IMG/VR virus record: IMGVR_UViG_3300037193_001287 | Coordinates: 1-51,287 of that record | Length of the DNA stretch: 51,287 nucleotides | Strand: one strand, 5' to 3' | Source: a virus | Part shown: in pieces, positions 1-51,287 of the stretch | How the letters are laid out: every line of letters starts with the position of its first letter | How positions within the stretch are numbered: position 1 is the stretch's first letter | The notes under the pieces: generated by a model | Databases searched by the model: none | Told to the model about the DNA's origin: nothing | What the model saw: only the letters and a program-made list of their open reading frames with translations | Translations under genes and position numbers: made by a program

Positions 1-141
1 ACGCGAGGCCGTGGGCGGTCGAGCATGTGACGTTGCCGGGCATCTTGGCGCCGGCCTCGGCGACGATGGCCCGGTTAAACGCGATGTAGGCGCCGGTGCG
101 GGGGGTGGACTCGGCGAGGAGGCGGAGGGTGGAGGTCTTGC
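1..141. repeat. Left copy of 141-bp terminal direct repeat (circular contig overlap)
   Basis: Bases 1-141 are identical to bases 51147-51287. The reading frame of the helicase gene passes through the join without a break, so the molecule is circular or circularly permuted and the unique length is 51,146 bp. An exact 141-base overlap is what a de Bruijn assembler working at k=141 leaves on a closed contig. It is therefore more likely an assembly overlap than a biological terminal redundancy. Confidence 0.95.
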
Positions 142-247
142 CGGCGCCGGCGCCGGCCTCGATGACGAGGGACTCGCCGGTGGCGAACAGGTCGAGGGCG
201 ACGCGCTGCTCGGGCGTCGGGGCGAACGTGGTCTCGGTGGAGGTCAT
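1..247 (-). CDS. UvrD-type SF1 helicase, N-terminal part (continues at 51146)
   Basis: This is the first part of the helicase gene that ends at 49750. The ATG at 247 starts a frame that runs off the left edge and continues at the right end, giving a 547-residue protein on the circle. Residues 32-38 (GAGAGKT) form the Walker A motif, preceded by TPEQ at 11-14, which resembles the Q-motif region of UvrD/Rep helicases. The start has no Shine-Dalgarno sequence; the ATG lies 6 nt after a -10 box (P1), so the mRNA is predicted to be leaderless. The protein begins Met-Thr-Ser-Thr like the four other leaderless genes. An internal Met (residue 69) would delete Walker A and cannot be the start. Confidence 0.93.
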   Translation of the reverse strand, partial: MTSTETTFAPTPEQRVALDLFATGESLVIEAGAGAGKTSTLRLLAESTPRTGAYIAFNRAIVAEAGAKMPGNVTCSTAHGLA

Positions 248-253
248 GGGCCT

Positions 254-282
254 ACCGTAATGGCGGGGCGGGTGGAGGTCAA
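254..282 (-). promoter_or_regulatory. P1: leaderless promoter of the helicase gene
   Basis: On the minus strand: TTGACC (277-282), 17-nt spacer, TACGGT (254-259), then AGGCCC and ATG (245-247). A start of transcription 6-7 nt after the -10 falls on the A of ATG. An operator-like half-palindrome, GAGGT-N5-GCCTA, covers 275-289. There is no Shine-Dalgarno sequence. Confidence 0.75.
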
Positions 283-286
283 GGGC

Positions 287-535
287 CTATTTGCGGCGGA
301 GCTCGGGCGGGAGGTCGGCCTCCGGCGTGACGGGTCGAGGAGCGGGCGCCGGCCGGCGGCGGCGGGCGGCGGCGGTGCGCTCGTGCTCGTGGAGGCGGCC
401 GGCGCGCTCGGCCGAGGAGCGGAGCCGGAGGGGGATCGCGGCCCAACCGCACGAGCAGGAGGCGCGCCAACGGTGGCGGTGCTCGGGGCCTCGGTCGTCG
501 AGGCGGAGGCGGTGCCTAGAGGCCTTGCGCGGCAC
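287..535 (-). CDS. Small basic protein with a CxC motif (82 aa), unknown function
   Basis: GTG start at 535 overlaps the end of the upstream gene by 20 bases; the stop lies just before promoter P1. The middle reads HRWRASCSCGW followed by a histidine/arginine-rich stretch, so a small metal-binding site is possible, but only two cysteines are present. Arg/Pro-rich ends suggest nucleic-acid binding. The start is uncertain because no clear ribosome binding site is visible. Confidence 0.55.
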   Translation of the reverse strand: MPRKASRHRLRLDDRGPEHRHRWRASCSCGWAAIPLRLRSSAERAGRLHEHERTAAARRRRPAPAPRPVTPEADLPPELRRK

Positions 536-896
536 GAGCTCGCGCGGCCTCGGGGTCGAAGGGGCGCCGCTCGATGGGCTCGGCCGGCGGCCAGGGGTCC
601 GGCGGTGGGGCGGCCTGCTCGGCCTCTAGCTGGCGGAGGAGCTCGACGCGTTCGGCCTCGGCGATGGCGAGGGCGTCGCGGCGGACGTCGTCGAGCTCGG
701 CGTCGAGGTCGGGCTCGACGGTGCCGGGCTGGCGGTCGGTGTCGACCATGGCCGGCGGCGGCGGTGATGGGCGGGTGAGGTCGACGTCGAGGACGTGGAG
801 GCCGGCGCCGCGGAGGAGGCCGACGACGAGGCCGGCGGTGAACTCGTCGCCGACGTCGAGGGGGCGGACGGTGACGGTGAGGGTGAGGTCGGGCAC
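516..896 (-). CDS. Hypothetical protein (126 aa)
   Basis: GTG start at 896 with GAGGAG just upstream. The N-terminal third (LTLTVTVRPLDVGDEFTAGL) looks like a small beta-rich domain; the rest is an acidic, charged helix rich in Glu/Asp/Ala (about residues 60-126), probably a coiled coil or extended helix. No family recognised. It belongs to the string of overlapping small genes downstream of promoter P2. Confidence 0.8.
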   Translation of the reverse strand: MPDLTLTVTVRPLDVGDEFTAGLVVGLLRGAGLHVLDVDLTRPSPPPPAMVDTDRQPGTVEPDLDAELDDVRRDALAIAEAERVELLRQLEAEQAAPPPDPWPPAEPIERRPFDPEAARARAAQGL

Positions 897-917
897 GGTG
901 CTCCTCGGTAGGGATGG

Positions 918-1115
918 TCAGTCGTCGACGTCGCGGCGGTGGCGGCCGCCGGCGTCGTAGGCGTCGAGCTCGGCGCGTGCTTCGACGAGGAGGTCGGTGA
1001 GCTCCTGCGCGCGAGCGCGTTTCGCCGGGGTGTCGAGGGCGTCGATGAGGCGGAGGCGGTTCTCGATGACGGCGACGCGGCCGACGAGCCGCTCGCGGGT
1101 CGAGGGCGTGGTCAT
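918..1115 (-). CDS. Small helical protein (65 aa)
   Basis: ATG at 1115 overlaps the upstream stop in an ATGA arrangement. Residues 5-55 form an amphipathic helical hairpin pattern (RERLVGRVAVIENRLRLID ... ELTDLLVEARAEL), with a basic/acidic tail. No family recognised. Translationally coupled to its neighbours. Confidence 0.75.
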   Translation of the reverse strand: MTTPSTRERLVGRVAVIENRLRLIDALDTPAKRARAQELTDLLVEARAELDAYDAGGRHRRDVDD

Positions 1116-1591
1116 AGCTGGCGGAGTCGATGGGCGGAGGCGGCGTCGCTGACGAACTCGCCGGGCTCGACGTAGTGGTCGACGATGACGTCCACGAGCT
1201 CGACGTCGACGAGGTCGAGCTCGGGGCGGATGCCGTCGGCGACGGCGTCGGCGATGACGGGGGCGACGTGGGGGCGCTGCCAACCGTGGAGGAGCTCGCC
1301 GGCGGCGCGGTGGCCGAGGGGGAGGAGGCATAGCCAGTCGACGCCGGCGAGCTCGTCGCGGTGGAACCCGTTGAGGCCGCATCGGCGGGCGCCGGCGAGG
1401 GCGTCGAGCGGGTAGGCGGGGATGCCGAGCGCGTGTAGGAGGGCGTGAGGGATGGCGGCGTAGTCGAGCTCGGCGGCGACGGCGCGGGCGACGTGCTGGC
1501 GGAGGGCTCGGGCGAAGGTGAGCCAACCGGCGCGCTCGCGGTCGGTCATGCGGTCGAGGAGGACGTCGTCGACGACGATGGGGTCGGCCAC
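1112..1591 (-). CDS. Hypothetical protein (159 aa)
   Basis: The GTG start at 1591 shares one base with the TAG of the upstream SWIM gene, and its stop overlaps the next gene by ATGA. Sequence includes CGLNGFHRDELAGVDWLCLLPLGHRAAGELLHGW (about 71-104), with two Cys and several His/Trp, then an acidic C-terminal segment rich in VDVELVDVIVD. No catalytic motif recognised. A longer upstream frame is Arg/Pro-rich and is the antisense-like extension, so it was not used. Confidence 0.75.
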   Translation of the reverse strand: MADPIVVDDVLLDRMTDRERAGWLTFARALRQHVARAVAAELDYAAIPHALLHALGIPAYPLDALAGARRCGLNGFHRDELAGVDWLCLLPLGHRAAGELLHGWQRPHVAPVIADAVADGIRPELDLVDVELVDVIVDHYVEPGEFVSDAASAHRLRQL

Positions 1592-1851
1592 TAGTCGACG
1601 AGGGCGGAGACGTTCGGGGGGGCGGTGGGGCGGCGGTGGTCGGCGTCGATGGCGGCGACGAACGCGGCTACCTGCCGGCGGTGGACGCATCGCTCGGCGC
1701 CGGCTTGGCCGGCCGGGCACGAGCAGGAGCGGCCGGCCACGAGCCACCACGCGCCAGGGGTCGAGCGGGACGCGACGAAGTAGCCGCCGGCCTGGGCCTG
1801 CCGGACGGTGCCGGCCGGGAGGAGGAGGGCCTCGTCGTCCTGGGCGCTCAT
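1591..1851 (-). CDS. SWIM zinc-finger protein (86 aa)
   Basis: Residues 43-57 fit the SWIM signature CxC-x9-CxH (C43, C45, C55, H57), flanked by the usual short beta strands (GGYFVASRSTPGAWWLVAG). SWIM domains bind one zinc and mediate protein or DNA contacts; short SWIM proteins are common in actinophage genomes. The ATG at 1851 overlaps the upstream stop (ATGA). Its position between the terminase and helicase genes suggests a role in DNA handling, which is inference. Confidence 0.8.
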   Translation of the reverse strand: MSAQDDEALLLPAGTVRQAQAGGYFVASRSTPGAWWLVAGRSCSCPAGQAGAERCVHRRQVAAFVAAIDADHRRPTAPPNVSALVD

Positions 1852-2042
1852 CGGAGGGCCTTGCACTTGGAACAGGTGACGAGGAGGGCCGGGTCGACGT
1901 TGGCGGCGGCGCCATGGACGGGGTCGGCGGTGGCCTTGCCGCACGGGGCGACGCCGGCCTCGGCGGTGAAGTGGACGCGGCCGGAGGGATGGCCGTTGCG
2001 GTCGAGGGTGAACGCTGCGGCGAGGCCGGCGGTGGAGGTCAT
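1848..2042 (-). CDS. Leaderless small CxxC protein (64 aa)
   Basis: First gene of the unit driven by promoter P2; ATG at 2042 lies 6 nt after the -10 and the protein begins Met-Thr-Ser-Thr. The C-terminal half carries CGK at 34-36 and TCSKC at 56-60, which could bind one zinc together with His24 or His43. Function unknown. Stop overlaps the SWIM gene start by ATGA. Confidence 0.8.
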   Translation of the reverse strand: MTSTAGLAAAFTLDRNGHPSGRVHFTAEAGVAPCGKATADPVHGAAANVDPALLVTCSKCKALR

Positions 2043-2048
2043 GGGCCT

Positions 2049-2077
2049 ACCGTAATGGAGGGCCGGCGGTAGGTCAA
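2049..2077 (-). promoter_or_regulatory. P2: leaderless promoter with operator-like palindrome
   Basis: Minus strand TTGACC (2072-2077), 17-nt spacer, TACGGT (2049-2054), AGGCCC, ATG. The interrupted palindrome TAGGT-CAACA-ACCTA covers 2070-2084 and includes the -35 box. The block from -35 through codon 4 is shared with P1 and P3-P5. Confidence 0.78.
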
Positions 2078-2171
2078 CAACCTATGTCGGGGCGTGGAAC
2101 GGCCGCCGGCTCGGATGGGTTGCCGGCCGCCGGACGGGGCGAGCCGGCGCCGAGGTCGGCGGCCGCTCGAT

Positions 2172-2193
2172 GGCCGGAAGGACACAACCGGCC
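2172..2193 (-). terminator. Hairpin downstream of the large terminase gene
   Basis: GGCCGG and CCGGCC (2172-2177 and 2188-2193) form a perfect 6-bp stem 15 bases past the TerL stop. No T-tract follows. The 2085-2207 stretch otherwise holds GC-rich inverted repeats and one weak 39-codon frame from an ATG at 2202; I see no convincing gene there. Together the region probably separates the terminase unit from the P2 unit. Confidence 0.35.
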
Positions 2194-2207
2194 GAGCTCA
2201 TCGTAGG

Positions 2208-3749
2208 TCAGAGCTCGCGCGCCAGGAGGTCGCCGGCCTCGGAGCGGATGGTCTCGACGACGCGCTCGGGCTGGCCGGGCGGCGGCCGGTTGCCGGCGCT
2301 GGCGGCCGGGCGGCCTTCTAGTTCCATGAGGAGGTAGCGGAGGGCGTCGTAGGCGTGGTCCTCGCCGGTGGTGTCGACGTCCTCGGGGCGGCGGTCGTCG
2401 CGCACGAGCTCGGGGAGGGTGCGGATGAGGTCGCGGCACGTTGAGTAGATGAGGAGGCGGGGGAGGCCGTCGTCGCGGACGCGCAACTTGTCGGCCACGA
2501 GGGCGACGCCGGCGAGGCGGTCGTTGCGGGCCTTGTGGACCGGGAGGCCGGCCTCGCGGTAGACGGCGGCGATGCTGCCGGGCGGGGGGCGGCCGTCGTC
2601 GGGGGCGCCGATGATCTTGGCGCCGGCGGTCGGCTCGTGGTGCGGGTTGCGCGCCCAGGTGGACGGGTCGAGGGCGACGGGGATGGGGCGGCCGGGGCGG
2701 CGTTCGCCGACCTCCTCGGCGTCGAGGATGCGGCGGGCTTGCTGCGCGGGGGTGAGGCCGGCCTTGTAGAGCTCGCGGTAGATGACGACGAGGCCATCGG
2801 AGAGCTTGGCTCCCCATAGGGCGGCGAACGGGGCGTCGAGGCCGTAGTCGACGCCGACGGCGCGGGTGACGCCGGCGCCGGGCCGGATGGGGAGCCGCTC
2901 GGGGTCGATGACGTGGATGGCGGTCCGGAAGTCGCGGAACCGTTGGCCGGCGTAGACGTTCCAGTCGCCGTAACGCATCGCTCGGCGCTCATCTTCGGGG
3001 AGGCGTTCTAGGACGGCGGCGTAGTGCGGGTCGACGTCGGGGTTGTCCTCGACGGTCGCCATGACGAACGCGCGGGTGCCGGGGTTGGGGTCGTCGACCG
3101 GGTCGGGCGCCGGCCGGAACACGGTGCCGTCCCCTTGGGGGAACGGGTCGATGAACCGGCGCTTGACCCAACCGTGGCCGACGCCACCGGGGTTCGCGGT
3201 GCTGATGGCTTTGGGGACGTAGCCGACGGCCTCCATGCGGCGGGCGAGCTCGCCGGAGACGCGCAGGCGGTGGAGGAGGTAGCGGTATTGGAACTCGGTG
3301 AACTGCTCTAGCTGGTCGAACCCGGCGATGGCCCATTCGGCGCCCTGGTACTTCGTGACGTCCTTGTCGGTCGCGCAATGGGCGAGTCGGAGGCGGCTGC
3401 CGTTGCGGAACGTCCAGATGTATTTGGAGGCGTTGTAGGTGCCGATGCTCGTGGGGAGGCGGTCTAGGAGGCGTTGCTCGATGCCGCCGAGCTCGGATAG
3501 CTGCGGATGCGTTCGCCGGAATAGGACGCCGTTGGCGCCGGGGAACTCCAACAGGACGGCGAGAACTTCGGCGATGAGGTAGTCGGTTTTTCCTCCGCCG
3601 GCGGCGCCGCCGTAGAGGAGCTCGTCGACCTCGGTGCGGTGCGCGATCTGTTGCCGGTCGTTGGGGCCGGGCTGGCGGTCGGTGTTGCGGGGGGGCGGGT
3701 AGTCGACGATGACGCCGGCCGGCGGCGCCGGCGTCTCGGCGACGGCCAC
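2208..3749 (-). CDS. Terminase large subunit (TerL)
   Basis: ATP-driven DNA packaging motor with nuclease. Residues 47-55 (GGAAGGGKT) are Walker A, FDQLEQF at 144-150 occupies the Walker B position, and STANPGG at 183-189 matches the coupling motif. The C-terminal RNase-H-like nuclease shows Asp301 (GVDYG), Asp361 (ALDPS) and Asp464/Asp468 (GEDHAYDAL). At 513 residues the length is normal. GTG start at 3749, three bases after the preceding stop. The Walker B segment has Gln/Leu-Glu rather than the usual DE pair, so Glu149 is the likely catalytic carboxylate. The small terminase gene is about 1.4 kb upstream, separated by five small genes. Confidence 0.95.
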   Translation of the reverse strand: MAVAETPAPPAGVIVDYPPPRNTDRQPGPNDRQQIAHRTEVDELLYGGAAGGGKTDYLIAEVLAVLLEFPGANGVLFRRTHPQLSELGGIEQRLLDRLPTSIGTYNASKYIWTFRNGSRLRLAHCATDKDVTKYQGAEWAIAGFDQLEQFTEFQYRYLLHRLRVSGELARRMEAVGYVPKAISTANPGGVGHGWVKRRFIDPFPQGDGTVFRPAPDPVDDPNPGTRAFVMATVEDNPDVDPHYAAVLERLPEDERRAMRYGDWNVYAGQRFRDFRTAIHVIDPERLPIRPGAGVTRAVGVDYGLDAPFAALWGAKLSDGLVVIYRELYKAGLTPAQQARRILDAEEVGERRPGRPIPVALDPSTWARNPHHEPTAGAKIIGAPDDGRPPPGSIAAVYREAGLPVHKARNDRLAGVALVADKLRVRDDGLPRLLIYSTCRDLIRTLPELVRDDRRPEDVDTTGEDHAYDALRYLLMELEGRPAASAGNRPPPGQPERVVETIRSEAGDLLAREL

Positions 3750-3752
3750 GAG

Positions 3753-4088
3753 CTAGTTGAGCCGGCCCATGCGTCGGGCGTGCTCCTGGCGGGCCGTGTG
3801 GGCCTCCTCGGCGAGAACAGGGAGCAGGGCGCCGAGGAGCTCGGCCATGGTGACGACTTGCTCGTAGGTGAACGCGACGCGGCCGTGGTCGACGCGGCGG
3901 CCTCGTTCGCCGAGGACGACGTCGCTGACGGACTCGATGACGAACCCGACGTCGTCGAGGTCGGGCGGGTTGCCTTGCCGGTCGCGGACCTTGTAGGTGG
4001 TGAGGCTGTCGTTGAGGAGGTCGGCGAGGGCGGTGGCGTTCTCGTAGGCGAGGAGCCGGTCGTCGCCGGTCGCGGCCCATGTGGTCAC
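3753..4088 (-). CDS. Hypothetical protein (111 aa) before TerL
   Basis: GTG start at 4088 overlaps the upstream stop (GTGA). Mixed alpha/beta composition: LLAYENATALADLLNDSLTTYKV at 12-34, then DDVGFVIESVSDVVLGE (45-61) and a C-terminal amphipathic helix ending in a basic tail. Ordinary acidic protein, no motif recognised. Lies in the terminase operon with three bases to TerL. Confidence 0.82.
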   Translation of the reverse strand: MTTWAATGDDRLLAYENATALADLLNDSLTTYKVRDRQGNPPDLDDVGFVIESVSDVVLGERGRRVDHGRVAFTYEQVVTMAELLGALLPVLAEEAHTARQEHARRMGRLN

Positions 4089-4315
4089 GAGCCGGTCTCG
4101 TCGGCGAAATAGCGGTCGAGGCGGGCTGCGGTGGCCTCGCTGAACCGGTTGGCGACGACGGCGTCGATGGCCGGGTAGCGGGCTCCGCGGGCTTCTAGGG
4201 CGGCGGCGAGCTCCTCGTGGTTGAGGTCGCGCCAGTCGTCGACGGGGTCGAGGGCCGGGCCGCGGCCGTCGAGGTCGAGCTCCTCCATGCCGAACAGTGT
4301 GCCCATGAGGGTCAT
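4085..4315 (-). CDS. Hypothetical acidic protein (76 aa)
   Basis: ATG at 4315 overlaps the upstream stop (ATGA). Two helical stretches, WRDLNHEELAAALEARG (29-45) and VVANRFSEATAARLDRYFA (53-71). No family recognised. Part of the terminase operon. Confidence 0.75.
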   Translation of the reverse strand: MTLMGTLFGMEELDLDGRGPALDPVDDWRDLNHEELAAALEARGARYPAIDAVVANRFSEATAARLDRYFADETGS

Positions 4316-4581
4316 TGGCGAGGCCTCGGGCCGGCGTCGGGCGGCGCGCCTTCGGTGGGGCGAATCTCGCGTTCGGTGGGCGGGGCGAGGTAGTGGCGGC
4401 CGATGGTGGGGTCGAACTCCAACGTGCCGGCGGTGACGGTGGCGAGGACGAGCGCGTTTTCGTCGTCGACGACGCGGATGGCGCCGGGAGGGATGGAGTA
4501 GCCGTTCCAGTCGAGGACGACGTCGAGGTCGGGGGTGAGGAGGGTGCCGTCGCCGTTGTTGCGGGCCATGCGCGGCGCCAT
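4312..4581 (-). CDS. Hypothetical protein (89 aa)
   Basis: Starts at 4581, one base from the preceding stop at 4582. Beta-rich centre (DLDVVLDWNGYSIPPGAIRV, 18-37; NALVLATVTAGTLEFD, 42-57) and a Pro/Arg-rich C terminus. Could be a small structural or head-related protein, but nothing specific supports this. Confidence 0.72.
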   Translation of the reverse strand: MAPRMARNNGDGTLLTPDLDVVLDWNGYSIPPGAIRVVDDENALVLATVTAGTLEFDPTIGRHYLAPPTEREIRPTEGAPPDAGPRPRQ

Positions 4582-4890
4582 CTAGCCGGCCTCCACGGTG
4601 CGGTAGGCAAGCTGCTCGACGGGGAGGTCGCGCCGGAGGACGGCGACGAGCTCCTCGGCGCGGAAGGTGTCGCCGCCGGGTGTGAGCTCGACGACGATGC
4701 CGCCGGTGCGGGCGTCGAGCTCGGCGAGGAGCTCGATGGTGGTGGCGAGGCCGAGGTTGGCGCCGGCGTCGGTATAGGCGTCGGCGAGGGCGGCCTCGGC
4801 GTCGGCGGCGGGCATGCCGGCGTGGACGAGCTCGGTGATGAGCTCGGCGCGCATCGTGTCGAGGACGCGGCGGGCGGTCTCGGTGCCCAT
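4582..4890 (-). CDS. Hypothetical protein (102 aa)
   Basis: ATG at 4890 abuts the previous stop. N-terminal 60 residues are helical (RRVLDTMRAELITELVHAG, then alanine-rich helices), the C-terminal part contains GGIVVELTPGGDTFRAEELVAVLRRDL. No recognised domain. Confidence 0.75.
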   Translation of the reverse strand: MGTETARRVLDTMRAELITELVHAGMPAADAEAALADAYTDAGANLGLATTIELLAELDARTGGIVVELTPGGDTFRAEELVAVLRRDLPVEQLAYRTVEAG

Positions 4891-5178
4891 CTAGCCGGCC
4901 TCCGGCGCGCGCTCGTACTTGCGGGCGAGGACGTCGGGGTCGAGCGGCCAGAGGTCCGAGGGGTCGCCGGGGTTGCGGGCGACGTAGGTGCCGACGGGGA
5001 TGGGGAGCCAACCGGAGGAGCCATCGACGCCGGCGCGGACTTCGCACTCGTCGTCGCCGGCGAACCGGACCTTGCCGGCGGTGGCGAGGAGGACGAGCTC
5101 GGAGGCGGCCTCGGTGGTGCCGTCCCATTGGACGGCCTCGATGGTCGCCGGCCGGGCGATGTAGCGGGTGAGGGTCAT
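4891..5178 (-). CDS. PGDYG-like small phage protein (95 aa)
   Basis: The layout VQWDG (15-20), a central SGWLPIPVGTYVARNPGD (53-72) and a C-terminal WPLDPDVLARKYE (78-90) matches the small PGDYG-type proteins found in many phages, where a short beta domain ends with a WPV-x-P-x-F/LxxxYE motif. Function of that family is unknown. ATGA overlap with the small terminase gene. Confidence 0.7.
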   Translation of the reverse strand: MTLTRYIARPATIEAVQWDGTTEAASELVLLATAGKVRFAGDDECEVRAGVDGSSGWLPIPVGTYVARNPGDPSDLWPLDPDVLARKYERAPEAG

Positions 5179-5825
5179 GTTGGGGCTCCTAGCTGGATGA
5201 CCTCGACGTTGCCGCGGTCGGGGCGGGGTGAGGTGATGACGACGGTGAGGCGGCCGTCGGCGTCCTCCTCGGCGAGCTCGTGGTCGTAACCCTCGATGGC
5301 GAGCAGGTCTCGGACGGCCCGGTTCAGGACCATCGACAACTCGTTGAGGGTGGGGACGGCCGACTCGGCGATGAGAACGTCGACCTTGGCGGCCATCGCG
5401 GCCTTGCGGGCCGCTTTCTGCTCGGCCGGGCCGAAGTCGGCGGCCTGAGCCTCGACGGCGAGAGCGTCGCGCCAACGGTCGCGGGCGACCTTGACGAGCT
5501 CCTCGTCCTCCTCGGCGCGGGCGAGCTTGGCGGCGATCATGCTGGCCGTTCGGAGGGTGAGGGACTCGCGGAGGAGGTCGACGAGCTCGTTGCGTTGCTG
5601 CTTGTGCTTCGCGAGGCGGGCGGCGGTGGCGGCCTCGGTCTGAGCTTCGTGGCGGCCTCGGTCTCGGGCGACCTCGGCCGGGTTGACGCCGGCCTTGGCG
5701 AGCCATCCGCGGAGCGTGGAGACGGAACAGCCGACGCGTTCGGCGACGGCGCGCAAGCTGAGGTTCTCCTCGACGAACAGGGAGACGGCGAGGGCTTTCT
5801 CCTGTTCGCTGAATCGGTTACCCAT
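5175..5825 (-). CDS. Terminase small subunit (helix-turn-helix)
   Basis: Residues 6-45 form a helix-turn-helix of the transposase/terminase-small type (EKALAVSLFVEENLSLRAVAERVG, CSVSTLRGWLAKAG). A long charged helical region (55-150) and a beta-rich C-terminal tail (RLTVVITS) follow, as expected for a DNA-recognition plus oligomerisation subunit. The 216-residue length suits phage TerS proteins. ATG at 5825 has GAGGAGG 8 nt upstream; the start overlaps the previous gene by 8 bases. Assignment rests on HTH plus its place in the TerL operon. Confidence 0.75.
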   Translation of the reverse strand: MGNRFSEQEKALAVSLFVEENLSLRAVAERVGCSVSTLRGWLAKAGVNPAEVARDRGRHEAQTEAATAARLAKHKQQRNELVDLLRESLTLRTASMIAAKLARAEEDEELVKVARDRWRDALAVEAQAADFGPAEQKAARKAAMAAKVDVLIAESAVPTLNELSMVLNRAVRDLLAIEGYDHELAEEDADGRLTVVITSPRPDRGNVEVIQLGAPT

Positions 5826-6567
5826 CGGCGGGGCCTCCTCGGTAGGTCAACGACCTCCATACCCTGCTCGGGCTCGCGTGGCTCGTGGCTTGGGTGGTGG
5901 GGACGAACCTGTCGGTGGGGGCGATGAGGCCTTCGTTGGCGGCCCATCGGAACAGGGGGCCGGAGGCGCGGGGTTCGGCGGGCTTGGGCACGAGGGTCCA
6001 GAGGTCGTCGCCGGTGAGGTACTCGCGGTCGGCGGCGAGGCGGCGGAGGGCGGCCTTGGCGGCGTCTTTCCAGTCGTCGGGGGCGTGTTCCTCGGCGCGG
6101 GCCATGCCGTCGTCGCGGCGGAGCTCGCCGGCGCGCCGGTTGCGGCGGGCCTCCTCCATGCGGCGGTCGAGCTCGGCGGCGTAGGCGGCGGTGTCGAGGG
6201 TGACGGTGGCGGTGGGGCCGAGCTTGACGACGTTGTCGGGGCCGAGGGCGCCGGCGAGGTCGTCGGGGACGACGACGTGGAGGGTGGCGGCGGCGTCGAG
6301 GTCGACGCCGGAGCGAATGAGGGCCTCGACGTCGAGCTCGTCGAGGCTGTCGGGGCCGTAGGCGGTGAGGCGGGCGGCGGCGGTGCGGGCTCGGCCGTGC
6401 CAGTCCTGGCCGGTGCCGGGCACGAGGCCGACGGGTGAAAGGGGGTGTTGGGCGTGCTCGCGCCGGAGGCGGTCGGCGGCGGCCTGGGCCTCCGGCGTGA
6501 GCTCGCGGGCCGGGCCGTCGGCCCAACCGCCGCCGCGACGGCCGTACAGAATGTCGCGGGCGGTCAT
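5818..6567 (-). CDS. Hypothetical protein with C-terminal winged-helix-like domain (249 aa)
   Basis: The C-terminal 90 residues (about 155-245) follow a pattern seen in many phage and plasmid proteins: W-x-DAAKAALRRLA, TGDDLWTLVPKP, EPRASGPLFRWAANEGLIAPTDR and a final SRVWRSL. This is a compact helical, probably winged-helix, module of unknown role. The N-terminal part is charged and helical (TPEAQAAADRLRREHA) with a beta-rich middle (TLHVVVPDDL, TATVTLDTAAY). Upstream neighbour of small terminase. Confidence 0.78.
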   Translation of the reverse strand: MTARDILYGRRGGGWADGPARELTPEAQAAADRLRREHAQHPLSPVGLVPGTGQDWHGRARTAAARLTAYGPDSLDELDVEALIRSGVDLDAAATLHVVVPDDLAGALGPDNVVKLGPTATVTLDTAAYAAELDRRMEEARRNRRAGELRRDDGMARAEEHAPDDWKDAAKAALRRLAADREYLTGDDLWTLVPKPAEPRASGPLFRWAANEGLIAPTDRFVPTTQATSHASPSRVWRSLTYRGGPADG

Positions 6568-6570
6568 GGG

Positions 6571-7437
6571 TCAGTCGCCGCCGAGGGTGGCGACGGCGGT
6601 GTCGGGGGCGGGGCCGGCGATGAGGAGGGCGTCGGCGAGCGCGGTGGCGACCTCGGAGCGGACGTCGAGGTAGGCGGCGCGCTTCACCTCATGCGGCCGG
6701 TTGAGCTTGTAGCCCATGGTCACCTCGCCGCCGCCGCGGGGGAGGCGGTAGCGGAACCGGGCGAGGAGCTCGTAGGCGGGGAGGCCGACGAAGGGTTTGA
6801 CGGCGAGCTCGATGGTGTCGGGGATGACGACGGTGCCGTCGGCGCCGGCGGAGGCCTCGACCTCCTCCTCGTAGGCAAGCTGGACGCGGCCATCCGCGAG
6901 GCGGCGGCCGGAACGGACGCGGGTGTTGACGTTCGCGTGGAGGGTCTGCGCGAGGTCGAGCATGGCGGCCGGCGCCGGCGAGCGGAGCTCGGAGAGGCCG
7001 TTCTCGACGTGCTCGGCGAAAGCCTCTTGGCCCATGAGGCGGCCGTCCTGGCCGGTCCAGTGGTTCCATTCGGGGGTGGGGCGGAGGGCGAGCTCGACGC
7101 GGTAGTCGCGCCAACCGGGTTCGGGGCCGGTGTCGTCGTTGAGGACGGCGACGAGGGCGAGGCGGTCCTCATCCGCGTAGACGACGGGGTCGGCGACGCG
7201 GCGGGCTTCGACGGCGGCGACGAAGCTGTCGGCGTCGTAGACGCTGATCGTGCCGTGCGAGCGGGTGGGCGCCGGGAGGCGGAACGAGGCGTCGATGCGT
7301 GAGCTTGTCCAACCGGGCGGGAGGAGCATCCTGCCGGTGTCGCCGGCGTCGACGGGGAGGAACTCGGGGCCGGCGGCGAGCTCGGCGACGGCGTCGGCCT
7401 CGGTGCGGCTGCCGACGGTCTCGGTGGTGAAGGTCAT
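6571..7437 (-). CDS. DUF2303-family phage protein (288 aa)
   Basis: The central segment with HWTGQDGRLMGQEAFAEHVENG (about 130-152) and the following beta-rich half match DUF2303/YfdQ proteins found in prophages and actinophages; their biochemical role is not known. I chose the ATG at 7437 because GAGGAG sits 8 nt upstream; the GTG at 7446 overlaps the previous stop and would add three residues. It forms a pair with the upstream 155-residue gene, an arrangement often seen for this family. Confidence 0.85.
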   Translation of the reverse strand: MTFTTETVGSRTEADAVAELAAGPEFLPVDAGDTGRMLLPPGWTSSRIDASFRLPAPTRSHGTISVYDADSFVAAVEARRVADPVVYADEDRLALVAVLNDDTGPEPGWRDYRVELALRPTPEWNHWTGQDGRLMGQEAFAEHVENGLSELRSPAPAAMLDLAQTLHANVNTRVRSGRRLADGRVQLAYEEEVEASAGADGTVVIPDTIELAVKPFVGLPAYELLARFRYRLPRGGGEVTMGYKLNRPHEVKRAAYLDVRSEVATALADALLIAGPAPDTAVATLGGD

Positions 7438-7442
7438 GGCGG

Positions 7443-7910
7443 TCACTCCTCGATTCGGCGGGGTTCGGTGGTCGGCTCGACCGGGACGCGGCGGACGTCG
7501 CCGCTGATCGTGTCGACGACGCGGACGTCGCCGTCGGCGTCGAGGAACGGGACGCCGGGGATGCGGGCGGCGTAGGGGTCGTCGAGGTGAAGGGAGCCGG
7601 CGTCGCCGACGTAGCGGAACGTGAGCTCGGGCGCCGGCTTGGGGGCCTTGACGGCGACCTCGCCGGCGATGACGACGCTACGGCGGCCGCTGCCGGCGGG
7701 TTCGACGGCGATGGTGAGGGTGAGCTTGCCGGGCTTCTCTAGGTGGGTGACGGCCTCGACGAGCTCGTAGAGGGCGGCGGTGGCCTCGTCGTTGACGGTG
7801 CCGCGGGCCAGGGCGGCGACCTCCTCGGCGAACGTGAGGCGCTTGGGGCGCTCGGGCGCCGGCGGCGGTGCGACGGTCTCGGGCGAGTGCTGCTCGGGGT
7901 CGAGCTCCAT
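7443..7910 (-). CDS. Hypothetical protein (155 aa), partner of the DUF2303 gene
   Basis: ATG at 7910 has CAGGAG 5-6 nt upstream. N terminus is Pro-rich, then a helical segment RLTFAEEVAALARGTVNDEATAALYELVEAV and a beta-rich C-terminal half (KLTLTIAVEP, SVVIAGEVAVKAPKP, ELTFRYV, FLDADGDVRVVDT). No named family recognised. The leader bases before the ATG (CCAGGAGACCCC) recur upstream of the internal start at 45414. Confidence 0.8.
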   Translation of the reverse strand: MELDPEQHSPETVAPPPAPERPKRLTFAEEVAALARGTVNDEATAALYELVEAVTHLEKPGKLTLTIAVEPAGSGRRSVVIAGEVAVKAPKPAPELTFRYVGDAGSLHLDDPYAARIPGVPFLDADGDVRVVDTISGDVRRVPVEPTTEPRRIEE

Positions 7911-7931
7911 GGGGTCTCCTGGGATGAGGTT

Positions 7932-8279
7932 CTACGGGACGAGGTCGAGCGTGGCGGGCGGGTAGGCGGCCTGTAGGGCCTCGACGGTGGCGGCGACGTC
8001 GAGGAGCCGGCGGGCCTCGCGGCGGATGAGGGCCGGGTCGAACGTGGTGATGCTGCCGACGATGGGGCCGACGATGCGGACGCCGGGCGGCCGGTAGGGG
8101 TGGATGACCTTGCCGCGCTTGACGAGCTCGGCGGCCGGCGGCGTGTAGTAGGCGCCGAACAGGCGCTCGGCCGGCGCCGGGTCAGGGTGGCGGGGGTCGG
8201 TGCCGCGATCCCAGGAGGGGGCCTCGGGGAGCGGGCGGCCTCGTCGAGCTCGTGCGCGGCGGATGGTGCGGGACGTCAT
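7932..8279 (-). CDS. Hypothetical protein (115 aa)
   Basis: ATG at 8279 overlaps the upstream stop (ATGA). Very basic N terminus (RTIRRARARRGRPL), then a region with FGAYYTPPAAELVKRGKVIHPYRPPG and GPIVGSITTF, ending in a helix. Nucleic-acid binding is plausible from the basic N terminus but unsupported otherwise. Confidence 0.72.
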   Translation of the reverse strand: MTSRTIRRARARRGRPLPEAPSWDRGTDPRHPDPAPAERLFGAYYTPPAAELVKRGKVIHPYRPPGVRIVGPIVGSITTFDPALIRREARRLLDVAATVEALQAAYPPATLDLVP

Positions 8280-8464
8280 CGTTGGGCCTCGACGACGAGG
8301 TCGATGACGTCGGCGCACGCGAGGACGGTGGACTCGACGACGAGGCCTCCTCGGACGTCGTCGCGCCAGATGCGGCCGCCATGCCGGCGGAGGACGGCCT
8401 CGGCGCGGCCGACGGCGACGGCGGGGGCCGTGCGGAGGTCGGCCTCGGAGACGAAGGCGCGCAC
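8276..8464 (-). CDS. Hypothetical small protein (62 aa)
   Basis: GTG at 8464 overlaps the TAG of the Xre-type regulator by one base (TAGTG). Sequence is a helix (VAVGRAEAVLRRHGG) followed by strands (RIWRDDVRGGLVVESTVLACADVIDLVVEA). No family recognised. Coupled to the regulator gene. Confidence 0.68.
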   Translation of the reverse strand: MRAFVSEADLRTAPAVAVGRAEAVLRRHGGRIWRDDVRGGLVVESTVLACADVIDLVVEAQR

Positions 8465-8715
8465 TACTGAGCGCGGGCGACGGGTCGGCCGGCGACGGCG
8501 GCGACGGGGCCGTTGGCCGGGACGAGCATGAGGTCGAGCTCGTAGATGCGCGAGAGCTCCTCGATGCGGCCGATGGTCGGGTTGGCCTGGCCGAGCTCGA
8601 CCTCGCGGAGCGTGTTCGCGGCGAGGCCGTGCCGGTCGGCGAGGGCCTTGCGGGAGAGGCCGTTCGCTTCGCGGTGCTGCGTGAGGATGCGGCCGAGGTC
8701 GGCGGCGAGGGTCAT
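8464..8715 (-). CDS. Xre/Cro-CI type helix-turn-helix regulator (83 aa)
   Basis: Residues 5-65 form an HTH_3 domain: ILTQHREANGLSRKALADRHG (helices 1-2), AANTLREVELGQANPT (recognition helix and loop), then two closing helices. The protein is only a DNA-binding domain with a short tail, typical for Cro-like proteins. It is the clearest candidate for binding the TAGGT-N5-ACCTA sites, but nothing in the sequence proves it. ATG at 8715 overlaps the upstream stop (ATGA). Confidence 0.88.
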   Translation of the reverse strand: MTLAADLGRILTQHREANGLSRKALADRHGLAANTLREVELGQANPTIGRIEELSRIYELDLMLVPANGPVAAVAGRPVARAQ

Positions 8716-9242
8716 GGGGTCGGGGCCTCCGGTGTGAGGTCGGCGAGCTCGACCGGGATGCCGACGAGGTCGTCGGGGTCGTCCTCGGGGGTGGCGAGGT
8801 CATCGAAGTCGAGGGCGGCGTCGCCGGGCTCGGGCAGGAGGCCGAGCTCGGCGAGGACGTCTCGGGACTCGGCCAGGGCGTCGCCGAGGTTGCGTTCGGC
8901 GTCGTCGTCGTCGGCCGGCGGTGGCGGTACAACGGCGAGCCGGCGCTCCTCGGGGGCCTCGGCGTCGAGGTCGGCGATGGGGCTGACGAGGCCGGCGCCG
9001 ATGCTGGCGGCCTCGATGATGTTGGCGGCCTCGTCGAGCCGGGCGGCGTCGACGAGCATGTTGGTGACCATGACGGCGCCGGAGCGAATGTCGCGGCGCT
9101 CGCCGGCCGCGCGCTCCTCGTGGAGCTCGGCGGCGGCGCGGGTGGCGGCGCGCTGCCGGCGGCGACTGTCGGCGCGGAGGGCCTCGACGACGAGGTCGCG
9201 GGCCTCGGGGTCGAGGAGGGCGATGAGCCGGCCGTCAGGCAT
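8712..9242 (-). CDS. Hypothetical acidic protein (176 aa)
   Basis: ATG at 9242, overlapping the upstream gene by 8 bases. N-terminal helices rich in Arg/Glu (EARDLVVEALRADSRRRQRAATRAAAELHEERA) and a long acidic C-terminal half with many Asp/Glu/Pro. No domain recognised. Lies between two predicted DNA-binding proteins, so it may act with them; that is inference. Confidence 0.78.
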   Translation of the reverse strand: MPDGRLIALLDPEARDLVVEALRADSRRRQRAATRAAAELHEERAAGERRDIRSGAVMVTNMLVDAARLDEAANIIEAASIGAGLVSPIADLDAEAPEERRLAVVPPPPADDDDAERNLGDALAESRDVLAELGLLPEPGDAALDFDDLATPEDDPDDLVGIPVELADLTPEAPTP

Positions 9243-9516
9243 CGGCGTCGAGGCGGGCGCGGCCGGCGTCGTTGATGCGGAACCCGTAGCTGGTGCGGGT
9301 GACCTGCTTCGCGTTGTTGAGCCGGCCGAGGGCGGAGGCCGAATCGGAGCGGCCGACGCGGCCGGTGCCGTAGACGAGCTCGCCGATGCGGCGCGGGGCG
9401 AGGGAACAGTCGGCGTCGGCGAGGACGCGGAGGACGGCGAGCTCGACGGCCTCGGCGTCGCGGACGGGCGCGTAGCTGTTCGTCGAGGGCCGGGCGAGGG
9501 TGGGGGTGTCGGGCAT
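9235..9516 (-). CDS. Winged-helix-like protein (93 aa)
   Basis: Residues 22-90 read as a winged helix: AVELAVLRVLADADCSLAPRRIGELVYG, SDSASALGRLNNAKQVTRTSYGFRINDAGRARL. Likely DNA-binding regulator. ATG at 9516 has AGGAG 5 nt upstream and a predicted promoter plus a TAGGT-N5-ACCTA site in the 62-base gap before it. It is the first gene of the 9.5-5.2 kb unit. Confidence 0.75.
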   Translation of the reverse strand: MPDTPTLARPSTNSYAPVRDAEAVELAVLRVLADADCSLAPRRIGELVYGTGRVGRSDSASALGRLNNAKQVTRTSYGFRINDAGRARLDADA

Positions 9517-9545
9517 CGGGGCTCCTGGGATGGGCTTAGGTCTAC

Positions 9546-9574
9546 AACCTACTCATAGGTGGACGGCCTAGCAA
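9546..9574 (-). promoter_or_regulatory. Promoter with operator-like palindrome upstream of the 9.5-5.2 kb unit
   Basis: Minus strand TTGCTA (9569-9574), 17-nt spacer, TAGGTT (9546-9551). The perfect interrupted palindrome TAGGT-CTACA-ACCTA covers 9537-9551, so here it overlaps the -10 rather than the -35. The transcript would have a leader of about 25-30 nt with an AGGAG ribosome binding site, unlike P1-P5. Confidence 0.55.
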
Positions 9575-9578
9575 GGTC

Positions 9579-10229
9579 TCATTCCATGACGAGCGGCCAA
9601 CAGGTCGGCCAACCGGAGCGGGAGGCCGGGTCGACACGGCTGGCCCATTCCTGCGCGGCGGCCTTCTGCTCGGCGTAGGGCATCCCTCGATAGGCGCCGA
9701 CCTTGCGGGCGGTGTCGGGCGAGAACTGGAACGCTGTGAGGTGATAGCCGGCCGGGTCGGGGTCGATGTTGTGCGGCGGGCGGCCGTCGGTGTCGCCGGT
9801 CGATTCGCAGGCGGCGAGGGCGTCGAAGTCGCCGGCCGGCGCCGAGCTTGTGACGGAGGCGGCCTCGACGCCGGCCGACTCGTTGGCGCCGCTCGCGTCC
9901 TGGCGGAGCTCGGTGAGCTCGTGGCGGGCGGCCTCGACGGCGCCGCGTTCGACCTCGATGAGCCGGGCGTCGATGGCGGCCAGGTTGCGGGCGAGCTCGT
10001 CGAGACGGGCCGCGGTCGCGTTCGCGTTGAGGGCGGCCTCGTCGCGCATCGCTCGGAGCATCGAGAGGGCGGCGTCGGTGCCGGTCTCGTCGAGCTCGGC
10101 GACCTCGGCGTCGGCGTGCCGGTCGACGTAGTAGGCGGCGGCGGGGCCGACGATGAGGGCGATGGCGGCGACGACGATGGCGACGCTGCCGGCCTGCTGC
10201 TTCCAACGGGGGCGGGTGGGGGTGGTCAT
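9579..10229 (-). CDS. Membrane-anchored Rpf-type lytic transglycosylase (216 aa)
   Basis: Residues 12-34 are one transmembrane segment; 40-110 are a charged coiled coil; 134-211 match the resuscitation-promoting-factor/transglycosylase fold: FDALAACEST with catalytic Glu142, AFQFSPDTARKVG, and SGWPTCW, with Cys141 and Cys210 placed for the family disulfide. Rpf enzymes cleave peptidoglycan and are characteristic of Actinobacteria. The anchor and spacer would hold the enzyme outside the membrane facing the wall. It is far from the endolysin and close to the replication genes, so a role in wall remodelling during infection is possible. ATGA overlap with the initiator gene. Confidence 0.85.
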   Translation of the reverse strand: MTTPTRPRWKQQAGSVAIVVAAIALIVGPAAAYYVDRHADAEVAELDETGTDAALSMLRAMRDEAALNANATAARLDELARNLAAIDARLIEVERGAVEAARHELTELRQDASGANESAGVEAASVTSSAPAGDFDALAACESTGDTDGRPPHNIDPDPAGYHLTAFQFSPDTARKVGAYRGMPYAEQKAAAQEWASRVDPASRSGWPTCWPLVME

Positions 10230-10975
10230 TGGTCTCCTCGGAGTCGGGCGCGGGTCTCGGCGGCCAGTCGGCGGCCGGCGTTGGCGTCGAGCGGCGGTTC
10301 TGCGGCGAGGGCGGCGGCGCGCTCGGCGGCCTCCTCCATCTTTCGACGCGCGGCGGCCTGGGCCTGGGATGCCGGGTCGGGAGGCGCGGGGCCTCGCCGG
10401 TTGGTGCCGCAGGCTCGGCATGACGGGTGTTGTCCTTGGTGCTCATCGGTTCCCCCGCTTGCGGGGGGTAGGGGGGTAGTTCTCTCTCCTCTCTCGTTAG
10501 TGCCGCGCTGGCGCGGGTGGTGCGGCCGCGCTGGCGCGGGTGGTTGAGCCTTGGGACCGTCCGCGCTGGCGCGGGTGGTTGAGGGTTGGTCGTCCCCAGG
10601 GTTGTCGACAGGTTGGGGACGAGGGCGGTCGAGGAGCCGGTAGCGGTTGCTTCGGCCGTTGCTGCGCTCGACGACGAGCCAACCGGCGGCCTCTAGGACG
10701 GCGACGGCGGCGCCGAGGGCCTCGTCGGACGGGGCGCGCCGGCGGCCGGTGCTCGGCTCGATGTAGGACAGGCGCGAGCGGAGGAGCTCGTAGCCGGGCC
10801 ATGCGACCTCGCGCGGGCCGAGGTAGCGGTCGAGGGCGCCGTAGAGGCGGACGGCGAACGGGGTGACGCGCTCGTCGTAGAGGAGGGCCTCGGGGACCAT
10901 GGCGAAGGGTGGACGTCGGCGGACGCCGGTGGACGCCGGTGGCGCGTCATTGTCACAGGCGGTAGCTACTGTCAC
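10226..10975 (-). CDS. Replication initiator-like winged-helix protein (249 aa)
   Basis: Residues 25-115 form a winged helix typical of phage and plasmid replication-initiation proteins: MVPEALLYDERVTPFAVRLYGALDRYL, WPGYELLRSRLSYI, LGAAVAVLEAAGWLVVERSNGRSNRYRL. The linker (about 116-180) is Pro-rich and low complexity and is encoded by three DNA direct repeats that look like iterons. A CxxC pair (CRAC) and a charged C-terminal helix follow. GTG start at 10975, with GAGGAG 11 nt upstream. A lambda-O-like arrangement, initiator carrying its own origin, is inferred. Confidence 0.75.
   Translation of the reverse strand: MTVATACDNDAPPASTGVRRRPPFAMVPEALLYDERVTPFAVRLYGALDRYLGPREVAWPGYELLRSRLSYIEPSTGRRRAPSDEALGAAVAVLEAAGWLVVERSNGRSNRYRLLDRPRPQPVDNPGDDQPSTTRASADGPKAQPPAPARPHHPRQRGTNERGERTTPLPPASGGTDEHQGQHPSCRACGTNRRGPAPPDPASQAQAAARRKMEEAAERAAALAAEPPLDANAGRRLAAETRARLRGDQ
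10503..10583. repeat. Three iteron-like direct repeats in the initiator gene (candidate origin)
   Basis: CCGCGCTGGCGCGGGTGGT occurs exactly at 10503-10521, 10526-10544 and 10561-10579; copies 2 and 3 extend by TGAG. Spacing of starts is 23 and 35 bases. Just beyond them, 10592-10620 has a 7-bp inverted repeat (GTCCCCA/TGGGGAC) around TTGTCGACA (10602-10610), one base away from the TTGTCCACA DnaA box of Actinobacteria. The cluster sits inside the initiator-like gene, as in lambdoid origins. Confidence 0.6.
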
Positions 10976-11060
10976 GGTGGTCGGTGCTCCTCGGTTCTAG
11001 GGATGGGGTCGCAGGGGTCGACGTGGAGGGGCCGGTCTACATGGCCGGCCTCTGCCGCGT

Positions 11061-11354
11061 CTAGGGGGTGATGCCGAGCTCGCGGGCGCCGGCGGCGTCG
11101 AGGAGCCATCCGGCCTCGTAGCTGATCCGCGGGTGGGCGTGAACCCATCGGTGGCAGGGCGGGCACAAGTCGAGGAGGTTCTCGACGGTGTCGGGGCCGC
11201 CTTGCGACCTCATGCGGCGATGGTGGGGGCCGTCGGCGGCGTAGGTGGTGCAGACGTCGGCGATGCGGGCCTCGCATCGTCCTCGGGACCGTCGGCGGAC
11301 CTCCTCGGCGGCGAGCGCGAGCTCGGAGCCGAACTCGCCGGCGGAGCGGGTCAC
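11061..11354 (-). CDS. HNH endonuclease (97 aa)
   Basis: Residues 27-72 carry the HNH fold: Cys27 and Cys35, the catalytic HHRR at 44-47, Asn59 in VENLLDLC, the second Cys pair Cys64/Cys67 and the final HRWVH. The two cysteine pairs bind structural zinc and the central His with divalent metal cuts DNA. Small HNH nucleases in phages usually nick near packaging or recombination sites. GTG start at 11354 overlaps the upstream stop (GTGA). An 85-base gap with no gene precedes the initiator gene. Confidence 0.88.
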   Translation of the reverse strand: MTRSAGEFGSELALAAEEVRRRSRGRCEARIADVCTTYAADGPHHRRMRSQGGPDTVENLLDLCPPCHRWVHAHPRISYEAGWLLDAAGARELGITP

Positions 11355-11608
11355 GCTGCTCGCCGGGCGGCCTCGGCCTTGCGGCGCCGGTATTGGCGCC
11401 GGTAGCGGCGCTCGGCCTCGCGGCAGGCGTCACAGTGGCATCCCTTCCGGTAGCGGCTGCGGGTGCCGTGCTGCGGCGCCGGCCGCCATGGCGCGCGGAC
11501 GGCGTTGACGTCGCCATGGCGCCATAGGCGGGTGTAGTGCATCTTGCACAGTCCGGTCGAGCGGGCGGGCGCGTCACACTCGGGGACGCGGCAGGCGGTG
11601 GCGGTCAC
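11351..11608 (-). CDS. Double zinc-motif small protein (85 aa)
   Basis: Two Cys-rich motifs: C6-x4-C11-x9-C21-x2-H24 with the following TRLWRHGDV (typical of small phage zinc proteins next to HNH genes), and C57-x-C59-x2-C62 in RKGCHCDACREAERRY. The second half is very basic and probably binds nucleic acid. GTG start at 11608 overlaps the recT stop (GTGA). Its partnering with HNH suggests both act on the same DNA substrate; inference. Confidence 0.75.
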   Translation of the reverse strand: MTATACRVPECDAPARSTGLCKMHYTRLWRHGDVNAVRAPWRPAPQHGTRSRYRKGCHCDACREAERRYRRQYRRRKAEAARRAA

Positions 11609-12702
11609 AGTGGCGCGTGGTCGGGGCAGTAGTCGCCGTCGGGGGTGACGACGCTGCCGGTCTCGTCGAGGTCGGCGCCGCATTCGGGGAGCGCGCAGTA
11701 GCGAACCTCGACGGCGGGCTCGTCGAGCGGGGCCTCCTGTGCGTCCTCGTGGCCGCTCGTGGCCTCCGGCGGGTGTTCGGCCGTCGCCGGGTCGTCGGCG
11801 CCGTCCTGGGCCTCAGAATCGGCCGATGCGGCGACGTCGACGAACGAGCCGTCGGCGAGCATCGCTTCGGCGAGCCGCTGCCGGAGCTCGGGCTCGCGGC
11901 CGGCCGGCGAGAGGTTGCGGCGGCGGAGCTCGGCGACGACGTCGCGGGGCTTGGCCTTCCAGGGGTCGAGGCGGCCGCCGGTGGTGGCGGTGCGGGCGGC
12001 GGCGCCGGTGCGGGGCCGGTCCTCGTCGCCGGCCTGGGCCATCTCCTCCTCGGTGTAGACGCCGGACGTCTCGGCGGGGAACGCTGCGCGGATGGCCTGA
12101 GCCTCGGCGCACTTGGCGATCATGGTGGAGGGCATCTTCCGCCACATGGCGTCGCCGGTGCCGGTGATCGCGTACTCGGCCCATGACGCGATCCCCCAGG
12201 TGGGGACGTCGTCGCCGTCGACGCGGACGCCGACGAGGGCGGCGGTGGGGGCCTCGGAGCCGAGCCAGGGGAGGGGCATGGCGTTCGGGCCGATCCGCCA
12301 TTCGCCGTCGGGGCCGCAGAAGTAGGGGCCGAGCCGGCCGCGCATCTTGCCGGTACGGCGGGCGATGAGCCGGTAGCCGTCGATCCCGGTTTGGATGACC
12401 ATTTTGCCGCCGCGCTTGGTGGCGTAAATCTGCCGGGCGAACGGGTCGAGGCCGACACGGTTGGCGACCTGGGCGAATAGGGCGAGCTCGCCGTCGGTGA
12501 GGTCGGGGTTGAGGACGGTGCGGATGAGGTCGAGGTGCGACGCGTTGACCATGAGGGCCGGGTGGGCGACCTCGTGGGCGTCGGGGCGGAGCTCGACGAC
12601 GTGGGCCTCGTGCTCGACCTCCTCGACCGGGTGGGCGGTGGTGGAGGGGCCGAGGTCGCCGGTGACGGCGGGCTCCTCGGGGAGCTCGTGCTCGGCGGTC
12701 AT
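11605..12702 (-). CDS. recT: RecT-family annealing protein with SAP and zinc modules (365 aa)
   Basis: Residues 50-225 match the RecT/Bet core: LTDGELALFAQVANRVGLDPFARQIY, KRGGKMVIQTGIDGYRLIARRTG and WRKMPSTMIAKCAEAQAIRAAFP. It anneals complementary single strands during recombination-dependent replication. Residues 250-283 resemble a SAP DNA-binding motif (VVAELRRRNLSPAGREPELRQRLAEAM). The C terminus has a possible zinc site, C336-x4-C341 and C359-x2-H362. The usual partner exonuclease gene is not recognised nearby. ATG at 12702, ATGA overlap with the small membrane gene. Confidence 0.9.
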   Translation of the reverse strand: MTAEHELPEEPAVTGDLGPSTTAHPVEEVEHEAHVVELRPDAHEVAHPALMVNASHLDLIRTVLNPDLTDGELALFAQVANRVGLDPFARQIYATKRGGKMVIQTGIDGYRLIARRTGKMRGRLGPYFCGPDGEWRIGPNAMPLPWLGSEAPTAALVGVRVDGDDVPTWGIASWAEYAITGTGDAMWRKMPSTMIAKCAEAQAIRAAFPAETSGVYTEEEMAQAGDEDRPRTGAAARTATTGGRLDPWKAKPRDVVAELRRRNLSPAGREPELRQRLAEAMLADGSFVDVAASADSEAQDGADDPATAEHPPEATSGHEDAQEAPLDEPAVEVRYCALPECGADLDETGSVVTPDGDYCPDHAPL

Positions 12703-12857
12703 CGGGCGAACAGGCGGTCGAGGGCGGCGGTGACGATGGCGGCCGGGTGGTAGCCGGTGAGCCACGAGAGGAGGCCGAGGCCGACGACGAGCGCGAGCGC
12801 GCCGGCGGCGAGGTTGTTGACGAGGTCGCCGAGCCAGTAGGCGCCGGTGGGTTCCAT
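12699..12857 (-). CDS. Small membrane protein (52 aa)
   Basis: ATG at 12857 with AAAGGA 4-5 nt upstream. Residues 14-36 form one hydrophobic helix (LAAGALALVVGLGLLSWLTG) followed by a short amphipathic tail. First gene of the recT unit; function unknown. It is preceded by a hairpin leader that recurs at 49.3 kb. Confidence 0.75.
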   Translation of the reverse strand: MEPTGAYWLGDLVNNLAAGALALVVGLGLLSWLTGYHPAAIVTAALDRLFAR

Positions 12858-12900
12858 GGGGTGTCCTTTCGGTGGTGCCGGCCGTCCGCCGGCGATGGTG
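12858..12900 (-). promoter_or_regulatory. Hairpin leader and ribosome binding site of the recT unit
   Basis: A 6-bp stem (12877-12882 with 12888-12893, GCCGGC/GCCGGC, 5-nt loop) lies directly before CGAAAGGACACC and the ATG. The same order, hairpin with loop CGTCC then CGAAAGGACACC, precedes the gene at 49272. A weak -10 (TAGTCT) is upstream of the hairpin; its -35 is unclear. Confidence 0.5.
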
Positions 12901-12930
12901 GTGAGACTACGGAGGGGGTACGACGCGCAA

Positions 12931-12959
12931 CCGGCGCCGCCGGGTGAGGGCGGCGCCGG
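12931..12959 (-). terminator. Strong terminator-like hairpin after the P3 gene
   Basis: CCGGCGCCGCC (12931-12941) and GGCGGCGCCGG (12949-12959) form a perfect 11-bp GC stem with a 7-nt loop, 12 bases past the stop at 12971. No T-run follows, as is common in high-GC genomes. It would end the P3 transcript before the recT unit. Confidence 0.7.
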
Positions 12960-12970
12960 TGCGGCGGGGT

Positions 12971-13336
12971 CTAGCGGAGGCCGGTGGGGTTGGCGCCGAA
13001 GCGGGCGCCGGCGGCGAAGGTGCGGAACCGGCGGAGGGCCTTGGCCGAGCCGTAGGCGTCGCCGTAGGCGAACCCGCCGATGCGGTCGGCGGCGGTCCCA
13101 ACGCGGCCGGGATGGGGTAGGAACACGAAGAACGAGCGGCTGTCGATGTGGCGGGGCGTGCCGGGGGCGTAGCCGTTGAGGTCGCCGATGTAGCCGAAGG
13201 TGATGGGGTTATCGGTGAGGGTGAGGCCGAGGTCGGCGTTGAGCTCGGCGACGAGGGCCTCGATGGCGGCGACGTGGCGGTCGAAGTCGGCGAGGGCCTG
13301 CGGGTCGTGGCTGGCGGTGGTCTTGGTGGAGGTCAT
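12971..13336 (-). CDS. Leaderless gene, hypothetical protein (121 aa)
   Basis: ATG at 13336 follows promoter P3 without a leader; protein begins Met-Thr-Ser-Thr. Helical first third (ALADFDRHVAAIEALVAELNADLG), then GYIGDLNGYAPGTPRHIDSRSFFVFLPHPGR, and an Ala/Arg-rich helical end. No domain recognised. It stands alone between promoter P3 and the 12.93-kb terminator, so it is a one-gene transcript. Confidence 0.8.
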   Translation of the reverse strand: MTSTKTTASHDPQALADFDRHVAAIEALVAELNADLGLTLTDNPITFGYIGDLNGYAPGTPRHIDSRSFFVFLPHPGRVGTAADRIGGFAYGDAYGSAKALRRFRTFAAGARFGANPTGLR

Positions 13337-13342
13337 GGGCCT

Positions 13343-13371
13343 ATCGTAAGGCCTCATCCTCCGTAGGTCAA
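13343..13371 (-). promoter_or_regulatory. P3: leaderless promoter
   Basis: Minus strand TTGACC (13366-13371), 17-nt spacer, TACGAT (13343-13348), AGGCCC, ATG. TAGGT-CAAGG-GCCTA covers 13364-13378 and runs into the stop codon of the preceding gene. Confidence 0.75.
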
Positions 13372-13375
13372 GGGC

Positions 13376-13720
13376 CTATCGCTTGGGGTTCATGCGGACG
13401 GCGAGGGCGACGGTGAGGATCGCGCCGACGGCGCCGGCGACGGCGCCGGGGAGGCCGGTGCCGTCGCTGTACGGGTCGAGGTCGACGTCGGCCAGGGCGA
13501 ACAGGTACTCGGCGATGATGATGAGCGCGCCGGGGATGCCGGCCTGGATCGCGGTTCGGCCTCGGGCGCGGTCGGCGGCGGTGTTCTGCTCGGCGACCGA
13601 CGGGTGGATGGTGGCGGTGTCGCCGGTGTCGACCTCGGTGCCGGTCACCGGGGCCGGGAGGGGGCCGTCGTCGACGACCTCGGCCGGGGGGATGGCGGCG
13701 GCGGTGCGGCGGGTGGTCAT
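13376..13720 (-). CDS. Two-helix membrane protein, holin candidate (114 aa)
   Basis: Residues 1-58 are polar and disordered-looking; 60-78 (GIPGALIIIAEYLFALADV) and 90-110 (LPGAVAGAVGAILTVALAV) are hydrophobic segments, ending in a short basic tail. This topology and its place two genes after other membrane proteins downstream of the endolysin fit a holin, but other membrane roles are possible. ATGA overlap with the preceding gene. Last gene of the late unit. Confidence 0.7.
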   Translation of the reverse strand: MTTRRTAAAIPPAEVVDDGPLPAPVTGTEVDTGDTATIHPSVAEQNTAADRARGRTAIQAGIPGALIIIAEYLFALADVDLDPYSDGTGLPGAVAGAVGAILTVALAVRMNPKR

Positions 13721-14295
13721 CGGCGGGGCTCCTCGGGGGTGGTGCGGGCGGTGACGCGCTCGCGGAAGCAGACGGCCGGGTCGGCTTCGCGGGCGCAGAG
13801 GATGGCGTCGCCGACGTCGGCGCGGAGGGTGTCGACGATGGTGGCGATGGCCTCCCCTTGGCGGACGAGGGCGTCCTCGTAGCACTCGTGGACGGCGTCG
13901 TCGTCGTCGAGCTCGGCGCCGGCCTGCGGGCTCGGGGTGGCGCACTCGCGGAGGGCTTGGCCGTTCGCCCGGTTCTGTTCGGCGATGTTGGTGAGCCGGT
14001 TGCCGTAGACGAGAACGGCGACGATGAGGGCGACCATGGCGAGTAGGAGGGCGCCGCCGAGGACGCCGAGGGCGACGGCCTGGATGCGGTTACGGCGGCG
14101 GAGGTCGGCGAGCTCGTTGACGCGTTCGTCGGTGCGGACGAGCGCGTCGGCGAACGTCTCGACGCTGGTGGCGATGCGGCGGAGGTCGATGATGAGCTCG
14201 GCGACGAGGCCGGCGGTGACGAGCGTGTTGGGGTCGACGTCGCCGGAACGGAGGAGGTCGTCGTCGGGGAGGTCAGGCGTTGCCATCGGCGCCAT
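13717..14295 (-). CDS. Single-pass membrane protein with coiled coil (192 aa)
   Basis: Residues 25-68 are helical (VAELIIDLRRIATSVETFADAL), 72-97 form one transmembrane segment (VALGVLGGALLLAMVALIVAVLV), and the rest is a Cys-containing domain (C117, C137, C167, C175). The last part would lie outside if the N terminus is inside, where the four cysteines could pair. Possible spanin-like or holin-regulating role in lysis; inference from position only. ATG at 14286 is an alternative start. Confidence 0.72.
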   Translation of the reverse strand: MAPMATPDLPDDDLLRSGDVDPNTLVTAGLVAELIIDLRRIATSVETFADALVRTDERVNELADLRRRNRIQAVALGVLGGALLLAMVALIVAVLVYGNRLTNIAEQNRANGQALRECATPSPQAGAELDDDDAVHECYEDALVRQGEAIATIVDTLRADVGDAILCAREADPAVCFRERVTARTTPEEPRR

Positions 14296-14476
14296 TCTCG
14301 TCGGCGCCGGGGGGGTTGCGGGGGAGGCCTTCGGCGGCGTCGCCGAGGTCGTCGAGCTCGTCGGCGGTGGCGCGGAGCCGCGCGGCGAGTAGGCGGAGCT
14401 CCACTTTGAGCGCGGCGGTGCTGAGGGGGAGGCCGGCGTCGTGCGGCGGTGGGTGCCGACGCCGGAGGAGGGCCAT
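14273..14476 (-). CDS. Small helical protein (67 aa)
   Basis: ATG at 14476 with GGGAAGG 8 nt upstream. Residues 18-46 form an amphipathic helix (LSTAALKVELRLLAARLRATADELDDLG), then an acidic disordered tail. Overlaps the next gene. Lysis-cassette neighbour; function unknown. Confidence 0.65.
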   Translation of the reverse strand: MALLRRRHPPPHDAGLPLSTAALKVELRLLAARLRATADELDDLGDAAEGLPRNPPGADENGADGNA

Positions 14477-14481
14477 CACGC

Positions 14482-14802
14482 TTACCTTCCCGCGTCTCGG
14501 TCGAGGATGCGAGTGGCGGCCGCGGTGAACTGGACGAGCGCGGGGACGACGTCGGTGCGGAGCGTCGCGTTGAGGTCGCGTTCGCGTTGCTCGGCGGCGA
14601 GAGCTCGGGCCTCGGCCTGGTCGGCCCGTTTCGGGGTTTCGATGCGGCCGAGGAGCCATAGCAGGGTGACGATGCCGAGGACGCCGTAGTTGATGAGGAC
14701 GGCGAGCTCGCCGAGGTCGGAGCCGCCGGCGTGCTCGGTCGAGAGGACGGCGCCGGCGCCGACCGTGTTGACGCCGACGGCGGCGGCGAGCCGGGCGAGC
14801 AC
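14482..14802 (-). CDS. Holin candidate next to the endolysin (106 aa)
   Basis: GTG start at 14802, five bases after the amidase stop. Hydrophobic segments at about 3-22 (LARLAAAVGVNTVGAGAVLS) and 32-56 (LGELAVLINYGVLGIVTLLWLLGRI), followed by a charged cytoplasmic-type helix (PKRADQAEARALAAEQRERDL). Position right after the amidase and this topology fit a holin. No strong ribosome binding site is visible, so the exact start is uncertain. Confidence 0.72.
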   Translation of the reverse strand: MLARLAAAVGVNTVGAGAVLSTEHAGGSDLGELAVLINYGVLGIVTLLWLLGRIETPKRADQAEARALAAEQRERDLNATLRTDVVPALVQFTAAATRILDRDAGR

Positions 14803-14807
14803 GCCGG

Positions 14808-15683
14808 CTAGGCGTCGGGGACGACGAGGTACAGGGTGCAGGTGCCGCCGGGGGCGCCGCCTTCGACGGTGAGGAGCGTGACGCCGTCCTTGTTCTGCTC
14901 GGCGGTCTCGGGGATCGGCCAATAGCCTTCGCGGGCCGGGTTGGAGCCGAGCGGCCGGACGGAGATGAGGTCGCCGAACGGGACGCGGGGGCGGCCGCCG
15001 GCGCCGTCGAGGGGAAGCCACGCGCGTCCCTGGTCGTCGAGGCCGAAGGTGAGGGCGAGACGCATGAGCGGGCTCCTGAGCGTGTTGAGGCGGAGGCCTC
15101 GACGGATGACGGCGGTAGACGTCGTGACGGTCGACGTGGTCGCCGGCTTGTAGCCGGCGAGGTCGAGCATGTGGAGGCCGACGTTGGCGCGAAAGGTGTC
15201 CATGTTGATGCCGACGGGGTCGATCTTGCGGCCGGGGTCGGTCTCCTTGTGGCCGAGCAGGGCCGAACGGTCGGCGGGCCGGCCGAGGCGGAGGAGAACG
15301 GCGGCGACGCTGCGGAGCGACGCGTTGACGATGCGGTCGGAGTAGGGCTCGCCGCGGCCGTCGTTGGCGAGCTCCCAACCGAGCGCATCGTTGCGCCAGG
15401 TGCCGTAGCCGTTGTGGTTGGCCTTGCCGTCGGCGACGAGCGTGATCGAGCCGGAACGCTTGGGGCCGGCCTGGGCGAGCGGGCCGGGGAGGTCGGAGCG
15501 GCCGTCGCGGAGGATGCGGTCGAGGGTGCCGTCGAGCATGGTCGGCGGGGTGGCGGTGTGGTGGACGACGATGCGGCCGGCGGAGCCGGCGGCGAGCTCG
15601 GCGCCGCGGCCTTTCCAACCGGGGAGCTCGTAGACGTCGACGCCGGCCGCTCGGAGAACGTCGGCGAGCCAAGGAACGCGCAC
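14808..15683 (-). CDS. N-acetylmuramoyl-L-alanine amidase endolysin (291 aa)
   Basis: Residues 35-165 are an Amidase_2/PGRP domain: HHTAT at 41-45 supplies the first zinc ligand, the ANHNGYGTWRND loop follows at 89-99, GHKETDPGRKIDP at 144-156 supplies the second His (145) and the catalytic Lys/third ligand region. It cuts the amide bond between muramic acid and L-alanine at lysis. The C-terminal 100 residues are beta-rich (WLPLDGAGGRP, GDLISVRPLG, TCTLYLVVPDA) and may bind the wall. GTG start at 15683 lacks a strong ribosome binding site. Confidence 0.9.
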   Translation of the reverse strand: MRVPWLADVLRAAGVDVYELPGWKGRGAELAAGSAGRIVVHHTATPPTMLDGTLDRILRDGRSDLPGPLAQAGPKRSGSITLVADGKANHNGYGTWRNDALGWELANDGRGEPYSDRIVNASLRSVAAVLLRLGRPADRSALLGHKETDPGRKIDPVGINMDTFRANVGLHMLDLAGYKPATTSTVTTSTAVIRRGLRLNTLRSPLMRLALTFGLDDQGRAWLPLDGAGGRPRVPFGDLISVRPLGSNPAREGYWPIPETAEQNKDGVTLLTVEGGAPGGTCTLYLVVPDA

Positions 15684-15704
15684 GCCGACAGGCTAGGCGC
15701 CTAC

Positions 15705-16310
15705 CTAGTCGGCGGCGGGGATGCCGAGCGCGGCGCGTTCCTGGGGGTCGGCGAGGATGGCGCGGATGCGTTCGTCGACGGCGGCGGCGAACCGGGCGGC
15801 CTCGGCCTCGGCGCGCTGGTTGGCTTCGACGGTGGCGGCCTCCTGCGCGGCGAGGCTGTCACGCTGCGCGATCAGGCTCGCGTGGTGCTGCCATCGGCGG
15901 GTTTCTTCCTCGTAGGCGGCGACGGCCTCGGCGTAGGCGGCCTCGGCGGCCTCCTCGGCGGCGCGGGCGGCGTCGAGCTCCTCGGCTGACGGCGGCGGGA
16001 GGACGGCGTCGACGACGGGGAGCTCGCCGCGGCCTTCGACGGTGAGGATGATGCGGGCTCGTTCGGTGCCGTCGTCGTCGGCGACGGGTTCCCATCGGGC
16101 GACGGTGCCGGTGATGGCGACGGTCCATTCGTCGCCGACGATGCCGTCGAGGTAGGCGCGTTGGCCGGCGGTGAGCTCGCCGGCGAGCGGGCCGGCGGTG
16201 GGCTCGGGTCGTTCGGGCCGGACGGGCGGGTCGCCGAGGGCGGGGAGCTTGGTGTCGAGGGTGACGTCCTCGACGTCGAGCTCGGCCGGGTCGACGGTGC
16301 GGGTGGGCAT
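15705..16310 (-). CDS. Virion-associated or tail-fibre assembly protein (201 aa)
   Basis: The first 110 residues are mixed beta (VTLDTKLPAL, WTVAITGTVARWEPV, RARIILTVEGRGELPV), followed by a long Ala/Glu-rich coiled coil (112-185). Sits between the fibre genes and the endolysin, the usual location for tail-fibre chaperones in myophages. ATG at 16310. Confidence 0.7.
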   Translation of the reverse strand: MPTRTVDPAELDVEDVTLDTKLPALGDPPVRPERPEPTAGPLAGELTAGQRAYLDGIVGDEWTVAITGTVARWEPVADDDGTERARIILTVEGRGELPVVDAVLPPPSAEELDAARAAEEAAEAAYAEAVAAYEEETRRWQHHASLIAQRDSLAAQEAATVEANQRAEAEAARFAAAVDERIRAILADPQERAALGIPAAD

Positions 16311-16327
16311 GGTGGTCAGTCTCCTAT

Positions 16328-17410
16328 CTAGCCGACGATCATGCGGGGACCGCCGGCGACGATGGTGAACGCGGACGACTGTGTCCAACCGCTCGTCGTG
16401 TAGCCGTCGGAGGCGCGGACGCGGAGCTCGTAGGTGCCGGGCGTCTCGGCGCTCGTGTTCCATGAGTGCTGCGAGGCAGCGAGGGATGGCTGCCATGGGG
16501 TCCACGCGCCGCCGTTGTAGCGGTATTCCAACTCGTAGGTGATGGCGTCGCCGTCGGCGTCGGTGGCGTTGCCCCAGTTAATGAGGATGGTGGCGCCTTT
16601 GGCGATGGCTTGGCCGGCGCTCGGGGTGGTGAACGCGCCGGGGGCGCCGGGGGTGGTGTTGGGGGCGCGGATGGCGAGGATGGCGCCGGCGTCGCCGTGG
16701 TAGACGCGGCCGCCGGTGTGGCCGGAGATTCCGGCGGTCTTGGCGGCGGTGGCGGCGGCCGACGTGAGGAGCTCGTAGTAGCTCGCGTAGGTGATCTGCG
16801 ACGAGCCGGTCGCGCCGAAGGTCTCGGCGATGGTCATGCCGGAGGGCGGGGTCTGCCCGGCGGACGCGGCGCTGTTGTTGATGGTCGATTCGGCGAAGAA
16901 CGCGCCGAGGAGGAGCGTGTCGAGGACGCCGGGGGTGACGGCGCCGGCGGCGACGGATCGGCTCGCGATGGTGCTGCCATCGTTGGCGCCGTCGACGGCG
17001 TGGTTGTAGTCGGCGAAGGGGCCGCCATCGACGCCGATGAGGCGGTGCCCGCGGATGGCGAACGTGACGCCGGCGCGGTCCTTGCTGGTCTCGCTGTTCG
17101 TGAATCCCTGGTTGCCGGAGTGGCTGACGAGACCGGCCGAGCCGGCCTCGCGGTACAGGACGTAGAACCGGACGCGGGCGCCGCTGACGCCGTCGAAGGT
17201 GGTTTGGAACAGGGAGGACCAACCGCTCGGGAGGGTGATGCCGTCGTGGCTGCGGGAGACGCCGTCGTCGCTGCCGGCGAAGCAGTAGCCGACGTGGACG
17301 AGGAGGTCGCCGACCTGCGTTTCGGTGGGCTGCGAGAATGACCACGAACCCGACGAGATAGCGACGTTTTCGTGGTTCTGGACGCCGGCGAGGGTGGGGC
17401 GGGTCGGCAT
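16328..17410 (-). CDS. Tail appendage protein with C-terminal fibronectin-III-like domain (360 aa)
   Basis: The N-terminal 235 residues form a beta-rich domain with VGDLLVHVGY, LPSGWSSLF, TFAIRGH and VLDTLLLGAFF segments. The same layout, DLFVLTVHAK, TPAGWTKE, DYVAVAACL, is found at the start of the 996-residue fibre at 40049-43039, so the two probably share an adhesin-like fold. Residues 250-355 resemble a fibronectin III/Ig-like domain (DADGDAITYELEYRYNGGAW, TPGTYELRVRASDGYTTSGWTQSSAF). Likely exposed on the tail and involved in surface binding. Confidence 0.82.
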   Translation of the reverse strand: MPTRPTLAGVQNHENVAISSGSWSFSQPTETQVGDLLVHVGYCFAGSDDGVSRSHDGITLPSGWSSLFQTTFDGVSGARVRFYVLYREAGSAGLVSHSGNQGFTNSETSKDRAGVTFAIRGHRLIGVDGGPFADYNHAVDGANDGSTIASRSVAAGAVTPGVLDTLLLGAFFAESTINNSAASAGQTPPSGMTIAETFGATGSSQITYASYYELLTSAAATAAKTAGISGHTGGRVYHGDAGAILAIRAPNTTPGAPGAFTTPSAGQAIAKGATILINWGNATDADGDAITYELEYRYNGGAWTPWQPSLAASQHSWNTSAETPGTYELRVRASDGYTTSGWTQSSAFTIVAGGPRMIVG

Positions 17411-17416
17411 GGGCGC

Positions 17417-18043
17417 CTAGATGGTGACGTCGGCGATGAGGGCGACGGCGCCGCCGGTGGGGGTGCCGCTGACGGCGGTGACGTTCGGCTTCCAGATGTC
17501 GCCGTCGTCGGCGTCGCTGAGGGTCATGGGTGAGCCGAAGGTGCCGGAACCGCGGAAGCCGGCGGACGTGGCGACGACGCCGGAGGAGAGGGTCGTGGTG
17601 GTGGCGCCGTCGTTGTGGAGCATGGAGAACGTGAACGAGGTGCCGTAGCCGAGGAGCCACTTGTAGCCGACGAGCTTGACGGTTTGGCCGGCCATGATCG
17701 ACAGGTGCGCCCAGGGCATGTAGTCGGTCGAGCCGCTCGCGACCTTGATTTCGCCGGGCATCACATAGGTCCACGCGAACCGCATGGTGGTCTCGCCGTC
17801 GGTGTGAATCTGGCGCCATGCCGAGCCGGTGGAGAGGTAGAGGACGCCGGTGTCGGTGGCGAGGTAGTAGAGGCCGGCGTTCGCGGCGGCCGCCGCCGGG
17901 CGGGCGGCGAAGGTGCCGGCCTGGTGCATCGCGCCGAGCGATTCGATGGCGGCGTGCGACGCGTCCATCTGCGCGCGGGTGAACGGGTCGCCGCCGGCGG
18001 ACCATCGCGTGATGCCGAACCGGGTGGTGGTCGTGACGGCCAT
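17417..18043 (-). CDS. Tail fibre protein (208 aa)
   Basis: Starts with the motif TTRFGITRWSAGGDPFTRAQMDAS, a form seen at the beginning of many actinophage fibre proteins, then GLYYLATDTGVLYLSTGSAWRQI (56-78), a standard phage fibre repeat. The C-terminal half is a beta-rich jelly-roll-like region (FAWTYVMPGEIKVA, TVKLVGYKWLLGYG). Follows baseplate protein I, as expected for a distal tail fibre. Confidence 0.82.
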   Translation of the reverse strand: MAVTTTTRFGITRWSAGGDPFTRAQMDASHAAIESLGAMHQAGTFAARPAAAAANAGLYYLATDTGVLYLSTGSAWRQIHTDGETTMRFAWTYVMPGEIKVASGSTDYMPWAHLSIMAGQTVKLVGYKWLLGYGTSFTFSMLHNDGATTTTLSSGVVATSAGFRGSGTFGSPMTLSDADDGDIWKPNVTAVSGTPTGGAVALIADVTI

Positions 18044-18071
18044 GGGGTCTCAGTCTCCTCGACGGGTGGGG

Positions 18072-18713
18072 CTAGACGGTGGACTCGATGACGTCCCAGG
18101 TGCCGGCGGCCTCCAACGACGTCCATGACGGATAGGTGGTCTCCAACAGGGTCCACGAGGCGGCGTAGCTGATGACGGTGAGGTTGACGCCGGCCGGCTT
18201 CGCTCGGGCTTCGATGATCGCGGCGAGGGTCGCGGCCTCGGAGGGGGTTTCGGTGGGGATGGTGCGGACGGCGACGGCCCAAGGGTTGCCGCCGTACAGG
18301 GGGATGACGTCGACCTGTTTCGTGCCGGTGAGGGTCTCGGCGGCGGCGGCGGCGATGCCGGCGCGGGTGCCGCTCTGCCAACCGGACGCGGCGCCGGCGA
18401 TGTTGTCGCGTCGTTCCTGTTCGGCCATGGCCGGCGGGAGGTCGACGCCGACGTGTTGCGCGAGCCAGGAGAGCCAATCGGCGTCCGCGAGGGCGGGGTC
18501 GACGAGCTCGGAACTGTCGGCCGGGTCGCCGCCTTCGTCGGGGGTGAGAACGTCCCATCGGTCGAGGAGGGCCGCGACCTCGGCGGCCTGGTCGACGGTC
18601 AACGACAGGAACCGGAGGAGCGGGTAGTCGAGGGCGGCGTCGGCCGAGCGGTAGACCTCGGGGAGCCGGTCGTAGAGGCGTTGGGTGGTGACGCCGACGG
18701 CGGGGGCGGCCAT
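18072..18713 (-). CDS. Baseplate wedge protein, tail protein I family
   Basis: Matches P2 gpI-type proteins: LYDRLPEVYRSADAALDYPLLRFLSL (13-38), LLDRWDVLTP, DWLSWLAQHVGVDLP, NIAGAASGWQSGTRAGI. It connects the baseplate wedge to fibres. The last 30 residues have three evenly spaced W-x3-E motifs (W187/E191, W197/E201, W206/E210), the same element that interrupts the repeats of the long fibre at residues 301-326. Directly follows the J gene. Confidence 0.88.
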   Translation of the reverse strand: MAAPAVGVTTQRLYDRLPEVYRSADAALDYPLLRFLSLTVDQAAEVAALLDRWDVLTPDEGGDPADSSELVDPALADADWLSWLAQHVGVDLPPAMAEQERRDNIAGAASGWQSGTRAGIAAAAAETLTGTKQVDVIPLYGGNPWAVAVRTIPTETPSEAATLAAIIEARAKPAGVNLTVISYAASWTLLETTYPSWTSLEAAGTWDVIESTV

Positions 18714-18716
18714 GGG

Positions 18717-19859
18717 TTAGGGGGCCGTGACGGTCGTGACGGACGCGGCGGTGTTGTAGTCGGCGAGGGGGGCGACGCCGGTGAGCACATAGTCGGCGGC
18801 GGCGCCGGCGATGGTGAGAGCGGTGACACGGTCGACGCCGGCGACGGCGTCGATGAGCGCGATGAGCTCGTTGAGGTAGACGGTGCCGGCCCATTCCCAG
18901 GAGGCCGGGTCGAGGTAGGCGTCGAGGGCGGCGTCGACGGCGGCCTCGACGTCGGCGCTGTCGTAGCCGGCTTGGCGGAGGACGGTGACGTCGACCTCGA
19001 CGCTGTTGATGGTGGGGTCGATGACGTGGACGTCGAGGTTGGCGACGGCGAGCTCCTCTAGCGCGGCCTCGATTTCGGCCTTGCGGGGGGCGGAGAGGGC
19101 GGCGCCGTCGCCGTAGACGGCGACGGTGACGTGGCCGTAGTCGGTGCTGGTGTTGGCGCCGACGCCGTCGTAGTTGTCGAGGGTGGTGGCGCGGACGACG
19201 TCGGCCTCCTCCAACGCGGCGGCGGTGAAATGCTCGGGGAGGACGAGAGTGGTGACGAGGCGTGACAGGCGGTTGACGCCGCGGTCGAGCCATGCGAGGT
19301 CGTCCTCGGGGTCGACGCCGTCGGCGACCGGGGTGGCGAGGACGGCGGCCTCGACGAAGTAGACGGACGAGACGAGCTCGACGGTGGTGCCGGCCGGGAC
19401 GCCGTTGGCTTCGGCGGTCGAGCGGGTGCCGGTGACGGCGCCGGTGCCGGAGGTGAGACCGGCGGCGATGTTGAGGTCGGTGTCGAGGGTGAAGGTGAGA
19501 TAGCCGGTTTCGCCGCCGGCGTCGACGCGGACGATGGTGCCGGCGGGGATGGTGTAGCCGGAGGCGTCGAGGACGGTGAAGGTGACGGTGGCGACGGGCG
19601 GGGTGCCGTCGTCGCGGAGGACGCCGAACAGACTGAGTAGCTGCATGGTGACGGCGGAGGGGACGCGGTTGATGGCGTAGATGAGCTCGGCGACTTCTAG
19701 GGCGAGGGCTTCGATGAGGACGACCTCGGTGTTGCCTTCGCGGGGCGTCCAACCGGGGAGCTTGGTGGTGGCGTCGAGGAGAGCGCGGGCGATGACGTCG
19801 GCCGGGCTGCGGTCGTAGGGGGCGAGGTCGACGTAGCCGGAGAGGTCGGGGGTGGGCAT
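18717..19859 (-). CDS. Baseplate J-like protein (380 aa)
   Basis: N-terminal pattern GNTEVVLIEALALEVAELIYAINRVPSAV, central beta domain with ATVTFTVLDASGYTIPAGTIVRVD and late NLDVHVIDPTINSVEVDVTVLRQ are diagnostic of the P2 gpJ/T4 gp6 baseplate wedge family. These proteins dimerise to make the baseplate ring around the hub and trigger contraction. Length is normal. Starts immediately after a 33-codon membrane peptide gene. Confidence 0.92.
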   Translation of the reverse strand: MPTPDLSGYVDLAPYDRSPADVIARALLDATTKLPGWTPREGNTEVVLIEALALEVAELIYAINRVPSAVTMQLLSLFGVLRDDGTPPVATVTFTVLDASGYTIPAGTIVRVDAGGETGYLTFTLDTDLNIAAGLTSGTGAVTGTRSTAEANGVPAGTTVELVSSVYFVEAAVLATPVADGVDPEDDLAWLDRGVNRLSRLVTTLVLPEHFTAAALEEADVVRATTLDNYDGVGANTSTDYGHVTVAVYGDGAALSAPRKAEIEAALEELAVANLDVHVIDPTINSVEVDVTVLRQAGYDSADVEAAVDAALDAYLDPASWEWAGTVYLNELIALIDAVAGVDRVTALTIAGAAADYVLTGVAPLADYNTAASVTTVTAP

Positions 19860-19961
19860 CTAGCGGCCTCCGAGGACGTGGCCGAGGATGATGGCGAGGA
19901 GGAGCTCGGCGAGGGCGGCGACGGCGACGTGGCCGGCGGTGATGGTGACGGCGGCGATCAC
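19860..19961 (-). CDS. Tiny membrane peptide (33 aa) inside the baseplate operon
   Basis: GTG at 19961 overlaps the gp25 stop (GTGA), and its TAG abuts the J start at 19859, so the tight spacing supports translation. Residues 4-31 are one hydrophobic segment (HVAVAALAELLLAIILGHVL). No counterpart in model baseplates is known to me. It might only be a coupling leader for J. Confidence 0.5.
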   Translation of the reverse strand: MIAAVTITAGHVAVAALAELLLAIILGHVLGGR

Positions 19962-20251
19962 GCGAACGCGACCTCGACGACCTGGGACGTTTCGGTGTCG
20001 GCGACGACGGTGACGTCGGTGATGGTGCGGGGCGGGCCGTAGACGGCGACGGCGGCGGAGAGGGCGCCGGGGTCGAACCCGCCGAACGCGGGGTCGAGGA
20101 TGCCGAACCCTGGCACGAGCGGCCGTTCGCCGCGGCGGGTGAGGGCGAGAACGGCGATCTGCTCGCGGTCGGCCTGGTCGGTCTCCTGTTCGACGGTGGC
20201 GACGCTGCCGTTGGGCGCGAGCCGGAAGGGGAACGCGAGGATGCGGGCCAT
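19958..20251 (-). CDS. gp25-like baseplate wedge protein (97 aa)
   Basis: Short GPW/gp25 protein: ILAFPFRLAPNGSVATVEQETDQADREQIAVLALTRRGERPLVPGFGI. The EQ...I..LL.T..GER...P.FG motif is intact. It forms the wedge/sheath initiation site in myophages. Located between the OB-fold hub protein and J as in P2. Confidence 0.9.
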   Translation of the reverse strand: MARILAFPFRLAPNGSVATVEQETDQADREQIAVLALTRRGERPLVPGFGILDPAFGGFDPGALSAAVAVYGPPRTITDVTVVADTETSQVVEVAFA

Positions 20252-20292
20252 CGGAGGCCATTGTCGCCGGTCGGCGGCGGCGGGCGGGTGAC

Positions 20293-20589
20293 CTAGAGGC
20301 GGCCGAGGACGACGGCGAGCTCGCCGGCGACGTCGAGCGCGAAGGTGACGAGGACGCGGTCGCCGGCGGTGAGGTCGACGCCGAGGCCGTGGACGTGGCT
20401 GGCGAACGCGTCGTCGCCGGCGCCGCCGGCGGCGGCCTCGGTGGTGAGGGCCGGCGTCCAGAGGCCTTGGAGGACGAGGCAAGGGCCGTACTCGTGGGCG
20501 CCGGCGCGGCGGGGGACGAGGACGTAGGGGCGGCCGTCGACCTCGACGCGGGTGACGGTGCCGAGGTAGGTGTCGCCGGCCGCGGTCAT
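20293..20589 (-). CDS. gpV-like OB-fold baseplate protein (98 aa)
   Basis: All-beta small protein: YLGTVTRVEVDGRPYVLVPRRAG (8-30), then a loop with ASHVHGL and TAGDRVLVTFALDVAGELAVVLGRL (73-97), the final GDRVLV-F...VVLGRL signature of the OB domain in gpV/gp5 spike proteins. There is no beta-helical spike extension, so the puncturing tip must be elsewhere. Neighbouring genes are hub and gp25. Confidence 0.7.
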   Translation of the reverse strand: MTAAGDTYLGTVTRVEVDGRPYVLVPRRAGAHEYGPCLVLQGLWTPALTTEAAAGGAGDDAFASHVHGLGVDLTAGDRVLVTFALDVAGELAVVLGRL

Positions 20590-20592
20590 GAG

Positions 20593-22629
20593 CTACGAAC
20601 CGTAGGCGGGCGGCGGGGACGCCCATTCGATGTGCGGGTAGTCCTTGCGGGTCGTGAAGTTGGCGCCGAGGTGGAATCCGACCTCGTAGAACGCTTGGCG
20701 GAACGCGGCGTCGGGGGCGGAGGTTTCGGCCCACACTCCACCGGGCGGCGGGACGCCGGGCGCCGACGAAAAGAAGTCCCAGGCGAGACCGAACGCGTGG
20801 AGGGACCAATCGCTCGACCCGCGGACGGGGCGGACGGCGTAGCTGTCGATGCGGCGGGGCCGCCAGGAGCTTCGCTCGTTCGCGAGTCGGCAGGCGCGGG
20901 AGAACCGGGACTCGACGGCGTCGTTGACGGTCACGCTGATCCCCCAGGGGGTGCGGACGGTGCGGGTGCGGGAGCGGTCGCCGGGTTCGCCGAACAGGCG
21001 GCGGCGTTCGGTGGTGCCGATGCGGCCGCCGGGCTGGCCGGGGTTGCCGGCGGTGTTCTCGCGGGAGCCGGACGTCGGCGAGCTCGACGTCGGCGTGTCG
21101 CTGTCGGTGTTGCCTTCGGGGCCGGTCGACTTCTGGATGATGGGGTCGACCGGGGCGACGCAGGAGACCTCGACGGGGCCGGCGCCGGCGTCGATGGGCC
21201 ATCGGACGGTCGTGACGAGCCATTCGGGGTAGCCGAGGCCGTAGATGCCGGCGGTGACGACTTTCATGCCGGGCCGGACGAGCTCGCCGCGCTGGCGGGG
21301 GAGGGAGAACGAGAGCTCACCGCCGGTGAAGCTGTCGACGGTGTCGCGGAAGCTGTCGAGGCCGACAATGTCGAGCCAGGGGTCTCCCCAGGCGTTGCGG
21401 GTGAACCCGACCTTGACGGCGACGGCGTGTTCGGCGAGCCAGGACGGCCGGCCGAAGTAGAGGACGCCGTTGGAGTGGAAGCACCAAAAGCCGAGCTCGC
21501 GGGCGAGCCGGTTGAGGACTTCCCAGGGGGCCTCGTAGATGCCGTCGGCGCCGCGTTGGGGGGCGATATCGGCGCGGGTCGGGGAGCCTTCGCCCATGAA
21601 CCGGACGCCGGAGAGGAACGCGAGGAGCTCGGCGTACTGCGTGGGTGACAGGTTCTTGACGCCGGCGGGTTCCTCGGCGCGGACGGCGCGGCCGGCCTGG
21701 TCGACGTTGGTGCGTTTGAGGCGGTCGATGACCTTGTCGCGGGCGGTGATGGTGACGCGGCCGGTTTCGTAGGTGCCGACGTCCTCTCCTCCGCCGGTGA
21801 GCTCCTGCGCGGCGATGATGAACCGGAGGTCTGTTCCCCAATAGACCTCGCCGCGGAGGGTGGTGGTGCCTCGGCCTCCGCCGAGGAACATGCGGCCGGG
21901 GTTGGCGAGGTCGAGGGTGAGCTCGGAGGATTCCTCGGCGGTGAGCTCGACGGAGCCGCCGAGGAGGTTCTCGCCGAACGCGAGCGATTCGGCGGAACCG
22001 CGGACGCGGATGCCGGACGGGCTGCGGGGGGCGACGAGGGCGACGGGGAGCTCGCCGGCGGCGATGATGACGTCGGGGGTGCGGGCTCCTTCGCCGGCGC
22101 GGGCGGCGGCGGTGGCCGGGAGGCTGCTGTCGTTGCCGTTGCCGACCGACGGGCGCCACCAATCGGAGCCTCCGCCGGCGACGCTGCCGGAGCCGCCGAG
22201 GGCTTCGCGGGCGGCGGCGGCCTTGCGGGCGGCGTCGAGGTAGGGGCGGTGCGCGCCGGACTTGTAGACCGACCAATGGTTCCATCCGCGATTCGGGGGG
22301 CCGCTGCCGGTGGTGGTGTTACCGCCGCTGATCGCGTAGGCCGCTTTCGCTTGCCGGGCGAGGTTGCCGAACAGGGTGCCGCGGTGGCGGTCGGTGCCGG
22401 CGGCGGCCGCTTTCAGGGTGCGGACCTGCCATGCGCCGACCGACGGCCCCCACGTTGCATCTTGGATGGTGAGGTCGCCGAGGGCTTCGGCGTCGGCCCA
22501 TTTGCCGGCGGGCGCGCCGGTGCCGGACTCGGGTTTGGTGACGGCGATGGCGATGGCGAGGGCCTCGCCGCGGTAGCCGGCGGCGTAGGCGGCGTCGGCG
22601 ACGTCGTCGATGGTGACCCACTTCGGCAT
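20593..22629 (-). CDS. Baseplate hub with two peptidoglycan-cleaving domains (678 aa)
   Basis: Three parts. Residues 1-135 are a lytic transglycosylase-like domain with the ES motif KPESGTG (Glu34), GAWQVRTL and GGNTTTGSGPPNRGWNHWSVY. About 185-490 are a gp27/gpD-type hub (beta-rich, TGRVTITARDKVIDRLKRT, FGRPSWLAEH). A Ser/Thr/Pro/Gly-rich linker (about 505-550) leads to a peptidase-M15-like domain: SLHAFGLAWDF with His611 and Asp618, and PHIEW with His666, the zinc ligands of LAS peptidases. The virion thus carries enzymes for both glycan and peptide cuts at entry. Confidence 0.85.
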   Translation of the reverse strand: MPKWVTIDDVADAAYAAGYRGEALAIAIAVTKPESGTGAPAGKWADAEALGDLTIQDATWGPSVGAWQVRTLKAAAAGTDRHRGTLFGNLARQAKAAYAISGGNTTTGSGPPNRGWNHWSVYKSGAHRPYLDAARKAAAAREALGGSGSVAGGGSDWWRPSVGNGNDSSLPATAAARAGEGARTPDVIIAAGELPVALVAPRSPSGIRVRGSAESLAFGENLLGGSVELTAEESSELTLDLANPGRMFLGGGRGTTTLRGEVYWGTDLRFIIAAQELTGGGEDVGTYETGRVTITARDKVIDRLKRTNVDQAGRAVRAEEPAGVKNLSPTQYAELLAFLSGVRFMGEGSPTRADIAPQRGADGIYEAPWEVLNRLARELGFWCFHSNGVLYFGRPSWLAEHAVAVKVGFTRNAWGDPWLDIVGLDSFRDTVDSFTGGELSFSLPRQRGELVRPGMKVVTAGIYGLGYPEWLVTTVRWPIDAGAGPVEVSCVAPVDPIIQKSTGPEGNTDSDTPTSSSPTSGSRENTAGNPGQPGGRIGTTERRRLFGEPGDRSRTRTVRTPWGISVTVNDAVESRFSRACRLANERSSWRPRRIDSYAVRPVRGSSDWSLHAFGLAWDFFSSAPGVPPPGGVWAETSAPDAAFRQAFYEVGFHLGANFTTRKDYPHIEWASPPPAYGS

Positions 22630-22632
22630 CGT

Positions 22633-23373
22633 CTACGGGATGGTGAGAACTTGGCCGACGCGGATGGCGCGGGGGTCGCGGATGCTGTTGGCCGACGCGA
22701 TGCGCGGCCAGAGGTTGCCGTCGCCGTAGTGCTTCGTCGCGATGCTCCACAGGGTTTCGCCGGCGGCGACGGTGTGACGGCGTTGCGCGGGAACCGGCGC
22801 GCTGTTCATCGACGGCGGCGCCGGGGTCGGGCCGACCGACGCGGTTGACCATCGCGAGTCGGGGCGAGCGACGGCGGGGGGCCGGTTGACCTCGGTGAAC
22901 GTGAGGTCGACCTCGGCGCGGACGATGTTGTTGTCGGAGGGCCGGCGTCGGACGCTACGGAACGTGAACTCCGAGATGATCCATCCTTGGCCGCTGCGCG
23001 GCATGTAGGGGGTGATGGTGTCGACGTAGCTGACGGCGACGGAGCGGTCGGGGACGTCGGGGGCGGCGAGCCGGAGGAGGGTGGCGATTTCGGCTTGGAC
23101 GTCGTCGGGCTGGCCGGAGGGGTTCTCGTCGCGTTCCTTGGTGAGCAGAGCGGAGAGGGTGAACGAGCGGAGGCGGCGGCCGACGCGTTGGGTGTTGAGG
23201 CCGCCGGTGGCGGTGCGTTCCTCGGTCCATTCGTCGGCGAGGCCGCGCCATTCGACCTCGGGGCGGGTGATGTTGAGGACGACGGTGCCGGCGGCGCCGG
23301 TGATGGTGGCTTTGTTGCGGGCTCGCTTGACGGAGGCGGGGGGGAGCTCGACGCGGACGGCGGTGACGGCCAT
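22633..23373 (-). CDS. LysM-containing tail tube initiator/hub adaptor (246 aa)
   Basis: The N-terminal 165 residues are a beta-rich domain (ATITGAAGTVVLNITRPEVEWRG, LRSFTLSALLTKERDENPS, GWIISEFTFRSVRRRPSDNNIVRAEVDLTFTEV) typical of T4 gp53/XkdP-like adaptors. Residues 198-246 are a LysM module (HTVAAGETLWSIATKHYGDGNLWPRIASANSI...VGQVLTIP). LysM here usually binds within the hub rather than cell wall. Lies between tape measure and hub genes. Confidence 0.85.
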   Translation of the reverse strand: MAVTAVRVELPPASVKRARNKATITGAAGTVVLNITRPEVEWRGLADEWTEERTATGGLNTQRVGRRLRSFTLSALLTKERDENPSGQPDDVQAEIATLLRLAAPDVPDRSVAVSYVDTITPYMPRSGQGWIISEFTFRSVRRRPSDNNIVRAEVDLTFTEVNRPPAVARPDSRWSTASVGPTPAPPSMNSAPVPAQRRHTVAAGETLWSIATKHYGDGNLWPRIASANSIRDPRAIRVGQVLTIP

Positions 23374-23378
23374 CTAGG

Positions 23379-25256
23379 TCATCCTCCTCGGCTGGCGCCG
23401 ACACCGCGTTCGGTGCGGTCGCGCTGGTACGTTTCGATCTGGCGGGGGATGAGCCGGGCGAGCTCGGCTTCGCTCATGCCGCGTGCGTCGATGACGACGG
23501 CGCCGGGCGCCATAGTGAGGCTGTTGTCGAGGCTGGCGGCGGGGAGGCGGTGCTCGGGGCGGGAGGCTTTGCGGCCGCCGAGGAGGCCGGTGACGAGGCT
23601 GGCGCCGCCGCCGATGGCGCCGCCGAGGAGGGCGCCGGCGCCGGTGCCGGCGCCGGGGATGATGCTGCCGATGGTGGCGCCGAGCATGGCGCCCGACGCG
23701 GCGCCGCCGAGGACGTTGCCGACGGAGACGCCGTTCTTGGCGGCGTCGTTGGCGCTCATGTAGAACCCGGCGGCGCCGCCGATCCCGGCCGCGCCCTTCG
23801 CGAGTCCGCCGAGGAGGCCTCCTCCGGCCGCTCCTGGGCCTCCTGCGAGGCCGCCGGCCGCTGCGCCGGCCTGGGCGGCGGAGAGGCCTCGGAGAGCGGC
23901 GACGAACCCCCACAGAGCCTGGGTGGGGCCGGCGAGGGCGCTGAACCCCATGATGGCGCCGAGGAGGCCGATGACGGCCCAACGGGTCGGGCCGAAGCTG
24001 AGGAGCGCGTCGGCGATGTTGACGAGCGGGGTGATGAGCGGGACCAACATGCCGAGCAGGCGGACGAAGTCGGGGAGGAGGCCGACGAGGAGAACGAACC
24101 CGTGGACGAGGTCGGGCATGACGGGCACGAGCTCGGTGACGAGCTCGCCGATGGCGAGGACGAGGTCGTCGACGACGGGGTCGAGGAGGCTGAACGCGGG
24201 AGCGGCGGCGGCCAGGAGGTCGCCGAGGCCGGTGAAGATGGCGCCGAGCAGGGGCGCCGAGCCGCGCAGGAAGTCGCCCAGGAGCGGGACGATGGTGCCG
24301 AGGAGGTCACTGAGGGGCGGGGCGATGGTCTCGACGAAGCTGCCGAACGCGGCCTCCATCGCCGGTAGCTGGCCTTGGAGGACGCCGAGGAGCGGGTCGA
24401 ACGCGTCGACGAGGTTGAGCATGGCCCGCGACTTGACGCCGGACAGGAGACCGCGGAACGTCTGCGTGGCGATCTCCTCGCCGGTGCCTTCGGCGCCGGC
24501 GAACAGGGCGTCGAGGAACGGCTTGCTGGCGAGGCTGGCGCCGCGCTCGTTGGCCCGGCGGACCTCCGCCGCGGTCATGCCGTAGGCCTTCTCCATGGCT
24601 TCGTTGAGGCCGGGGATGCCCGCGTTGATTAGCTGGTTGAGGTCTTGGGCGAAGATCGTGCCGGCCTGCGACATCTGGCCGATGGCGCGGGCGGCCGGGT
24701 CGAGCGCGGCCGGGTTGGTGGCGACGGCGTTGGTGAGGCCGGCGATGGTGTCTTGGAGCTCCTGACCTTTGACGCCGAACGACGCGAGGGTCACCGCCGC
24801 TTGGTTCAGTTGGCCGATATCGAACGGCCGCATGGGGTCGAGCTCGGTGAGGAACTGGAACAGGGCCTTGCCTTCGGCGGCGCTGCCGGTCAACCGGCGG
24901 AGCGACACTTCGGCCATCTGGAAGTCCGCGGCGGTGTTCACGCCGAGGGCGCCGGCGGCGATGGTGATGGCGCCGATGGCGGTAGCCGCGACTCGGGCGG
25001 AGCGGGTGACGTGCTGGTTGAGGGCGGTGCCGAGACCTCGGGCCTCGTTCGCTGCTCCTCGGAGCCGGCTGCCGAGACCTCGGGTGGCGGCGTCGATGCT
25101 GCCGAGACCTCGGCGGCCGCCGGCGACGACGCCGGCGCGGGAGAGCTCGCGGAGGCTGCGCGTGGTGCGCTCGACCTCGCGGCGGACGCCGGCGATGGGA
25201 CGCGATAGGGCGTCCCGTAGCCGGGCGTGGACGACGAGCTCCTCCTCGGTCGCCAC
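23379..25256 (-). CDS. Tape measure protein (625 aa)
   Basis: Starts with a charged coil (LRDALSRPIAGVRREVERTTRSL), then ADFQMAEVSLRRLTGSAAEGKALFQFLTEL...PFDIGQLNQAAVTLASFG, the conserved TMP N-terminal signature. A long hydrophobic region (about 310-480, many L/V/P) and Gly/Ala-rich helices (490-570) complete it. Using the 0.15 nm per residue rule for tape measures, 625 residues would set a tail of roughly 95 nm. GTG at 25256 abuts the TAG of the frameshifted chaperone. Confidence 0.92.
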   Translation of the reverse strand: MATEEELVVHARLRDALSRPIAGVRREVERTTRSLRELSRAGVVAGGRRGLGSIDAATRGLGSRLRGAANEARGLGTALNQHVTRSARVAATAIGAITIAAGALGVNTAADFQMAEVSLRRLTGSAAEGKALFQFLTELDPMRPFDIGQLNQAAVTLASFGVKGQELQDTIAGLTNAVATNPAALDPAARAIGQMSQAGTIFAQDLNQLINAGIPGLNEAMEKAYGMTAAEVRRANERGASLASKPFLDALFAGAEGTGEEIATQTFRGLLSGVKSRAMLNLVDAFDPLLGVLQGQLPAMEAAFGSFVETIAPPLSDLLGTIVPLLGDFLRGSAPLLGAIFTGLGDLLAAAAPAFSLLDPVVDDLVLAIGELVTELVPVMPDLVHGFVLLVGLLPDFVRLLGMLVPLITPLVNIADALLSFGPTRWAVIGLLGAIMGFSALAGPTQALWGFVAALRGLSAAQAGAAAGGLAGGPGAAGGGLLGGLAKGAAGIGGAAGFYMSANDAAKNGVSVGNVLGGAASGAMLGATIGSIIPGAGTGAGALLGGAIGGGASLVTGLLGGRKASRPEHRLPAASLDNSLTMAPGAVVIDARGMSEAELARLIPRQIETYQRDRTERGVGASRGG

Positions 25257-26050
25257 CTAGCTCGCGCTCGTGCGGGAGGCTGCCACGTCTCCCATGATGA
25301 CCTCGTGCGCGGCGAGCCGGAGGGACCACGCGAGCCGCGGGTCGCGTACTTCTAGCCGGCGGGCGCCGGCGTCGCCGCCGATGACGACAAGGGGGTCGAG
25401 GTGGAAGGTGTAGGCGACACGCGCCGCGGTGGCGACCTCGGAGCGGGCGGCGAGGTCGCCTACGAAGGGTCCGCGTCGAGCTCGGCGAGGTCGTCGTCGA
25501 CGGCGTCGAGCTCGTCACCGAACCCGCTGAGGCGGAGAACCTGCTTGGCGGCGGCGTCGATGTGGCCGTCGAGGCCGTACAGGTGGCGGATGGCGCCGGT
25601 GGGGCCTCGGCCGCCGAAGAACCGATCGCGGAGCTCGCGGTCGGCGAACGTGAGCTCGCGGCCGTCGACGGTGACGGGCTGGCCGTGGACGGCGAGGCCG
25701 ACGGCCTTGTTGGCGAGGATGATGGTGGCGAGCTTGATTTCGTCGAGGTGGCCGGGCTTCGTGGTGTCCTTGGCCTTCTTGCGCCATGCGACGAGCTCGT
25801 CGTAGGAGACGTCGCAGGCGTAGCGGACGGCGATGCCGGGCCGGCGGGGGACGGCGAGGGTCTCGTAGGCGGTCTCGACGTCCTGGGAGAGCTCGGCGGC
25901 GAGCGCGTCGAGCGGGTTGATGGCTTCGACGGCGCCGAGTACCTCGTCGTCGTCGAGGTCTCGGAGGGCGGCGGCGCCGAACGGGACGTCGCCGAGGTTG
26001 TCGTCGCGGACGCCGGCGGCGCCGAACGTGGGGATGGGCTCGGTGGTCAT
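25257..26050 (-). CDS. Tail assembly chaperone, -1 frameshift product (264 aa)
   Basis: The -1 frame is open from about 25510 to the TAG at 25257 and has no ATG, GTG or TTG until close to its end, so it can only be made by frameshift from the upstream chaperone frame. A C-CCT-TCG site at 25463-25469, directly before the zero-frame TAG, allows the proline tRNA to slip to CCC; this is the best candidate but not a canonical heptamer. The added 69 residues (beginning FVGDLAARSEVATAARVAYTF) read as real protein with LRLAAHEVI. This gpG/gpGT arrangement before the tape measure is conserved in tailed phages. Confidence 0.75.
25460..26050 (-). CDS. Tail assembly chaperone, zero-frame product (196 aa)
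   Basis: ATG at 26050. Sequence contains an acidic N-terminal half, then DELVAWRKKAKDTTKPGHLDEIKLATIILANKAVGL and GRELTFADRELRDRF, a pattern shared by actinophage tail chaperones, which start the tube by wrapping the tape measure. Acidic C terminus (DAVDDDLAELDADPS). Located between tube and tape measure, as in lambda gpG. Confidence 0.85.
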   Translation of the reverse strand: MTTEPIPTFGAAGVRDDNLGDVPFGAAALRDLDDDEVLGAVEAINPLDALAAELSQDVETAYETLAVPRRPGIAVRYACDVSYDELVAWRKKAKDTTKPGHLDEIKLATIILANKAVGLAVHGQPVTVDGRELTFADRELRDRFFGGRGPTGAIRHLYGLDGHIDAAAKQVLRLSGFGDELDAVDDDLAELDADPS

Positions 26051-26070
26051 AGGCCGTGAGGCTACGCGAC

Positions 26071-26100
26071 GAGGCCGCCGCCACGAGGGACGGCGGCCTC
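26071..26100 (-). terminator. Hairpin between tail tube and chaperone genes
   Basis: GAGGCCGCCG (26071-26080) and CGGCGGCCTC (26091-26100) form a perfect 10-bp stem with a 10-nt loop in the 88-base gap after the tube gene. No T-run. Probably a partial terminator or processing site that lets the highly needed tube and sheath mRNA exceed the chaperone and tape measure mRNA. Confidence 0.55.
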
Positions 26101-26138
26101 GGACGCCGGGCGGGCCTTCCCCTTGTCCGCCGGGCGGG

Positions 26139-26543
26139 CTAGGCGACGGTCTCGATGGCGAACGTGAGCTCGATGCGCTTGGGGTCGCTGCTGTTCGCGT
26201 CGGTGGCCGGGCCTCGGACGCCGATGAGGACGGCGGTGAGGGTCTCGGGCTTCTCGACGGGGGCGAGGTCGCGGTCGGTCGGCGTGATCGACAGGGACGT
26301 CCGCCACCGGCCGACGAGCGGGCGGAGCTTACGGACGATGGCGGCGTCACGTTCGGGCTTGTAGGGGCGGCCGACGGTGACGTCGCCGGTGGTGGCCGGG
26401 CCGGTGAGCACCTCGGGGACCATCGAGCCGCCATCGAACTCGCGGGAGGCGTCGGCGGTGGTCTCGACCTCGCTGTTGGTCGCGAAGTAGCCGGTGATGC
26501 CGGAGACGCGGACGAGGCCTTGGCGGGCGGCGGCGATGGGCAT
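26139..26543 (-). CDS. Tail tube protein (134 aa)
   Basis: Directly after the sheath gene and before the chaperone, the conserved position of the tube gene. Sequence is beta-rich: ITGYFATNSEVETT, VTVGRPYKPERD, WRTSLSITPTDRD, ETLTAVLIGVRG, KRIELTFAIETVA, in line with the two-sheet tube fold (P2 FII/Xkd-M type). Identity is based on context and composition. Confidence 0.82.
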   Translation of the reverse strand: MPIAAARQGLVRVSGITGYFATNSEVETTADASREFDGGSMVPEVLTGPATTGDVTVGRPYKPERDAAIVRKLRPLVGRWRTSLSITPTDRDLAPVEKPETLTAVLIGVRGPATDANSSDPKRIELTFAIETVA

Positions 26544-26561
26544 GGCTCGGGGCCTCCGGTT

Positions 26562-28199
26562 CTAGGAGAGGGCCGCGTCGTGCGCGACCTTGGTGATGGT
26601 CAGGGTGACGAGCTCGGCGGCCGGGCTGATACGGAGCGCGATGTTGGCGCGGACCTCGTTGGCGGCCAGGACGGCCGGCGTGTTCACACTCGGGCCGGTG
26701 TCGATGATGTAGCCGGCGTCGATCTGCTGGCCGTCGTCGTCGAGGAGCTCGTAGATGCCGCCGGAGGCGCGCATCGGGTCGAGGATCGCGGTGAGCTCGG
26801 CTTCCATGGCGGAGAACAGGCGGCCGGCGCCGTCGACCGGGGCGTGGACGAACTGCTCCATGGCCTCCTCGGCGCGTTCGGCGACAACGTTGAGGGTGTC
26901 ACGGGCGGTGAGGAGCTTGTAGTTGGTGTCGGTCGACAGGCTGCGCCACCCGTAGAGGCGGACGCCGCCGTTCATGGTGCGGACGGGGTTGACGCGGGCA
27001 TCGGCGAGGTCGTTGACGTCGGCGGCGGTGAGAGCGACGCCTTCGGTGCCGCGGACGTAGCGGGCGACGGCGATTTCGCCGGCGGGGGCGCGCCATGGGC
27101 CTTCTTCGCGGATGGCTCGGGCTCGGACGCCGGCGATGTAACCCTCGGGCGAGATGGTGCGGAGGCCGCCGGAGCCGTCGGGGACTTGGACCCATCGGTG
27201 GAAGATGCCGGCGTGTTCGCTGCCGACGGTGGAGCGGAGGGCGGTGGCGGCGGCCTTGACGGCGGCGTTGGTGGCGCCGGCGGCGACGGCGAGGAGCGCG
27301 ATACGGCGTTCGGAGGTGTCGGCGTGGGCGATGAGGCCGGCGCCGACCGAGGAGGACGGGAAGCCGGGGATGGCGACGGCGCCGGCGCCGTACTCGGGAC
27401 CGAACCGGGCGAGCGCGGTGACGTAGTCGGCGGCGACGACGCTGGCACGGTCGTCGGTGCCGGCCGAGAACGCGGTGGCGGCGATGACGGCCGGGTTGTT
27501 GTCGGGGGCGACGGTCGCCGAGCCGCTGTTCGCGGCGGTCACGAGCGTCGACGAACCGTTGATCGCGTCCACGGCGGCCTGCGGGCTGGCGAGGTCGTAG
27601 TAGGTCTCGACGAGCTCGTCGTCGAGGTAGAGCCGCAGGGTGAACGTGTCGGCGAGGTTGCCGTCGATGACCTCGACGTCGAGGTTCGCGGACCATGCTC
27701 CCGCGTTGTTCGCGGTGAGGACGATGGTGTTGGCCGGGACGCCCGCCCGGTCGACGAGGGTGCGGGTGCCGCGGGTGGCGGCGGCGCCGACGACGCGGGC
27801 GACGTAGGCACGTTCGCCGCCTTCGGCGAAGAACGTGGTGAGGTCGTCGTAGAGGTAGCCGTAGGTGACTCGGCCGCCGAGCTTCTCCTCGTACTCGGCC
27901 ATGGAGCGAACCTCGACCGGGTCGGTGGTGGAGCCGCGTTCGGTGAGGCCGGCGACGAAGTAGTCGGCGCCGGTGCTGCGGGCCGAGGTGGTGGAACCGG
28001 GGCGGGCGCCGGTGTTGACGACGACGCCGACGGCGGCCATGCGGGATGCGAGGAACGCGGCGAGGGCGCCGAACAGGGCGAGCGGGATGAGGAACGGGGC
28101 GAGGAGGGCGGCGCCGAGGCGCTCGACCTTCCGGCCGATCCACGAGCGGGCGGCCACTGGCCGAACGACGTGGGGAACAGGCGCGCGGGGCGGCGTCAT
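26562..28199 (-). CDS. Tail sheath protein with hydrophobic N-terminal extension (545 aa)
   Basis: The sheath itself (from about Met54) shows ADYFVAGLTERGSTTDPVEVRSMAEYEEKLGGR, YLYDDLTTFFAEGGERAYVARVVG and the C-terminal NGGVRLYGWRSLST...VHAPVDGAGRLFSAMEAEL, standard for contractile sheath subunits. It shows the tail is contractile. The reading frame begins 53 codons earlier at ATG 28199, where AGGAGG lies 10 nt upstream and the ATGA overlaps the preceding stop; no ribosome binding site precedes Met54. The extension carries a hydrophobic helix (28-50, LGAALLAPFLIPLALFGALAAFL). Confidence 0.9.
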   Translation of the reverse strand: MTPPRAPVPHVVRPVAARSWIGRKVERLGAALLAPFLIPLALFGALAAFLASRMAAVGVVVNTGARPGSTTSARSTGADYFVAGLTERGSTTDPVEVRSMAEYEEKLGGRVTYGYLYDDLTTFFAEGGERAYVARVVGAAATRGTRTLVDRAGVPANTIVLTANNAGAWSANLDVEVIDGNLADTFTLRLYLDDELVETYYDLASPQAAVDAINGSSTLVTAANSGSATVAPDNNPAVIAATAFSAGTDDRASVVAADYVTALARFGPEYGAGAVAIPGFPSSSVGAGLIAHADTSERRIALLAVAAGATNAAVKAAATALRSTVGSEHAGIFHRWVQVPDGSGGLRTISPEGYIAGVRARAIREEGPWRAPAGEIAVARYVRGTEGVALTAADVNDLADARVNPVRTMNGGVRLYGWRSLSTDTNYKLLTARDTLNVVAERAEEAMEQFVHAPVDGAGRLFSAMEAELTAILDPMRASGGIYELLDDDGQQIDAGYIIDTGPSVNTPAVLAANEVRANIALRISPAAELVTLTITKVAHDAALS

Positions 28200-28549
28200 C
28201 GGGCCTTGGCCTCCTGGGCTCGGGCGGCGGCCTTGCGGGCGGCCGGGGTGGGGGTGGCGTCGAGCTCGTCGGCGAGCTCGGCGAGCTCCTCGGGGCCGTC
28301 GGCGGTGTTGAGCCGCTCGACCTCGTCGAACGCGGCGAGCGCGGCCGGGTTGAGGGCCTTGCGGACGTCGTCGCCGGTGGTGTCGGGCGGGGTGACGAAC
28401 ACGAGGACGCCGAGGTCGACGGCGGAGCGGACGAGGGGGTGCGATGCCAGTACCGGCGTCCACTCGCCGCCGGCGGCGATGCGGCCGTCGTCGTCGATGG
28501 GGACGGGCCGGTCGGTCACGTTGTAGACGGTGCGGTACCGGGTGCCCAT
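28196..28549 (-). CDS. Hypothetical connector-region protein (117 aa)
   Basis: I chose the ATG at 28549 because GAGGAG is 10 nt upstream; the ATG at 28558 is only one base from it. First half beta-rich (RYRTVYNVTDRPVPIDDDGRIAAGGEW), second half helical and acidic, then Ala/Lys-rich. Sits between tail completion and sheath genes. Function unknown. Confidence 0.75.
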   Translation of the reverse strand: MGTRYRTVYNVTDRPVPIDDDGRIAAGGEWTPVLASHPLVRSAVDLGVLVFVTPPDTTGDDVRKALNPAALAAFDEVERLNTADGPEELAELADELDATPTPAARKAAARAQEAKAR

Positions 28550-28572
28550 GGGCGTCATTCTCCTCGGTCGAG

Positions 28573-29169
28573 CTAGTCGAGCGCGGGATGGGGGAGGAGC
28601 GTCTCGGTGAGCTCGACCGTCCATCCTGCGGGGTCGGGGGCGAGGGTGGCCGGAACGGCCGGCGTGAGGGTCTCGTCGACCTCGACGACGGCCTCGGCGT
28701 AGGCGGCGGCGATGGCGCGCTTGTTCGCGTCGGTCTCGACGTCGGAGTAACTCTCGGTGTAGGTGAGCTCGTCGAGGCGGGTGGTCTCCTGAACGGCGAA
28801 CAGGACGTCGCGGACGGCGCGGACGTACCGCTTGCGGAGGAGGTCGACGGCCTCGTAGCCGTTGCGGGTGCCGGCCGAGACGCGGACGAAGATGAACACG
28901 CGCACCGGGTAGCGGGCTCGGTAGATGACCTGGCCGAGCTCGTCGGGGCCGTCGACACGGCGGAGGCCTTCTAGGCGGCCGACGACGACGAACAGGGCCG
29001 GCCACTCGGAGAGGTCGGGGACGTCGCGCTCCTGTTCGGTGACGAGCGCGGGCGGGGGAACGTCGGCCTCGGAGGCGCCGACGGCGGCGGCGACGGCGGC
29101 GGTGGCGGCGGGCATGGCGGCGCGGAGCGTGTCGGCGATGGCGCGGGCGACGTCCTCGGGGCCGTTCAT
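28573..29169 (-). CDS. Tail terminator-like protein (198 aa)
   Basis: Layout fits neck/tail-terminator proteins: N-terminal helix (EDVARAIADTLRAAMP), PALFVVVGRLEG, then YRARYPVRVFIFVRV and YEAVDLLRKRYVRAVRDVLF, followed by SYSDVETDANKRAIAAAYAEAVVEVDET. Such proteins cap the tail tube. Assignment comes from position before sheath and the alpha/beta pattern. ATGA overlap upstream. Confidence 0.65.
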   Translation of the reverse strand: MNGPEDVARAIADTLRAAMPAATAAVAAAVGASEADVPPPALVTEQERDVPDLSEWPALFVVVGRLEGLRRVDGPDELGQVIYRARYPVRVFIFVRVSAGTRNGYEAVDLLRKRYVRAVRDVLFAVQETTRLDELTYTESYSDVETDANKRAIAAAYAEAVVEVDETLTPAVPATLAPDPAGWTVELTETLLPHPALD

Positions 29170-29696
29170 CGGGAGAGGTCCGTCCGGCTGATCCGGCCGC
29201 CGCTAGACGTGCGGAACCCTCCTCGGGGGCCGACGGTGGGGGCCTCGCCGGTGACGATGAACCGTTGGAGGATCTTGACCCAGGTGCGGCGTTCCTGCTC
29301 GGTGAGCTCGATGGGGCGCCGGCGGGGGACGCCTTGGCCGCGCTGGTGGTAGCGGCCATGGGCGACGTCGCTGCCGAGCCACGCGTCGTGAGGTTCGATG
29401 CGTTCGACGCCGAACGGGCGTTGCGTGAGGCTGGCGCGGAGGTCACCCTCGCGGACGAGGATGGGGCGGCCGGGGTAGTGGCGGGCCTTCCATGCGGCGT
29501 AGCGGGGCGACAGGGGCGCCCAACCGCCGGACGCGTGGCGGCCTTCGGTGCCGAACTGGCGGCGCTCGACGTGGGCGAAACGGTCGGCGATGGCCTCCCA
29601 TGCCGGGCGGGCGTCCTCGACGGCGTCGGAGAACCGCTCCAACGTCCGGTCGATCTGGACGTCGCCGTAAAAATCAAAGGAGAGGCTGATCGGCAT
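29166..29696 (-). CDS. Phage virion morphogenesis protein, gpG/gpS-like (176 aa)
   Basis: The stretch FAHVERRQFGTEGRHASGGWAPLSPRYAAWKARHYPGRPILVREGDLRASLT (about 41-92) is the signature of the phage virion morphogenesis (Mu gpG, P2 gpS) family that finishes the tail end for head joining. The C-terminal part has RRRPIELTEQERRTWVKILQRFI. Full length for the family. Confidence 0.88.
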   Translation of the reverse strand: MPISLSFDFYGDVQIDRTLERFSDAVEDARPAWEAIADRFAHVERRQFGTEGRHASGGWAPLSPRYAAWKARHYPGRPILVREGDLRASLTQRPFGVERIEPHDAWLGSDVAHGRYHQRGQGVPRRRPIELTEQERRTWVKILQRFIVTGEAPTVGPRGGFRTSSGGRISRTDLSR

Positions 29697-29699
29697 GGC

Positions 29700-30140
29700 C
29701 TAGACGCGGGTGTCGAAGTCGTCGGGGAACATCGGCTCGGGGAACGAGGCGTCGAGGGTGGCGCCGGCCGCGGCCGCTCCTCCGTCGCCGGCGTCGGTGA
29801 GGTCGTCGGTGTCGAGGGCGTCGAGGCCGGCGGTGTACCGCTGCCAGAGAACGGCGCCGTAGCCGCCATCGGTGCCGGCCCGTTCGGGGTAGTGGGCGTC
29901 GTAGACGGTGGCGGCGACGGCGAAGTAGACGAGGCGGGCGCCGGCGGCGGTGAGCTCGGCGAGCTCGGAGGAGCCGGCCTCGTAGGCGGCGAGGAGGCCG
30001 CCGATGCGGCGGCCGACCTCGCCGGAGAACTCGGCGAGCCACGCGGCGACGTCCTCCTCGGAGGGGGTCGTTGCCTCGGTGATTTCGATGGTGGGCAGGA
30101 GCCGGCGGACGCCGGCGACCTCGGCGCCGAAGTCCGCCAT
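29700..30140 (-). CDS. Head-tail connector-like protein (146 aa)
   Basis: Helical protein with DVAAWLAEFSGEVGRRIGGLLAAYEA (29-54) and AGARLVYFAVAATVYDAHYPER (66-87), the helical pattern of gp15/gp6-type adaptors that bind the portal. C-terminal tail is acidic and Gly-rich. Position between capsid and tail completion supports a connector role. Confidence 0.72.
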   Translation of the reverse strand: MADFGAEVAGVRRLLPTIEITEATTPSEEDVAAWLAEFSGEVGRRIGGLLAAYEAGSSELAELTAAGARLVYFAVAATVYDAHYPERAGTDGGYGAVLWQRYTAGLDALDTDDLTDAGDGGAAAAGATLDASFPEPMFPDDFDTRV

Positions 30141-30146
30141 GAGCTC

Positions 30147-30689
30147 CTACTCGGTCGAGCCGGCCTCGGCCTCGGCCTGGGCGGCGCGGGAGGCCTCGAC
30201 GGCCTTGGTGACGGAGGCGTAGTTCTCGCCGGCCTCGTTGGCGGCCTCGACGCGGTCGACCTCGTCGGGGTGCTGGTTGAGGTACGCGATGAGGTCGGCG
30301 GACTTCATGGCGGCGAGCTCCTCGTCGGAGGCCGAGCCGGTCGAGGCCTGGGCGCCGGAGCCGGCGTCGCCGCCGAGCTCGGCGGCGTACTTCGTGAGGA
30401 CGTCGGCGCGGGCGTTGTCGTGGAGGTCGACGCCGAGACCCTGCGGGGCGGCGATCCCTGCGACGAGGGCGACCTCCTCGACGTCGGGTACCTCGGTCGT
30501 GACGGTGGTGCGGGCCTCGACGTCGCCGGACGTCTGGACGGCGCCGTCGATGCCGTCGAGCCGCTTGGCCTCGGCCTCGTCGACCTCGATGGTCTCGCCA
30601 CGCGTGGCGTAACGGACGAGGCGGGTGCCGTTGGGGCCGCCTTCGACGGTGTAGCCAACGCGGTCGGCGAGGGCGATGCGGGTGGGCAT
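30147..30689 (-). CDS. Hypothetical head-region protein (180 aa)
   Basis: Follows the major capsid gene. The N-terminal 50 residues contain VGYTVEGGPNGTRLVRYATRGETIEVDEAEAKRLDGIDGAV, a small beta domain common after capsid genes in actinophages; the C-terminal part is a helix-rich segment (MKSADLIAYLNQHPDEVDRVEAANEAGENY) that resembles a short helix-extended-loop-helix (Rho/SAP-like) domain. Function not known. Confidence 0.75.
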   Translation of the reverse strand: MPTRIALADRVGYTVEGGPNGTRLVRYATRGETIEVDEAEAKRLDGIDGAVQTSGDVEARTTVTTEVPDVEEVALVAGIAAPQGLGVDLHDNARADVLTKYAAELGGDAGSGAQASTGSASDEELAAMKSADLIAYLNQHPDEVDRVEAANEAGENYASVTKAVEASRAAQAEAEAGSTE

Positions 30690-30711
30690 GATCGGGCTCC
30701 TCCTCGGCGTT

Positions 30712-31611
30712 CTAGGCGCCGGTGATCTTGACGACGGCCTTGGGGTCGGTGATGTACGGGACCGCGATGCGGGCGCTCATCACTCGGTACCGCTCCTTGG
30801 TCTCCTCGTCGACCGTCCGCGTGTAGAGCGGGAGCTCGTCGGAGATTCCGCCGATCTGACGTTCGGCGATGACGTGGACGGTGCCGGCGGCCTGCCGGTT
30901 GGAGACGTACCAACGCATCCCGGCGAGACCGTTGAGGTCCGCCGCGGCGAGGAGGTCCGGCGTGCCTCCGCCGTTGCTCGTGTTGTTGAGCCGGGCGACC
31001 ACGGTGTCGTTGTTGCGGATGGCGAGGGCCTCCGCCGGGTTCACGATGACCGCGGTGGCGACGTAGCCCATGTCCTGCTCGTCGATGGTGCTGACGGCGG
31101 CGTTGATGTCGTTGAGGAGCTTGGTGGTGCTCGTCCCCCAATCGGCCGCCGCGACCTGGGTGTGGACCGGGGCGGCGTTGAGGGCCGCCATCGCCACGGT
31201 GTCGATCTTGCGGATGATGGTGTTACGGAGCCGCACGAGCTCGCGGGCCAGGAGGTCGCGCCGGTCGCGGCGGACGGCCTCGTAGGTGAACACGGCCGAG
31301 CCGCCCCACTTGGTGACGGCGGCCACGAGGGGCATGGTCTCGCCGCTGTTGAGGATGGGGAACTCGGCGCCGGGCTCGATGGCCTGGACGTCGCGGGCGG
31401 TGTAGAAGTCGCCGCCGCTCGTCAACTGGTCGTACAGGACGGCGCCGCCGATGGCGCGGGGGCCTTCGGCGAAGATGCGATCCGCGAGGAACCTGTTGAG
31501 CGTGAGGTCGGTGATGGCGCGCTCGACCCGCTGCGGGGAGCGGAGGAACGCGTCGACCGTGATGTTGTTGCCACTGACGACGGGCGGAGCCGCCGGGTAC
31601 GGGGTGGGCAT
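30712..31611 (-). CDS. Major capsid protein (HK97 fold, 299 aa)
   Basis: Matches actinophage capsid proteins of the encapsulin-like HK97 type: LTLNRFLADRIFAEGPRAIGGAVLYDQL, FYTARDVQAIEPGAEFPILNSGE, KWGGSAVFTYEAVRRDRRDLLARELVRLRNTIIRKID (spine helix), and the C-terminal RYRVMSARIAVPYITDPKAVVKI. No long N-terminal scaffold domain, which agrees with a separate scaffold gene. ATG at 31611. Confidence 0.92.
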   Translation of the reverse strand: MPTPYPAAPPVVSGNNITVDAFLRSPQRVERAITDLTLNRFLADRIFAEGPRAIGGAVLYDQLTSGGDFYTARDVQAIEPGAEFPILNSGETMPLVAAVTKWGGSAVFTYEAVRRDRRDLLARELVRLRNTIIRKIDTVAMAALNAAPVHTQVAAADWGTSTTKLLNDINAAVSTIDEQDMGYVATAVIVNPAEALAIRNNDTVVARLNNTSNGGGTPDLLAAADLNGLAGMRWYVSNRQAAGTVHVIAERQIGGISDELPLYTRTVDEETKERYRVMSARIAVPYITDPKAVVKITGA

Positions 31612-31630
31612 GAGCTCGGTCTCCTAGTTC

Positions 31631-32005
31631 CTAGAGGCGGAGGGCGACGGGGACGTCGGCGCCGTCGGCGGCGTCGTCGAGGGCGTAGCCGAGGATTTCG
31701 CCGGCGCCACCCTGCGGGATGGCCTCGCCGGCGGCGTCGGCCTTGATCGGGTCGCCGGCCGTGATGGCGCCGCCGGCGACGACGGGCCAGATGCCGACGC
31801 GGGCCACCATGACCTTTCCGCCGAGGGCGGCGTCGCGGCTGGCGACACCGACGGCGGCGGCGCCGGCGCCGGTCGGGCTGATCTGCGGGAGACCATCGAC
31901 GCGGGGGCCGGAGATGGAGACGAACCGCTTACCGGAGACCGCGGCCTCGCAATAGGCGGTGAAGGTGTCGCCGGGGTCGAAGTACGGGACGGCGTCGTTT
32001 GCCAT
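31631..32005 (-). CDS. Capsid decoration protein (124 aa)
   Basis: DUF2190-like: GDTFTAYCEAAVSGKRFVSISG, GAAAVGVASRDAALGGKVMVARVGIWPVVAGGAITAGDPI and GEILGYALDDAADGADVPVALRL form the Gly/Ala/Val-rich beta barrel found in phage head decoration proteins. Located between scaffold/protease and major capsid genes, its usual place. Confidence 0.85.
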   Translation of the reverse strand: MANDAVPYFDPGDTFTAYCEAAVSGKRFVSISGPRVDGLPQISPTGAGAAAVGVASRDAALGGKVMVARVGIWPVVAGGAITAGDPIKADAAGEAIPQGGAGEILGYALDDAADGADVPVALRL

Positions 32006-32008
32006 GAC

Positions 32009-32569
32009 CTAGATGCCTCCGGTGACGTTGCCGAACAGGGCGTCGGTGAACTGCGACCATGCCTCCTCGGAGGCGTCGGTCTCGGGGTTGGCGCCGCCGA
32101 GCTCGACCGTGGCGAACCGCGGGGCGAGGCCGCCGAGGAAGGTGCGGAGCTCCTCGGTGGGGCGAGCGGCGAAGGTGGCGGCGAACGTCTCGCGCTCGGC
32201 CGGCGCGATGCGGCCGGAGCGGAGGGCGTCGTCGAGCAGGGCGTCGCGGGCCTGCTGGTCGAGGGCGGCGAGGGCCTGCCGGCCGGCCTGGGCGTCGCTG
32301 ATGAGGGCGGCGGCGGCGCCGGCGGAGAACCGGACGGTGCCGTCCTCGGCGACCTCGGCGCCGGCGGCGGCGACGAGCTCGCGCTCGGCGACAGGAGCCG
32401 GGGCGGGCGGGGTGGCCGGCGGCGTCTCGGCCGGCGGGGTCTCTGCCGGGGGCGTCTCGGCGGGCGGGGTCGCGTTCGCTCGGGCGATGACGTCGGTGAG
32501 GGTTGCCTCGACGTCGGCGTCCTCCTCGATGCCGAGGAGCTCGCGGAGCCGGGCCTCGTCTACGGGCAT
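32009..32569 (-). CDS. Scaffold protein from internal start (186 aa)
   Basis: In-frame start within the protease gene. ATG at 32569 is preceded by AGGAGG with a 4-nt gap, the strongest ribosome binding site in the neighbourhood. The product begins MPVDEARLRELLGIEED, then a Pro/Glu/Thr repeat linker and helical acidic region. The same trick is known from lambda C/Nu3 and Mu I/Z. It gives scaffold in excess of protease. Confidence 0.75.
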   Translation of the reverse strand: MPVDEARLRELLGIEEDADVEATLTDVIARANATPPAETPPAETPPAETPPATPPAPAPVAERELVAAAGAEVAEDGTVRFSAGAAAALISDAQAGRQALAALDQQARDALLDDALRSGRIAPAERETFAATFAARPTEELRTFLGGLAPRFATVELGGANPETDASEEAWSQFTDALFGNVTGGI

Positions 32570-33298
32570 GGGGCCTCCTGTCGGCGGTGCATCGCTCGGA
32601 GTATGACTCGGCGATGGTTCGGGCGGGGGGATGGTGGCTTCGGGGATGGCCGAGGTGGCGAACACTCGGTCGAGGATGGCGTTGGCGGCGTCCTGGGTGG
32701 CGTCGCCGGCGGTGACGGTGGCGGCGAGAGCGGAGGCGGCGGCGGCGACGAGCTCGGGGGTGGCGGCCGGGCCGTCGGCCTGCTCGATGACGTCGACGGT
32801 GACGAGCTCGGGGAGGTCGCCGTCGGCGGCGGCGACGGGGCGGGCGTCGGTCTCGTAGAGGGCCAGGAGGTCGGCGAGACCCTTCACAGCGGGAGGTTGG
32901 ACGCCGAGGAGGGCGAGACCGGACAGGGCGGCGGCGTACTTCGTGCCGCTCGGCGTGGTGACGTTGCGGAGGAACTCGACCGAACGGCGCCGGAACGCCT
33001 TGGGCATGATGGCGGCGAGCTTGGCGGGGACGTCGACGAGGTCGCCGATGATGCGGTCGCCGGCGCGGCGGACGTTGGCGATCCATCCCAGGGCGGGGGC
33101 GCTGTCGCCGAGGGCGGCCCAGGCGCCGACGTGGCCGATCTTGACGACGCCGGCGTCGACCTCGGAGTCCTGGGCGGCGGCGACCATCGCGTCGAGGTCG
33201 TCGACGGTGACGGTGGCGCGGCCGGTGATGGCCTCCCAGGTGCCGGCGCGCACGAGCTCGACGTCGCGGATGGTCACGGTGGCGGGCATGGCGACCAT
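32009..33298 (-). CDS. Prohead protease-scaffold fusion, Mu gpI-like (429 aa)
   Basis: Residues 8-150 match Mu I-type capsid proteases (GTWEAITGRATVTVDDLDAMVAAA, VVKIGHVGAWAALGDSAPALGWIANVRRAGDRIIGDLVDVPAKLAAIMPKAFRRRSVEF); His55 in KIGHV is a candidate catalytic histidine. Residues 244-429 are a scaffold with a tandem P-P-A-E-T repeat (about 275-295) and helices. An internal ATG at 32569 has its own AGGAGG, so a free scaffold is also made. The start may be ATG 33298 or ATG 33289. Confidence 0.85.
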   Translation of the reverse strand: MVAMPATVTIRDVELVRAGTWEAITGRATVTVDDLDAMVAAAQDSEVDAGVVKIGHVGAWAALGDSAPALGWIANVRRAGDRIIGDLVDVPAKLAAIMPKAFRRRSVEFLRNVTTPSGTKYAAALSGLALLGVQPPAVKGLADLLALYETDARPVAAADGDLPELVTVDVIEQADGPAATPELVAAAASALAATVTAGDATQDAANAILDRVFATSAIPEATIPPPEPSPSHTPSDAPPTGGPMPVDEARLRELLGIEEDADVEATLTDVIARANATPPAETPPAETPPAETPPATPPAPAPVAERELVAAAGAEVAEDGTVRFSAGAAAALISDAQAGRQALAALDQQARDALLDDALRSGRIAPAERETFAATFAARPTEELRTFLGGLAPRFATVELGGANPETDASEEAWSQFTDALFGNVTGGI

Positions 33299-33305
33299 GA
33301 TGCGG

Positions 33306-33323
33306 CGCGCGCCATGGCGCGCG
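33306..33323. repeat. 18-bp perfect palindrome before the protease gene
   Basis: CGCGCGCCATGGCGCGCG reads the same on both strands and lies 8 bases upstream of the protease ATG at 33298. It could be a regulator or operator site, or a hairpin hiding the translation start region. Confidence 0.5.
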
Positions 33324-33336
33324 GGGGATGACGCGA

Positions 33337-33366
33337 ACGAGGCCGCCCCGGTTGGGGCGGCCTCGT
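33337..33366. terminator. Strong hairpin, 13-bp stem, between 33.4-kb gene and protease
   Basis: ACGAGGCCGCCCC (33337-33349) and GGGGCGGCCTCGT (33354-33366) pair perfectly around a GGTT tetraloop. It ends the P4 transcript 32 bases after the stop at 33398. It is the strongest inverted repeat noticed in the window. No obvious promoter for the downstream protease gene was found, so read-through or processing is likely. Confidence 0.75.
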
Positions 33367-33397
33367 CGCCGGCGCGATGACCTCGACGGCCGGCGAT

Positions 33398-33610
33398 CTA
33401 GGTGGGGATGCGGGCGACGGAGCGGAGGTCGCCGGGGTAGTCGACGGCCTCCTCGGCGACGTAGCGGATGAGGGCGGGACCGTCCTGGGCGATGCCGCCG
33501 ACGGCGACGGTGTAGCGGCCGGCGTGCCGGTCGACGGCCTCGATGGTGACGCGGAACCGGCCGGCGCCGATGCGGAGGTAGGTGGTCTCGCCGACCTGCC
33601 GGCCGTTCAT
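33398..33610 (-). CDS. Hypothetical protein (70 aa)
   Basis: ATG at 33610 overlaps the upstream stop (ATGA). Compact beta pattern: TTYLRIGAGRFRVTIEAVDRHAGRYTVAVGGIAQDGPALIRYV. No family recognised. Second gene of the P4 unit, immediately before a strong terminator. Confidence 0.75.
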   Translation of the reverse strand: MNGRQVGETTYLRIGAGRFRVTIEAVDRHAGRYTVAVGGIAQDGPALIRYVAEEAVDYPGDLRSVARIPT

Positions 33611-33966
33611 GCCGAGGCCTCGGCGACGGGACGGTAGACGCTCATGGAGCGGGGGCGGGTGCCGGAGCTCGGCGAGTCGAGCGTGAGGCGGAGGACGTGA
33701 GCCGGGACGATGGTGACGCCGTCGGCGGCGAGCGTCTCGGTGACGCGGCCGGTGTCGACGGTGGTGACGGTGAACGTGGCCGTGCCGTCGATGATGCGAG
33801 CGGCGACGCAGTAGCGGCCGGCGTTGCGCTCGCGCTCGCATCGGCGGCGGGCGGTGGTCTCGTTGACGGCGTAGCCGATGGTCTCGACGGTGCCGTCGGC
33901 GAACAGGCGGGCGACTAGGTAGGCGTGGGCGCTGCGAGTGCGGATGATGTGCTCGGTGGAGGTCAT
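33607..33966 (-). CDS. Leaderless gene, hypothetical protein (119 aa)
   Basis: ATG at 33966 starts without a leader after P4; begins Met-Thr-Ser-Thr. Beta-rich core: AYLVARLFADGTVETIGYAVNETTARRRCERERNAGRYCVAARIID with two Cys (43, 53). The second half repeats short strands (TATFTVTTVDTGRVTE, HVLRLTL). No domain recognised. Followed by one more gene and a terminator. Confidence 0.8.
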   Translation of the reverse strand: MTSTEHIIRTRSAHAYLVARLFADGTVETIGYAVNETTARRRCERERNAGRYCVAARIIDGTATFTVTTVDTGRVTETLAADGVTIVPAHVLRLTLDSPSSGTRPRSMSVYRPVAEASA

Positions 33967-33972
33967 GGGCCT

Positions 33973-34001
33973 ATCCTGGGGCCTAGGCGGTAGGTTGTCA
34001 A
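33973..34001 (-). promoter_or_regulatory. P4: leaderless promoter
   Basis: Minus strand TTGACA (33996-34001), 17-nt spacer, CAGGAT (33973-33978), AGGCCC, ATG. TAGGT-TGTCA-ACCTC lies at 33991-34005. It is back-to-back with a weaker plus-strand promoter at 34023-34051. Confidence 0.72.
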
Positions 34002-34022
34002 CCTCTTTCGCCGAGATTTCGC

Positions 34023-34051
34023 TAGGCAGGGGGCCTACGGCGGGTGAGACT
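34023..34051 (+). promoter_or_regulatory. Possible divergent leaderless promoter on the plus strand
   Basis: TAGGCA (34023-34028), 17-nt spacer, GAGACT (34046-34051), then GTAGGC and the ATG at 34058. The geometry equals that of P1-P5 although both boxes are weaker. No Shine-Dalgarno sequence precedes the ATG. Confidence 0.4.
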
Positions 34052-34057
34052 GTAGGC

Positions 34058-34225
34058 ATGGACGCGCGGGACGTGCTGGCCGAGGCTTTCGTCGCCATGG
34101 GCGACGGCCGGGTCGCGCTCGTCGAGCGCGAGCTCGGCGACGGTGGCGGCGTCGTCGACCGGGTCGCGATGGAGGCGTCGCCGGTCGACGACGCCGAGCT
34201 CCGTACCCTCCTCGACGCGTTCTAG
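34058..34225 (+). CDS. Small plus-strand gene (55 aa), only credible forward gene
   Basis: Codons are phage-like (C- or G-ending, GAC/GAG/GTC rich) and the product (begins MDARDVLAEAFVAMGDGRVALVE) looks like a real acidic helical protein. Together with the divergent promoter geometry this makes it the only convincing forward gene. No family recognised. Being opposite to P4 it might encode a small regulator, which is inference. Confidence 0.5.
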   Translation: MDARDVLAEAFVAMGDGRVALVERELGDGGGVVDRVAMEASPVDDAELRTLLDAF

Positions 34226-34241
34226 GCCGGGCGGTGAGCTC

Positions 34242-34592
34242 GTGGAGTGTTCTGTCTGCGGAGGGGGCGGGCCATGGAGGCGCGCCGGGTGTGCGGCGTG
34301 GTGCGACGAGGTCCGCGGCGTCCTCCGGTCGACGAGGGTGCGGCCTCGATGGCGGCCGGCGTCGTTCCTCGACCTCGACGAGCCGGACGGCGAGCCGCTA
34401 GTCGGTGTCGGCCTTCCAGTCGCCGCACCAATCGGCCTCCTCCACGGCGGGCCATGCGGTCGCGCCGCCGGCGATCACGGTGGGCGGTCGGCGTCGGCAG
34501 ACGAGGCCGGGGCCGACGGTCTCGGCCGGATGGCCGGCGGGGCAATCCTCGGCGTGGCCGGTGTAGATGACGAGGTCGCCGTAGAGGCATGA
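34242..34592 (+). CDS. Doubtful plus-strand Cys-rich frame (116 aa)
   Basis: A GTG at 34242, 16 bases after the previous forward stop, opens a frame with CSVCGGGGPWRRAGCAAWC and later RPRWRPASFLDLDEPDGE, which read like a zinc-binding protein. Beyond about 34400 the frame is antisense to the minus-strand gene at 34398-34613, so at most the first 50 codons look genuine. The 172-base gap 34226-34397 otherwise shows no gene on the minus strand. Confidence 0.22.
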   Translation: MECSVCGGGGPWRRAGCAAWCDEVRGVLRSTRVRPRWRPASFLDLDEPDGEPLVGVGLPVAAPIGLLHGGPCGRAAGDHGGRSASADEAGADGLGRMAGGAILGVAGVDDEVAVEA

Positions 34593-34613
34593 GCCGCAGG
34601 AGGGGGCGATCAA
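34398..34613 (-). CDS. Small Cys-rich protein with DWCGxW ending (71 aa)
   Basis: Pattern SCGSCLYG at 5-12, C24, CRRRPPTV (39-46), WPAVEEADWCGDWKAD (54-69) is a known but uncharacterised zinc-protein type of phages and bacteria (CxxC ... CRRxPP ... WPxV ... DWCGxW). I use a TTG start at 34613 since TTGA overlaps the upstream stop; no ATG or GTG fits before the first CxxC. Last gene of the head operon before the convergent forward gene. Confidence 0.72.
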   Translation of the reverse strand: MIAPSCGSCLYGDLVIYTGHAEDCPAGHPAETVGPGLVCRRRPPTVIAGGATAWPAVEEADWCGDWKADTD

Positions 34614-34861
34614 CCGATGCCTCGGGAGTGGCGGCCGGTGCCGCCGGTCGAGCCGGGCGTTGAGGCGGCGCGTTCGCCGAGGCCGGCGTTCCGAGCTCGG
34701 CGGCCGGTGTAGATGGGGCGACGGCCGGCGGCGTTCGTGGGGAGGGCGAGCTCGCCGGTGATGGCGCGCAAGGCGATGGCGGCGACGTCGGGGCCGTGTT
34801 CGGCGGTGAGCTTGGCGAGGAGCTCCTCGGCGGTCTCGGGCTTCCACGGGTTGCCGCTCAT
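34610..34861 (-). CDS. Hypothetical protein (83 aa)
   Basis: ATG at 34861 overlaps the upstream stop (ATGA). Begins NPWKPETAEELLAKLTAEHGPDVAAIALRAITGELALP, a clean helical domain, then a basic Gly/Ser-rich tail. No family recognised; located in the head operon. Confidence 0.72.
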   Translation of the reverse strand: MSGNPWKPETAEELLAKLTAEHGPDVAAIALRAITGELALPTNAAGRRPIYTGRRARNAGLGERAASTPGSTGGTGRHSRGIG

Positions 34862-35022
34862 CGGGGGCGGCGGTGTCGGTCGATGCCGATGAGGCCGATG
34901 GTGCGGGCGTCGTCGTCGTCGAGGTCGTCCTCGGGGCCGGGGCCTCGGCGGAGACGGGCGAGGAGGCCGGGGACGCGCCAGGAGGGCGGTACGGGCCGCT
35001 CCTCGGGGCCGGTGTCGGTCAT
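34858..35022 (-). CDS. Hypothetical small protein (54 aa)
   Basis: ATG at 35022 and TGA at 34858 overlap both neighbours by ATGA, which supports translation. Basic and Pro-rich first half (PPSWRVPGLLARLRRG), an Asp cluster (EDDLDDDDA) and TIGLIGIDRHRR at the end. Too short for assignment. Confidence 0.65.
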   Translation of the reverse strand: MTDTGPEERPVPPSWRVPGLLARLRRGPGPEDDLDDDDARTIGLIGIDRHRRPR

Positions 35023-35180
35023 GCCGGCGGCCACACTCGGAGGACGGGGACACAGGGGTCGCCGCCGGCGTCGAATCGGTCGCGTTCGTCGTCGGTGAGG
35101 GCGGGGCCGTCATGCGTGTCGCAGGAGGGGGAGGCATAGCCGGCGTTGAGGCCGACGGCGAGCCACTCGTCGAAGGTCAT
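35019..35180 (-). CDS. Small THDG-type phage protein (53 aa)
   Basis: Product: N-terminal helix TFDEWLAVGLNAGYAS, then SCDTHDGPALTDDERDRFDAGGDPCVPVLRVW. The C-x-THDG-x-P-x-T-x2-E ... DPCxxVLRV pattern is a recurring short protein family in actinophages with unknown role. ATG at 35180, overlapping both neighbours. Confidence 0.78.
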   Translation of the reverse strand: MTFDEWLAVGLNAGYASPSCDTHDGPALTDDERDRFDAGGDPCVPVLRVWPPA

Positions 35181-37216
35181 GCGGCGAACCTTTCGGTGCG
35201 GAGGCCGGCGCGGTCGGCCCATTGGATGATCGCACGGTGGAGGTCGGCGTAGCCGACGTCGAGCTCCTGGAACTCGGCGGGCACGAGCTCGGCGAGGCGG
35301 GCGAGCTCCTCCTCGACGTCGGGCGCGTAGCGGGGCCGGCCGAGGGTGTCGTCGAAGTCGACGACGGGGACGTCGTTGGCGGCGTAGACCTCGTCGATGC
35401 GGTTGAGCTCGCGGACGAAGTCGTCCTCGGTCATATCCCAGGGGTCGGGGCCGAGCCGGGCGGGGGGCGCGTTGAGGGCTTCGTCGGCGAACCGGGCGGC
35501 CTCGTCGTCGTAGCGGGAGAGGATGCGGCCGACGGCGGTGCGGACGTCGCTGCCGAACAGGGTGGAGACGTCGAACGGTTCGTCGGGGACGAGCTCGTCG
35601 ACGTCGAGGTTGCCGTAGGCCGTCGGCGAGGGGGCGCGGCCGCGGGCGACGGCGCGGGCGGCGTCGGCGCGGCGGTTGAGGTCGAGCCACTTGGCGAGCG
35701 TCGCGTCGACGTCGTCGGTCCCCCAACGGTCTCGGTAGATCGCGTCAAGCTGGTCGGGCGCGTGTCCGTTGGGCTGGCCGACCCACTGGCGGCGGAGCCG
35801 CTTCTTCTCGGACTCGGCGAGGCCTTCGTACCAATCCCATTCGCCGCCGATGTAGGGGGTGCCGTCGGCGTTGACGCGCTGAACCTTCGCGCCTTGCCGG
35901 GAGCCGACGGCGCCGCGGCGGCGGACAACAGCGCGGGGTGGGGCGCCGAGGACGGCTTGGTCGAGGCTGCCGAGCTCGGCTTCCATGGTCTCGGCGGTGC
36001 GGGCGGCTGAGGCGCGGGCGCGTTCGCGGTAGTAGTCGAGGTCGCGGCGGGCTTGGGCGATCTGCTCGGCGGTGTAGCCGTCGGCCTCTAGGACGGCGAG
36101 CTCCTCGGCCTCGGCGGCGCGTTCCTCGGCGGCGCGGGCTCGGCGGGCCTCTAGGCGGGCGGCGCGTTCGGCGGCCTGGGCCTGCTCGCGGGTGAGGGGG
36201 ACGGCCGGCGCCTTCGGTGCGGGCGGAAGGATGGGCGAGGGTGTCGGTGGCGGCGGCGGCGGGATCGGCGTGGGCGGGTCGGGCGGGAGCGGGCCTTGGA
36301 CGGTGGGGGCGGCCTCGGTGTTCCAGACGCGGACGAGGGTGCCTCGGCATCGGGTGCCGCCTTCGCATCGGACGTAGAACCCGCCGGGGTAGTAGAGGCG
36401 GGCCTCGGCCTCGTCGACGAACTCGCGGCCGTCGATCATTGAGCAGGGGCCGCACGTTCGCGAGTCGAGGAGCTCGGATGCGTAGATGCGCGCCGGCGTG
36501 GGGAGACGGTCGCCGGCGTCGACACGGCCGGAGCCTTGGGCGTTGGCGACGGGGACGCGGGCGTAGTCGGTGGCGAGGCCGGCGGTGGGGGCCTCTCGGG
36601 CGGCGTCGAGCGCGGCGGAGACGTCCTCGCCGGCGAGCGCGACGACGCCGGCCAGGAGCGCCGGGGCGCGGCGGCCGGCCTCGACCATGCGGCGCCGGAG
36701 CTCCTGTAAGGGTTCGGCGGCCATGCGGCGGGCGTTGACGAGGATCGCGCCGGCCGACGCGCCGGCCGGCGCCGCGACGAGGGCCGGCGGGGTGAGACCT
36801 TGCCGGGCGGCCTCGACGTAGGCGGAGGAGACGCCGGCGTGATGGGCGGCGCGCAAGGTGGCTTCGTGGGCGGCGGTGGCTTCGTCGATGAGGCGGCGGA
36901 CGTCGGGGAGGTCGAACGGGCCGTCGCCGGCGAGCCATGCGAGGCCGTGCCGGCGGACGTGGGGGTCGACGATGGCGAGGAAGTCGCCGCGGTCTTGGAG
37001 GAGCCGGCGGAGTGTCTGCTCGGCGAGCCGCTCGACGGCCTCGTCGAGCTCGCGGTAGTTGACGCCGGCGGCGCGCTCATGCGGGAGGAGGCCGCGGCCG
37101 GCGGTCGAGGGGATGAGGCGGTCCTCGACGTCGGCGGCGAGCTCGGCCAGGGCGACGACGGCCTCGGCGTTGTCGAGCTCGACGACGAGCTCGCCGAGGG
37201 CGATGCGGCGCGGCAT
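35177..37216 (-). CDS. MuF-like head morphogenesis protein with extended C terminus (679 aa)
   Basis: Residues 55-250 are helical; 250-298 carry the MuF signature (DSRTCGPCSMIDGREF, YYPGGFYVRC, RCRGTLVRVW) with Cys255/258/284/290. This minor capsid protein binds the portal and is packaged in the prohead. A proline-rich linker (308-340), a long coiled coil (341-415) and a charged C-terminal domain (about 440-679) follow. C-terminal additions in MuF proteins can be toxin or effector-like domains; here no catalytic motif was recognised. Directly downstream of the portal region. Confidence 0.88.
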   Translation of the reverse strand: MPRRIALGELVVELDNAEAVVALAELAADVEDRLIPSTAGRGLLPHERAAGVNYRELDEAVERLAEQTLRRLLQDRGDFLAIVDPHVRRHGLAWLAGDGPFDLPDVRRLIDEATAAHEATLRAAHHAGVSSAYVEAARQGLTPPALVAAPAGASAGAILVNARRMAAEPLQELRRRMVEAGRRAPALLAGVVALAGEDVSAALDAAREAPTAGLATDYARVPVANAQGSGRVDAGDRLPTPARIYASELLDSRTCGPCSMIDGREFVDEAEARLYYPGGFYVRCEGGTRCRGTLVRVWNTEAAPTVQGPLPPDPPTPIPPPPPPTPSPILPPAPKAPAVPLTREQAQAAERAARLEARRARAAEERAAEAEELAVLEADGYTAEQIAQARRDLDYYRERARASAARTAETMEAELGSLDQAVLGAPPRAVVRRRGAVGSRQGAKVQRVNADGTPYIGGEWDWYEGLAESEKKRLRRQWVGQPNGHAPDQLDAIYRDRWGTDDVDATLAKWLDLNRRADAARAVARGRAPSPTAYGNLDVDELVPDEPFDVSTLFGSDVRTAVGRILSRYDDEAARFADEALNAPPARLGPDPWDMTEDDFVRELNRIDEVYAANDVPVVDFDDTLGRPRYAPDVEEELARLAELVPAEFQELDVGYADLHRAIIQWADRAGLRTERFAA

Positions 37217-37221
37217 GGGCC

Positions 37222-37515
37222 TCAGTCTCTCGCGACCTCGACGGCCTCGGCGGCGATGACGCGAACGAGGCGGCCGGTGACGGCGTCGACGAGGGTGGCG
37301 GTGCCGTCGGCGTGCTCGCGGAGGACGTAGCCGCGCTCGACGACGAGCGGGACGGAGTAGGGGACGCCGCGCAGGAGGCCGGAGCCGAACAGGATGAGGC
37401 GGACGTCGGGCTCGCCGTCGAGGCGTGTGCCGATGAGAACGGCCGAACCTCGCGGCATGTGCCGCGAGGTTCGGAAGGGGATGCCGAACGGCGTGCCGAG
37501 CTCGCCGCCGATCAT
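37222..37515 (-). CDS. Hypothetical protein (97 aa)
   Basis: ATG at 37515 overlaps the upstream stop (ATGA). All-beta appearance: GTPFGIPFRTSRHMPRGSAVLIGTRLDG, VRLILFGSGLLRGVPYSVPLVVERGYVLREHADG, TLVDAVTGRLVRVIAAEAVEV. Second gene of the P5 unit. No family recognised. Confidence 0.78.
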   Translation of the reverse strand: MIGGELGTPFGIPFRTSRHMPRGSAVLIGTRLDGEPDVRLILFGSGLLRGVPYSVPLVVERGYVLREHADGTATLVDAVTGRLVRVIAAEAVEVARD

Positions 37516-37769
37516 GCGACGGGGCGGTCGGCGACGAGCGACGGGGCCATGGAGTAGCGGCCGAAGGGCATGCAACGCTCGACGCCGTCCCAGGTGGTGA
37601 CGCCGACGCGGTAGGTGTCGCCGTGGGCGTCGACGAGGGTGACGAACTTGGCGGTGCGCTTGACGACGGTGAACGTCCAGATGCACTCCCAATCGCCGAG
37701 GGAGCGGACGGAGTAGGTCTCGCCGACGACGAACTCGGTAGTGCGGGCGGGGGTCTCGGTGGAGGTCAT
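37512..37769 (-). CDS. Leaderless gene, small conserved actinophage protein (85 aa)
   Basis: ATG at 37769 follows P5 without a leader; begins Met-Thr-Ser-Thr. The pattern GETYSVRSLGDWECIWTFTVVKRTAKFVTLVD, YRVGV, GVERCMPFGRYSMAPSLVADR is a recurring small protein of actinobacterial mobile elements with unknown function. Beta-rich. First gene of a unit that continues into the MuF gene. Confidence 0.82.
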   Translation of the reverse strand: MTSTETPARTTEFVVGETYSVRSLGDWECIWTFTVVKRTAKFVTLVDAHGDTYRVGVTTWDGVERCMPFGRYSMAPSLVADRPVA

Positions 37770-37775
37770 AGGCCT

Positions 37776-37804
37776 ATCTTGCGGCCTCCGTTGTAGGTTG
37801 TCAA
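37776..37804 (-). promoter_or_regulatory. P5: leaderless promoter with the best palindrome
   Basis: Minus strand TTGACA (37799-37804), 17-nt spacer, CAAGAT (37776-37781), AGGCCT, ATG. The palindrome GTAGGTT-GTC-AACCTAC (37793-37809) spans the -35 box with perfect 7-bp arms. Confidence 0.75.
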
Positions 37805-37833
37805 CCTACTTTCTGTGGCAGGCGGACCAACCG

Positions 37834-37860
37834 GCCGGCGCCGGGTCACGAGGCGCCGGC
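37834..37860 (-). terminator. Terminator-like hairpin between portal unit and P5
   Basis: GCCGGCGCC (37834-37842) and GGCGCCGGC (37852-37860) form a perfect 9-bp stem with a 9-nt loop, 14 bases past the stop of the 37-codon gene. It would insulate P5 from the portal transcript. Confidence 0.6.
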
Positions 37861-37873
37861 GCTCCCCAACGGG

Positions 37874-37987
37874 TCACCGCCGGCGGAGGGGGTCGCCGTC
37901 GAGCGGGCCGGTGAAGTCCGGCCGCACGAACCGGCCGAGGAACCGCGCCAGGAAGTCGAGGACGAGCTCGACGAGGCGCTCGACCAT
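37874..37987 (-). CDS. Tiny amphipathic peptide (37 aa)
   Basis: ATG at 37987 abuts the preceding TAG. Residues 2-22 (VERLVELVLDFLARFLGRFVR) make an amphipathic helix likely to associate with membrane; the tail is short and basic. Follows a small membrane protein gene. Function unknown. Confidence 0.5.
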   Translation of the reverse strand: MVERLVELVLDFLARFLGRFVRPDFTGPLDGDPLRRR

Positions 37988-38098
37988 CTAGCCGGCCAGG
38001 AGGACGTAGAGGACGACGGCCGTGATGAACGCGGCGAGGAGGATGGCGGCCATGAGGTCGCCGTCGCCGCCGGGGTCGTGAAGCGGCCGGCGGGTCAT
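37988..38098 (-). CDS. Tiny membrane protein (36 aa)
   Basis: ATG at 38098 overlaps the upstream stop (ATGA). Polar N terminus, then LMAAILLAAFITAVVLYVLLAG (15-36), a single transmembrane helix ending at the C terminus. Unknown function; maybe superinfection or membrane related. Confidence 0.6.
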   Translation of the reverse strand: MTRRPLHDPGGDGDLMAAILLAAFITAVVLYVLLAG

Positions 38099-38289
38099 GG
38101 CCGGTAGGCCTGTTCGCCGTAGCGGTGCCGGTGGAGCTCGTCGTCGAGCTCGGCGGCGGCGTGCCGGGCCAGGACGGCGGCGCCGTCGAGGAGCCGCTCG
38201 ACCTCGGCGTCCTCGACGGCCTCCTCGGCCATCGTGGCGAGCTCGTGGGCGTTGGCGAGCATCTGCCGGACGTGGGTGGTGACGATCAT
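38095..38289 (-). CDS. Hypothetical helical protein (64 aa)
   Basis: ATG at 38289 overlaps the portal stop (ATGA). Nearly all helix: VRQMLANAHELATMAEEAVEDAEVERLLDGAAVLARHAAAELDDELHRH. No family recognised. Confidence 0.75.
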   Translation of the reverse strand: MIVTTHVRQMLANAHELATMAEEAVEDAEVERLLDGAAVLARHAAAELDDELHRHRYGEQAYRP

Positions 38290-39683
38290 GGTCGGCGGCG
38301 TTCGGCGAGGCGGGTGAGCCGCTCCGACACGGCGAGCGCGCGGGCGGCCATCGCTGCGGGTTCGATGATGAGGTCATCGACGGGAGGGGCGTCGGGGTCG
38401 CCGATGCCGTCGGGGCTCTCCTCGGGGGGGAGGCCGACGTCCTGGGCGGCGGGGAGGCCGTAGCGGCGGCGGACGTCGGCGATGAGGCCGGGGTCGATGG
38501 GGCCGAGGAGGCCGCCGGTGGCGAGCGTGTTCAGGGCCTCGGCGGTGGGGGTGCCTTCGGCGCGGATGGGGTCGGCGACGAGCTCGGGGTAGGCCTCGCC
38601 GTCGCCGAAGTTGAGGGCGACGAGGTCGCGGATGACGTACTCGGTGATCGTGCCTTCGATTTCCTCGACGACGGCGCCGAGGGCCATGACGAAGTAGTCG
38701 ACGAACGTGTCGCCGAGGCTGCGGGCGCCGTTGTCGTGGCCGAGGTTGAGGAACATGGCGAGCGCGGCGCGGCCCATGGCCTCGTCGTGGTACTTGATGA
38801 GGGGGAGCGGGTCGACGGTGTTGCCTTCGACGCCGACGAGGCGGAGGACGTAGCCGTCGGGGACGGCGGCGCCGGCCTCGGCGCCGGCGCGGAACCGCTT
38901 GGCGATGGAGAGGGCCTTTGCTTCGTCGCCGCCGGGCGGGACGCTGACGGTGGGGACGCCGAGGCCGTTGCGTTCGACGATGACGGCCGACAGCTTGTGG
39001 AGGCGGAGGTTGATGAGCCAGTGGCCGTAGGACGAGCGGAAGATGGAGCGGCCGGTCCAGTCGCCGCCTTCGCGGTCGTTGACGAACATGACGAGCCGGT
39101 CGCGGGGGATGACGGCCTCCTCCCAACCGGGGGAGCCGTCGCGGCGGGGGACGTGCTGGCGGACGTCGATGAGGCCTCCGTCGCGGGCGACGTTGACGGC
39201 GGTGATGCTGCGCGGCATGCGCGGCGAGAGCTTGCGGACGTGGGCGACGAGGCGGGGGAGCTCGGCCGGGTTCTGGCCGGGTGACGGGGGGCCGACCTCG
39301 TAGACCTGCTCGTGGGGGATGAACCCGAACGGGAGCATGAGCAGGGCGTGGCGGATGAGGTCGTCGAGAACGATGCCTTCGCGTCGGCGTCGGCGGCGGC
39401 CGTCGTCGAGGGCGTCGAGGCCGAGCTCGGATTCGACGAACTGCATGACGGCCGGGCGGACGTCGGCGCCGCGAAGGGTGGAGCGGCGGAACGCTTGGCG
39501 GACGGCGAGGGTGATGGCGCGGAGGATGCTGTCAAGCTGCGCGTTGCGGCGCATCTTGTCGTAGACGATGGCCGACAGGGGGAACCGGAGGTCGGGCGAA
39601 TCTTCCCAGGTGTCGAGGGAGCCGCCGATGGTGGAGACGCCGGGGACGCCGAGCTCGGTGGTGGGGGCGTCGGTGGCGGGCAC
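38286..39683 (-). CDS. Portal protein, Mu gp29/DUF935-like (465 aa)
   Basis: Shows the portal pattern: AIVYDKMRRNAQLDSILRAITLAVRQAFRRSTLRG (39-72), EQVYEVG, FVNDREGGDWTGRSIFRSSYGHWLINLRL, a wing helix and SLGDTFVDYFVMALGAVVEEIEGTITEYVIRDLVALNFG. It makes the dodecameric DNA channel at the head vertex. GTG start at 39683 lacks a clear ribosome binding site. It is far from TerL (about 14 kb upstream on the circle in transcription order), which is unusual. Confidence 0.88.
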   Translation of the reverse strand: MPATDAPTTELGVPGVSTIGGSLDTWEDSPDLRFPLSAIVYDKMRRNAQLDSILRAITLAVRQAFRRSTLRGADVRPAVMQFVESELGLDALDDGRRRRRREGIVLDDLIRHALLMLPFGFIPHEQVYEVGPPSPGQNPAELPRLVAHVRKLSPRMPRSITAVNVARDGGLIDVRQHVPRRDGSPGWEEAVIPRDRLVMFVNDREGGDWTGRSIFRSSYGHWLINLRLHKLSAVIVERNGLGVPTVSVPPGGDEAKALSIAKRFRAGAEAGAAVPDGYVLRLVGVEGNTVDPLPLIKYHDEAMGRAALAMFLNLGHDNGARSLGDTFVDYFVMALGAVVEEIEGTITEYVIRDLVALNFGDGEAYPELVADPIRAEGTPTAEALNTLATGGLLGPIDPGLIADVRRRYGLPAAQDVGLPPEESPDGIGDPDAPPVDDLIIEPAAMAARALAVSERLTRLAERRRP

Positions 39684-39701
39684 CTACTGATTCTCGCCGA
39701 G

Positions 39702-40052
39702 CTACCCGATGGCCGGGCGGACCCGAACCGACAGGGGGGCGGGGAGGTGCTCGTCGCCGGCGTCGGTGGTGATGGTGAGGTCGATCTCATAGCGGACGGT
39801 GTCGGCGGTGAGGTTGACGAGGTCACCGACGAGCCAGTCGACGCGGACGCGGGCGGGGGTGCCGGCGGCGCCGTAGGTGAGGATGGTGGCCGGGCGGGTG
39901 ATGGCGGCGGCCTCGACGGCGGCGCGGGTGACGCGGGCGGTGACGACGGCCTCGGCGGGGAGCTCGACCGGGAGGCGGCCTCGGCCTCGGACGAGGTCGA
40001 TGGCGAGGGGTGGGGCGGTCGAGCCGTGGGCGTAGACGGGCTCGTCGGTCAT
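39702..40052 (-). CDS. Hypothetical virion-related protein (116 aa)
   Basis: ATG at 40052 overlaps the fibre stop (ATGA). Beta-rich: VVTARVTRAAVEAAAITRPATILTYGAAGTPARVRVDWLVGDLVNLTADTVRYEIDLTITTDAGDEHLPAPLSVRVRPAIG. This is the pattern of BppU-like or fibre-associated N-terminal domains (a polymer strand followed by DWLVGDL...YEID). It may help attach the fibre; inference from adjacency. Confidence 0.75.
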   Translation of the reverse strand: MTDEPVYAHGSTAPPLAIDLVRGRGRLPVELPAEAVVTARVTRAAVEAAAITRPATILTYGAAGTPARVRVDWLVGDLVNLTADTVRYEIDLTITTDAGDEHLPAPLSVRVRPAIG

Positions 40053-43039
40053 GGCGCCGAGGTTAGGAGGTTGCCGGTGAGGGCCTCGGTGATGGGTTCG
40101 GCGAGCTCGGCGACGGCGGGCGTGGTGGTGGTGAGGCGGGCGGCGACCTCGGTGACGGTGAGCTCGGCGACGAGGAGGGCCTCGGCGAGCCGGGCGACGG
40201 CGAGGAGGGTGGGGAGGGTGGGGTCGAACACGGTGGCCGAACCGGCCGAGGTGGCCGAGCCGGCGGCGTGCGCGATGACGGTGAGCAGGGCGGCGGCGGT
40301 TCCTGCGGTGGTGGACGTGCCGGAGGCGGCGGCGAGCCGGAGGACGAGCGGGGAGGCGTAGCCGGCGCTGGTGGCGCTGCCGGCTGCTGCGGCGGGGCGG
40401 AGGGCGAGGGCGTCGGCGGTGCCGGCGCTCGACGCGCTGCCGGAGGCGTCGGCGCCGCGGGGGATGGTGGCGGAGGCCTCGCCGGAGGAGGTTGTCGAGC
40501 CGGTGGCTGCGGCCGGGCGGACGGGGATGACGGGGGAGGCGGTGCCGGCGGCGGTGCTCGTGGCGGCGGCGTGGGCGGCCAGGAGGAGCAGGGCGGCGGC
40601 GGTGCCGGCGGACGTGCTGGCGCCGAGGGCCTCGGAGGGGCCGGACGAGGCGGCGGTCGCGGTGCCGGCGGTCGAGCTCGTGCCGGTGGCGGCGGCGTGG
40701 CGGTCGGTGACGGCGGTGGCGGTACCGGCCGAGGTCGAGGAGCCTTGGGCGTCGGTGTCGAGGTCGGCGCCGCCGATGAGGCTGGCGGCGGCCGAGCCGG
40801 CGGAGGTCGAGGCGGCCTCGGCTGCGGCGGCGAGCAGGAGGAGCGCGGCGGCGGTGCCGGAGGTCGCCGACGCGGCGGATGCGGCGGCGGCGTGGAGCAG
40901 TAGTGCCGAGGCGGAGCCGGAGGTCGTCGAGGAGCCGGCGGCGGCGGCGGTGCGGACGAGGGCGGGTGTAGCGGTACCGGCCGAGGTCGACGCGGCGGAT
41001 GCTGCGGCCTGCCGGTCGACGAGAGCGGCGGCCGAGCCGGTGCTCGTACTGGCGGCGGTCGCGCTGCCGGCGTGGATGAGGAGGGCCGAGGCGGTACCGG
41101 CCGAGCTCGTGGCGCCGAGGGCGGCCGCGGCGAGCATGAGCAGGGCCGAGGCCGAGCCGGCGGACATGCTCGCGCCTTCGGCGTCGACGCGGCGGACGTA
41201 GTTGGCGGTCGCCGCGCCGGACGTGCTCGACGCGCCGGATGCTGCGGCGGTGAGGGTGGGGATGGTCGCCGAGCTCGTGCCGGCCGAGGTCGAGGCGCCG
41301 GACGCGTGGCCGGCGAGGAGCCGGAGCGCGCCGGCCGTGCCGGCGGTGGTGCTGGCGCCGGCGGCGGCGGCGGTGCGGACGAACTGGCCGGCCGCCGAAC
41401 CTGTCGAGGTCGACGCGCCGGCGGCGGCGACTTGGCGGGCGGGGATGATCGGGCCGGCCGTGCCGGCGGCCGCGCTCGTCCCGGTGGCGGCGGCGGTGCG
41501 GTTGACGAGTGGGGCGGCGGAGCCGGTCGAGGTTGACGCGCCGGCGGCCGCTGCGGCGCGGACGAAGCTGGCCGCCGCGGAACCTGCCGAGGTCGAGGAG
41601 CCGGCGGCGGCGGCGGTGAGGGCCAGGTTCGCCGCCGCGCTGCCGGCCGAGGCGGAGGCGCCGGCGGCGGCGGCCTGCCGGTTGGGGATGATGGGGGCGG
41701 CCGAGCCGGCGGCGGCGGACGTGCCGGTGGCGGCGCCGAGGAGGAGCCGCACAGGGCCGGCGGTGCCGGCGCTCGTCGACGTGCCGGTCGCGGCGGCCGC
41801 TCGGACGAAGCTGCCGGCGGCGCTGCCGGCGCTGGTGCTCGCGCCAGTAGCGGCGGCCTGCCGGTTGGGGATGGTCGCGTCGGCGGTGCCGGCCGACGTC
41901 GAGGCGCCGGCGGCCGCGGCGGCGCGGATGAGCTCGGCGGCGGCGCTGCCGGCCGCCAGGGACGCGCCGGCGGCGATAGCGGCGTGCAGGATGCTCGCGG
42001 TGGCGCTGCCGGAACTGGACGAGGCGCCGACGGCGTCGACGGCGAGGGTGGGGGCGAGCTCCTCGACGGCGTCCCAGGTGGGGGCGGCGGCCTCTAGGGC
42101 ATCCCAGGAGCCGGCCGAGACGCCTTCGATGGTTGACCATGCGGCGTAGGTGCGGACGGTCGCCGCGGCGCTACCGGCCGAGATGGCGGCGCCGGTGGCT
42201 TCGGCGAGGAGGACGAGGAGGACGGGGTCGGCTTGGCCGGCCGAGACCGTCGCGCCGGATGCTTCGGCGTGGAGGAGCTTGGTGGCCTCCGCCGAACCGG
42301 CGCTCGTGGAGGCGCCGGCGGCGTCGGCGGCGAGCGGGACGACCTCGCGCACGGCGTAGACGAACCCGCTGCCGGTCTGCGCGGCGGAGAGGGTGTTCGA
42401 CCATGTGAGGGTGACGGTGGCGCGGGCGCCGGCGGTGACCGCGGCGCGGGCGCCGGAGGCGGCGAGGTCGTTGCCGTTGTTGGTGGTGCCGTCGGTCGCC
42501 GGGCCTTTCGTGGCGGCGCCGATGGTCATTCCGGTCGCGGTCGGCGTCCACGTCGCGTTATAGGTCGCGTTGTTGCCGGCGAGGCAGGCGGCGACGGCGA
42601 CGTAGTCGTTGGCTCCGACGGAGACCGTGCCGGCGAGCGCGAACGAGGTGGCGCTCGTGCTGTCGGCGGCGCCGGCGATGCTCGGGACGAGGACGTCGCC
42701 GGTGGTGCTCCGCCATGACTGGACGGTGGCGAGGGTGACGTTGCCGTTGGTGACGGTGACGGACGGCGCGGTCTCCGCCGAGCTCGTGGCGGTGCGCGTG
42801 TAGATCGCTGACCATGTTTGGCCGGCGTCGGCGGCCTGAGCGGTGCCGGTGCCGCTCGTGGTCTCGGCCTCTTTCGTCCAACCGGCCGGCGTGGAGAACG
42901 TCGGCGGCGTGCCGGTGGCGGTCGGCTTCGCGTGGACGGTGAGGACGAATAGGTCGCCGGCCTGGTGGGTCGGCAGGTTCGGGGCGGCGGCGGTGGTGCC
43001 GGCGGCCCACGCGCTCGCGCCTTGGAACTGGGCGGCCAC
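40049..43039 (-). CDS. Giant Ala/Ser/Thr/Gly repeat fibre (996 aa)
   Basis: Residues 1-232 are a beta-rich domain like that of the 16.3-kb tail protein (DLFVLTVHAK, TPAGWTKE, DYVAVAACLAG, GFVYAVRE). From about 238 to 950 there are over 30 tandem units of about 20 residues with the core ATGxSTSAGxA, separated by short hydrophobic or Arg-starting spacers (for example RAAAAAGASTSAGTA). The fixed period suggests a repetitive beta-structured or solenoid shaft. A W-x3-E triplet interrupts the array at 301-326. The last 45 residues are helical (LARLAEALLVAELTVTEVAARLTT). GTG start at 43039 overlaps a TAG (TAGTG). Probably a receptor-binding or surface fibre. Confidence 0.8.
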   Translation of the reverse strand: MAAQFQGASAWAAGTTAAAPNLPTHQAGDLFVLTVHAKPTATGTPPTFSTPAGWTKEAETTSGTGTAQAADAGQTWSAIYTRTATSSAETAPSVTVTNGNVTLATVQSWRSTTGDVLVPSIAGAADSTSATSFALAGTVSVGANDYVAVAACLAGNNATYNATWTPTATGMTIGAATKGPATDGTTNNGNDLAASGARAAVTAGARATVTLTWSNTLSAAQTGSGFVYAVREVVPLAADAAGASTSAGSAEATKLLHAEASGATVSAGQADPVLLVLLAEATGAAISAGSAAATVRTYAAWSTIEGVSAGSWDALEAAAPTWDAVEELAPTLAVDAVGASSSSGSATASILHAAIAAGASLAAGSAAAELIRAAAAAGASTSAGTADATIPNRQAAATGASTSAGSAAGSFVRAAAATGTSTSAGTAGPVRLLLGAATGTSAAAGSAAPIIPNRQAAAAGASASAGSAAANLALTAAAAGSSTSAGSAAASFVRAAAAAGASTSTGSAAPLVNRTAAATGTSAAAGTAGPIIPARQVAAAGASTSTGSAAGQFVRTAAAAGASTTAGTAGALRLLAGHASGASTSAGTSSATIPTLTAAASGASSTSGAATANYVRRVDAEGASMSAGSASALLMLAAAALGATSSAGTASALLIHAGSATAASTSTGSAAALVDRQAAASAASTSAGTATPALVRTAAAAGSSTTSGSASALLLHAAAASAASATSGTAAALLLLAAAAEAASTSAGSAAASLIGGADLDTDAQGSSTSAGTATAVTDRHAAATGTSSTAGTATAASSGPSEALGASTSAGTAAALLLLAAHAAATSTAAGTASPVIPVRPAAATGSTTSSGEASATIPRGADASGSASSAGTADALALRPAAAAGSATSAGYASPLVLRLAAASGTSTTAGTAAALLTVIAHAAGSATSAGSATVFDPTLPTLLAVARLAEALLVAELTVTEVAARLTTTTPAVAELAEPITEALTGNLLTSAP

Positions 43040-43090
43040 TAGCCGAGCTCGACGAGGGTGGCGGTCACGGTGTCATGGTGGCGGACGCGG

Positions 43091-43140
43091 AGAGGCCGCC
43101 GAGGGAGGGCCGGCGGCGGCGTCTCCTCTCGGCGGCCTCT
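43091..43140 (-). terminator. Long inverted repeat between 43.2-kb gene and fibre gene
   Basis: AGAGGCCGCCGAG (43091-43103) pairs perfectly with CTCGGCGGCCTCT (43128-43140), a 13-bp stem with a 24-nt loop. The 126-base gap 43040-43165 holds this structure plus two very short frames (26 codons from a GTG inside the hairpin and 9 codons ending at 43039) that I do not trust. Likely a transcript boundary or attenuator ahead of the fibre. Confidence 0.5.
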
Positions 43141-43165
43141 CGGCGCACCCTGGCGGGGATGCGAG

Positions 43166-43573
43166 CTAGTCGAGGGTCATGACGAGGGCGCCGGCGGCGA
43201 ACTGGATGGATTCGCCGATAGCGGCGTCCTTCGCCGCGGTGAGGGTCCAGAACATCGTGAGGTCGCCGGTGGTGCCGGACGACGACGACACGAGCGCGCA
43301 GTAGGGGACGTTCGCCGGGTCGGTGGAGAACGGGCCGAACGTCAACGTGCCGCTGTTCTGCGTGCTGGCCGGGTCGCCGGCCGGGGCGGTCCATGTGACG
43401 GCGACGCGGGCGTAGCCGGTCGCCGACAACTCGGTCATGGTGGCCGGCGTGGTCGCGTCGGCGGGGGCGGCGGTGAGGAGAGCCAGGTACATCGACCGGG
43501 CTGTCTGTGTGGCGCGGCCGGAGGCGGCGTCGAGCGCGATGCCGGCGCCGACGGTGGAGAGCTCGCCGGGCAT
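43166..43573 (-). CDS. Virion surface protein of the actinophage minor tail type (135 aa)
   Basis: Pattern MYLALLTAAPADATTPATMTELSATGYARVAVTWTAPAGDP, TLTFGPFSTDPANVPYCALVSSSSGTTGDLTMFWTLTAAKDAAIGESIQFAAGALVMTLD is a recurring small all-beta protein next to fibre genes in actinophages. It probably forms a trimeric adhesin-like knob. ATG at 43573 with GAGG upstream. Confidence 0.78.
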   Translation of the reverse strand: MPGELSTVGAGIALDAASGRATQTARSMYLALLTAAPADATTPATMTELSATGYARVAVTWTAPAGDPASTQNSGTLTFGPFSTDPANVPYCALVSSSSGTTGDLTMFWTLTAAKDAAIGESIQFAAGALVMTLD

Positions 43574-43576
43574 GGT

Positions 43577-44041
43577 CTAAGCCTCCTTCGCGAGCTCAAA
43601 GAGCTCGTGGAACGGGAGCAACGTGATGGGGGAGGTGCGGCCGATGGACGGGTCGGCGTCGACGGTGCGGCCGACGAGACCGATGGAGGTGGCGCGGCGG
43701 ATGGTGCCGTAGCCGAGGCGGGGCACGGCGCGGCGGCGGTCGACGAGGTCGACGATGAGGTCGCCGTTGTCGTCGAGGACGGCCTCGCGGGTGGTGGTGT
43801 CGAGGCGGACCTCGGGCCGCTGGTAGGGCTCCTCGTCGACGTGGGTGATGACGACGCCGGGGGCGTCCCATTCGACGACGACGGCGTCCTCGGTGTCGTC
43901 GTAGGCGCCGGGCTCGCCGGCGTCGACGACCTCGCGGACGGTGACGGTGGTGCCGGGGAGGAGGGCGCCGGCGTCGATTCCGATGGGGACGGACCCGACG
44001 TAGACGTACTCGTCGCCGGCCTTCGGCGTGCGCTTCGGCAT
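43577..44041 (-). CDS. Hypothetical protein (154 aa)
   Basis: ATG at 44041. N-terminal part beta-rich (GDEYVYVGSVPIGIDAGALLPGTTVTVREVVDAGEPGAYDDTEDAVVVEW), like small phage surface proteins; the C-terminal part reads ATSIGLVGRTVDADPSIGRTSPITLLPFHELFELAKEA. No family recognised. First gene of the fibre cluster. Confidence 0.78.
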   Translation of the reverse strand: MPKRTPKAGDEYVYVGSVPIGIDAGALLPGTTVTVREVVDAGEPGAYDDTEDAVVVEWDAPGVVITHVDEEPYQRPEVRLDTTTREAVLDDNGDLIVDLVDRRRAVPRLGYGTIRRATSIGLVGRTVDADPSIGRTSPITLLPFHELFELAKEA

Positions 44042-44087
44042 GGCGCGGACGATACCTACGGCCGCCGGCGGTCGCGGGGATGGCGCG

Positions 44088-44408
44088 CTAGTCGGGGAGG
44101 CGGAGCAGGGCGACGGGCTGGTGTGGGCCGCCGCGGATGATGACGGGTTGGCCGGGCTTGACGTTGTCGGGGAGGGTCCAGACGACGATGGGCGCGCCGC
44201 CGGGGCTGCGTAGGGCGGCGTGGGTTGGGCGGGTGAACAGGGGGGCGTGGAGGACGGTCTCGGCTGGCATGTAGGGGGCGAGCGGGTTCTCCTCGGATGC
44301 GGTGAGGGCGACGGCGACGATGGTGTCGTCGAGGAGCCGGGCGGCCGGGTCGTGCTCGGGGTCGCCGACGTACAGGGCGACGGTCATGGGCGGGATCGGC
44401 TCGGCCAT
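44088..44408 (-). CDS. Hypothetical protein (106 aa)
   Basis: ATG at 44408. Beta-rich with Pro: MTVALYVGDPEHDPAARLLDDTIVAVALTASEENPLAPYMPAETVLHAPLF, GAPIVVWTLPDNVKPGQPVIIRGG. No family recognised. A 79-base gap precedes it, containing inverted ACCTACCG (44418-44425) and CGGTAGGT copies, so a regulated promoter is possible, but no -35/-10 pair of the P1-P5 type is present. Confidence 0.72.
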   Translation of the reverse strand: MAEPIPPMTVALYVGDPEHDPAARLLDDTIVAVALTASEENPLAPYMPAETVLHAPLFTRPTHAALRSPGGAPIVVWTLPDNVKPGQPVIIRGGPHQPVALLRLPD

Positions 44409-44487
44409 AGGTGTCGAACCTACCGGCCGGCGGACGGTAGGCGGTGGACTGTGCGGTAGGTCGGGGGCCGACGTCGCGCGCGCGGGG

Positions 44488-45414
44488 TCACGATGCGGCG
44501 GCGTCGCGCCACTGGCGGCGGGCGGTGTCGAGGGCCTTGCGGGCGGCGGCGAGCGCGCCGAGCTCGGGGCCGGGAACGTGGCGGATGATGCGGTCGACGG
44601 CGCCGTCGAGGTTGTCGGCGGCGAGGGCGAGGGCGACGCCGGCGCCCGCAAGGGCGTTGACTCGTTCCCGTGAGGGCTCGGGCTGCTCCTGGCCGGTGAC
44701 GGCGCGGAGGGCGTCGAGGGCGACCTCCAACGTGCGGGTATCGACGGTGCTGCGGTGGCCGTCGGGCGTGAGGAAGGCGTCGAGGGCGTCTCGGGCGGCC
44801 TCGATGGCGGAGGGTGCCCATGCGACGTGGATGGTGATGGGGCGGCCGGCGAGGAGCCGCTCGACCTCGCCGGCGAGGCCGCTGACGATGCGGTCGCCGG
44901 GCGAGGCCGCACGAGCCGTGGCGATGAGGGCCTCGATGGCGTCTCGGAGGTCGGCGTCGATGGCGGGGTGTTCGTCCTGCTCGTGGCCGTGGGTGGCGGC
45001 GTTGAGGCGGCGGAGGGCGGTGTCGATGCCGAGGATGCTGGCGGCGGTGTCGAACACGGTCTCGACGAGGTCGTAGCGGAGGCGGCGGACGAAGGTGGCG
45101 AGGTCGTCTCGGTGGCGGTCGGCGAGGCCGGGGCCGTAGACGTCGCATTCGGGATGGTGGCTGGCGTGGTGGGCCTTGTAGGCGTGCTCGACGGCGTCCT
45201 CGGTGTTGTCGAACCGGACGGGCTCGGTGTCGGGCTCGGCGAGGAGGGTGCGGTCGGCGGCGTCGATGGTGGCGTCGACGAGGGCGGCCAGGAGGGCGCG
45301 GGCGATCTGTCGGGAGGGGTGCTCGGGGCCGGCCTCGTCGATGATGGCCTCAACGGCCTGGGTGATGAGCTCGGGGTCGACGGGGATGGGCGGGCGGGGT
45401 GCCGGTGTGGGCAT
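44488..45414 (-). CDS. C-terminal product of the 466-residue frame (308 aa)
   Basis: Internal ATG at 45414 with CAGGAG 5-6 nt upstream. Protein begins MPTPAPRPPIPVDPELITQAVEAIIDEAG and is helix-rich throughout, ending LAAARKALDTARRQWRD. Possible independent gene; unknown function. Confidence 0.55.
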   Translation of the reverse strand: MPTPAPRPPIPVDPELITQAVEAIIDEAGPEHPSRQIARALLAALVDATIDAADRTLLAEPDTEPVRFDNTEDAVEHAYKAHHASHHPECDVYGPGLADRHRDDLATFVRRLRYDLVETVFDTAASILGIDTALRRLNAATHGHEQDEHPAIDADLRDAIEALIATARAASPGDRIVSGLAGEVERLLAGRPITIHVAWAPSAIEAARDALDAFLTPDGHRSTVDTRTLEVALDALRAVTGQEQPEPSRERVNALAGAGVALALAADNLDGAVDRIIRHVPGPELGALAAARKALDTARRQWRDAAAS

Positions 45415-45888
45415 GGGGTCTCCTGGGATGAGGCCGAGCTCGGCCGAGAGGGTGAACGAACCGGGGAGGCCGGTGGTGAACCGGCGGGCGAGGTAGTCGC
45501 CGAGGTCGGCGTCGGCGGCCTCGATGGTGAGGGCGCCGGGCGGGGTGACGGGGAACTCGGCGCCGGGCTCGGCGTGCTCGATGGGTTCGGCCATGGCGGC
45601 GAGGAGCTCGGCGGTGATGGGGTCGGCCTCCTCGGTGGGGCGGGCGGCCCAGGTGCCGGCGATGGGGCGGTCGAGGGCGAGGCGGGCGAGGACGTTGTCG
45701 AGGACGGCGGGGTCGGGGGCGTCGAGGCCTCGGGCAACGTGGACGTGGCGGGGGTCGATGCCGACGGGGAGGCGCACGGCGCCGGCGAGGTCGACGATGA
45801 CGAGCTCGTCGTTGGTCTCGCCGAGGAGGTCTCGGAGGCGGTCGATGCCGGCCATGTTGCGGGCGACGAGGTAGCGGGGGCTGCTCAT
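44488..45888 (-). CDS. Two-part unknown protein with internal start (466 aa)
   Basis: One open frame from ATG 45888 to TGA 44488. The first 158 residues (LVARNMAGIDRLRDLLGETNDELVIVDLAGAVRLPVGIDPRHVHVARG) look like a small alpha/beta domain; residues 159-466 are mostly helical with HHASHHPECDVYG (about 241-253). At the boundary CCAGGAGACCCC sits before ATG 45414, the same leader as the gene at 7910, so a 308-residue second product is likely. Could be two genes fused by loss of a stop. No family recognised. Confidence 0.75.
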   Translation of the reverse strand: MSSPRYLVARNMAGIDRLRDLLGETNDELVIVDLAGAVRLPVGIDPRHVHVARGLDAPDPAVLDNVLARLALDRPIAGTWAARPTEEADPITAELLAAMAEPIEHAEPGAEFPVTPPGALTIEAADADLGDYLARRFTTGLPGSFTLSAELGLIPGDPMPTPAPRPPIPVDPELITQAVEAIIDEAGPEHPSRQIARALLAALVDATIDAADRTLLAEPDTEPVRFDNTEDAVEHAYKAHHASHHPECDVYGPGLADRHRDDLATFVRRLRYDLVETVFDTAASILGIDTALRRLNAATHGHEQDEHPAIDADLRDAIEALIATARAASPGDRIVSGLAGEVERLLAGRPITIHVAWAPSAIEAARDALDAFLTPDGHRSTVDTRTLEVALDALRAVTGQEQPEPSRERVNALAGAGVALALAADNLDGAVDRIIRHVPGPELGALAAARKALDTARRQWRDAAAS

Positions 45889-46322
45889 AGGTAGCCGCGG
45901 GTGCCGGGCTCGATGGTCTCGACGGGGCGGAGGACGCCGTCGCGCCAGGTGGACGGGTCGGGGACCGGGCCGAGGATGGCGCTCATACCGCCGGCGAGGA
46001 GGCCGGAGACGACGCCGATGAGCTCGTCGACGTCGATGCCGAGGTTGATGCGGACGACCTTGCCTCCGTTGTTGGCTTGGGGGTCGACGTGGGCGGCGAG
46101 AGCGTCGAGGATGACGACGCGGTGTGTGCGGAGGTCGGCGGGGGACTGGCCGAGGGCCATGGCGGCCGGGTCGAGGTCGAGGACGTCGGTGACGATGTAG
46201 GTGGGGGCCTCCTCTCGGGGGCCGAACCGGCGGGTGGTCTGCTCGATGGCGCATTGGCGGGCGGCCTCGGCGGAGGCGTGGTAGCCGTCGCAGGCGTCGG
46301 GGTCGTGGGCGGTGTCGGTCAT
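45885..46322 (-). CDS. Hypothetical protein (145 aa)
   Basis: ATGA overlaps on both sides. Contains DACDGYHASAEAARQCAIEQTTRRFG (two Cys, one His), then EAPTYIVTDVLDLDP and RTHRVVILDALAAHVDPQANNGGKVVRINLGIDVDELIGVVSGLLAGGM. Mixed alpha/beta; no family recognised. Confidence 0.78.
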   Translation of the reverse strand: MTDTAHDPDACDGYHASAEAARQCAIEQTTRRFGPREEAPTYIVTDVLDLDPAAMALGQSPADLRTHRVVILDALAAHVDPQANNGGKVVRINLGIDVDELIGVVSGLLAGGMSAILGPVPDPSTWRDGVLRPVETIEPGTRGYL

Positions 46323-46624
46323 GGTGTCGGGGTCTCCTCGGTGAGCTCGGTGGGGAACATGGCGCGGACGGCGCCGGCGGCCTCGATGATGGCGAGGTCG
46401 GCCATGGCGTAGCGGTCGGTTGAGTAGGGGCGGGCGAGGCGGTGGCCGACGTGGCCGTCCTTGCGGCGGGCTCGGGGGATGACGACGACGAAGTAGACGA
46501 GGACGCCGTCGGCGAGCCGAGGGGCGAGGTTCCAGTCGGCCAGGAGGCCGAGGGAGCGGGCACGGTTGAGGAGCCGGAGCGACTCGGGGCCGCCGGTGAG
46601 GACGTCGGTGATGGCCGAGCTCAT
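46319..46624 (-). CDS. Hypothetical protein (101 aa)
   Basis: ATG at 46624 overlaps the upstream stop (ATGA). Alpha-beta pattern: ESLRLLNRARSLGLLADWNLAPRLADGVLVYFVVVIPRARRKDGHVGHRLARPYST, then a helix (MADLAIIEAAGAVRAMF). Seems a compact domain of unknown role. Confidence 0.75.
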   Translation of the reverse strand: MSSAITDVLTGGPESLRLLNRARSLGLLADWNLAPRLADGVLVYFVVVIPRARRKDGHVGHRLARPYSTDRYAMADLAIIEAAGAVRAMFPTELTEETPTP

Positions 46625-47151
46625 GCGAGGGCCTGCCGGGCGGCCTCGCGGGCGGCGAGGAGCCGCTCGACGTGGCTGGTGTTGACGGGGGCGTCGATGC
46701 GGGAGCGGTTGTCGACGTCGTCGAGGGCGGCGACGAGCTCGGCCAGGAGCCGGCGGAGCTCGCGGGCGCCGGTCGGCGGGACGGGGCCGGCGTGGAGGAC
46801 GGCGACGAACGGCGTGTCGGCCACGGTGAGGCGGACGTAGCGGACGGCCGGCGAGCTCGTGACGTCGAGCTCGGCCTCGGCCTCGATGGGGAACTCGGGG
46901 GCGTCCTCGTCCTCGACGCCGAGGCGGTAGAGGGTCTCGTCGGCCATGTTGTCGGCCAGGAGGTCGCCGAGGCGGTCGAGGACGTGCTCGACGAACTGCT
47001 CCTCGGCTCGGGCCTGCTCGTGGCGGTCGAGCTCGGCCTCCCATGCTGCGGCCTCGGCGGCGTGGGCCTCCTCGGTGTTGTAGGCGTCGAGCTCGGCGGC
47101 GGCCTGGGCGGCGTCGTGGGCGGCCTCCTCGGCGGGGGTGTGCTCGGTCAC
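46621..47151 (-). CDS. Hypothetical acidic coiled-coil protein (176 aa)
   Basis: GTG start at 47151 overlaps the upstream stop (GTGA). First 75 residues are Ala/Glu-rich helices; the middle is beta-like (AVRYVRLTVADTPFVAVLHAG), the end again helical (RELRRLLAELVAALDDVD). No family recognised. Confidence 0.78.
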   Translation of the reverse strand: MTEHTPAEEAAHDAAQAAAELDAYNTEEAHAAEAAAWEAELDRHEQARAEEQFVEHVLDRLGDLLADNMADETLYRLGVEDEDAPEFPIEAEAELDVTSSPAVRYVRLTVADTPFVAVLHAGPVPPTGARELRRLLAELVAALDDVDNRSRIDAPVNTSHVERLLAAREAARQALA

Positions 47152-47462
47152 GAGGAGGCCTCGGCGACGCGGCGGAGGGTGTCGGCCTTGTCGGCGGCCT
47201 TGTCGGCCTCGGTGCGGGCGAGGTCGGCGACGGCGCGGAACCGGGTGAGGGCGCCGGTGAGCTCGCGGAGGGTGATGTCGTGGCGGGGGCCGACGGCGGC
47301 GAGCCGGTCGAACGTGGCCTCGCCGAGCTCGGTGAGGGCCTTGATGGCGGCGCCGAGCCGGTTGTAGGCGGTCTCGGCGGCGTCGGCGCGGCGGTAGGCG
47401 CGGTCGGCGTCCTCCTGGGCTCGGAGGGCCTGCTCCTCGGCGGTCGGGGTGTCGGTGCTCAT
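47148..47462 (-). CDS. Hypothetical coiled-coil protein (104 aa)
   Basis: ATG at 47462. Helical heptad-like sequence: EQALRAQEDADRAYRRADAAETAYNRLGAAIKALTELGEATFDRLA ... RFRAVADLARTEADKAADKADTLRR. Probably dimeric. No family recognised. Confidence 0.75.
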   Translation of the reverse strand: MSTDTPTAEEQALRAQEDADRAYRRADAAETAYNRLGAAIKALTELGEATFDRLAAVGPRHDITLRELTGALTRFRAVADLARTEADKAADKADTLRRVAEASS

Positions 47463-47809
47463 CGTGGGGCTCCTGTCGTGGTCGGGGTGCGGCGGGCTTC
47501 GGAGAGGGTGACGGCCTCGTTGACGGCGTCGCGGCGGGTGTCGAACTCGCCGACGTACTGCCAATCGACGGCGGTGACCGGGTTACCGGCGAACGGGTTG
47601 TCGAGGACGCTCTCGACGGTGCGGAGGGGGGCCTCGCTCAACGTCCACCGGACGGCGACGCGCTCGGCGCCCAGGTGGGGGCCGTCCTCCCATCGGGAGA
47701 CGAGGAACATGGTGCCGACGTTGCCGGCGGCGGTCTCCTCGGCGTCGTTGCCGAGCAGGAAGTAGGCGCCGTCGCCGGCGTTGTGGAGGGCGTAGCGGCG
47801 CTCGGTCAC
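47459..47809 (-). CDS. Hypothetical protein (116 aa)
   Basis: GTG start at 47809 overlaps the upstream stop (GTGA). Sequence ERRYALHNAGDGAYFLLGNDAEETAAGNVGTMFLVSRWEDGPHLGAERVAVRWTLSEAP has a small beta domain look, followed by AVDWQYVGEFDTRRDAVNEAVTLSEA. No family recognised. Confidence 0.75.
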   Translation of the reverse strand: MTERRYALHNAGDGAYFLLGNDAEETAAGNVGTMFLVSRWEDGPHLGAERVAVRWTLSEAPLRTVESVLDNPFAGNPVTAVDWQYVGEFDTRRDAVNEAVTLSEARRTPTTTGAPR

Positions 47810-48279
47810 GGTGCGACCTCGGCGGTGAGGGCTTCCAACCGGGCGACGACGAGGCGGGCGGCGTCGATGACCTCGTCGAGCTCGGCGGGGTCGATGGCCG
47901 GGGCGGTGAGCTCCTCGGCGGCCGCTGCTCGGGCGACGGCCTCGTCGTCGGTGAGGAGCTCGGGGTCGCCGGCGCCGGCGATGAGCTCGACGACGGCGGA
48001 GGGGAGCTCCATGAAGTCGACGGCGTCCCAGGCTTCGACGAGCGTGCCGAGGGCGTCGAGGGCGGCCTCGCGGGTGTCGGCCTTGTCCTCGCGCTCGGCC
48101 TCCTGCCACTCCTCGACGGCGCTGCCGGCGTCGTCGGCGGCGTCGGCGATGGCGGTGAGGTTGTCGGCGAGCTCGCGGATGGTGTCACCGTCGAGCTCGC
48201 CGAGGAGCTCGACGGCGCGGCCGGTGACGCGGTCGGTGTCGACCATGGCGCGGAGCCGGTTGATGGGCGTGGTGCTCAT
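47806..48279 (-). CDS. Hypothetical helical protein (157 aa)
   Basis: ATG at 48279 overlaps the upstream stop (ATGA). Helical throughout: TGRAVELLGELDGDTIRELADNLTAIADAADDAGSAVEEWQEAEREDKADTREAALDALGTLVEAWDAVDF. The Asp/Glu-rich composition could mimic DNA, as in several phage inhibitors, but this is only a composition argument. Confidence 0.75.
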   Translation of the reverse strand: MSTTPINRLRAMVDTDRVTGRAVELLGELDGDTIRELADNLTAIADAADDAGSAVEEWQEAEREDKADTREAALDALGTLVEAWDAVDFMELPSAVVELIAGAGDPELLTDDEAVARAAAAEELTAPAIDPAELDEVIDAARLVVARLEALTAEVAP

Positions 48280-48623
48280 CGGTAGACCTCCTCGGATGGG
48301 CGGTAGCCGAGGACGCGGGCGCCGCGGGGTAGGCGCTCGGCCTGCCGGCCGGTGTAGGCGTGCCGGGTGGCGGCGTAGGAGACGATGACGACGACGGGGG
48401 CGGTCTCGTCGGCGGCGAGGCCTCGGAGGGTGCGTTCCATGGTCGAGCGGGCGAGGCCGACGACGTGGGCGACGCGCTCGGCCGGGATGACGTCGAGGCC
48501 GTGCGGGCTGTTGAGGTCGTCGTCGGCGAGGACGGCCAGGGCTAGGGCGGCGTGCCGGGCGTGGATGCCGCCGCGGGACGAGCGGAGCCATCGGACGATG
48601 GCGGTGGTGGCCGGCGTGTTCAT
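48276..48623 (-). CDS. Winged-helix DNA-binding protein (115 aa)
   Basis: Residues 20-85 form a helix-turn-helix/winged helix: ARHAALALAVLADDDLNSPHGLDVIPAERVAHVVGLARSTMERTLRGLAAD, then strands APVVVIVSYAATRHAYTG. Likely regulator of the 49-44 kb unit. ATG at 48623 overlaps the upstream stop (ATGA). Confidence 0.75.
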   Translation of the reverse strand: MNTPATTAIVRWLRSSRGGIHARHAALALAVLADDDLNSPHGLDVIPAERVAHVVGLARSTMERTLRGLAADETAPVVVIVSYAATRHAYTGRQAERLPRGARVLGYRPSEEVYR

Positions 48624-48940
48624 CGGGCGAGCTCCTCGGGGATGCGGCCGACGGTGCGGCCTCGGCCGCCGACCTCGGCGATGCCGGCGACGGTGGCGAT
48701 GGAGACGACGACGGTGCGGCGCTCGGAGACGGCGTAGCCGGGCAGGAGGCGGAGGACGAGGGCATCGGTGAGGTTGCCGCCGATGGTGGCGGCGAGGTCG
48801 ACGAGGTCGCCGGTGTAGGTGACGAACCGGGAGCCGTCACGGTGGAGGTCGACGTAGACGGTGACGGGCTGGCCGACGAGGGGGTCGACGAGCTCGCGGC
48901 GGTGGGCCTTGGGTAGCCGGTGGAGCGGCGTGGCGGCCAT
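48620..48940 (-). CDS. Hypothetical protein (106 aa)
   Basis: ATG at 48940. Beta-rich pattern: ELVDPLVGQPVTVYVDLHRDGSRFVTYTGDLVDLAATIGGNLTDALVLRLLPGYAVSERRTVVVSIATVAGIAEVGG, suggestive of a small barrel. No family recognised. Confidence 0.75.
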   Translation of the reverse strand: MAATPLHRLPKAHRRELVDPLVGQPVTVYVDLHRDGSRFVTYTGDLVDLAATIGGNLTDALVLRLLPGYAVSERRTVVVSIATVAGIAEVGGRGRTVGRIPEELAR

Positions 48941-48942
48941 GG

Positions 48943-49272
48943 CTAGAACCGCTCGGCCGGGACGGCGCCGAGGGCGATGAGGCCGGCGAGGGCGTTGTCG
49001 AGCTCGACGTCGGTGGGGAGCTCCACCGATGCGGGGATGGGGCCGAGGCCGATGCGCTCGGGGGTCTCCTCGTGGAACGCGGCCATGCTGGCGACTTGGC
49101 CGGCGACGGCGCCGGCGTCGCGGGTGGTGATGGCCCAATCGACGCGGCGGCCGGTGTTGACGTCGAAGGTCTCGACGAGGATGCCGTAGCGGTCGCCGGG
49201 GACCGGGCCGAGGACGATGCGGAAGTCCCAACCGACGGCGGTGGTGAGGGTGTCGGGGTGCGGTGAGGTCAT
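48943..49272 (-). CDS. Hypothetical protein (109 aa)
   Basis: First gene of the 49-44 kb unit; ATG at 49272 with AAAGGA 4 nt upstream. Beta half (VGWDFRIVLGPVPGDRYGILVETFDVNTGRRVDWAITTRDAG) and helical half (AGQVASMAAFHEETPERI, DVELDNALAGLIALG). No family recognised. Confidence 0.78.
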   Translation of the reverse strand: MTSPHPDTLTTAVGWDFRIVLGPVPGDRYGILVETFDVNTGRRVDWAITTRDAGAVAGQVASMAAFHEETPERIGLGPIPASVELPTDVELDNALAGLIALGAVPAERF

Positions 49273-49310
49273 GGTGTCCTTTCGTTGGGCGCCGGCCCGT
49301 CCGCCGGCGC
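49273..49310 (-). promoter_or_regulatory. Hairpin leader of the 49-44 kb unit
   Basis: GCGCCGGC (49289-49296) and GCCGGCGC (49303-49310) make an 8-bp stem with a 6-nt loop right before CGAAAGGACACC and ATG. It is nearly the same leader as before the small membrane gene at 12857. The hairpin may stabilise the mRNA 5' end. Confidence 0.5.
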
Positions 49311-49317
49311 TGTTGCG

Positions 49318-49347
49318 ATGTTAGGCCGTGGGCCTAGCGGCCGTCAA
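49318..49347 (-). promoter_or_regulatory. Promoter of the 49-44 kb gene run
   Basis: Minus strand TTGACG (49342-49347), 18-nt spacer, TAACAT (49318-49323). The expected start is just upstream of the hairpin leader, about 40 nt before the ATG at 49272. The TAGGT-N5-ACCTA palindrome is absent. Confidence 0.65.
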
Positions 49348-49384
49348 GCGATTTGTTGTAGGCGGTCGGCCTCGTCGGTGCTGG

Positions 49385-49720
49385 TCAGGAGGGCGAGGGC
49401 TCGGCGCCGGCGATGGTGACGCCGGCGAGGTTGAGGAGGTCGCCGAACCCTCGGACGGCGCGGTTGAGGCGGTCGAGCTCGGCGCGCTCGCGGTCGTGCT
49501 CGGCGGCGTAGGCGGCGAGGTTGTCGGCGAGGCGGTCGAGGTCGTCGAGGAGGTCGGAGACGTGGACGGCGCCGTCGATGCCGCCGTAGTGGCCGAGGAG
49601 CCGGAAGTTGGCGGAGCCGCCGTAGGGCATGCGGCCGAGCAGGGTGCGAGCTCGGCGGAGGTCGTCGCCGGTGAGGGCGACGGTCTCGTAGCCGGCGGCG
49701 GGGACGTGGTCGGTGGTCAT
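49385..49720 (-). CDS. Hypothetical protein (111 aa) after the helicase
   Basis: ATG at 49720 with GAAAGG 6 nt upstream. Contains ALTGDDLRRARTLLGRMPYGGSANFRLLGHYGGIDGAVHVSDLLDDLDRLADNLAAYAAEHDRERAELDRLNRAV: a small domain followed by a coiled coil. No family recognised. 29 bases after the helicase stop. Confidence 0.78.
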   Translation of the reverse strand: MTTDHVPAAGYETVALTGDDLRRARTLLGRMPYGGSANFRLLGHYGGIDGAVHVSDLLDDLDRLADNLAAYAAEHDRERAELDRLNRAVRGFGDLLNLAGVTIAGAEPSPS

Positions 49721-49749
49721 GGCGGGCCTTTCGGTAGGTGGGATGGGGC

Positions 49750-51287
49750 CTAGCGGCCGGCGCAATGGTGGGCGCCGATGATGCCGGAGGAGCGGACGAC
49801 GTCGGTGCGGCCGCAGGAGGGGCACGAGGCGGCCTCGTGGCGCTCCTGGGGGGCGGTGGCGCCGGTGAGGTCGCTGGCGGCCGTGGCGGCCTCCTGGGGG
49901 CCGTCCTGGGGGGCGTGGAGGTCGAGGAGGGCGCCGACGGCGGAGCCGAGGTCGAGCTCGCGGCGGGCGCGGGTGACGGCGACGTAGATGAGGCGGAGCT
50001 CCTCGGCCTCGGGGAGCTTCTCGGTGCCGTCCTTGGCGGTGCCGTTGGGGAAGTCGCCGGCGAGGCGCACGGTGTTCCACTCGCGGCCCTTGGCCTTGTG
50101 GGCGGTGGAGAGGATGACGTCGGCGGCGGCCTCGGTGGCCTGCTGGCCGAGCTTCTCGATGATGGTGTCGGCGCCGAACTTCTCGACGAGGCCGACGAGG
50201 AGGCGGAGCTCGGAACCCTGCTGGTCGTTCTCGACGTAGTCGAGGACGTCGGCCCAGGTGGTGAAGCAAGCGAGCTCGGGGTGAGACGTCCAACCGTCCT
50301 CGATGAGCGAGAGGGCACCCTTGGCGAACGCGATGACCTCGGTGGCGCCGCCGACGATGTGGGGGGCCTTGCCGTCGTCGAGGAGCCGGAACGCGGTGTC
50401 GACGGCCTTGGCGTTGGTGCGGAACAGGATGACGTCGGGCTCGGCGACGGGGCCGACGACGCTGGCGATGGTGGGGGTGCCGGCGAGGGTGAGCTCGGCG
50501 TCGAGGAGGCCGAGGACGCGGTTGGCCTCGGCGGCCACGGTGGGGCCGAACCGGAACGACTGAGTGAGGAAGGCGCGGCGGGTGACGTCGACGTTGGCGA
50601 GGGCGTTGACGGCGCCGGTGAACCCGTAGATGGCCTGCTGCGAGTCGCCGACGTACACGCGCTGCGCGTGCTCCTGGGCGTTGACGATGGCGAGCATGAC
50701 GGGGTTCGCGTCCTGGGCCTCGTCGAACAGGATGAAGTCGGCGGCGATGCGCGGGCCGGACAGGTGCCAGAGCTTTAGGTAGTGGTCGTGGCCGAACCGG
50801 AGCTTGCCGGCGGGGTCGGCGAGGTCGGCCCAGGCGCGGCGGGCGGCCGGCAACAGGTGGCGGCGGACCTCGCGGTTGTTGGCCCAACCGCGGCGGCCGT
50901 CGGGGGTGGGGAGGTCGATGCCGTCGAGGTAGGGGAAATGGGCCTCGGTGACCTCGGTGTCGGCGGACTGGCAAAAGCCGGTGATGGCCCGGTTGACGAC
51001 GCCGGCGAGAAAGCCGGGCGAGAGGCGCTTGGAGCCGAACGGGGTGGTGACGGTGATGGGGTCGATGCGGAGGCGCTTGGCGACCTCGGCGGCCTTCTGG
51101 CGCTGGCCGTTCATGCGGTGGGCGTAGGGGCCGGCGACCGCTCGGAACGCGAGGCCGTGGGCGGTCGAGCATGTGACGTTGCCGGGCATCTTGGCGCCGG
51201 CCTCGGCGACGATGGCCCGGTTAAACGCGATGTAGGCGCCGGTGCGGGGGGTGGACTCGGCGAGGAGGCGGAGGGTGGAGGTCTTGC
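49750..51287 (-). CDS. UvrD-type SF1 helicase, main part (joins to 1-247)
   Basis: Together with 1-247 this codes for 547 residues. ILFDEAQD (221-228, Walker B), GDSQQAIYGFTGA (249-261, motif III), a motif IV/V region with STAHKAKGREWNTVRLAGDF, and LIYVAVTRARRELDL (motif VI) are all intact, so an active 3'-5' translocase of the UvrD/Rep type is expected. A C-terminal CPSCG...HHC stretch could hold a zinc. At 547 residues it lacks the long 2B insertion of bacterial UvrD. Likely helps recombination-dependent replication with RecT. Confidence 0.93.
   Translation of the reverse strand, partial: KTSTLRLLAESTPRTGAYIAFNRAIVAEAGAKMPGNVTCSTAHGLAFRAVAGPYAHRMNGQRQKAAEVAKRLRIDPITVTTPFGSKRLSPGFLAGVVNRAITGFCQSADTEVTEAHFPYLDGIDLPTPDGRRGWANNREVRRHLLPAARRAWADLADPAGKLRFGHDHYLKLWHLSGPRIAADFILFDEAQDANPVMLAIVNAQEHAQRVYVGDSQQAIYGFTGAVNALANVDVTRRAFLTQSFRFGPTVAAEANRVLGLLDAELTLAGTPTIASVVGPVAEPDVILFRTNAKAVDTAFRLLDDGKAPHIVGGATEVIAFAKGALSLIEDGWTSHPELACFTTWADVLDYVENDQQGSELRLLVGLVEKFGADTIIEKLGQQATEAAADVILSTAHKAKGREWNTVRLAGDFPNGTAKDGTEKLPEAEELRLIYVAVTRARRELDLGSAVGALLDLHAPQDGPQEAATAASDLTGATAPQERHEAASCPSCGRTDVVRSSGIIGAHHCAGR
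51147..51287. repeat. Right copy of 141-bp terminal direct repeat
   Basis: Exact duplicate of bases 1-141. It should be removed when the genome is circularised. It lies inside the helicase coding sequence (minus strand). Confidence 0.95.

Follow-up and report, generated by a model that had tools for sequence, protein, structure and literature searches.

The window analyzed here, a 51,287-base virus record of 73.6% GC, encodes a 216-amino-acid protein (P0002; minus strand, 10229 to 9579) with a likely, divergent hydrolase domain of the resuscitation-promoting factor (Rpf) type. By analogy with the secreted Kayvirus transglycosylase Tgl, we tentatively read P0002 as a Sec-exported second wall hydrolase that would support the amidase endolysin of the phage, and give this reading a probability of about 0.42. 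The frame, its neighbors and the residues shared with Rpf enzymes were observed directly, while export, catalytic activity, timing and a role in lysis are what we infer from them.

The gene at 9579-10229 is real. It starts with an ATG at 10229, preceded by AGGAG 4 nt 5′ of the ATG, and ends with a TGA at 9581-9579, and its GC content at codon positions 1, 2 and 3 (0.73/0.56/0.93) is like that of the window genes for terminase, RecT, endolysin, capsid and portal. An earlier note, made from this DNA alone, had placed a gene in this interval, and the minus-strand frame with its phage-like codon composition bears that out. Other readings of the interval were rejected: two longer frames that overlap the gene and have codon GC values unlike those of phage genes (0.85/0.74/0.63 and 0.85/0.65/0.75), and the plus strand at 9579-10229, whose translation is not this protein.

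Three segments can be distinguished in P0002. Hydropathy and sequence mark residues 15-32 (10134-10187, minus strand) as a predicted export signal or membrane anchor: a basic start is followed by a strongly hydrophobic stretch (residues 15-27, peak Kyte-Doolittle value 2.29) and then by G-P-A-A-A-Y-Y. We take PAAA-YY to be a plausible signal-peptidase site of the AxA type, where the cut would come after Ala32, and both a signal anchor and a cleaved signal peptide fit this segment. The second segment is a long predicted helix at residues 51-123 (9861-10079, minus strand); in the full-length AlphaFold2 model most of it is confident (pLDDT 84-96 for the residue blocks from 51 to 120) and the domain is poor, and the a/d positions of residues 51-108 make a coiled coil possible. 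The description of P0002 as a membrane-anchored coiled-coil protein in the earlier note thus holds for the hydrophobic segment and the long helix, whereas an anchor is inseparable here from a cleaved signal peptide and the coiled coil is a possibility. The third segment, the Rpf-like (PF06737-like) domain, spans residues 132-210 (9600-9836, minus strand) as delimited by profile matches and alignment, and contains C141, E142 and C210. Its third-position GC is still high (0.89), which suggests that the frame has been maintained.

Library profiles recognized this domain weakly. Pfam PF06737 matched the protein with 16.6 bits (E 0.013; curated cut-off 27) and with 17.3 bits in a genome-wide search, the PHROG 29757 'transglycosylase' family matched at E 2.9e-4 and the NCBIfam RpfC model at E 0.043. 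A direct comparison with gp39 of the Rhodococcus phage NiceHouse, a secreted-looking protein whose own matches to solved structures of Rpf proteins have E values of 2e-24 to 7e-28, gave E 2e-9 for this single pair. A profile was built from 45 other Rpf domains with the window protein left out, and was run against the 571 frames of the window and against shuffled sequences. The Rpf-like frame ranked first among the 571 (E 0.0013), and the real protein scored 15.1 bits, whereas its C-terminal part, shuffled 20,000 times, reached at best 11.2. Judged by these sequence comparisons, the similarity is more than chance.

In a three-way alignment with RpfB and NiceHouse gp39, 19 columns are invariant, and C141, E142 and C210 align with the catalytic glutamate and the disulphide cysteine pair, all at the positions that had been claimed for them. 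The final GWP motif is kept. The same claim had called the catalytic domain intact, which overstates the case given the score below the family cut-off: TAFQF stands where GGLQF is expected, the first tryptophan is a phenylalanine, the tryptophan after the conserved threonine is an alanine, and an extra loop is inserted after the catalytic helix. The label of an Rpf-like wall hydrolase is acceptable to the extent that an Rpf-type domain is likely, as the profile scores against shuffles and the Glu/Cys residues suggest; a fair name for the protein on its sequence is 'Rpf-like, divergent', and it should not be filed in PF06737. Since several hallmark residues are lost, its activity may be weak or absent.

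Structure prediction supports, but does not prove, an Rpf fold. Both predictions used a 46-row alignment consisting of the window protein and 45 of 56 Rpf loci collected from IMG/VR, eleven loci being left out as repeats or near-repeats (L030, L038, L045, L048, L049, L051, L052, L054, L060, L062 and L077). The domain-only model has a mean pLDDT of 63.5. With the full-length model, Foldseek returned nothing at E up to 10; with the domain-only model it gave no significant match and one meaningless one. The six chains that Foldseek ranked highest were compared further with VIA-align, and all three entries listed were Rpf proteins: the domain-only model aligned with RpfC over 73 residues (Z 7.2, rmsd 2.5), with RpfB (Z 6.9) and with the NMR structure of RpfC (Z 4.4), values that all lie below 8 and come from a model built from Rpf sequences.

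Every nameable gene of the window lies on the minus strand. In the direction of transcription, tail genes are followed by the endolysin (14808-15683; Amidase_2 domain, PF01510, E 7.9e-11), which is the only one recognized in the window, and by three small membrane-protein frames of holin or spanin-like type (13376-14815), one of which (13717-14295) weakly matches the Rz-like spanin family PHROG 7686 (E 0.002). Next come a phrog_1556 gene, the RecT single-strand annealing protein (11605-12765; PF03837, E 9.1e-27; PHROG 2780), for which we read an inner ATG at 12702 as a likelier start than that of the listed frame, two HNH-type genes, a replication-initiator-like gene (10226-10975; PHROG 270, E 2.7e-6) and the Rpf-like gene, whose start overlaps the stop of the replication-initiator-like gene as ATGA. 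Unknown genes, a helix-turn-helix (HTH) gene, a DUF2303 gene, a small DNA-binding gene that may, at a guess, be the small terminase, and the large terminase complete the order. The Rpf-like gene therefore lies outside the tail and endolysin genes, about 4.6 kb from the endolysin (14808 minus 10229) and tied to the recT/replication run, in agreement with the earlier note.

Elsewhere in the window, a tail protein at 20593-22629, in which an SLT_3 lysozyme-like domain and a Peptidase_M15_4 domain occupy opposite ends, is likely the virion wall enzyme, possibly a two-enzyme virion lysin. A very long, repetitive frame of 996 aa rich in Ala, Ser, Thr and Gly (40049-43039, minus strand) overlaps an 812-aa frame (39702-42140, minus strand), and a tRNA-Thr was called inside it on the plus strand (42711-42792).

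A predicted leaderless promoter cassette lies at 13343-13371 (minus strand), ahead of the phrog_1556, recT, replication-initiator-like and Rpf-like genes and adjoining the end of the last lysis frame. It consists of TTGACC, 17 bases, TACGAT, AGGCCC and ATGACCTCCACC, and is one of five near-identical minus-strand cassettes (first base of TTGAC at 282, 2077, 13371, 34001 and 37804), each at a gene start, with the consensus TTGAC[CA]-N17-(-10)-AGGCC[CT]-ATGACCTCCACC; a similar cassette occurs at 3398 in the related contig L002. The start context AGGCCY-ATGAYC occurs five times in the window, compared with a mean of 0.015 in 200 base shuffles. Moreover, TAGGT-N5-ACCTA palindromes with at most one mismatch are present eight times where 0.07 are expected (2070-2084, 5843-5857, 9537-9551, 9556-9570, 13364-13378, 33991-34005, 37794-37808 and 44408-44422). 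Four of them sit over a cassette -35 element, including the one at 13364-13378, which overlaps the 13371 cassette, and two form an operator-like pair between the stop of the Rpf-like gene and the next gene (9537-9570). The eight sites resemble operators or stoperators for a single repressor, possibly the HTH protein encoded at 8464-8715.

Together with the gene order, the cassette at 13371 places the Rpf-like gene in a recT/rep run able to start at its own predicted promoter, and the next cassette is found only at 2077, beyond the terminase. A simple scan of the minus strand from 7000 to 17000 found no terminator between the lysis genes and the Rpf-like gene, so that read-through from the lysis genes is possible. 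The assignment to an early-type gene cluster accordingly stands as far as the RecT, HNH-type and replication-initiator-like neighbors and the cassette are concerned; early expression itself is suggested by these sequence features.

No close relative of P0002 was found in any search. In tblastn searches of 50,697 phage records, the whole protein had no match up to E 0.01, and the domain alone, searched up to E 10, weakly matched four records, one of which, NiceHouse gp39, is a true Rpf. One weak match was obtained from plasmids and none from a PDB sequence search with the protein or its domain, and scans of viral contigs with P0002 alone or first confirmed none among 17, 107 and 221 candidate stretches. 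A near-identity search of phage records with the first 25 kb of the window gave nothing. By terminase, the closest two relatives of the phage are L002 (78%; only 4 kb long) and L003 (65%). An Rpf domain was found at E up to 1 in none of the records of 20 terminase relatives, several of which are short fragments. L003, which we read as having a similar order of holin-like genes, recombination-type genes and terminase, has no Rpf-like gene, which suggests that the gene is accessory and dispensable. A genome scan with the window terminase returned only four distant relatives, and no host was indicated.

Rpf domains outside virion and endolysin genes recur in other phages. The NiceHouse domain, used as the query, matched 518 phage records, and the 60 listed comprised 42 tape measure proteins, 16 lysin A or endolysin proteins, NiceHouse gp39 and one unannotated protein; a query with P0004, an Rpf protein of an environmental phage contig, matched 284 records, with further stand-alone Rpf genes among the 60 listed. 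Three matches in human-faecal 'Bacteriophage sp.' records were dropped: MT838503 and MT835584 look bacterial in our reading (L083 has an rpoC-like frame and L084 has genes of sugar-nucleotide type), and MT835479 is unannotated like them. The stand-alone genes viewed belong to Rhodococcus phages (NiceHouse, Weasels2, Shagrat, REQ1), Streptomyces phages (BRock, Alone3) and a Mycobacterium phage (prophi79-1), and some such genes are already annotated as 'transglycosylase' or 'RpfC'. Like P0002, they encode exported-looking Rpf proteins outside the tail genes, and they lie among replication-type genes or beside the terminase, comparable with the recT/rep setting of P0002; their neighbors are thyX, ssDNA-binding and RuvC-like genes, primase, DNA polymerase or terminase. 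In contrast to P0002, their domain is canonical and near the N-terminus, no long helix precedes it, and LysM or M23-like parts, in our reading, often follow it. In REQ1, the secreted-looking gp63 (L091:4905-5981) is encoded between the DNA polymerase and terminase genes and appears to us to contain M23-like and LysM-like parts besides its Rpf domain.

The earlier note had proposed a survey of phages for membrane-anchored Rpf proteins, and such a survey of IMG/VR turned up the layout of P0002 again. Among the 56 putatively viral Rpf loci, the frame has at least 1000 aa in 12 and fewer than 700 aa in 44, and a hydrophobic segment, a coiled coil and an Rpf domain occur together in three (L035, L037 and L038), which represent two distinct proteins because L037 and L038 encode the same one (P0004 in L035; P0005 in L037 and L038). 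As in P0002, the hydrophobic segment is N-terminal and the Rpf domain C-terminal, and the genes lie near the boundary between lysis and other genes; unlike P0002, these proteins have a canonical domain (112.8 bits), with 51% GC and 24% identity overall, and are encoded on the strand opposite to most neighbors, in L035 and L037 about 0.8-1.0 kb from endolysin and membrane-protein genes. A terminase was found in three of the 15 records examined from the 56 loci, L035, L037 and L038 not being among the three; the phage nature of these contigs is based on the IMG/VR listing and from endolysin, spanin-like and tail-type matches. L035 also carries, at 1118-2254 on the minus strand, a KwaB-like protein (PF16162, E 3.7e-12), possibly a phage copy of a component of the Kiwa defence system.

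For P0002 we propose a divergent Rpf-like peptidoglycan glycosidase that would be exported by the host Sec route, through a signal anchor or a cleaved signal, with the long helix keeping the enzyme domain at the wall. Expressed from the recT/rep run, and not only together with the endolysin, it would be a second, glycan-cutting hydrolase already present in the wall before lysis begins. Weak activity of the enzyme might be tolerated until the holins depolarise the membrane, after which it would act alongside the amidase endolysin, which cuts a different bond. Because the only recognized endolysin is an amidase, an Rpf-like glycosidase would be complementary to it.

The model for this reading is Kayvirus Tgl, described as a Sec-secreted transglycosylase with an Rpf-type lysozyme core, whose gene lies a few genes from the endolysin gene and is transcribed by the host polymerase like early genes; Tgl lyses S. 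aureus cells only after membrane depolarisation and has been proposed as a helper of LysK, the main endolysin, an amidase and peptidase (PMC7150955). P0002 resembles it in its predicted export segment, its glycosidase-type domain, the host-type predicted promoter heading its run and the presence of an amidase endolysin. In contrast, Tgl comes from another phage type with a staphylococcal host of another phylum, has a promoter directly before its gene where that predicted for P0002 is at the head of the run, and has an N-terminal wall-binding region in place of the long helix (PMC7150955). Moreover, Tgl activity is laboratory-proven, while P0002 is known from its sequence and is likened to Tgl by description, not by sequence comparison. 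Since Tgl is an early, exported second endolysin, an enzyme of the P0002 type can simply be a lysis enzyme. The proximity of Rpf genes to lysis genes in L035 and L037 speaks for this interpretation, as does the position of the stand-alone Rpf-LysM gene of BRock and Alone3, which precedes the endolysin by about 1 kb and has replication-type genes around it. Against it stand the coupling of the P0002 gene to a replication gene and not to lysis genes, its absence from L003 and hence its dispensability, and the viewed 4-6 kb flanks in Weasels2, NiceHouse, Shagrat and prophi79-1, which contain no annotated endolysin or holin.

A serious rival, although we would call it unlikely, is that the exported enzyme nicks peptidoglycan during infection and, in the manner of host Rpfs, lets hosts in a slow or stationary state go on growing or stay permissive. 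The Rpf-type domain, the placement with recT/rep and, in other phages, stand-alone Rpf genes with thyX, primase or RuvC-like neighbors are consistent with such remodelling. It is also in line with reports that host rpf genes are up during infection by phage WC1 (PMC10986025), that, according to a 2025 meeting report, infection by phages MontyDev and Bora is poorer in Rpf-deficient mycobacteria (PMC12908700), and that a wall-hydrolase motif in the TM4 tape measure protein helps infection of stationary cells (PMC1796659). The first two of these reports keep alive the growth or remodelling role suggested in the earlier note; a waking of dormant hosts and a block to superinfection, which it also raised, are speculative for P0002. 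For P0002, however, the argument is based on sequence, the domain is divergent and the phage has only distant terminase relatives that indicate no host, and the Tgl example indicates that such an enzyme, made early and secreted, can serve lysis (PMC7150955).

It is less probable again that P0002 is a degenerate, non-catalytic Rpf descendant which binds peptidoglycan, for example as a superinfection-exclusion protein or a wall anchor. The loss of GGLQF and of aromatic residues, the score under the family cut-off and the single membrane segment with its long helix would suit such a role, but the catalytic glutamate and the cysteine pair are kept and the third-position GC of 0.89 suggests that the frame of the domain has been maintained. 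A literature search for superinfection exclusion by membrane-anchored peptidoglycan hydrolases found nothing.

Rpf motifs of the same domain family occur in mycobacteriophage tape measure proteins and Lysin A, which are virion or endolysin proteins (PMC1796659, PMC3314691), and tape measure proteins dominated the listed matches to the NiceHouse domain. A virion or injection role for P0002 is nevertheless very improbable, since the protein has only 216 residues, carries an export segment and is encoded among recT/rep genes outside the tail genes, while the tape measure gene (23379-25256) and the SLT_3/M15 tail protein lie elsewhere. Similarly improbable is an inner-membrane lysis protein of spanin type fused to an enzyme domain, to which the single membrane segment, the coiled coil and the weak matches of the L035 protein to Rz-like spanin families (E 0.0075 and 0.0097) might point: spanins serve hosts with an outer membrane, and at E up to 10 P0002 matches no spanin family but only PHROG 29757 and 5310.

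Phage Rpf domains are already in print (PMC1796659, PMC3314691) and stand-alone phage Rpf genes are already present in sequence records. Among the papers found, none treats these genes as a class, which does not establish that no such paper is in print; the words resuscitation, Rpf and transglycosylase are absent from the main text of a 2026 Rhodococcus phage survey covering NiceHouse, Weasels2 and Shagrat (PMC13313380). The new elements are a divergent domain on a long, predicted exported helix, encoded by a gene coupled to a replication gene, and a small survey showing that the layout recurs.

A broader proposal, which we regard as distinctly unlikely but worth stating, is that phages have repeatedly recruited Sec-exported Rpf hydrolases outside their virion and endolysin genes and express them with replication genes, supplying the Rpf activity that is absent in an infected slow or dormant host so that infection proceeds; the long-helix, membrane-held form seen in P0002, L035 and L037 would then be a variant specialised in keeping the activity local. 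Should stand-alone Rpf enzymes act ahead of lysis, phage infection would be linked to host dormancy exit, a question that has long been asked about soil Actinobacteria and mycobacteria. Should they be second endolysins, as we favor for P0002, phages of these hosts would place a glycan-cutting enzyme in the wall early. In both cases, a recurrent and mostly unremarked set of phage genes becomes testable, and cultured Rhodococcus and Streptomyces phages already carry canonical stand-alone versions.

Follow-up and report, generated by a model that had tools for sequence, protein, structure and literature searches.

What is the role of a 996-residue protein made up largely of twenty-residue Ser/Thr/Ala/Gly repeats, encoded close to the portal gene of a contractile-tailed phage, and where on the particle would such a protein be found? 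The question is raised by a viral contig of 51,287 bp (IMG/VR record IMGVR_UViG_3300037193_001287), hereafter the window, a term which denotes the whole stretch of DNA analysed. From its sequence alone, the original prediction had proposed a long adhesive fibre, possibly attached to the head or neck. In the reading preferred here, which we regard as an even bet, its product is the long shaft, or the adhesin, of a side appendage of the virion, separate from the baseplate fibres.

Genome context and layout of the fibre gene

The window has a GC content of 74% and carries an identical direct terminal repeat of 141 bp at positions 1-141 and 51147-51287; it therefore probably represents a whole genome of about 51.1 kb that is circularly permuted. 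Most of the likely genes, and every structural gene, lie on the minus strand. The presence of sheath and tail tube genes identifies a contractile-tailed phage, and the structural set further includes a portal, two protease-type head genes, a major head protein and a neck protein, accompanied by tape measure, baseplate-type and lysis genes. The terminase and the genes around the fibre are arranged as follows.

2208..3749, minus strand: terminase large subunit (Pfam Terminase_6N; 57% identity to TerL of contigs L002 and L003)
38286..39683, minus strand: Mu-type portal protein (phrog_113, 1e-65; Pfam Portal_Mu, 1.3e-36)
39702..40052, minus strand: small protein of 116 aa between fibre and portal, whose start overlaps the stop codon of the fibre (ATGA)
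40049..43039, minus strand: repeat-fibre gene, 996 aa, with a GTG start at 43039, a stop ending at 40049 and no internal stops
43166..43573, minus strand: Gp80-like protein of 135 aa, upstream of the fibre (PF23140, 2.8e-16; phrog_240 'head protein', 3.7e-12)
43577..44041, minus strand: protein of 154 aa, upstream of the Gp80-like gene

The nearest relatives of the portal belong to Arthrobacter and Gordonia phages and to contigs L002 and L003. The terminase is found directly before the portal in Arthrobacter phage EastWest, and likewise close ahead of it in L002 and L003; in the window, the gap between the two is about 14 kb and contains, besides several unknown genes, one of helicase type (49750-51189). 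Going round the circle, the cassette composed of the 154-aa, Gp80-like, fibre and 116-aa genes represents the last part before the portal. Family searches gave no match for the 116-aa protein nor, with PHROGs included, for the 154-aa protein. The possibility that the 116-aa gene following the fibre is the same gene in L025, L028, L034 and L032 was tested and was not supported.

Codon usage singles out the fibre frame, in which the log-odds are +0.64 while they are negative in the other five, and synonymous-codon preference likewise selects this frame alone. The span initially assigned to the gene, 40049-43039, is correct, and its strand is set here as minus. Homologues of the N-terminal domain begin at the same point in the domain, and the GTG start is thus supported. 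A tRNA-Thr called by ARAGORN within the gene (window 42711-42792, plus strand) is probably false, because it lacks Rfam support and is located in a well-modelled domain. The following parts can be recognised in the gene.

42329..43039, minus strand: N-terminal all-beta domain, residues 1-237, with the motif QAGDLFV...TPxGWT (11-row alignment)
40202..42316, minus strand: shaft of 33 units of 20-21 residues, residues 242-946 (autocorrelation and unit list)
42029..42154, minus strand: tryptophan-rich insertion in the shaft, at about residues 296-337, WSTIEGVSAGSWDALEAAAPTWDAVEEL (from sequence)
40052..40201, minus strand: C-terminal hydrophobic segment, residues 947-996 (50 residues), differing from the units

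Taken as a whole, the 996-aa protein has no match in Pfam, PHROGs or phage tblastn; no Pfam family recognises it, and it is not itself a member of PF23140, the family of its neighbour. Nor was anything found when viral contigs were scanned for patterns taken from the fibre or from its N-terminus alone. The failure of tblastn and of the pattern scans is expected because of low-complexity masking. A scan with the DNA pattern of the repeat unit returned a single chance match, in L020, which is an unrelated capsid region.

The N-terminal domain and its relatives

The N-terminal domain was modelled by AlphaFold2 as all beta (pLDDT 90.3, pTM 0.90). A fold search of the PDB with this model produced no useful match; in the viral structure library BFVD, 49 matches were obtained at E <= 1e-3, with a best E of 1.6e-8 and TM up to 0.75, and these include annotated minor tail proteins of Mycobacterium and Gordonia phages. 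Sequence searches with the window domain alone found nothing. Two Rhizobium phage proteins carry the same QAGDLxV...PxGWT motif as the window domain; alignment with them led to ten viral contigs, and a later scan to 37. A profile of the domain family built without the window row recovers the window domain, both with hhalign (probability 98.9, E 1.3e-17) and with hmmsearch (5e-29). By profile and by predicted fold, the window protein belongs to this family, characterised by the GDL and PxGWT motifs at the N-terminus and represented among phage surface proteins.

A remote copy of the domain is present among the tail genes of the same genome.

16328..17410, minus strand: tail-region protein of 360 aa, with a remote copy of the N-terminal domain and an Ig/FN3-like C-terminus

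An N-terminal domain common to this protein and the fibre had been part of the original prediction. BLASTP with the fibre domain does not see it (E 0.29); a 15-member profile assigns a score of 36.7 to the 16.3-kb protein, whereas 150 shuffles reach no more than 19.0 and 22 other proteins of the window no more than 19.3. This supports remote homology over about 60 columns and upholds the claim at the level of profiles. The C-terminus of the 360-aa protein is matched by phrog_10993 ('Hoc-like head decoration').

These relatives introduce a second reading, according to which the gene encodes an ordinary minor tail protein or tail fibre, mounted on the tail, and was moved beside the portal by mosaic exchange. 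We consider this possible, if rather doubtful. Many proteins annotated as actinophage minor tail proteins share the N-terminal fold, for example A5YJY9 of Mycobacterium phage Tweety, whose N-terminal domain has the same predicted fold, and the 16.3-kb protein with its remote copy lies in the tail region. Since the nearest relatives are labelled as minor tail proteins in PHROGs and in the viral structure library, a tail position is possible; however, 'minor tail protein' is a default label in actinophage annotation.

The repeat shaft

More than 30 units with a steady period of 20-21 residues had been predicted. The count obtained here is 33, and autocorrelation of the shaft confirms the period of 20 (z = 14.2), with lags of 40, 41 and 61 also strong. 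The consensus of the unit is G-A-S-T-S-A-G-[ST]-A-x-A-x-[LIV]-x-x-x-A-A-A-x, in which Gly7 is conserved in all 33 units and Ala9 in 32 of them. The array is broken after unit 3 by the tryptophan-rich stretch, and one unit (742-765) reaches 24 residues. The periodicity at lag 61, together with a 183-bp row in the TRF output, reveals that blocks have also been duplicated inside the array, in this case a block of three units (20+20+21 residues).

The self-alignment of the shaft was based on non-overlapping unit blocks. Between units, mean pS is 0.354, compared with 0.335 expected when codons are randomly redrawn, and pN is 0.411. The silent sites have thus reached saturation, but the core is retained by selection, from which the array can be considered old and selected, as had been suggested by the differences between units. 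GC3 is 0.93, a value at which saturation is reached early, and the array consequently carries no time scale.

A five-unit monomer model of the shaft, based on a 16-row repeat alignment, is of low confidence (pLDDT 51, pTM 0.37); its strands are regularly spaced at 20 residues, two in each unit. Many phage fibres reach their fold only as trimers. Each unit may thus be one repeat of a beta-rich fibrous fold with two strands per unit. If it corresponded to a single solenoid rung of 0.48 nm, the shaft would be about 16 nm long, and other fibrous folds would make it longer.

The association of domain and shaft is also found in other phages. Ten non-redundant domain proteins run into a shaft of period 20, with z values from 5 to 21; they derive from the window and from L025, L027, L028, L032, L034, L039, L042, L043 and L074, the sources being viral contigs, an Ideonella prophage (L034) and others. 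Other domain proteins have a shaft with a period of 24 residues (L065:1791-3809, z 19.9) or 14 residues (L075:6977-12919, z 20.9), or are free of repeats. Unit sequences differ between shafts, being LSGSGSLTASAVVVGTAS in L074, GTSAGVGTPSATVLGAVDVA in L025 and GSATGTTVYSGSAAGAKPLR in L028, and the units of L025 are the only ones to resemble those of the window position by position (1 of 200 column-permuted controls). A single unit sequence common to all shafts was rejected: with the exception of L025, they share mainly the period. As the same period is combined with mostly different unit sequences, it is probably the fold which sets the 20 residues, while the unit sequence drifts or is replaced. 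The actinophage family phrog_19249 ('minor tail protein') matches the 20-residue shafts of L032 and L028, a further point in favour of a tail protein, and not the window shaft, for which its HMM gave no match at E <= 10. Short repeats rich in Trp and Arg, of about 10 residues (e.g. PRRWEG), occur at the C-termini of L028, L034 and L074, whereas the Trp-rich stretch of the window (42029-42154) is located inside the shaft.

Alternatively, the array may be a disordered low-complexity linker, generated by GC-rich repeat expansion and devoid of a fibrous fold. Its composition (35% Ala, 38% Ser/Thr/Gly) and the poor shaft model (pLDDT 51) would agree with this, and we nonetheless hold it to be highly improbable: Gly7 is invariant despite saturated silent sites, the period of 20 residues is found in ten proteins, most of which have different sequences, and the spacing of strands is regular even in the weak model.

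The Gp80-like neighbour

The 135-aa product of 43166-43573 matches PF23140 (GP4 fiber I) with 60.4 bits, against a cut-off of 27, over model positions 11-128 of 128, which assigns it by sequence to this family. The profile of the Gp80 family in turn matches PDB chain 8jou_a, a virion protein of GP4, at E 7.9e-10. For GP4, chain 8JOU_g is described as a fibril that joins an adhesin to the collar of the tail nozzle (PMC13243795), and the chain matched by the profile here is 8jou_a. The likeness to fiber I gp80 of the Ralstonia podophage GP4 (PF23140; PDB 8JOU) concerns the adjacent 135-aa gene, a full-length family member, whereas the 996-aa fibre itself is unrelated to gp80; moreover, GP4 is a short-tailed phage, while the window genome encodes a contractile tail with a sheath.

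A Gp80-like gene was detected within about 4 kb of 6 of the 10 shaft proteins (window, L025, L027, L034, L043 and L074), as opposed to none of 22 non-redundant domain proteins that lack a shaft of 20-residue period (Fisher p = 2.3e-4; 7e-4 when the window is left out). Two of the four shaft loci without such a gene, L028 and L042, are cut off upstream by the contig edge. The Gp80 profile employed for this count was built with L025, L027, L034 and the window, and without L043 and L074; for the four loci used to build it, PF23140 or phrog_240 itself likewise detects the Gp80-like gene. The arrangement differs in L043, where this gene lies downstream of the shaft gene, and in L034, where about 4 kb containing other genes separates the two. 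A 114-aa protein encoded upstream in L032 was tested as a further Gp80-like candidate and was not supported. The L034 locus (L034:2378-9638), part of a Mu-type prophage in an Ideonella sp. MAG, is a surface cassette which, besides the Gp80-like gene, encodes three proteins: one of 642 aa that terminates in another PGWT-motif domain, one of 468 aa, and one of 909 aa in which the N-terminal domain is joined to a 20-residue shaft.

The combination of recurrent domain, shaft and Gp80 pairing is present in several unrelated phages. The fibre-like role initially proposed is supported because the upstream neighbour is of the Gp80 family (GP4 fiber I) and because the same pairing recurs elsewhere. In the preferred reading, the fibre protein would be present in the virion, and the Gp80-like protein would be part of the same appendage, linking it to the particle.

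A different role would be that of a non-virion protein, exposed on the surface or secreted during infection or lysogeny, which coats the host or mediates aggregation. Repeats rich in Ala, Ser, Thr and Gly are found in bacterial surface proteins too, and the gene of L025 is near an integrase encoded on the other strand, a setting in which cargo genes are typically found. Such a role appears unlikely, as the N-terminus of the window fibre has no signal-like hydrophobic stretch, the fibre clusters on the same strand with structural genes, and the relatives of both the domain and the Gp80-like neighbour are virion proteins.

Possible position of the fibre on the virion

The location described originally, between small surface-type proteins and the portal and away from the tail-fibre genes, is confirmed. 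The major capsid gene of L027 is immediately followed by the fibre and its neighbour of the Gp80 type, and a comparable cassette stands ahead of the terminase and a Mu-type portal in the Ideonella prophage L034, with terminase, portal and capsid in these two loci assigned from sequence and gene order. The fibre gene of L032 differs in having an endolysin-like and a tail-fibre-like gene next to it, a point against the preferred reading. Against a tail protein relocated by mosaic exchange, 21 kb separate the window fibre gene from the baseplate genes; unlike the genes of the actinophage minor tail proteins, it adjoins the portal instead of lying among the baseplate genes, and the Gp80-like gene is beside head genes in the window, L027 and L034. 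Gene order is weak evidence for a position in the particle, and it leans towards the head or neck. If the gene does encode a side appendage, this may be placed near the head-neck junction, given that DNA genes and the portal flank the cassette of the window and considering its positions in L027 and L034; the globular domain may then establish weak contacts with the host or with surface polymers.

Accessory fibres outside the tail tip have been described in other contractile phages. Cyanophage A-1(L) has a long, bead-like accessory neck fibre, gp82-gp81-gp80, encoded apart from the tail genes (PMC10966104). Compared by description only, it resembles the window in having a long accessory fibre, a contractile tail and a gene separate from the tail genes; however, the length of the A-1(L) fibre is achieved with about 14 copies of a small separate protein, whereas in the window the repeats are contained in one chain (PMC10966104). 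The name gp80 shared by the A-1(L) protein and that of GP4 is a coincidence of numbering. In Agrobacterium phage 7-7-1, also contractile, flexible head fibres make contact with the host surface earlier than the tail (PMC12796354); the likeness of these capsid fibres to the window fibre is again one of description.

Implications

On a broader scale, we tentatively propose, at a confidence still short of probable, that these loci represent a widespread and so far undescribed modular phage appendage, consisting of a Gp80-type protein and a chain with the PxGWT beta-domain and an obligatory shaft of 20-residue period. Such a module would be inserted in the head or neck modules of unrelated phages, with the sequence of the shaft free to evolve and its period kept. 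Appendages outside the tail tip are so far poorly catalogued, because routine searches mask low-complexity shafts. Used together, the PxGWT domain, a period of 20 residues and a neighbour of the Gp80 type would provide a search handle by which such fibres could be found and named across phages, and would give one testable fold to repeats which are now labelled just as minor tail or hypothetical proteins.
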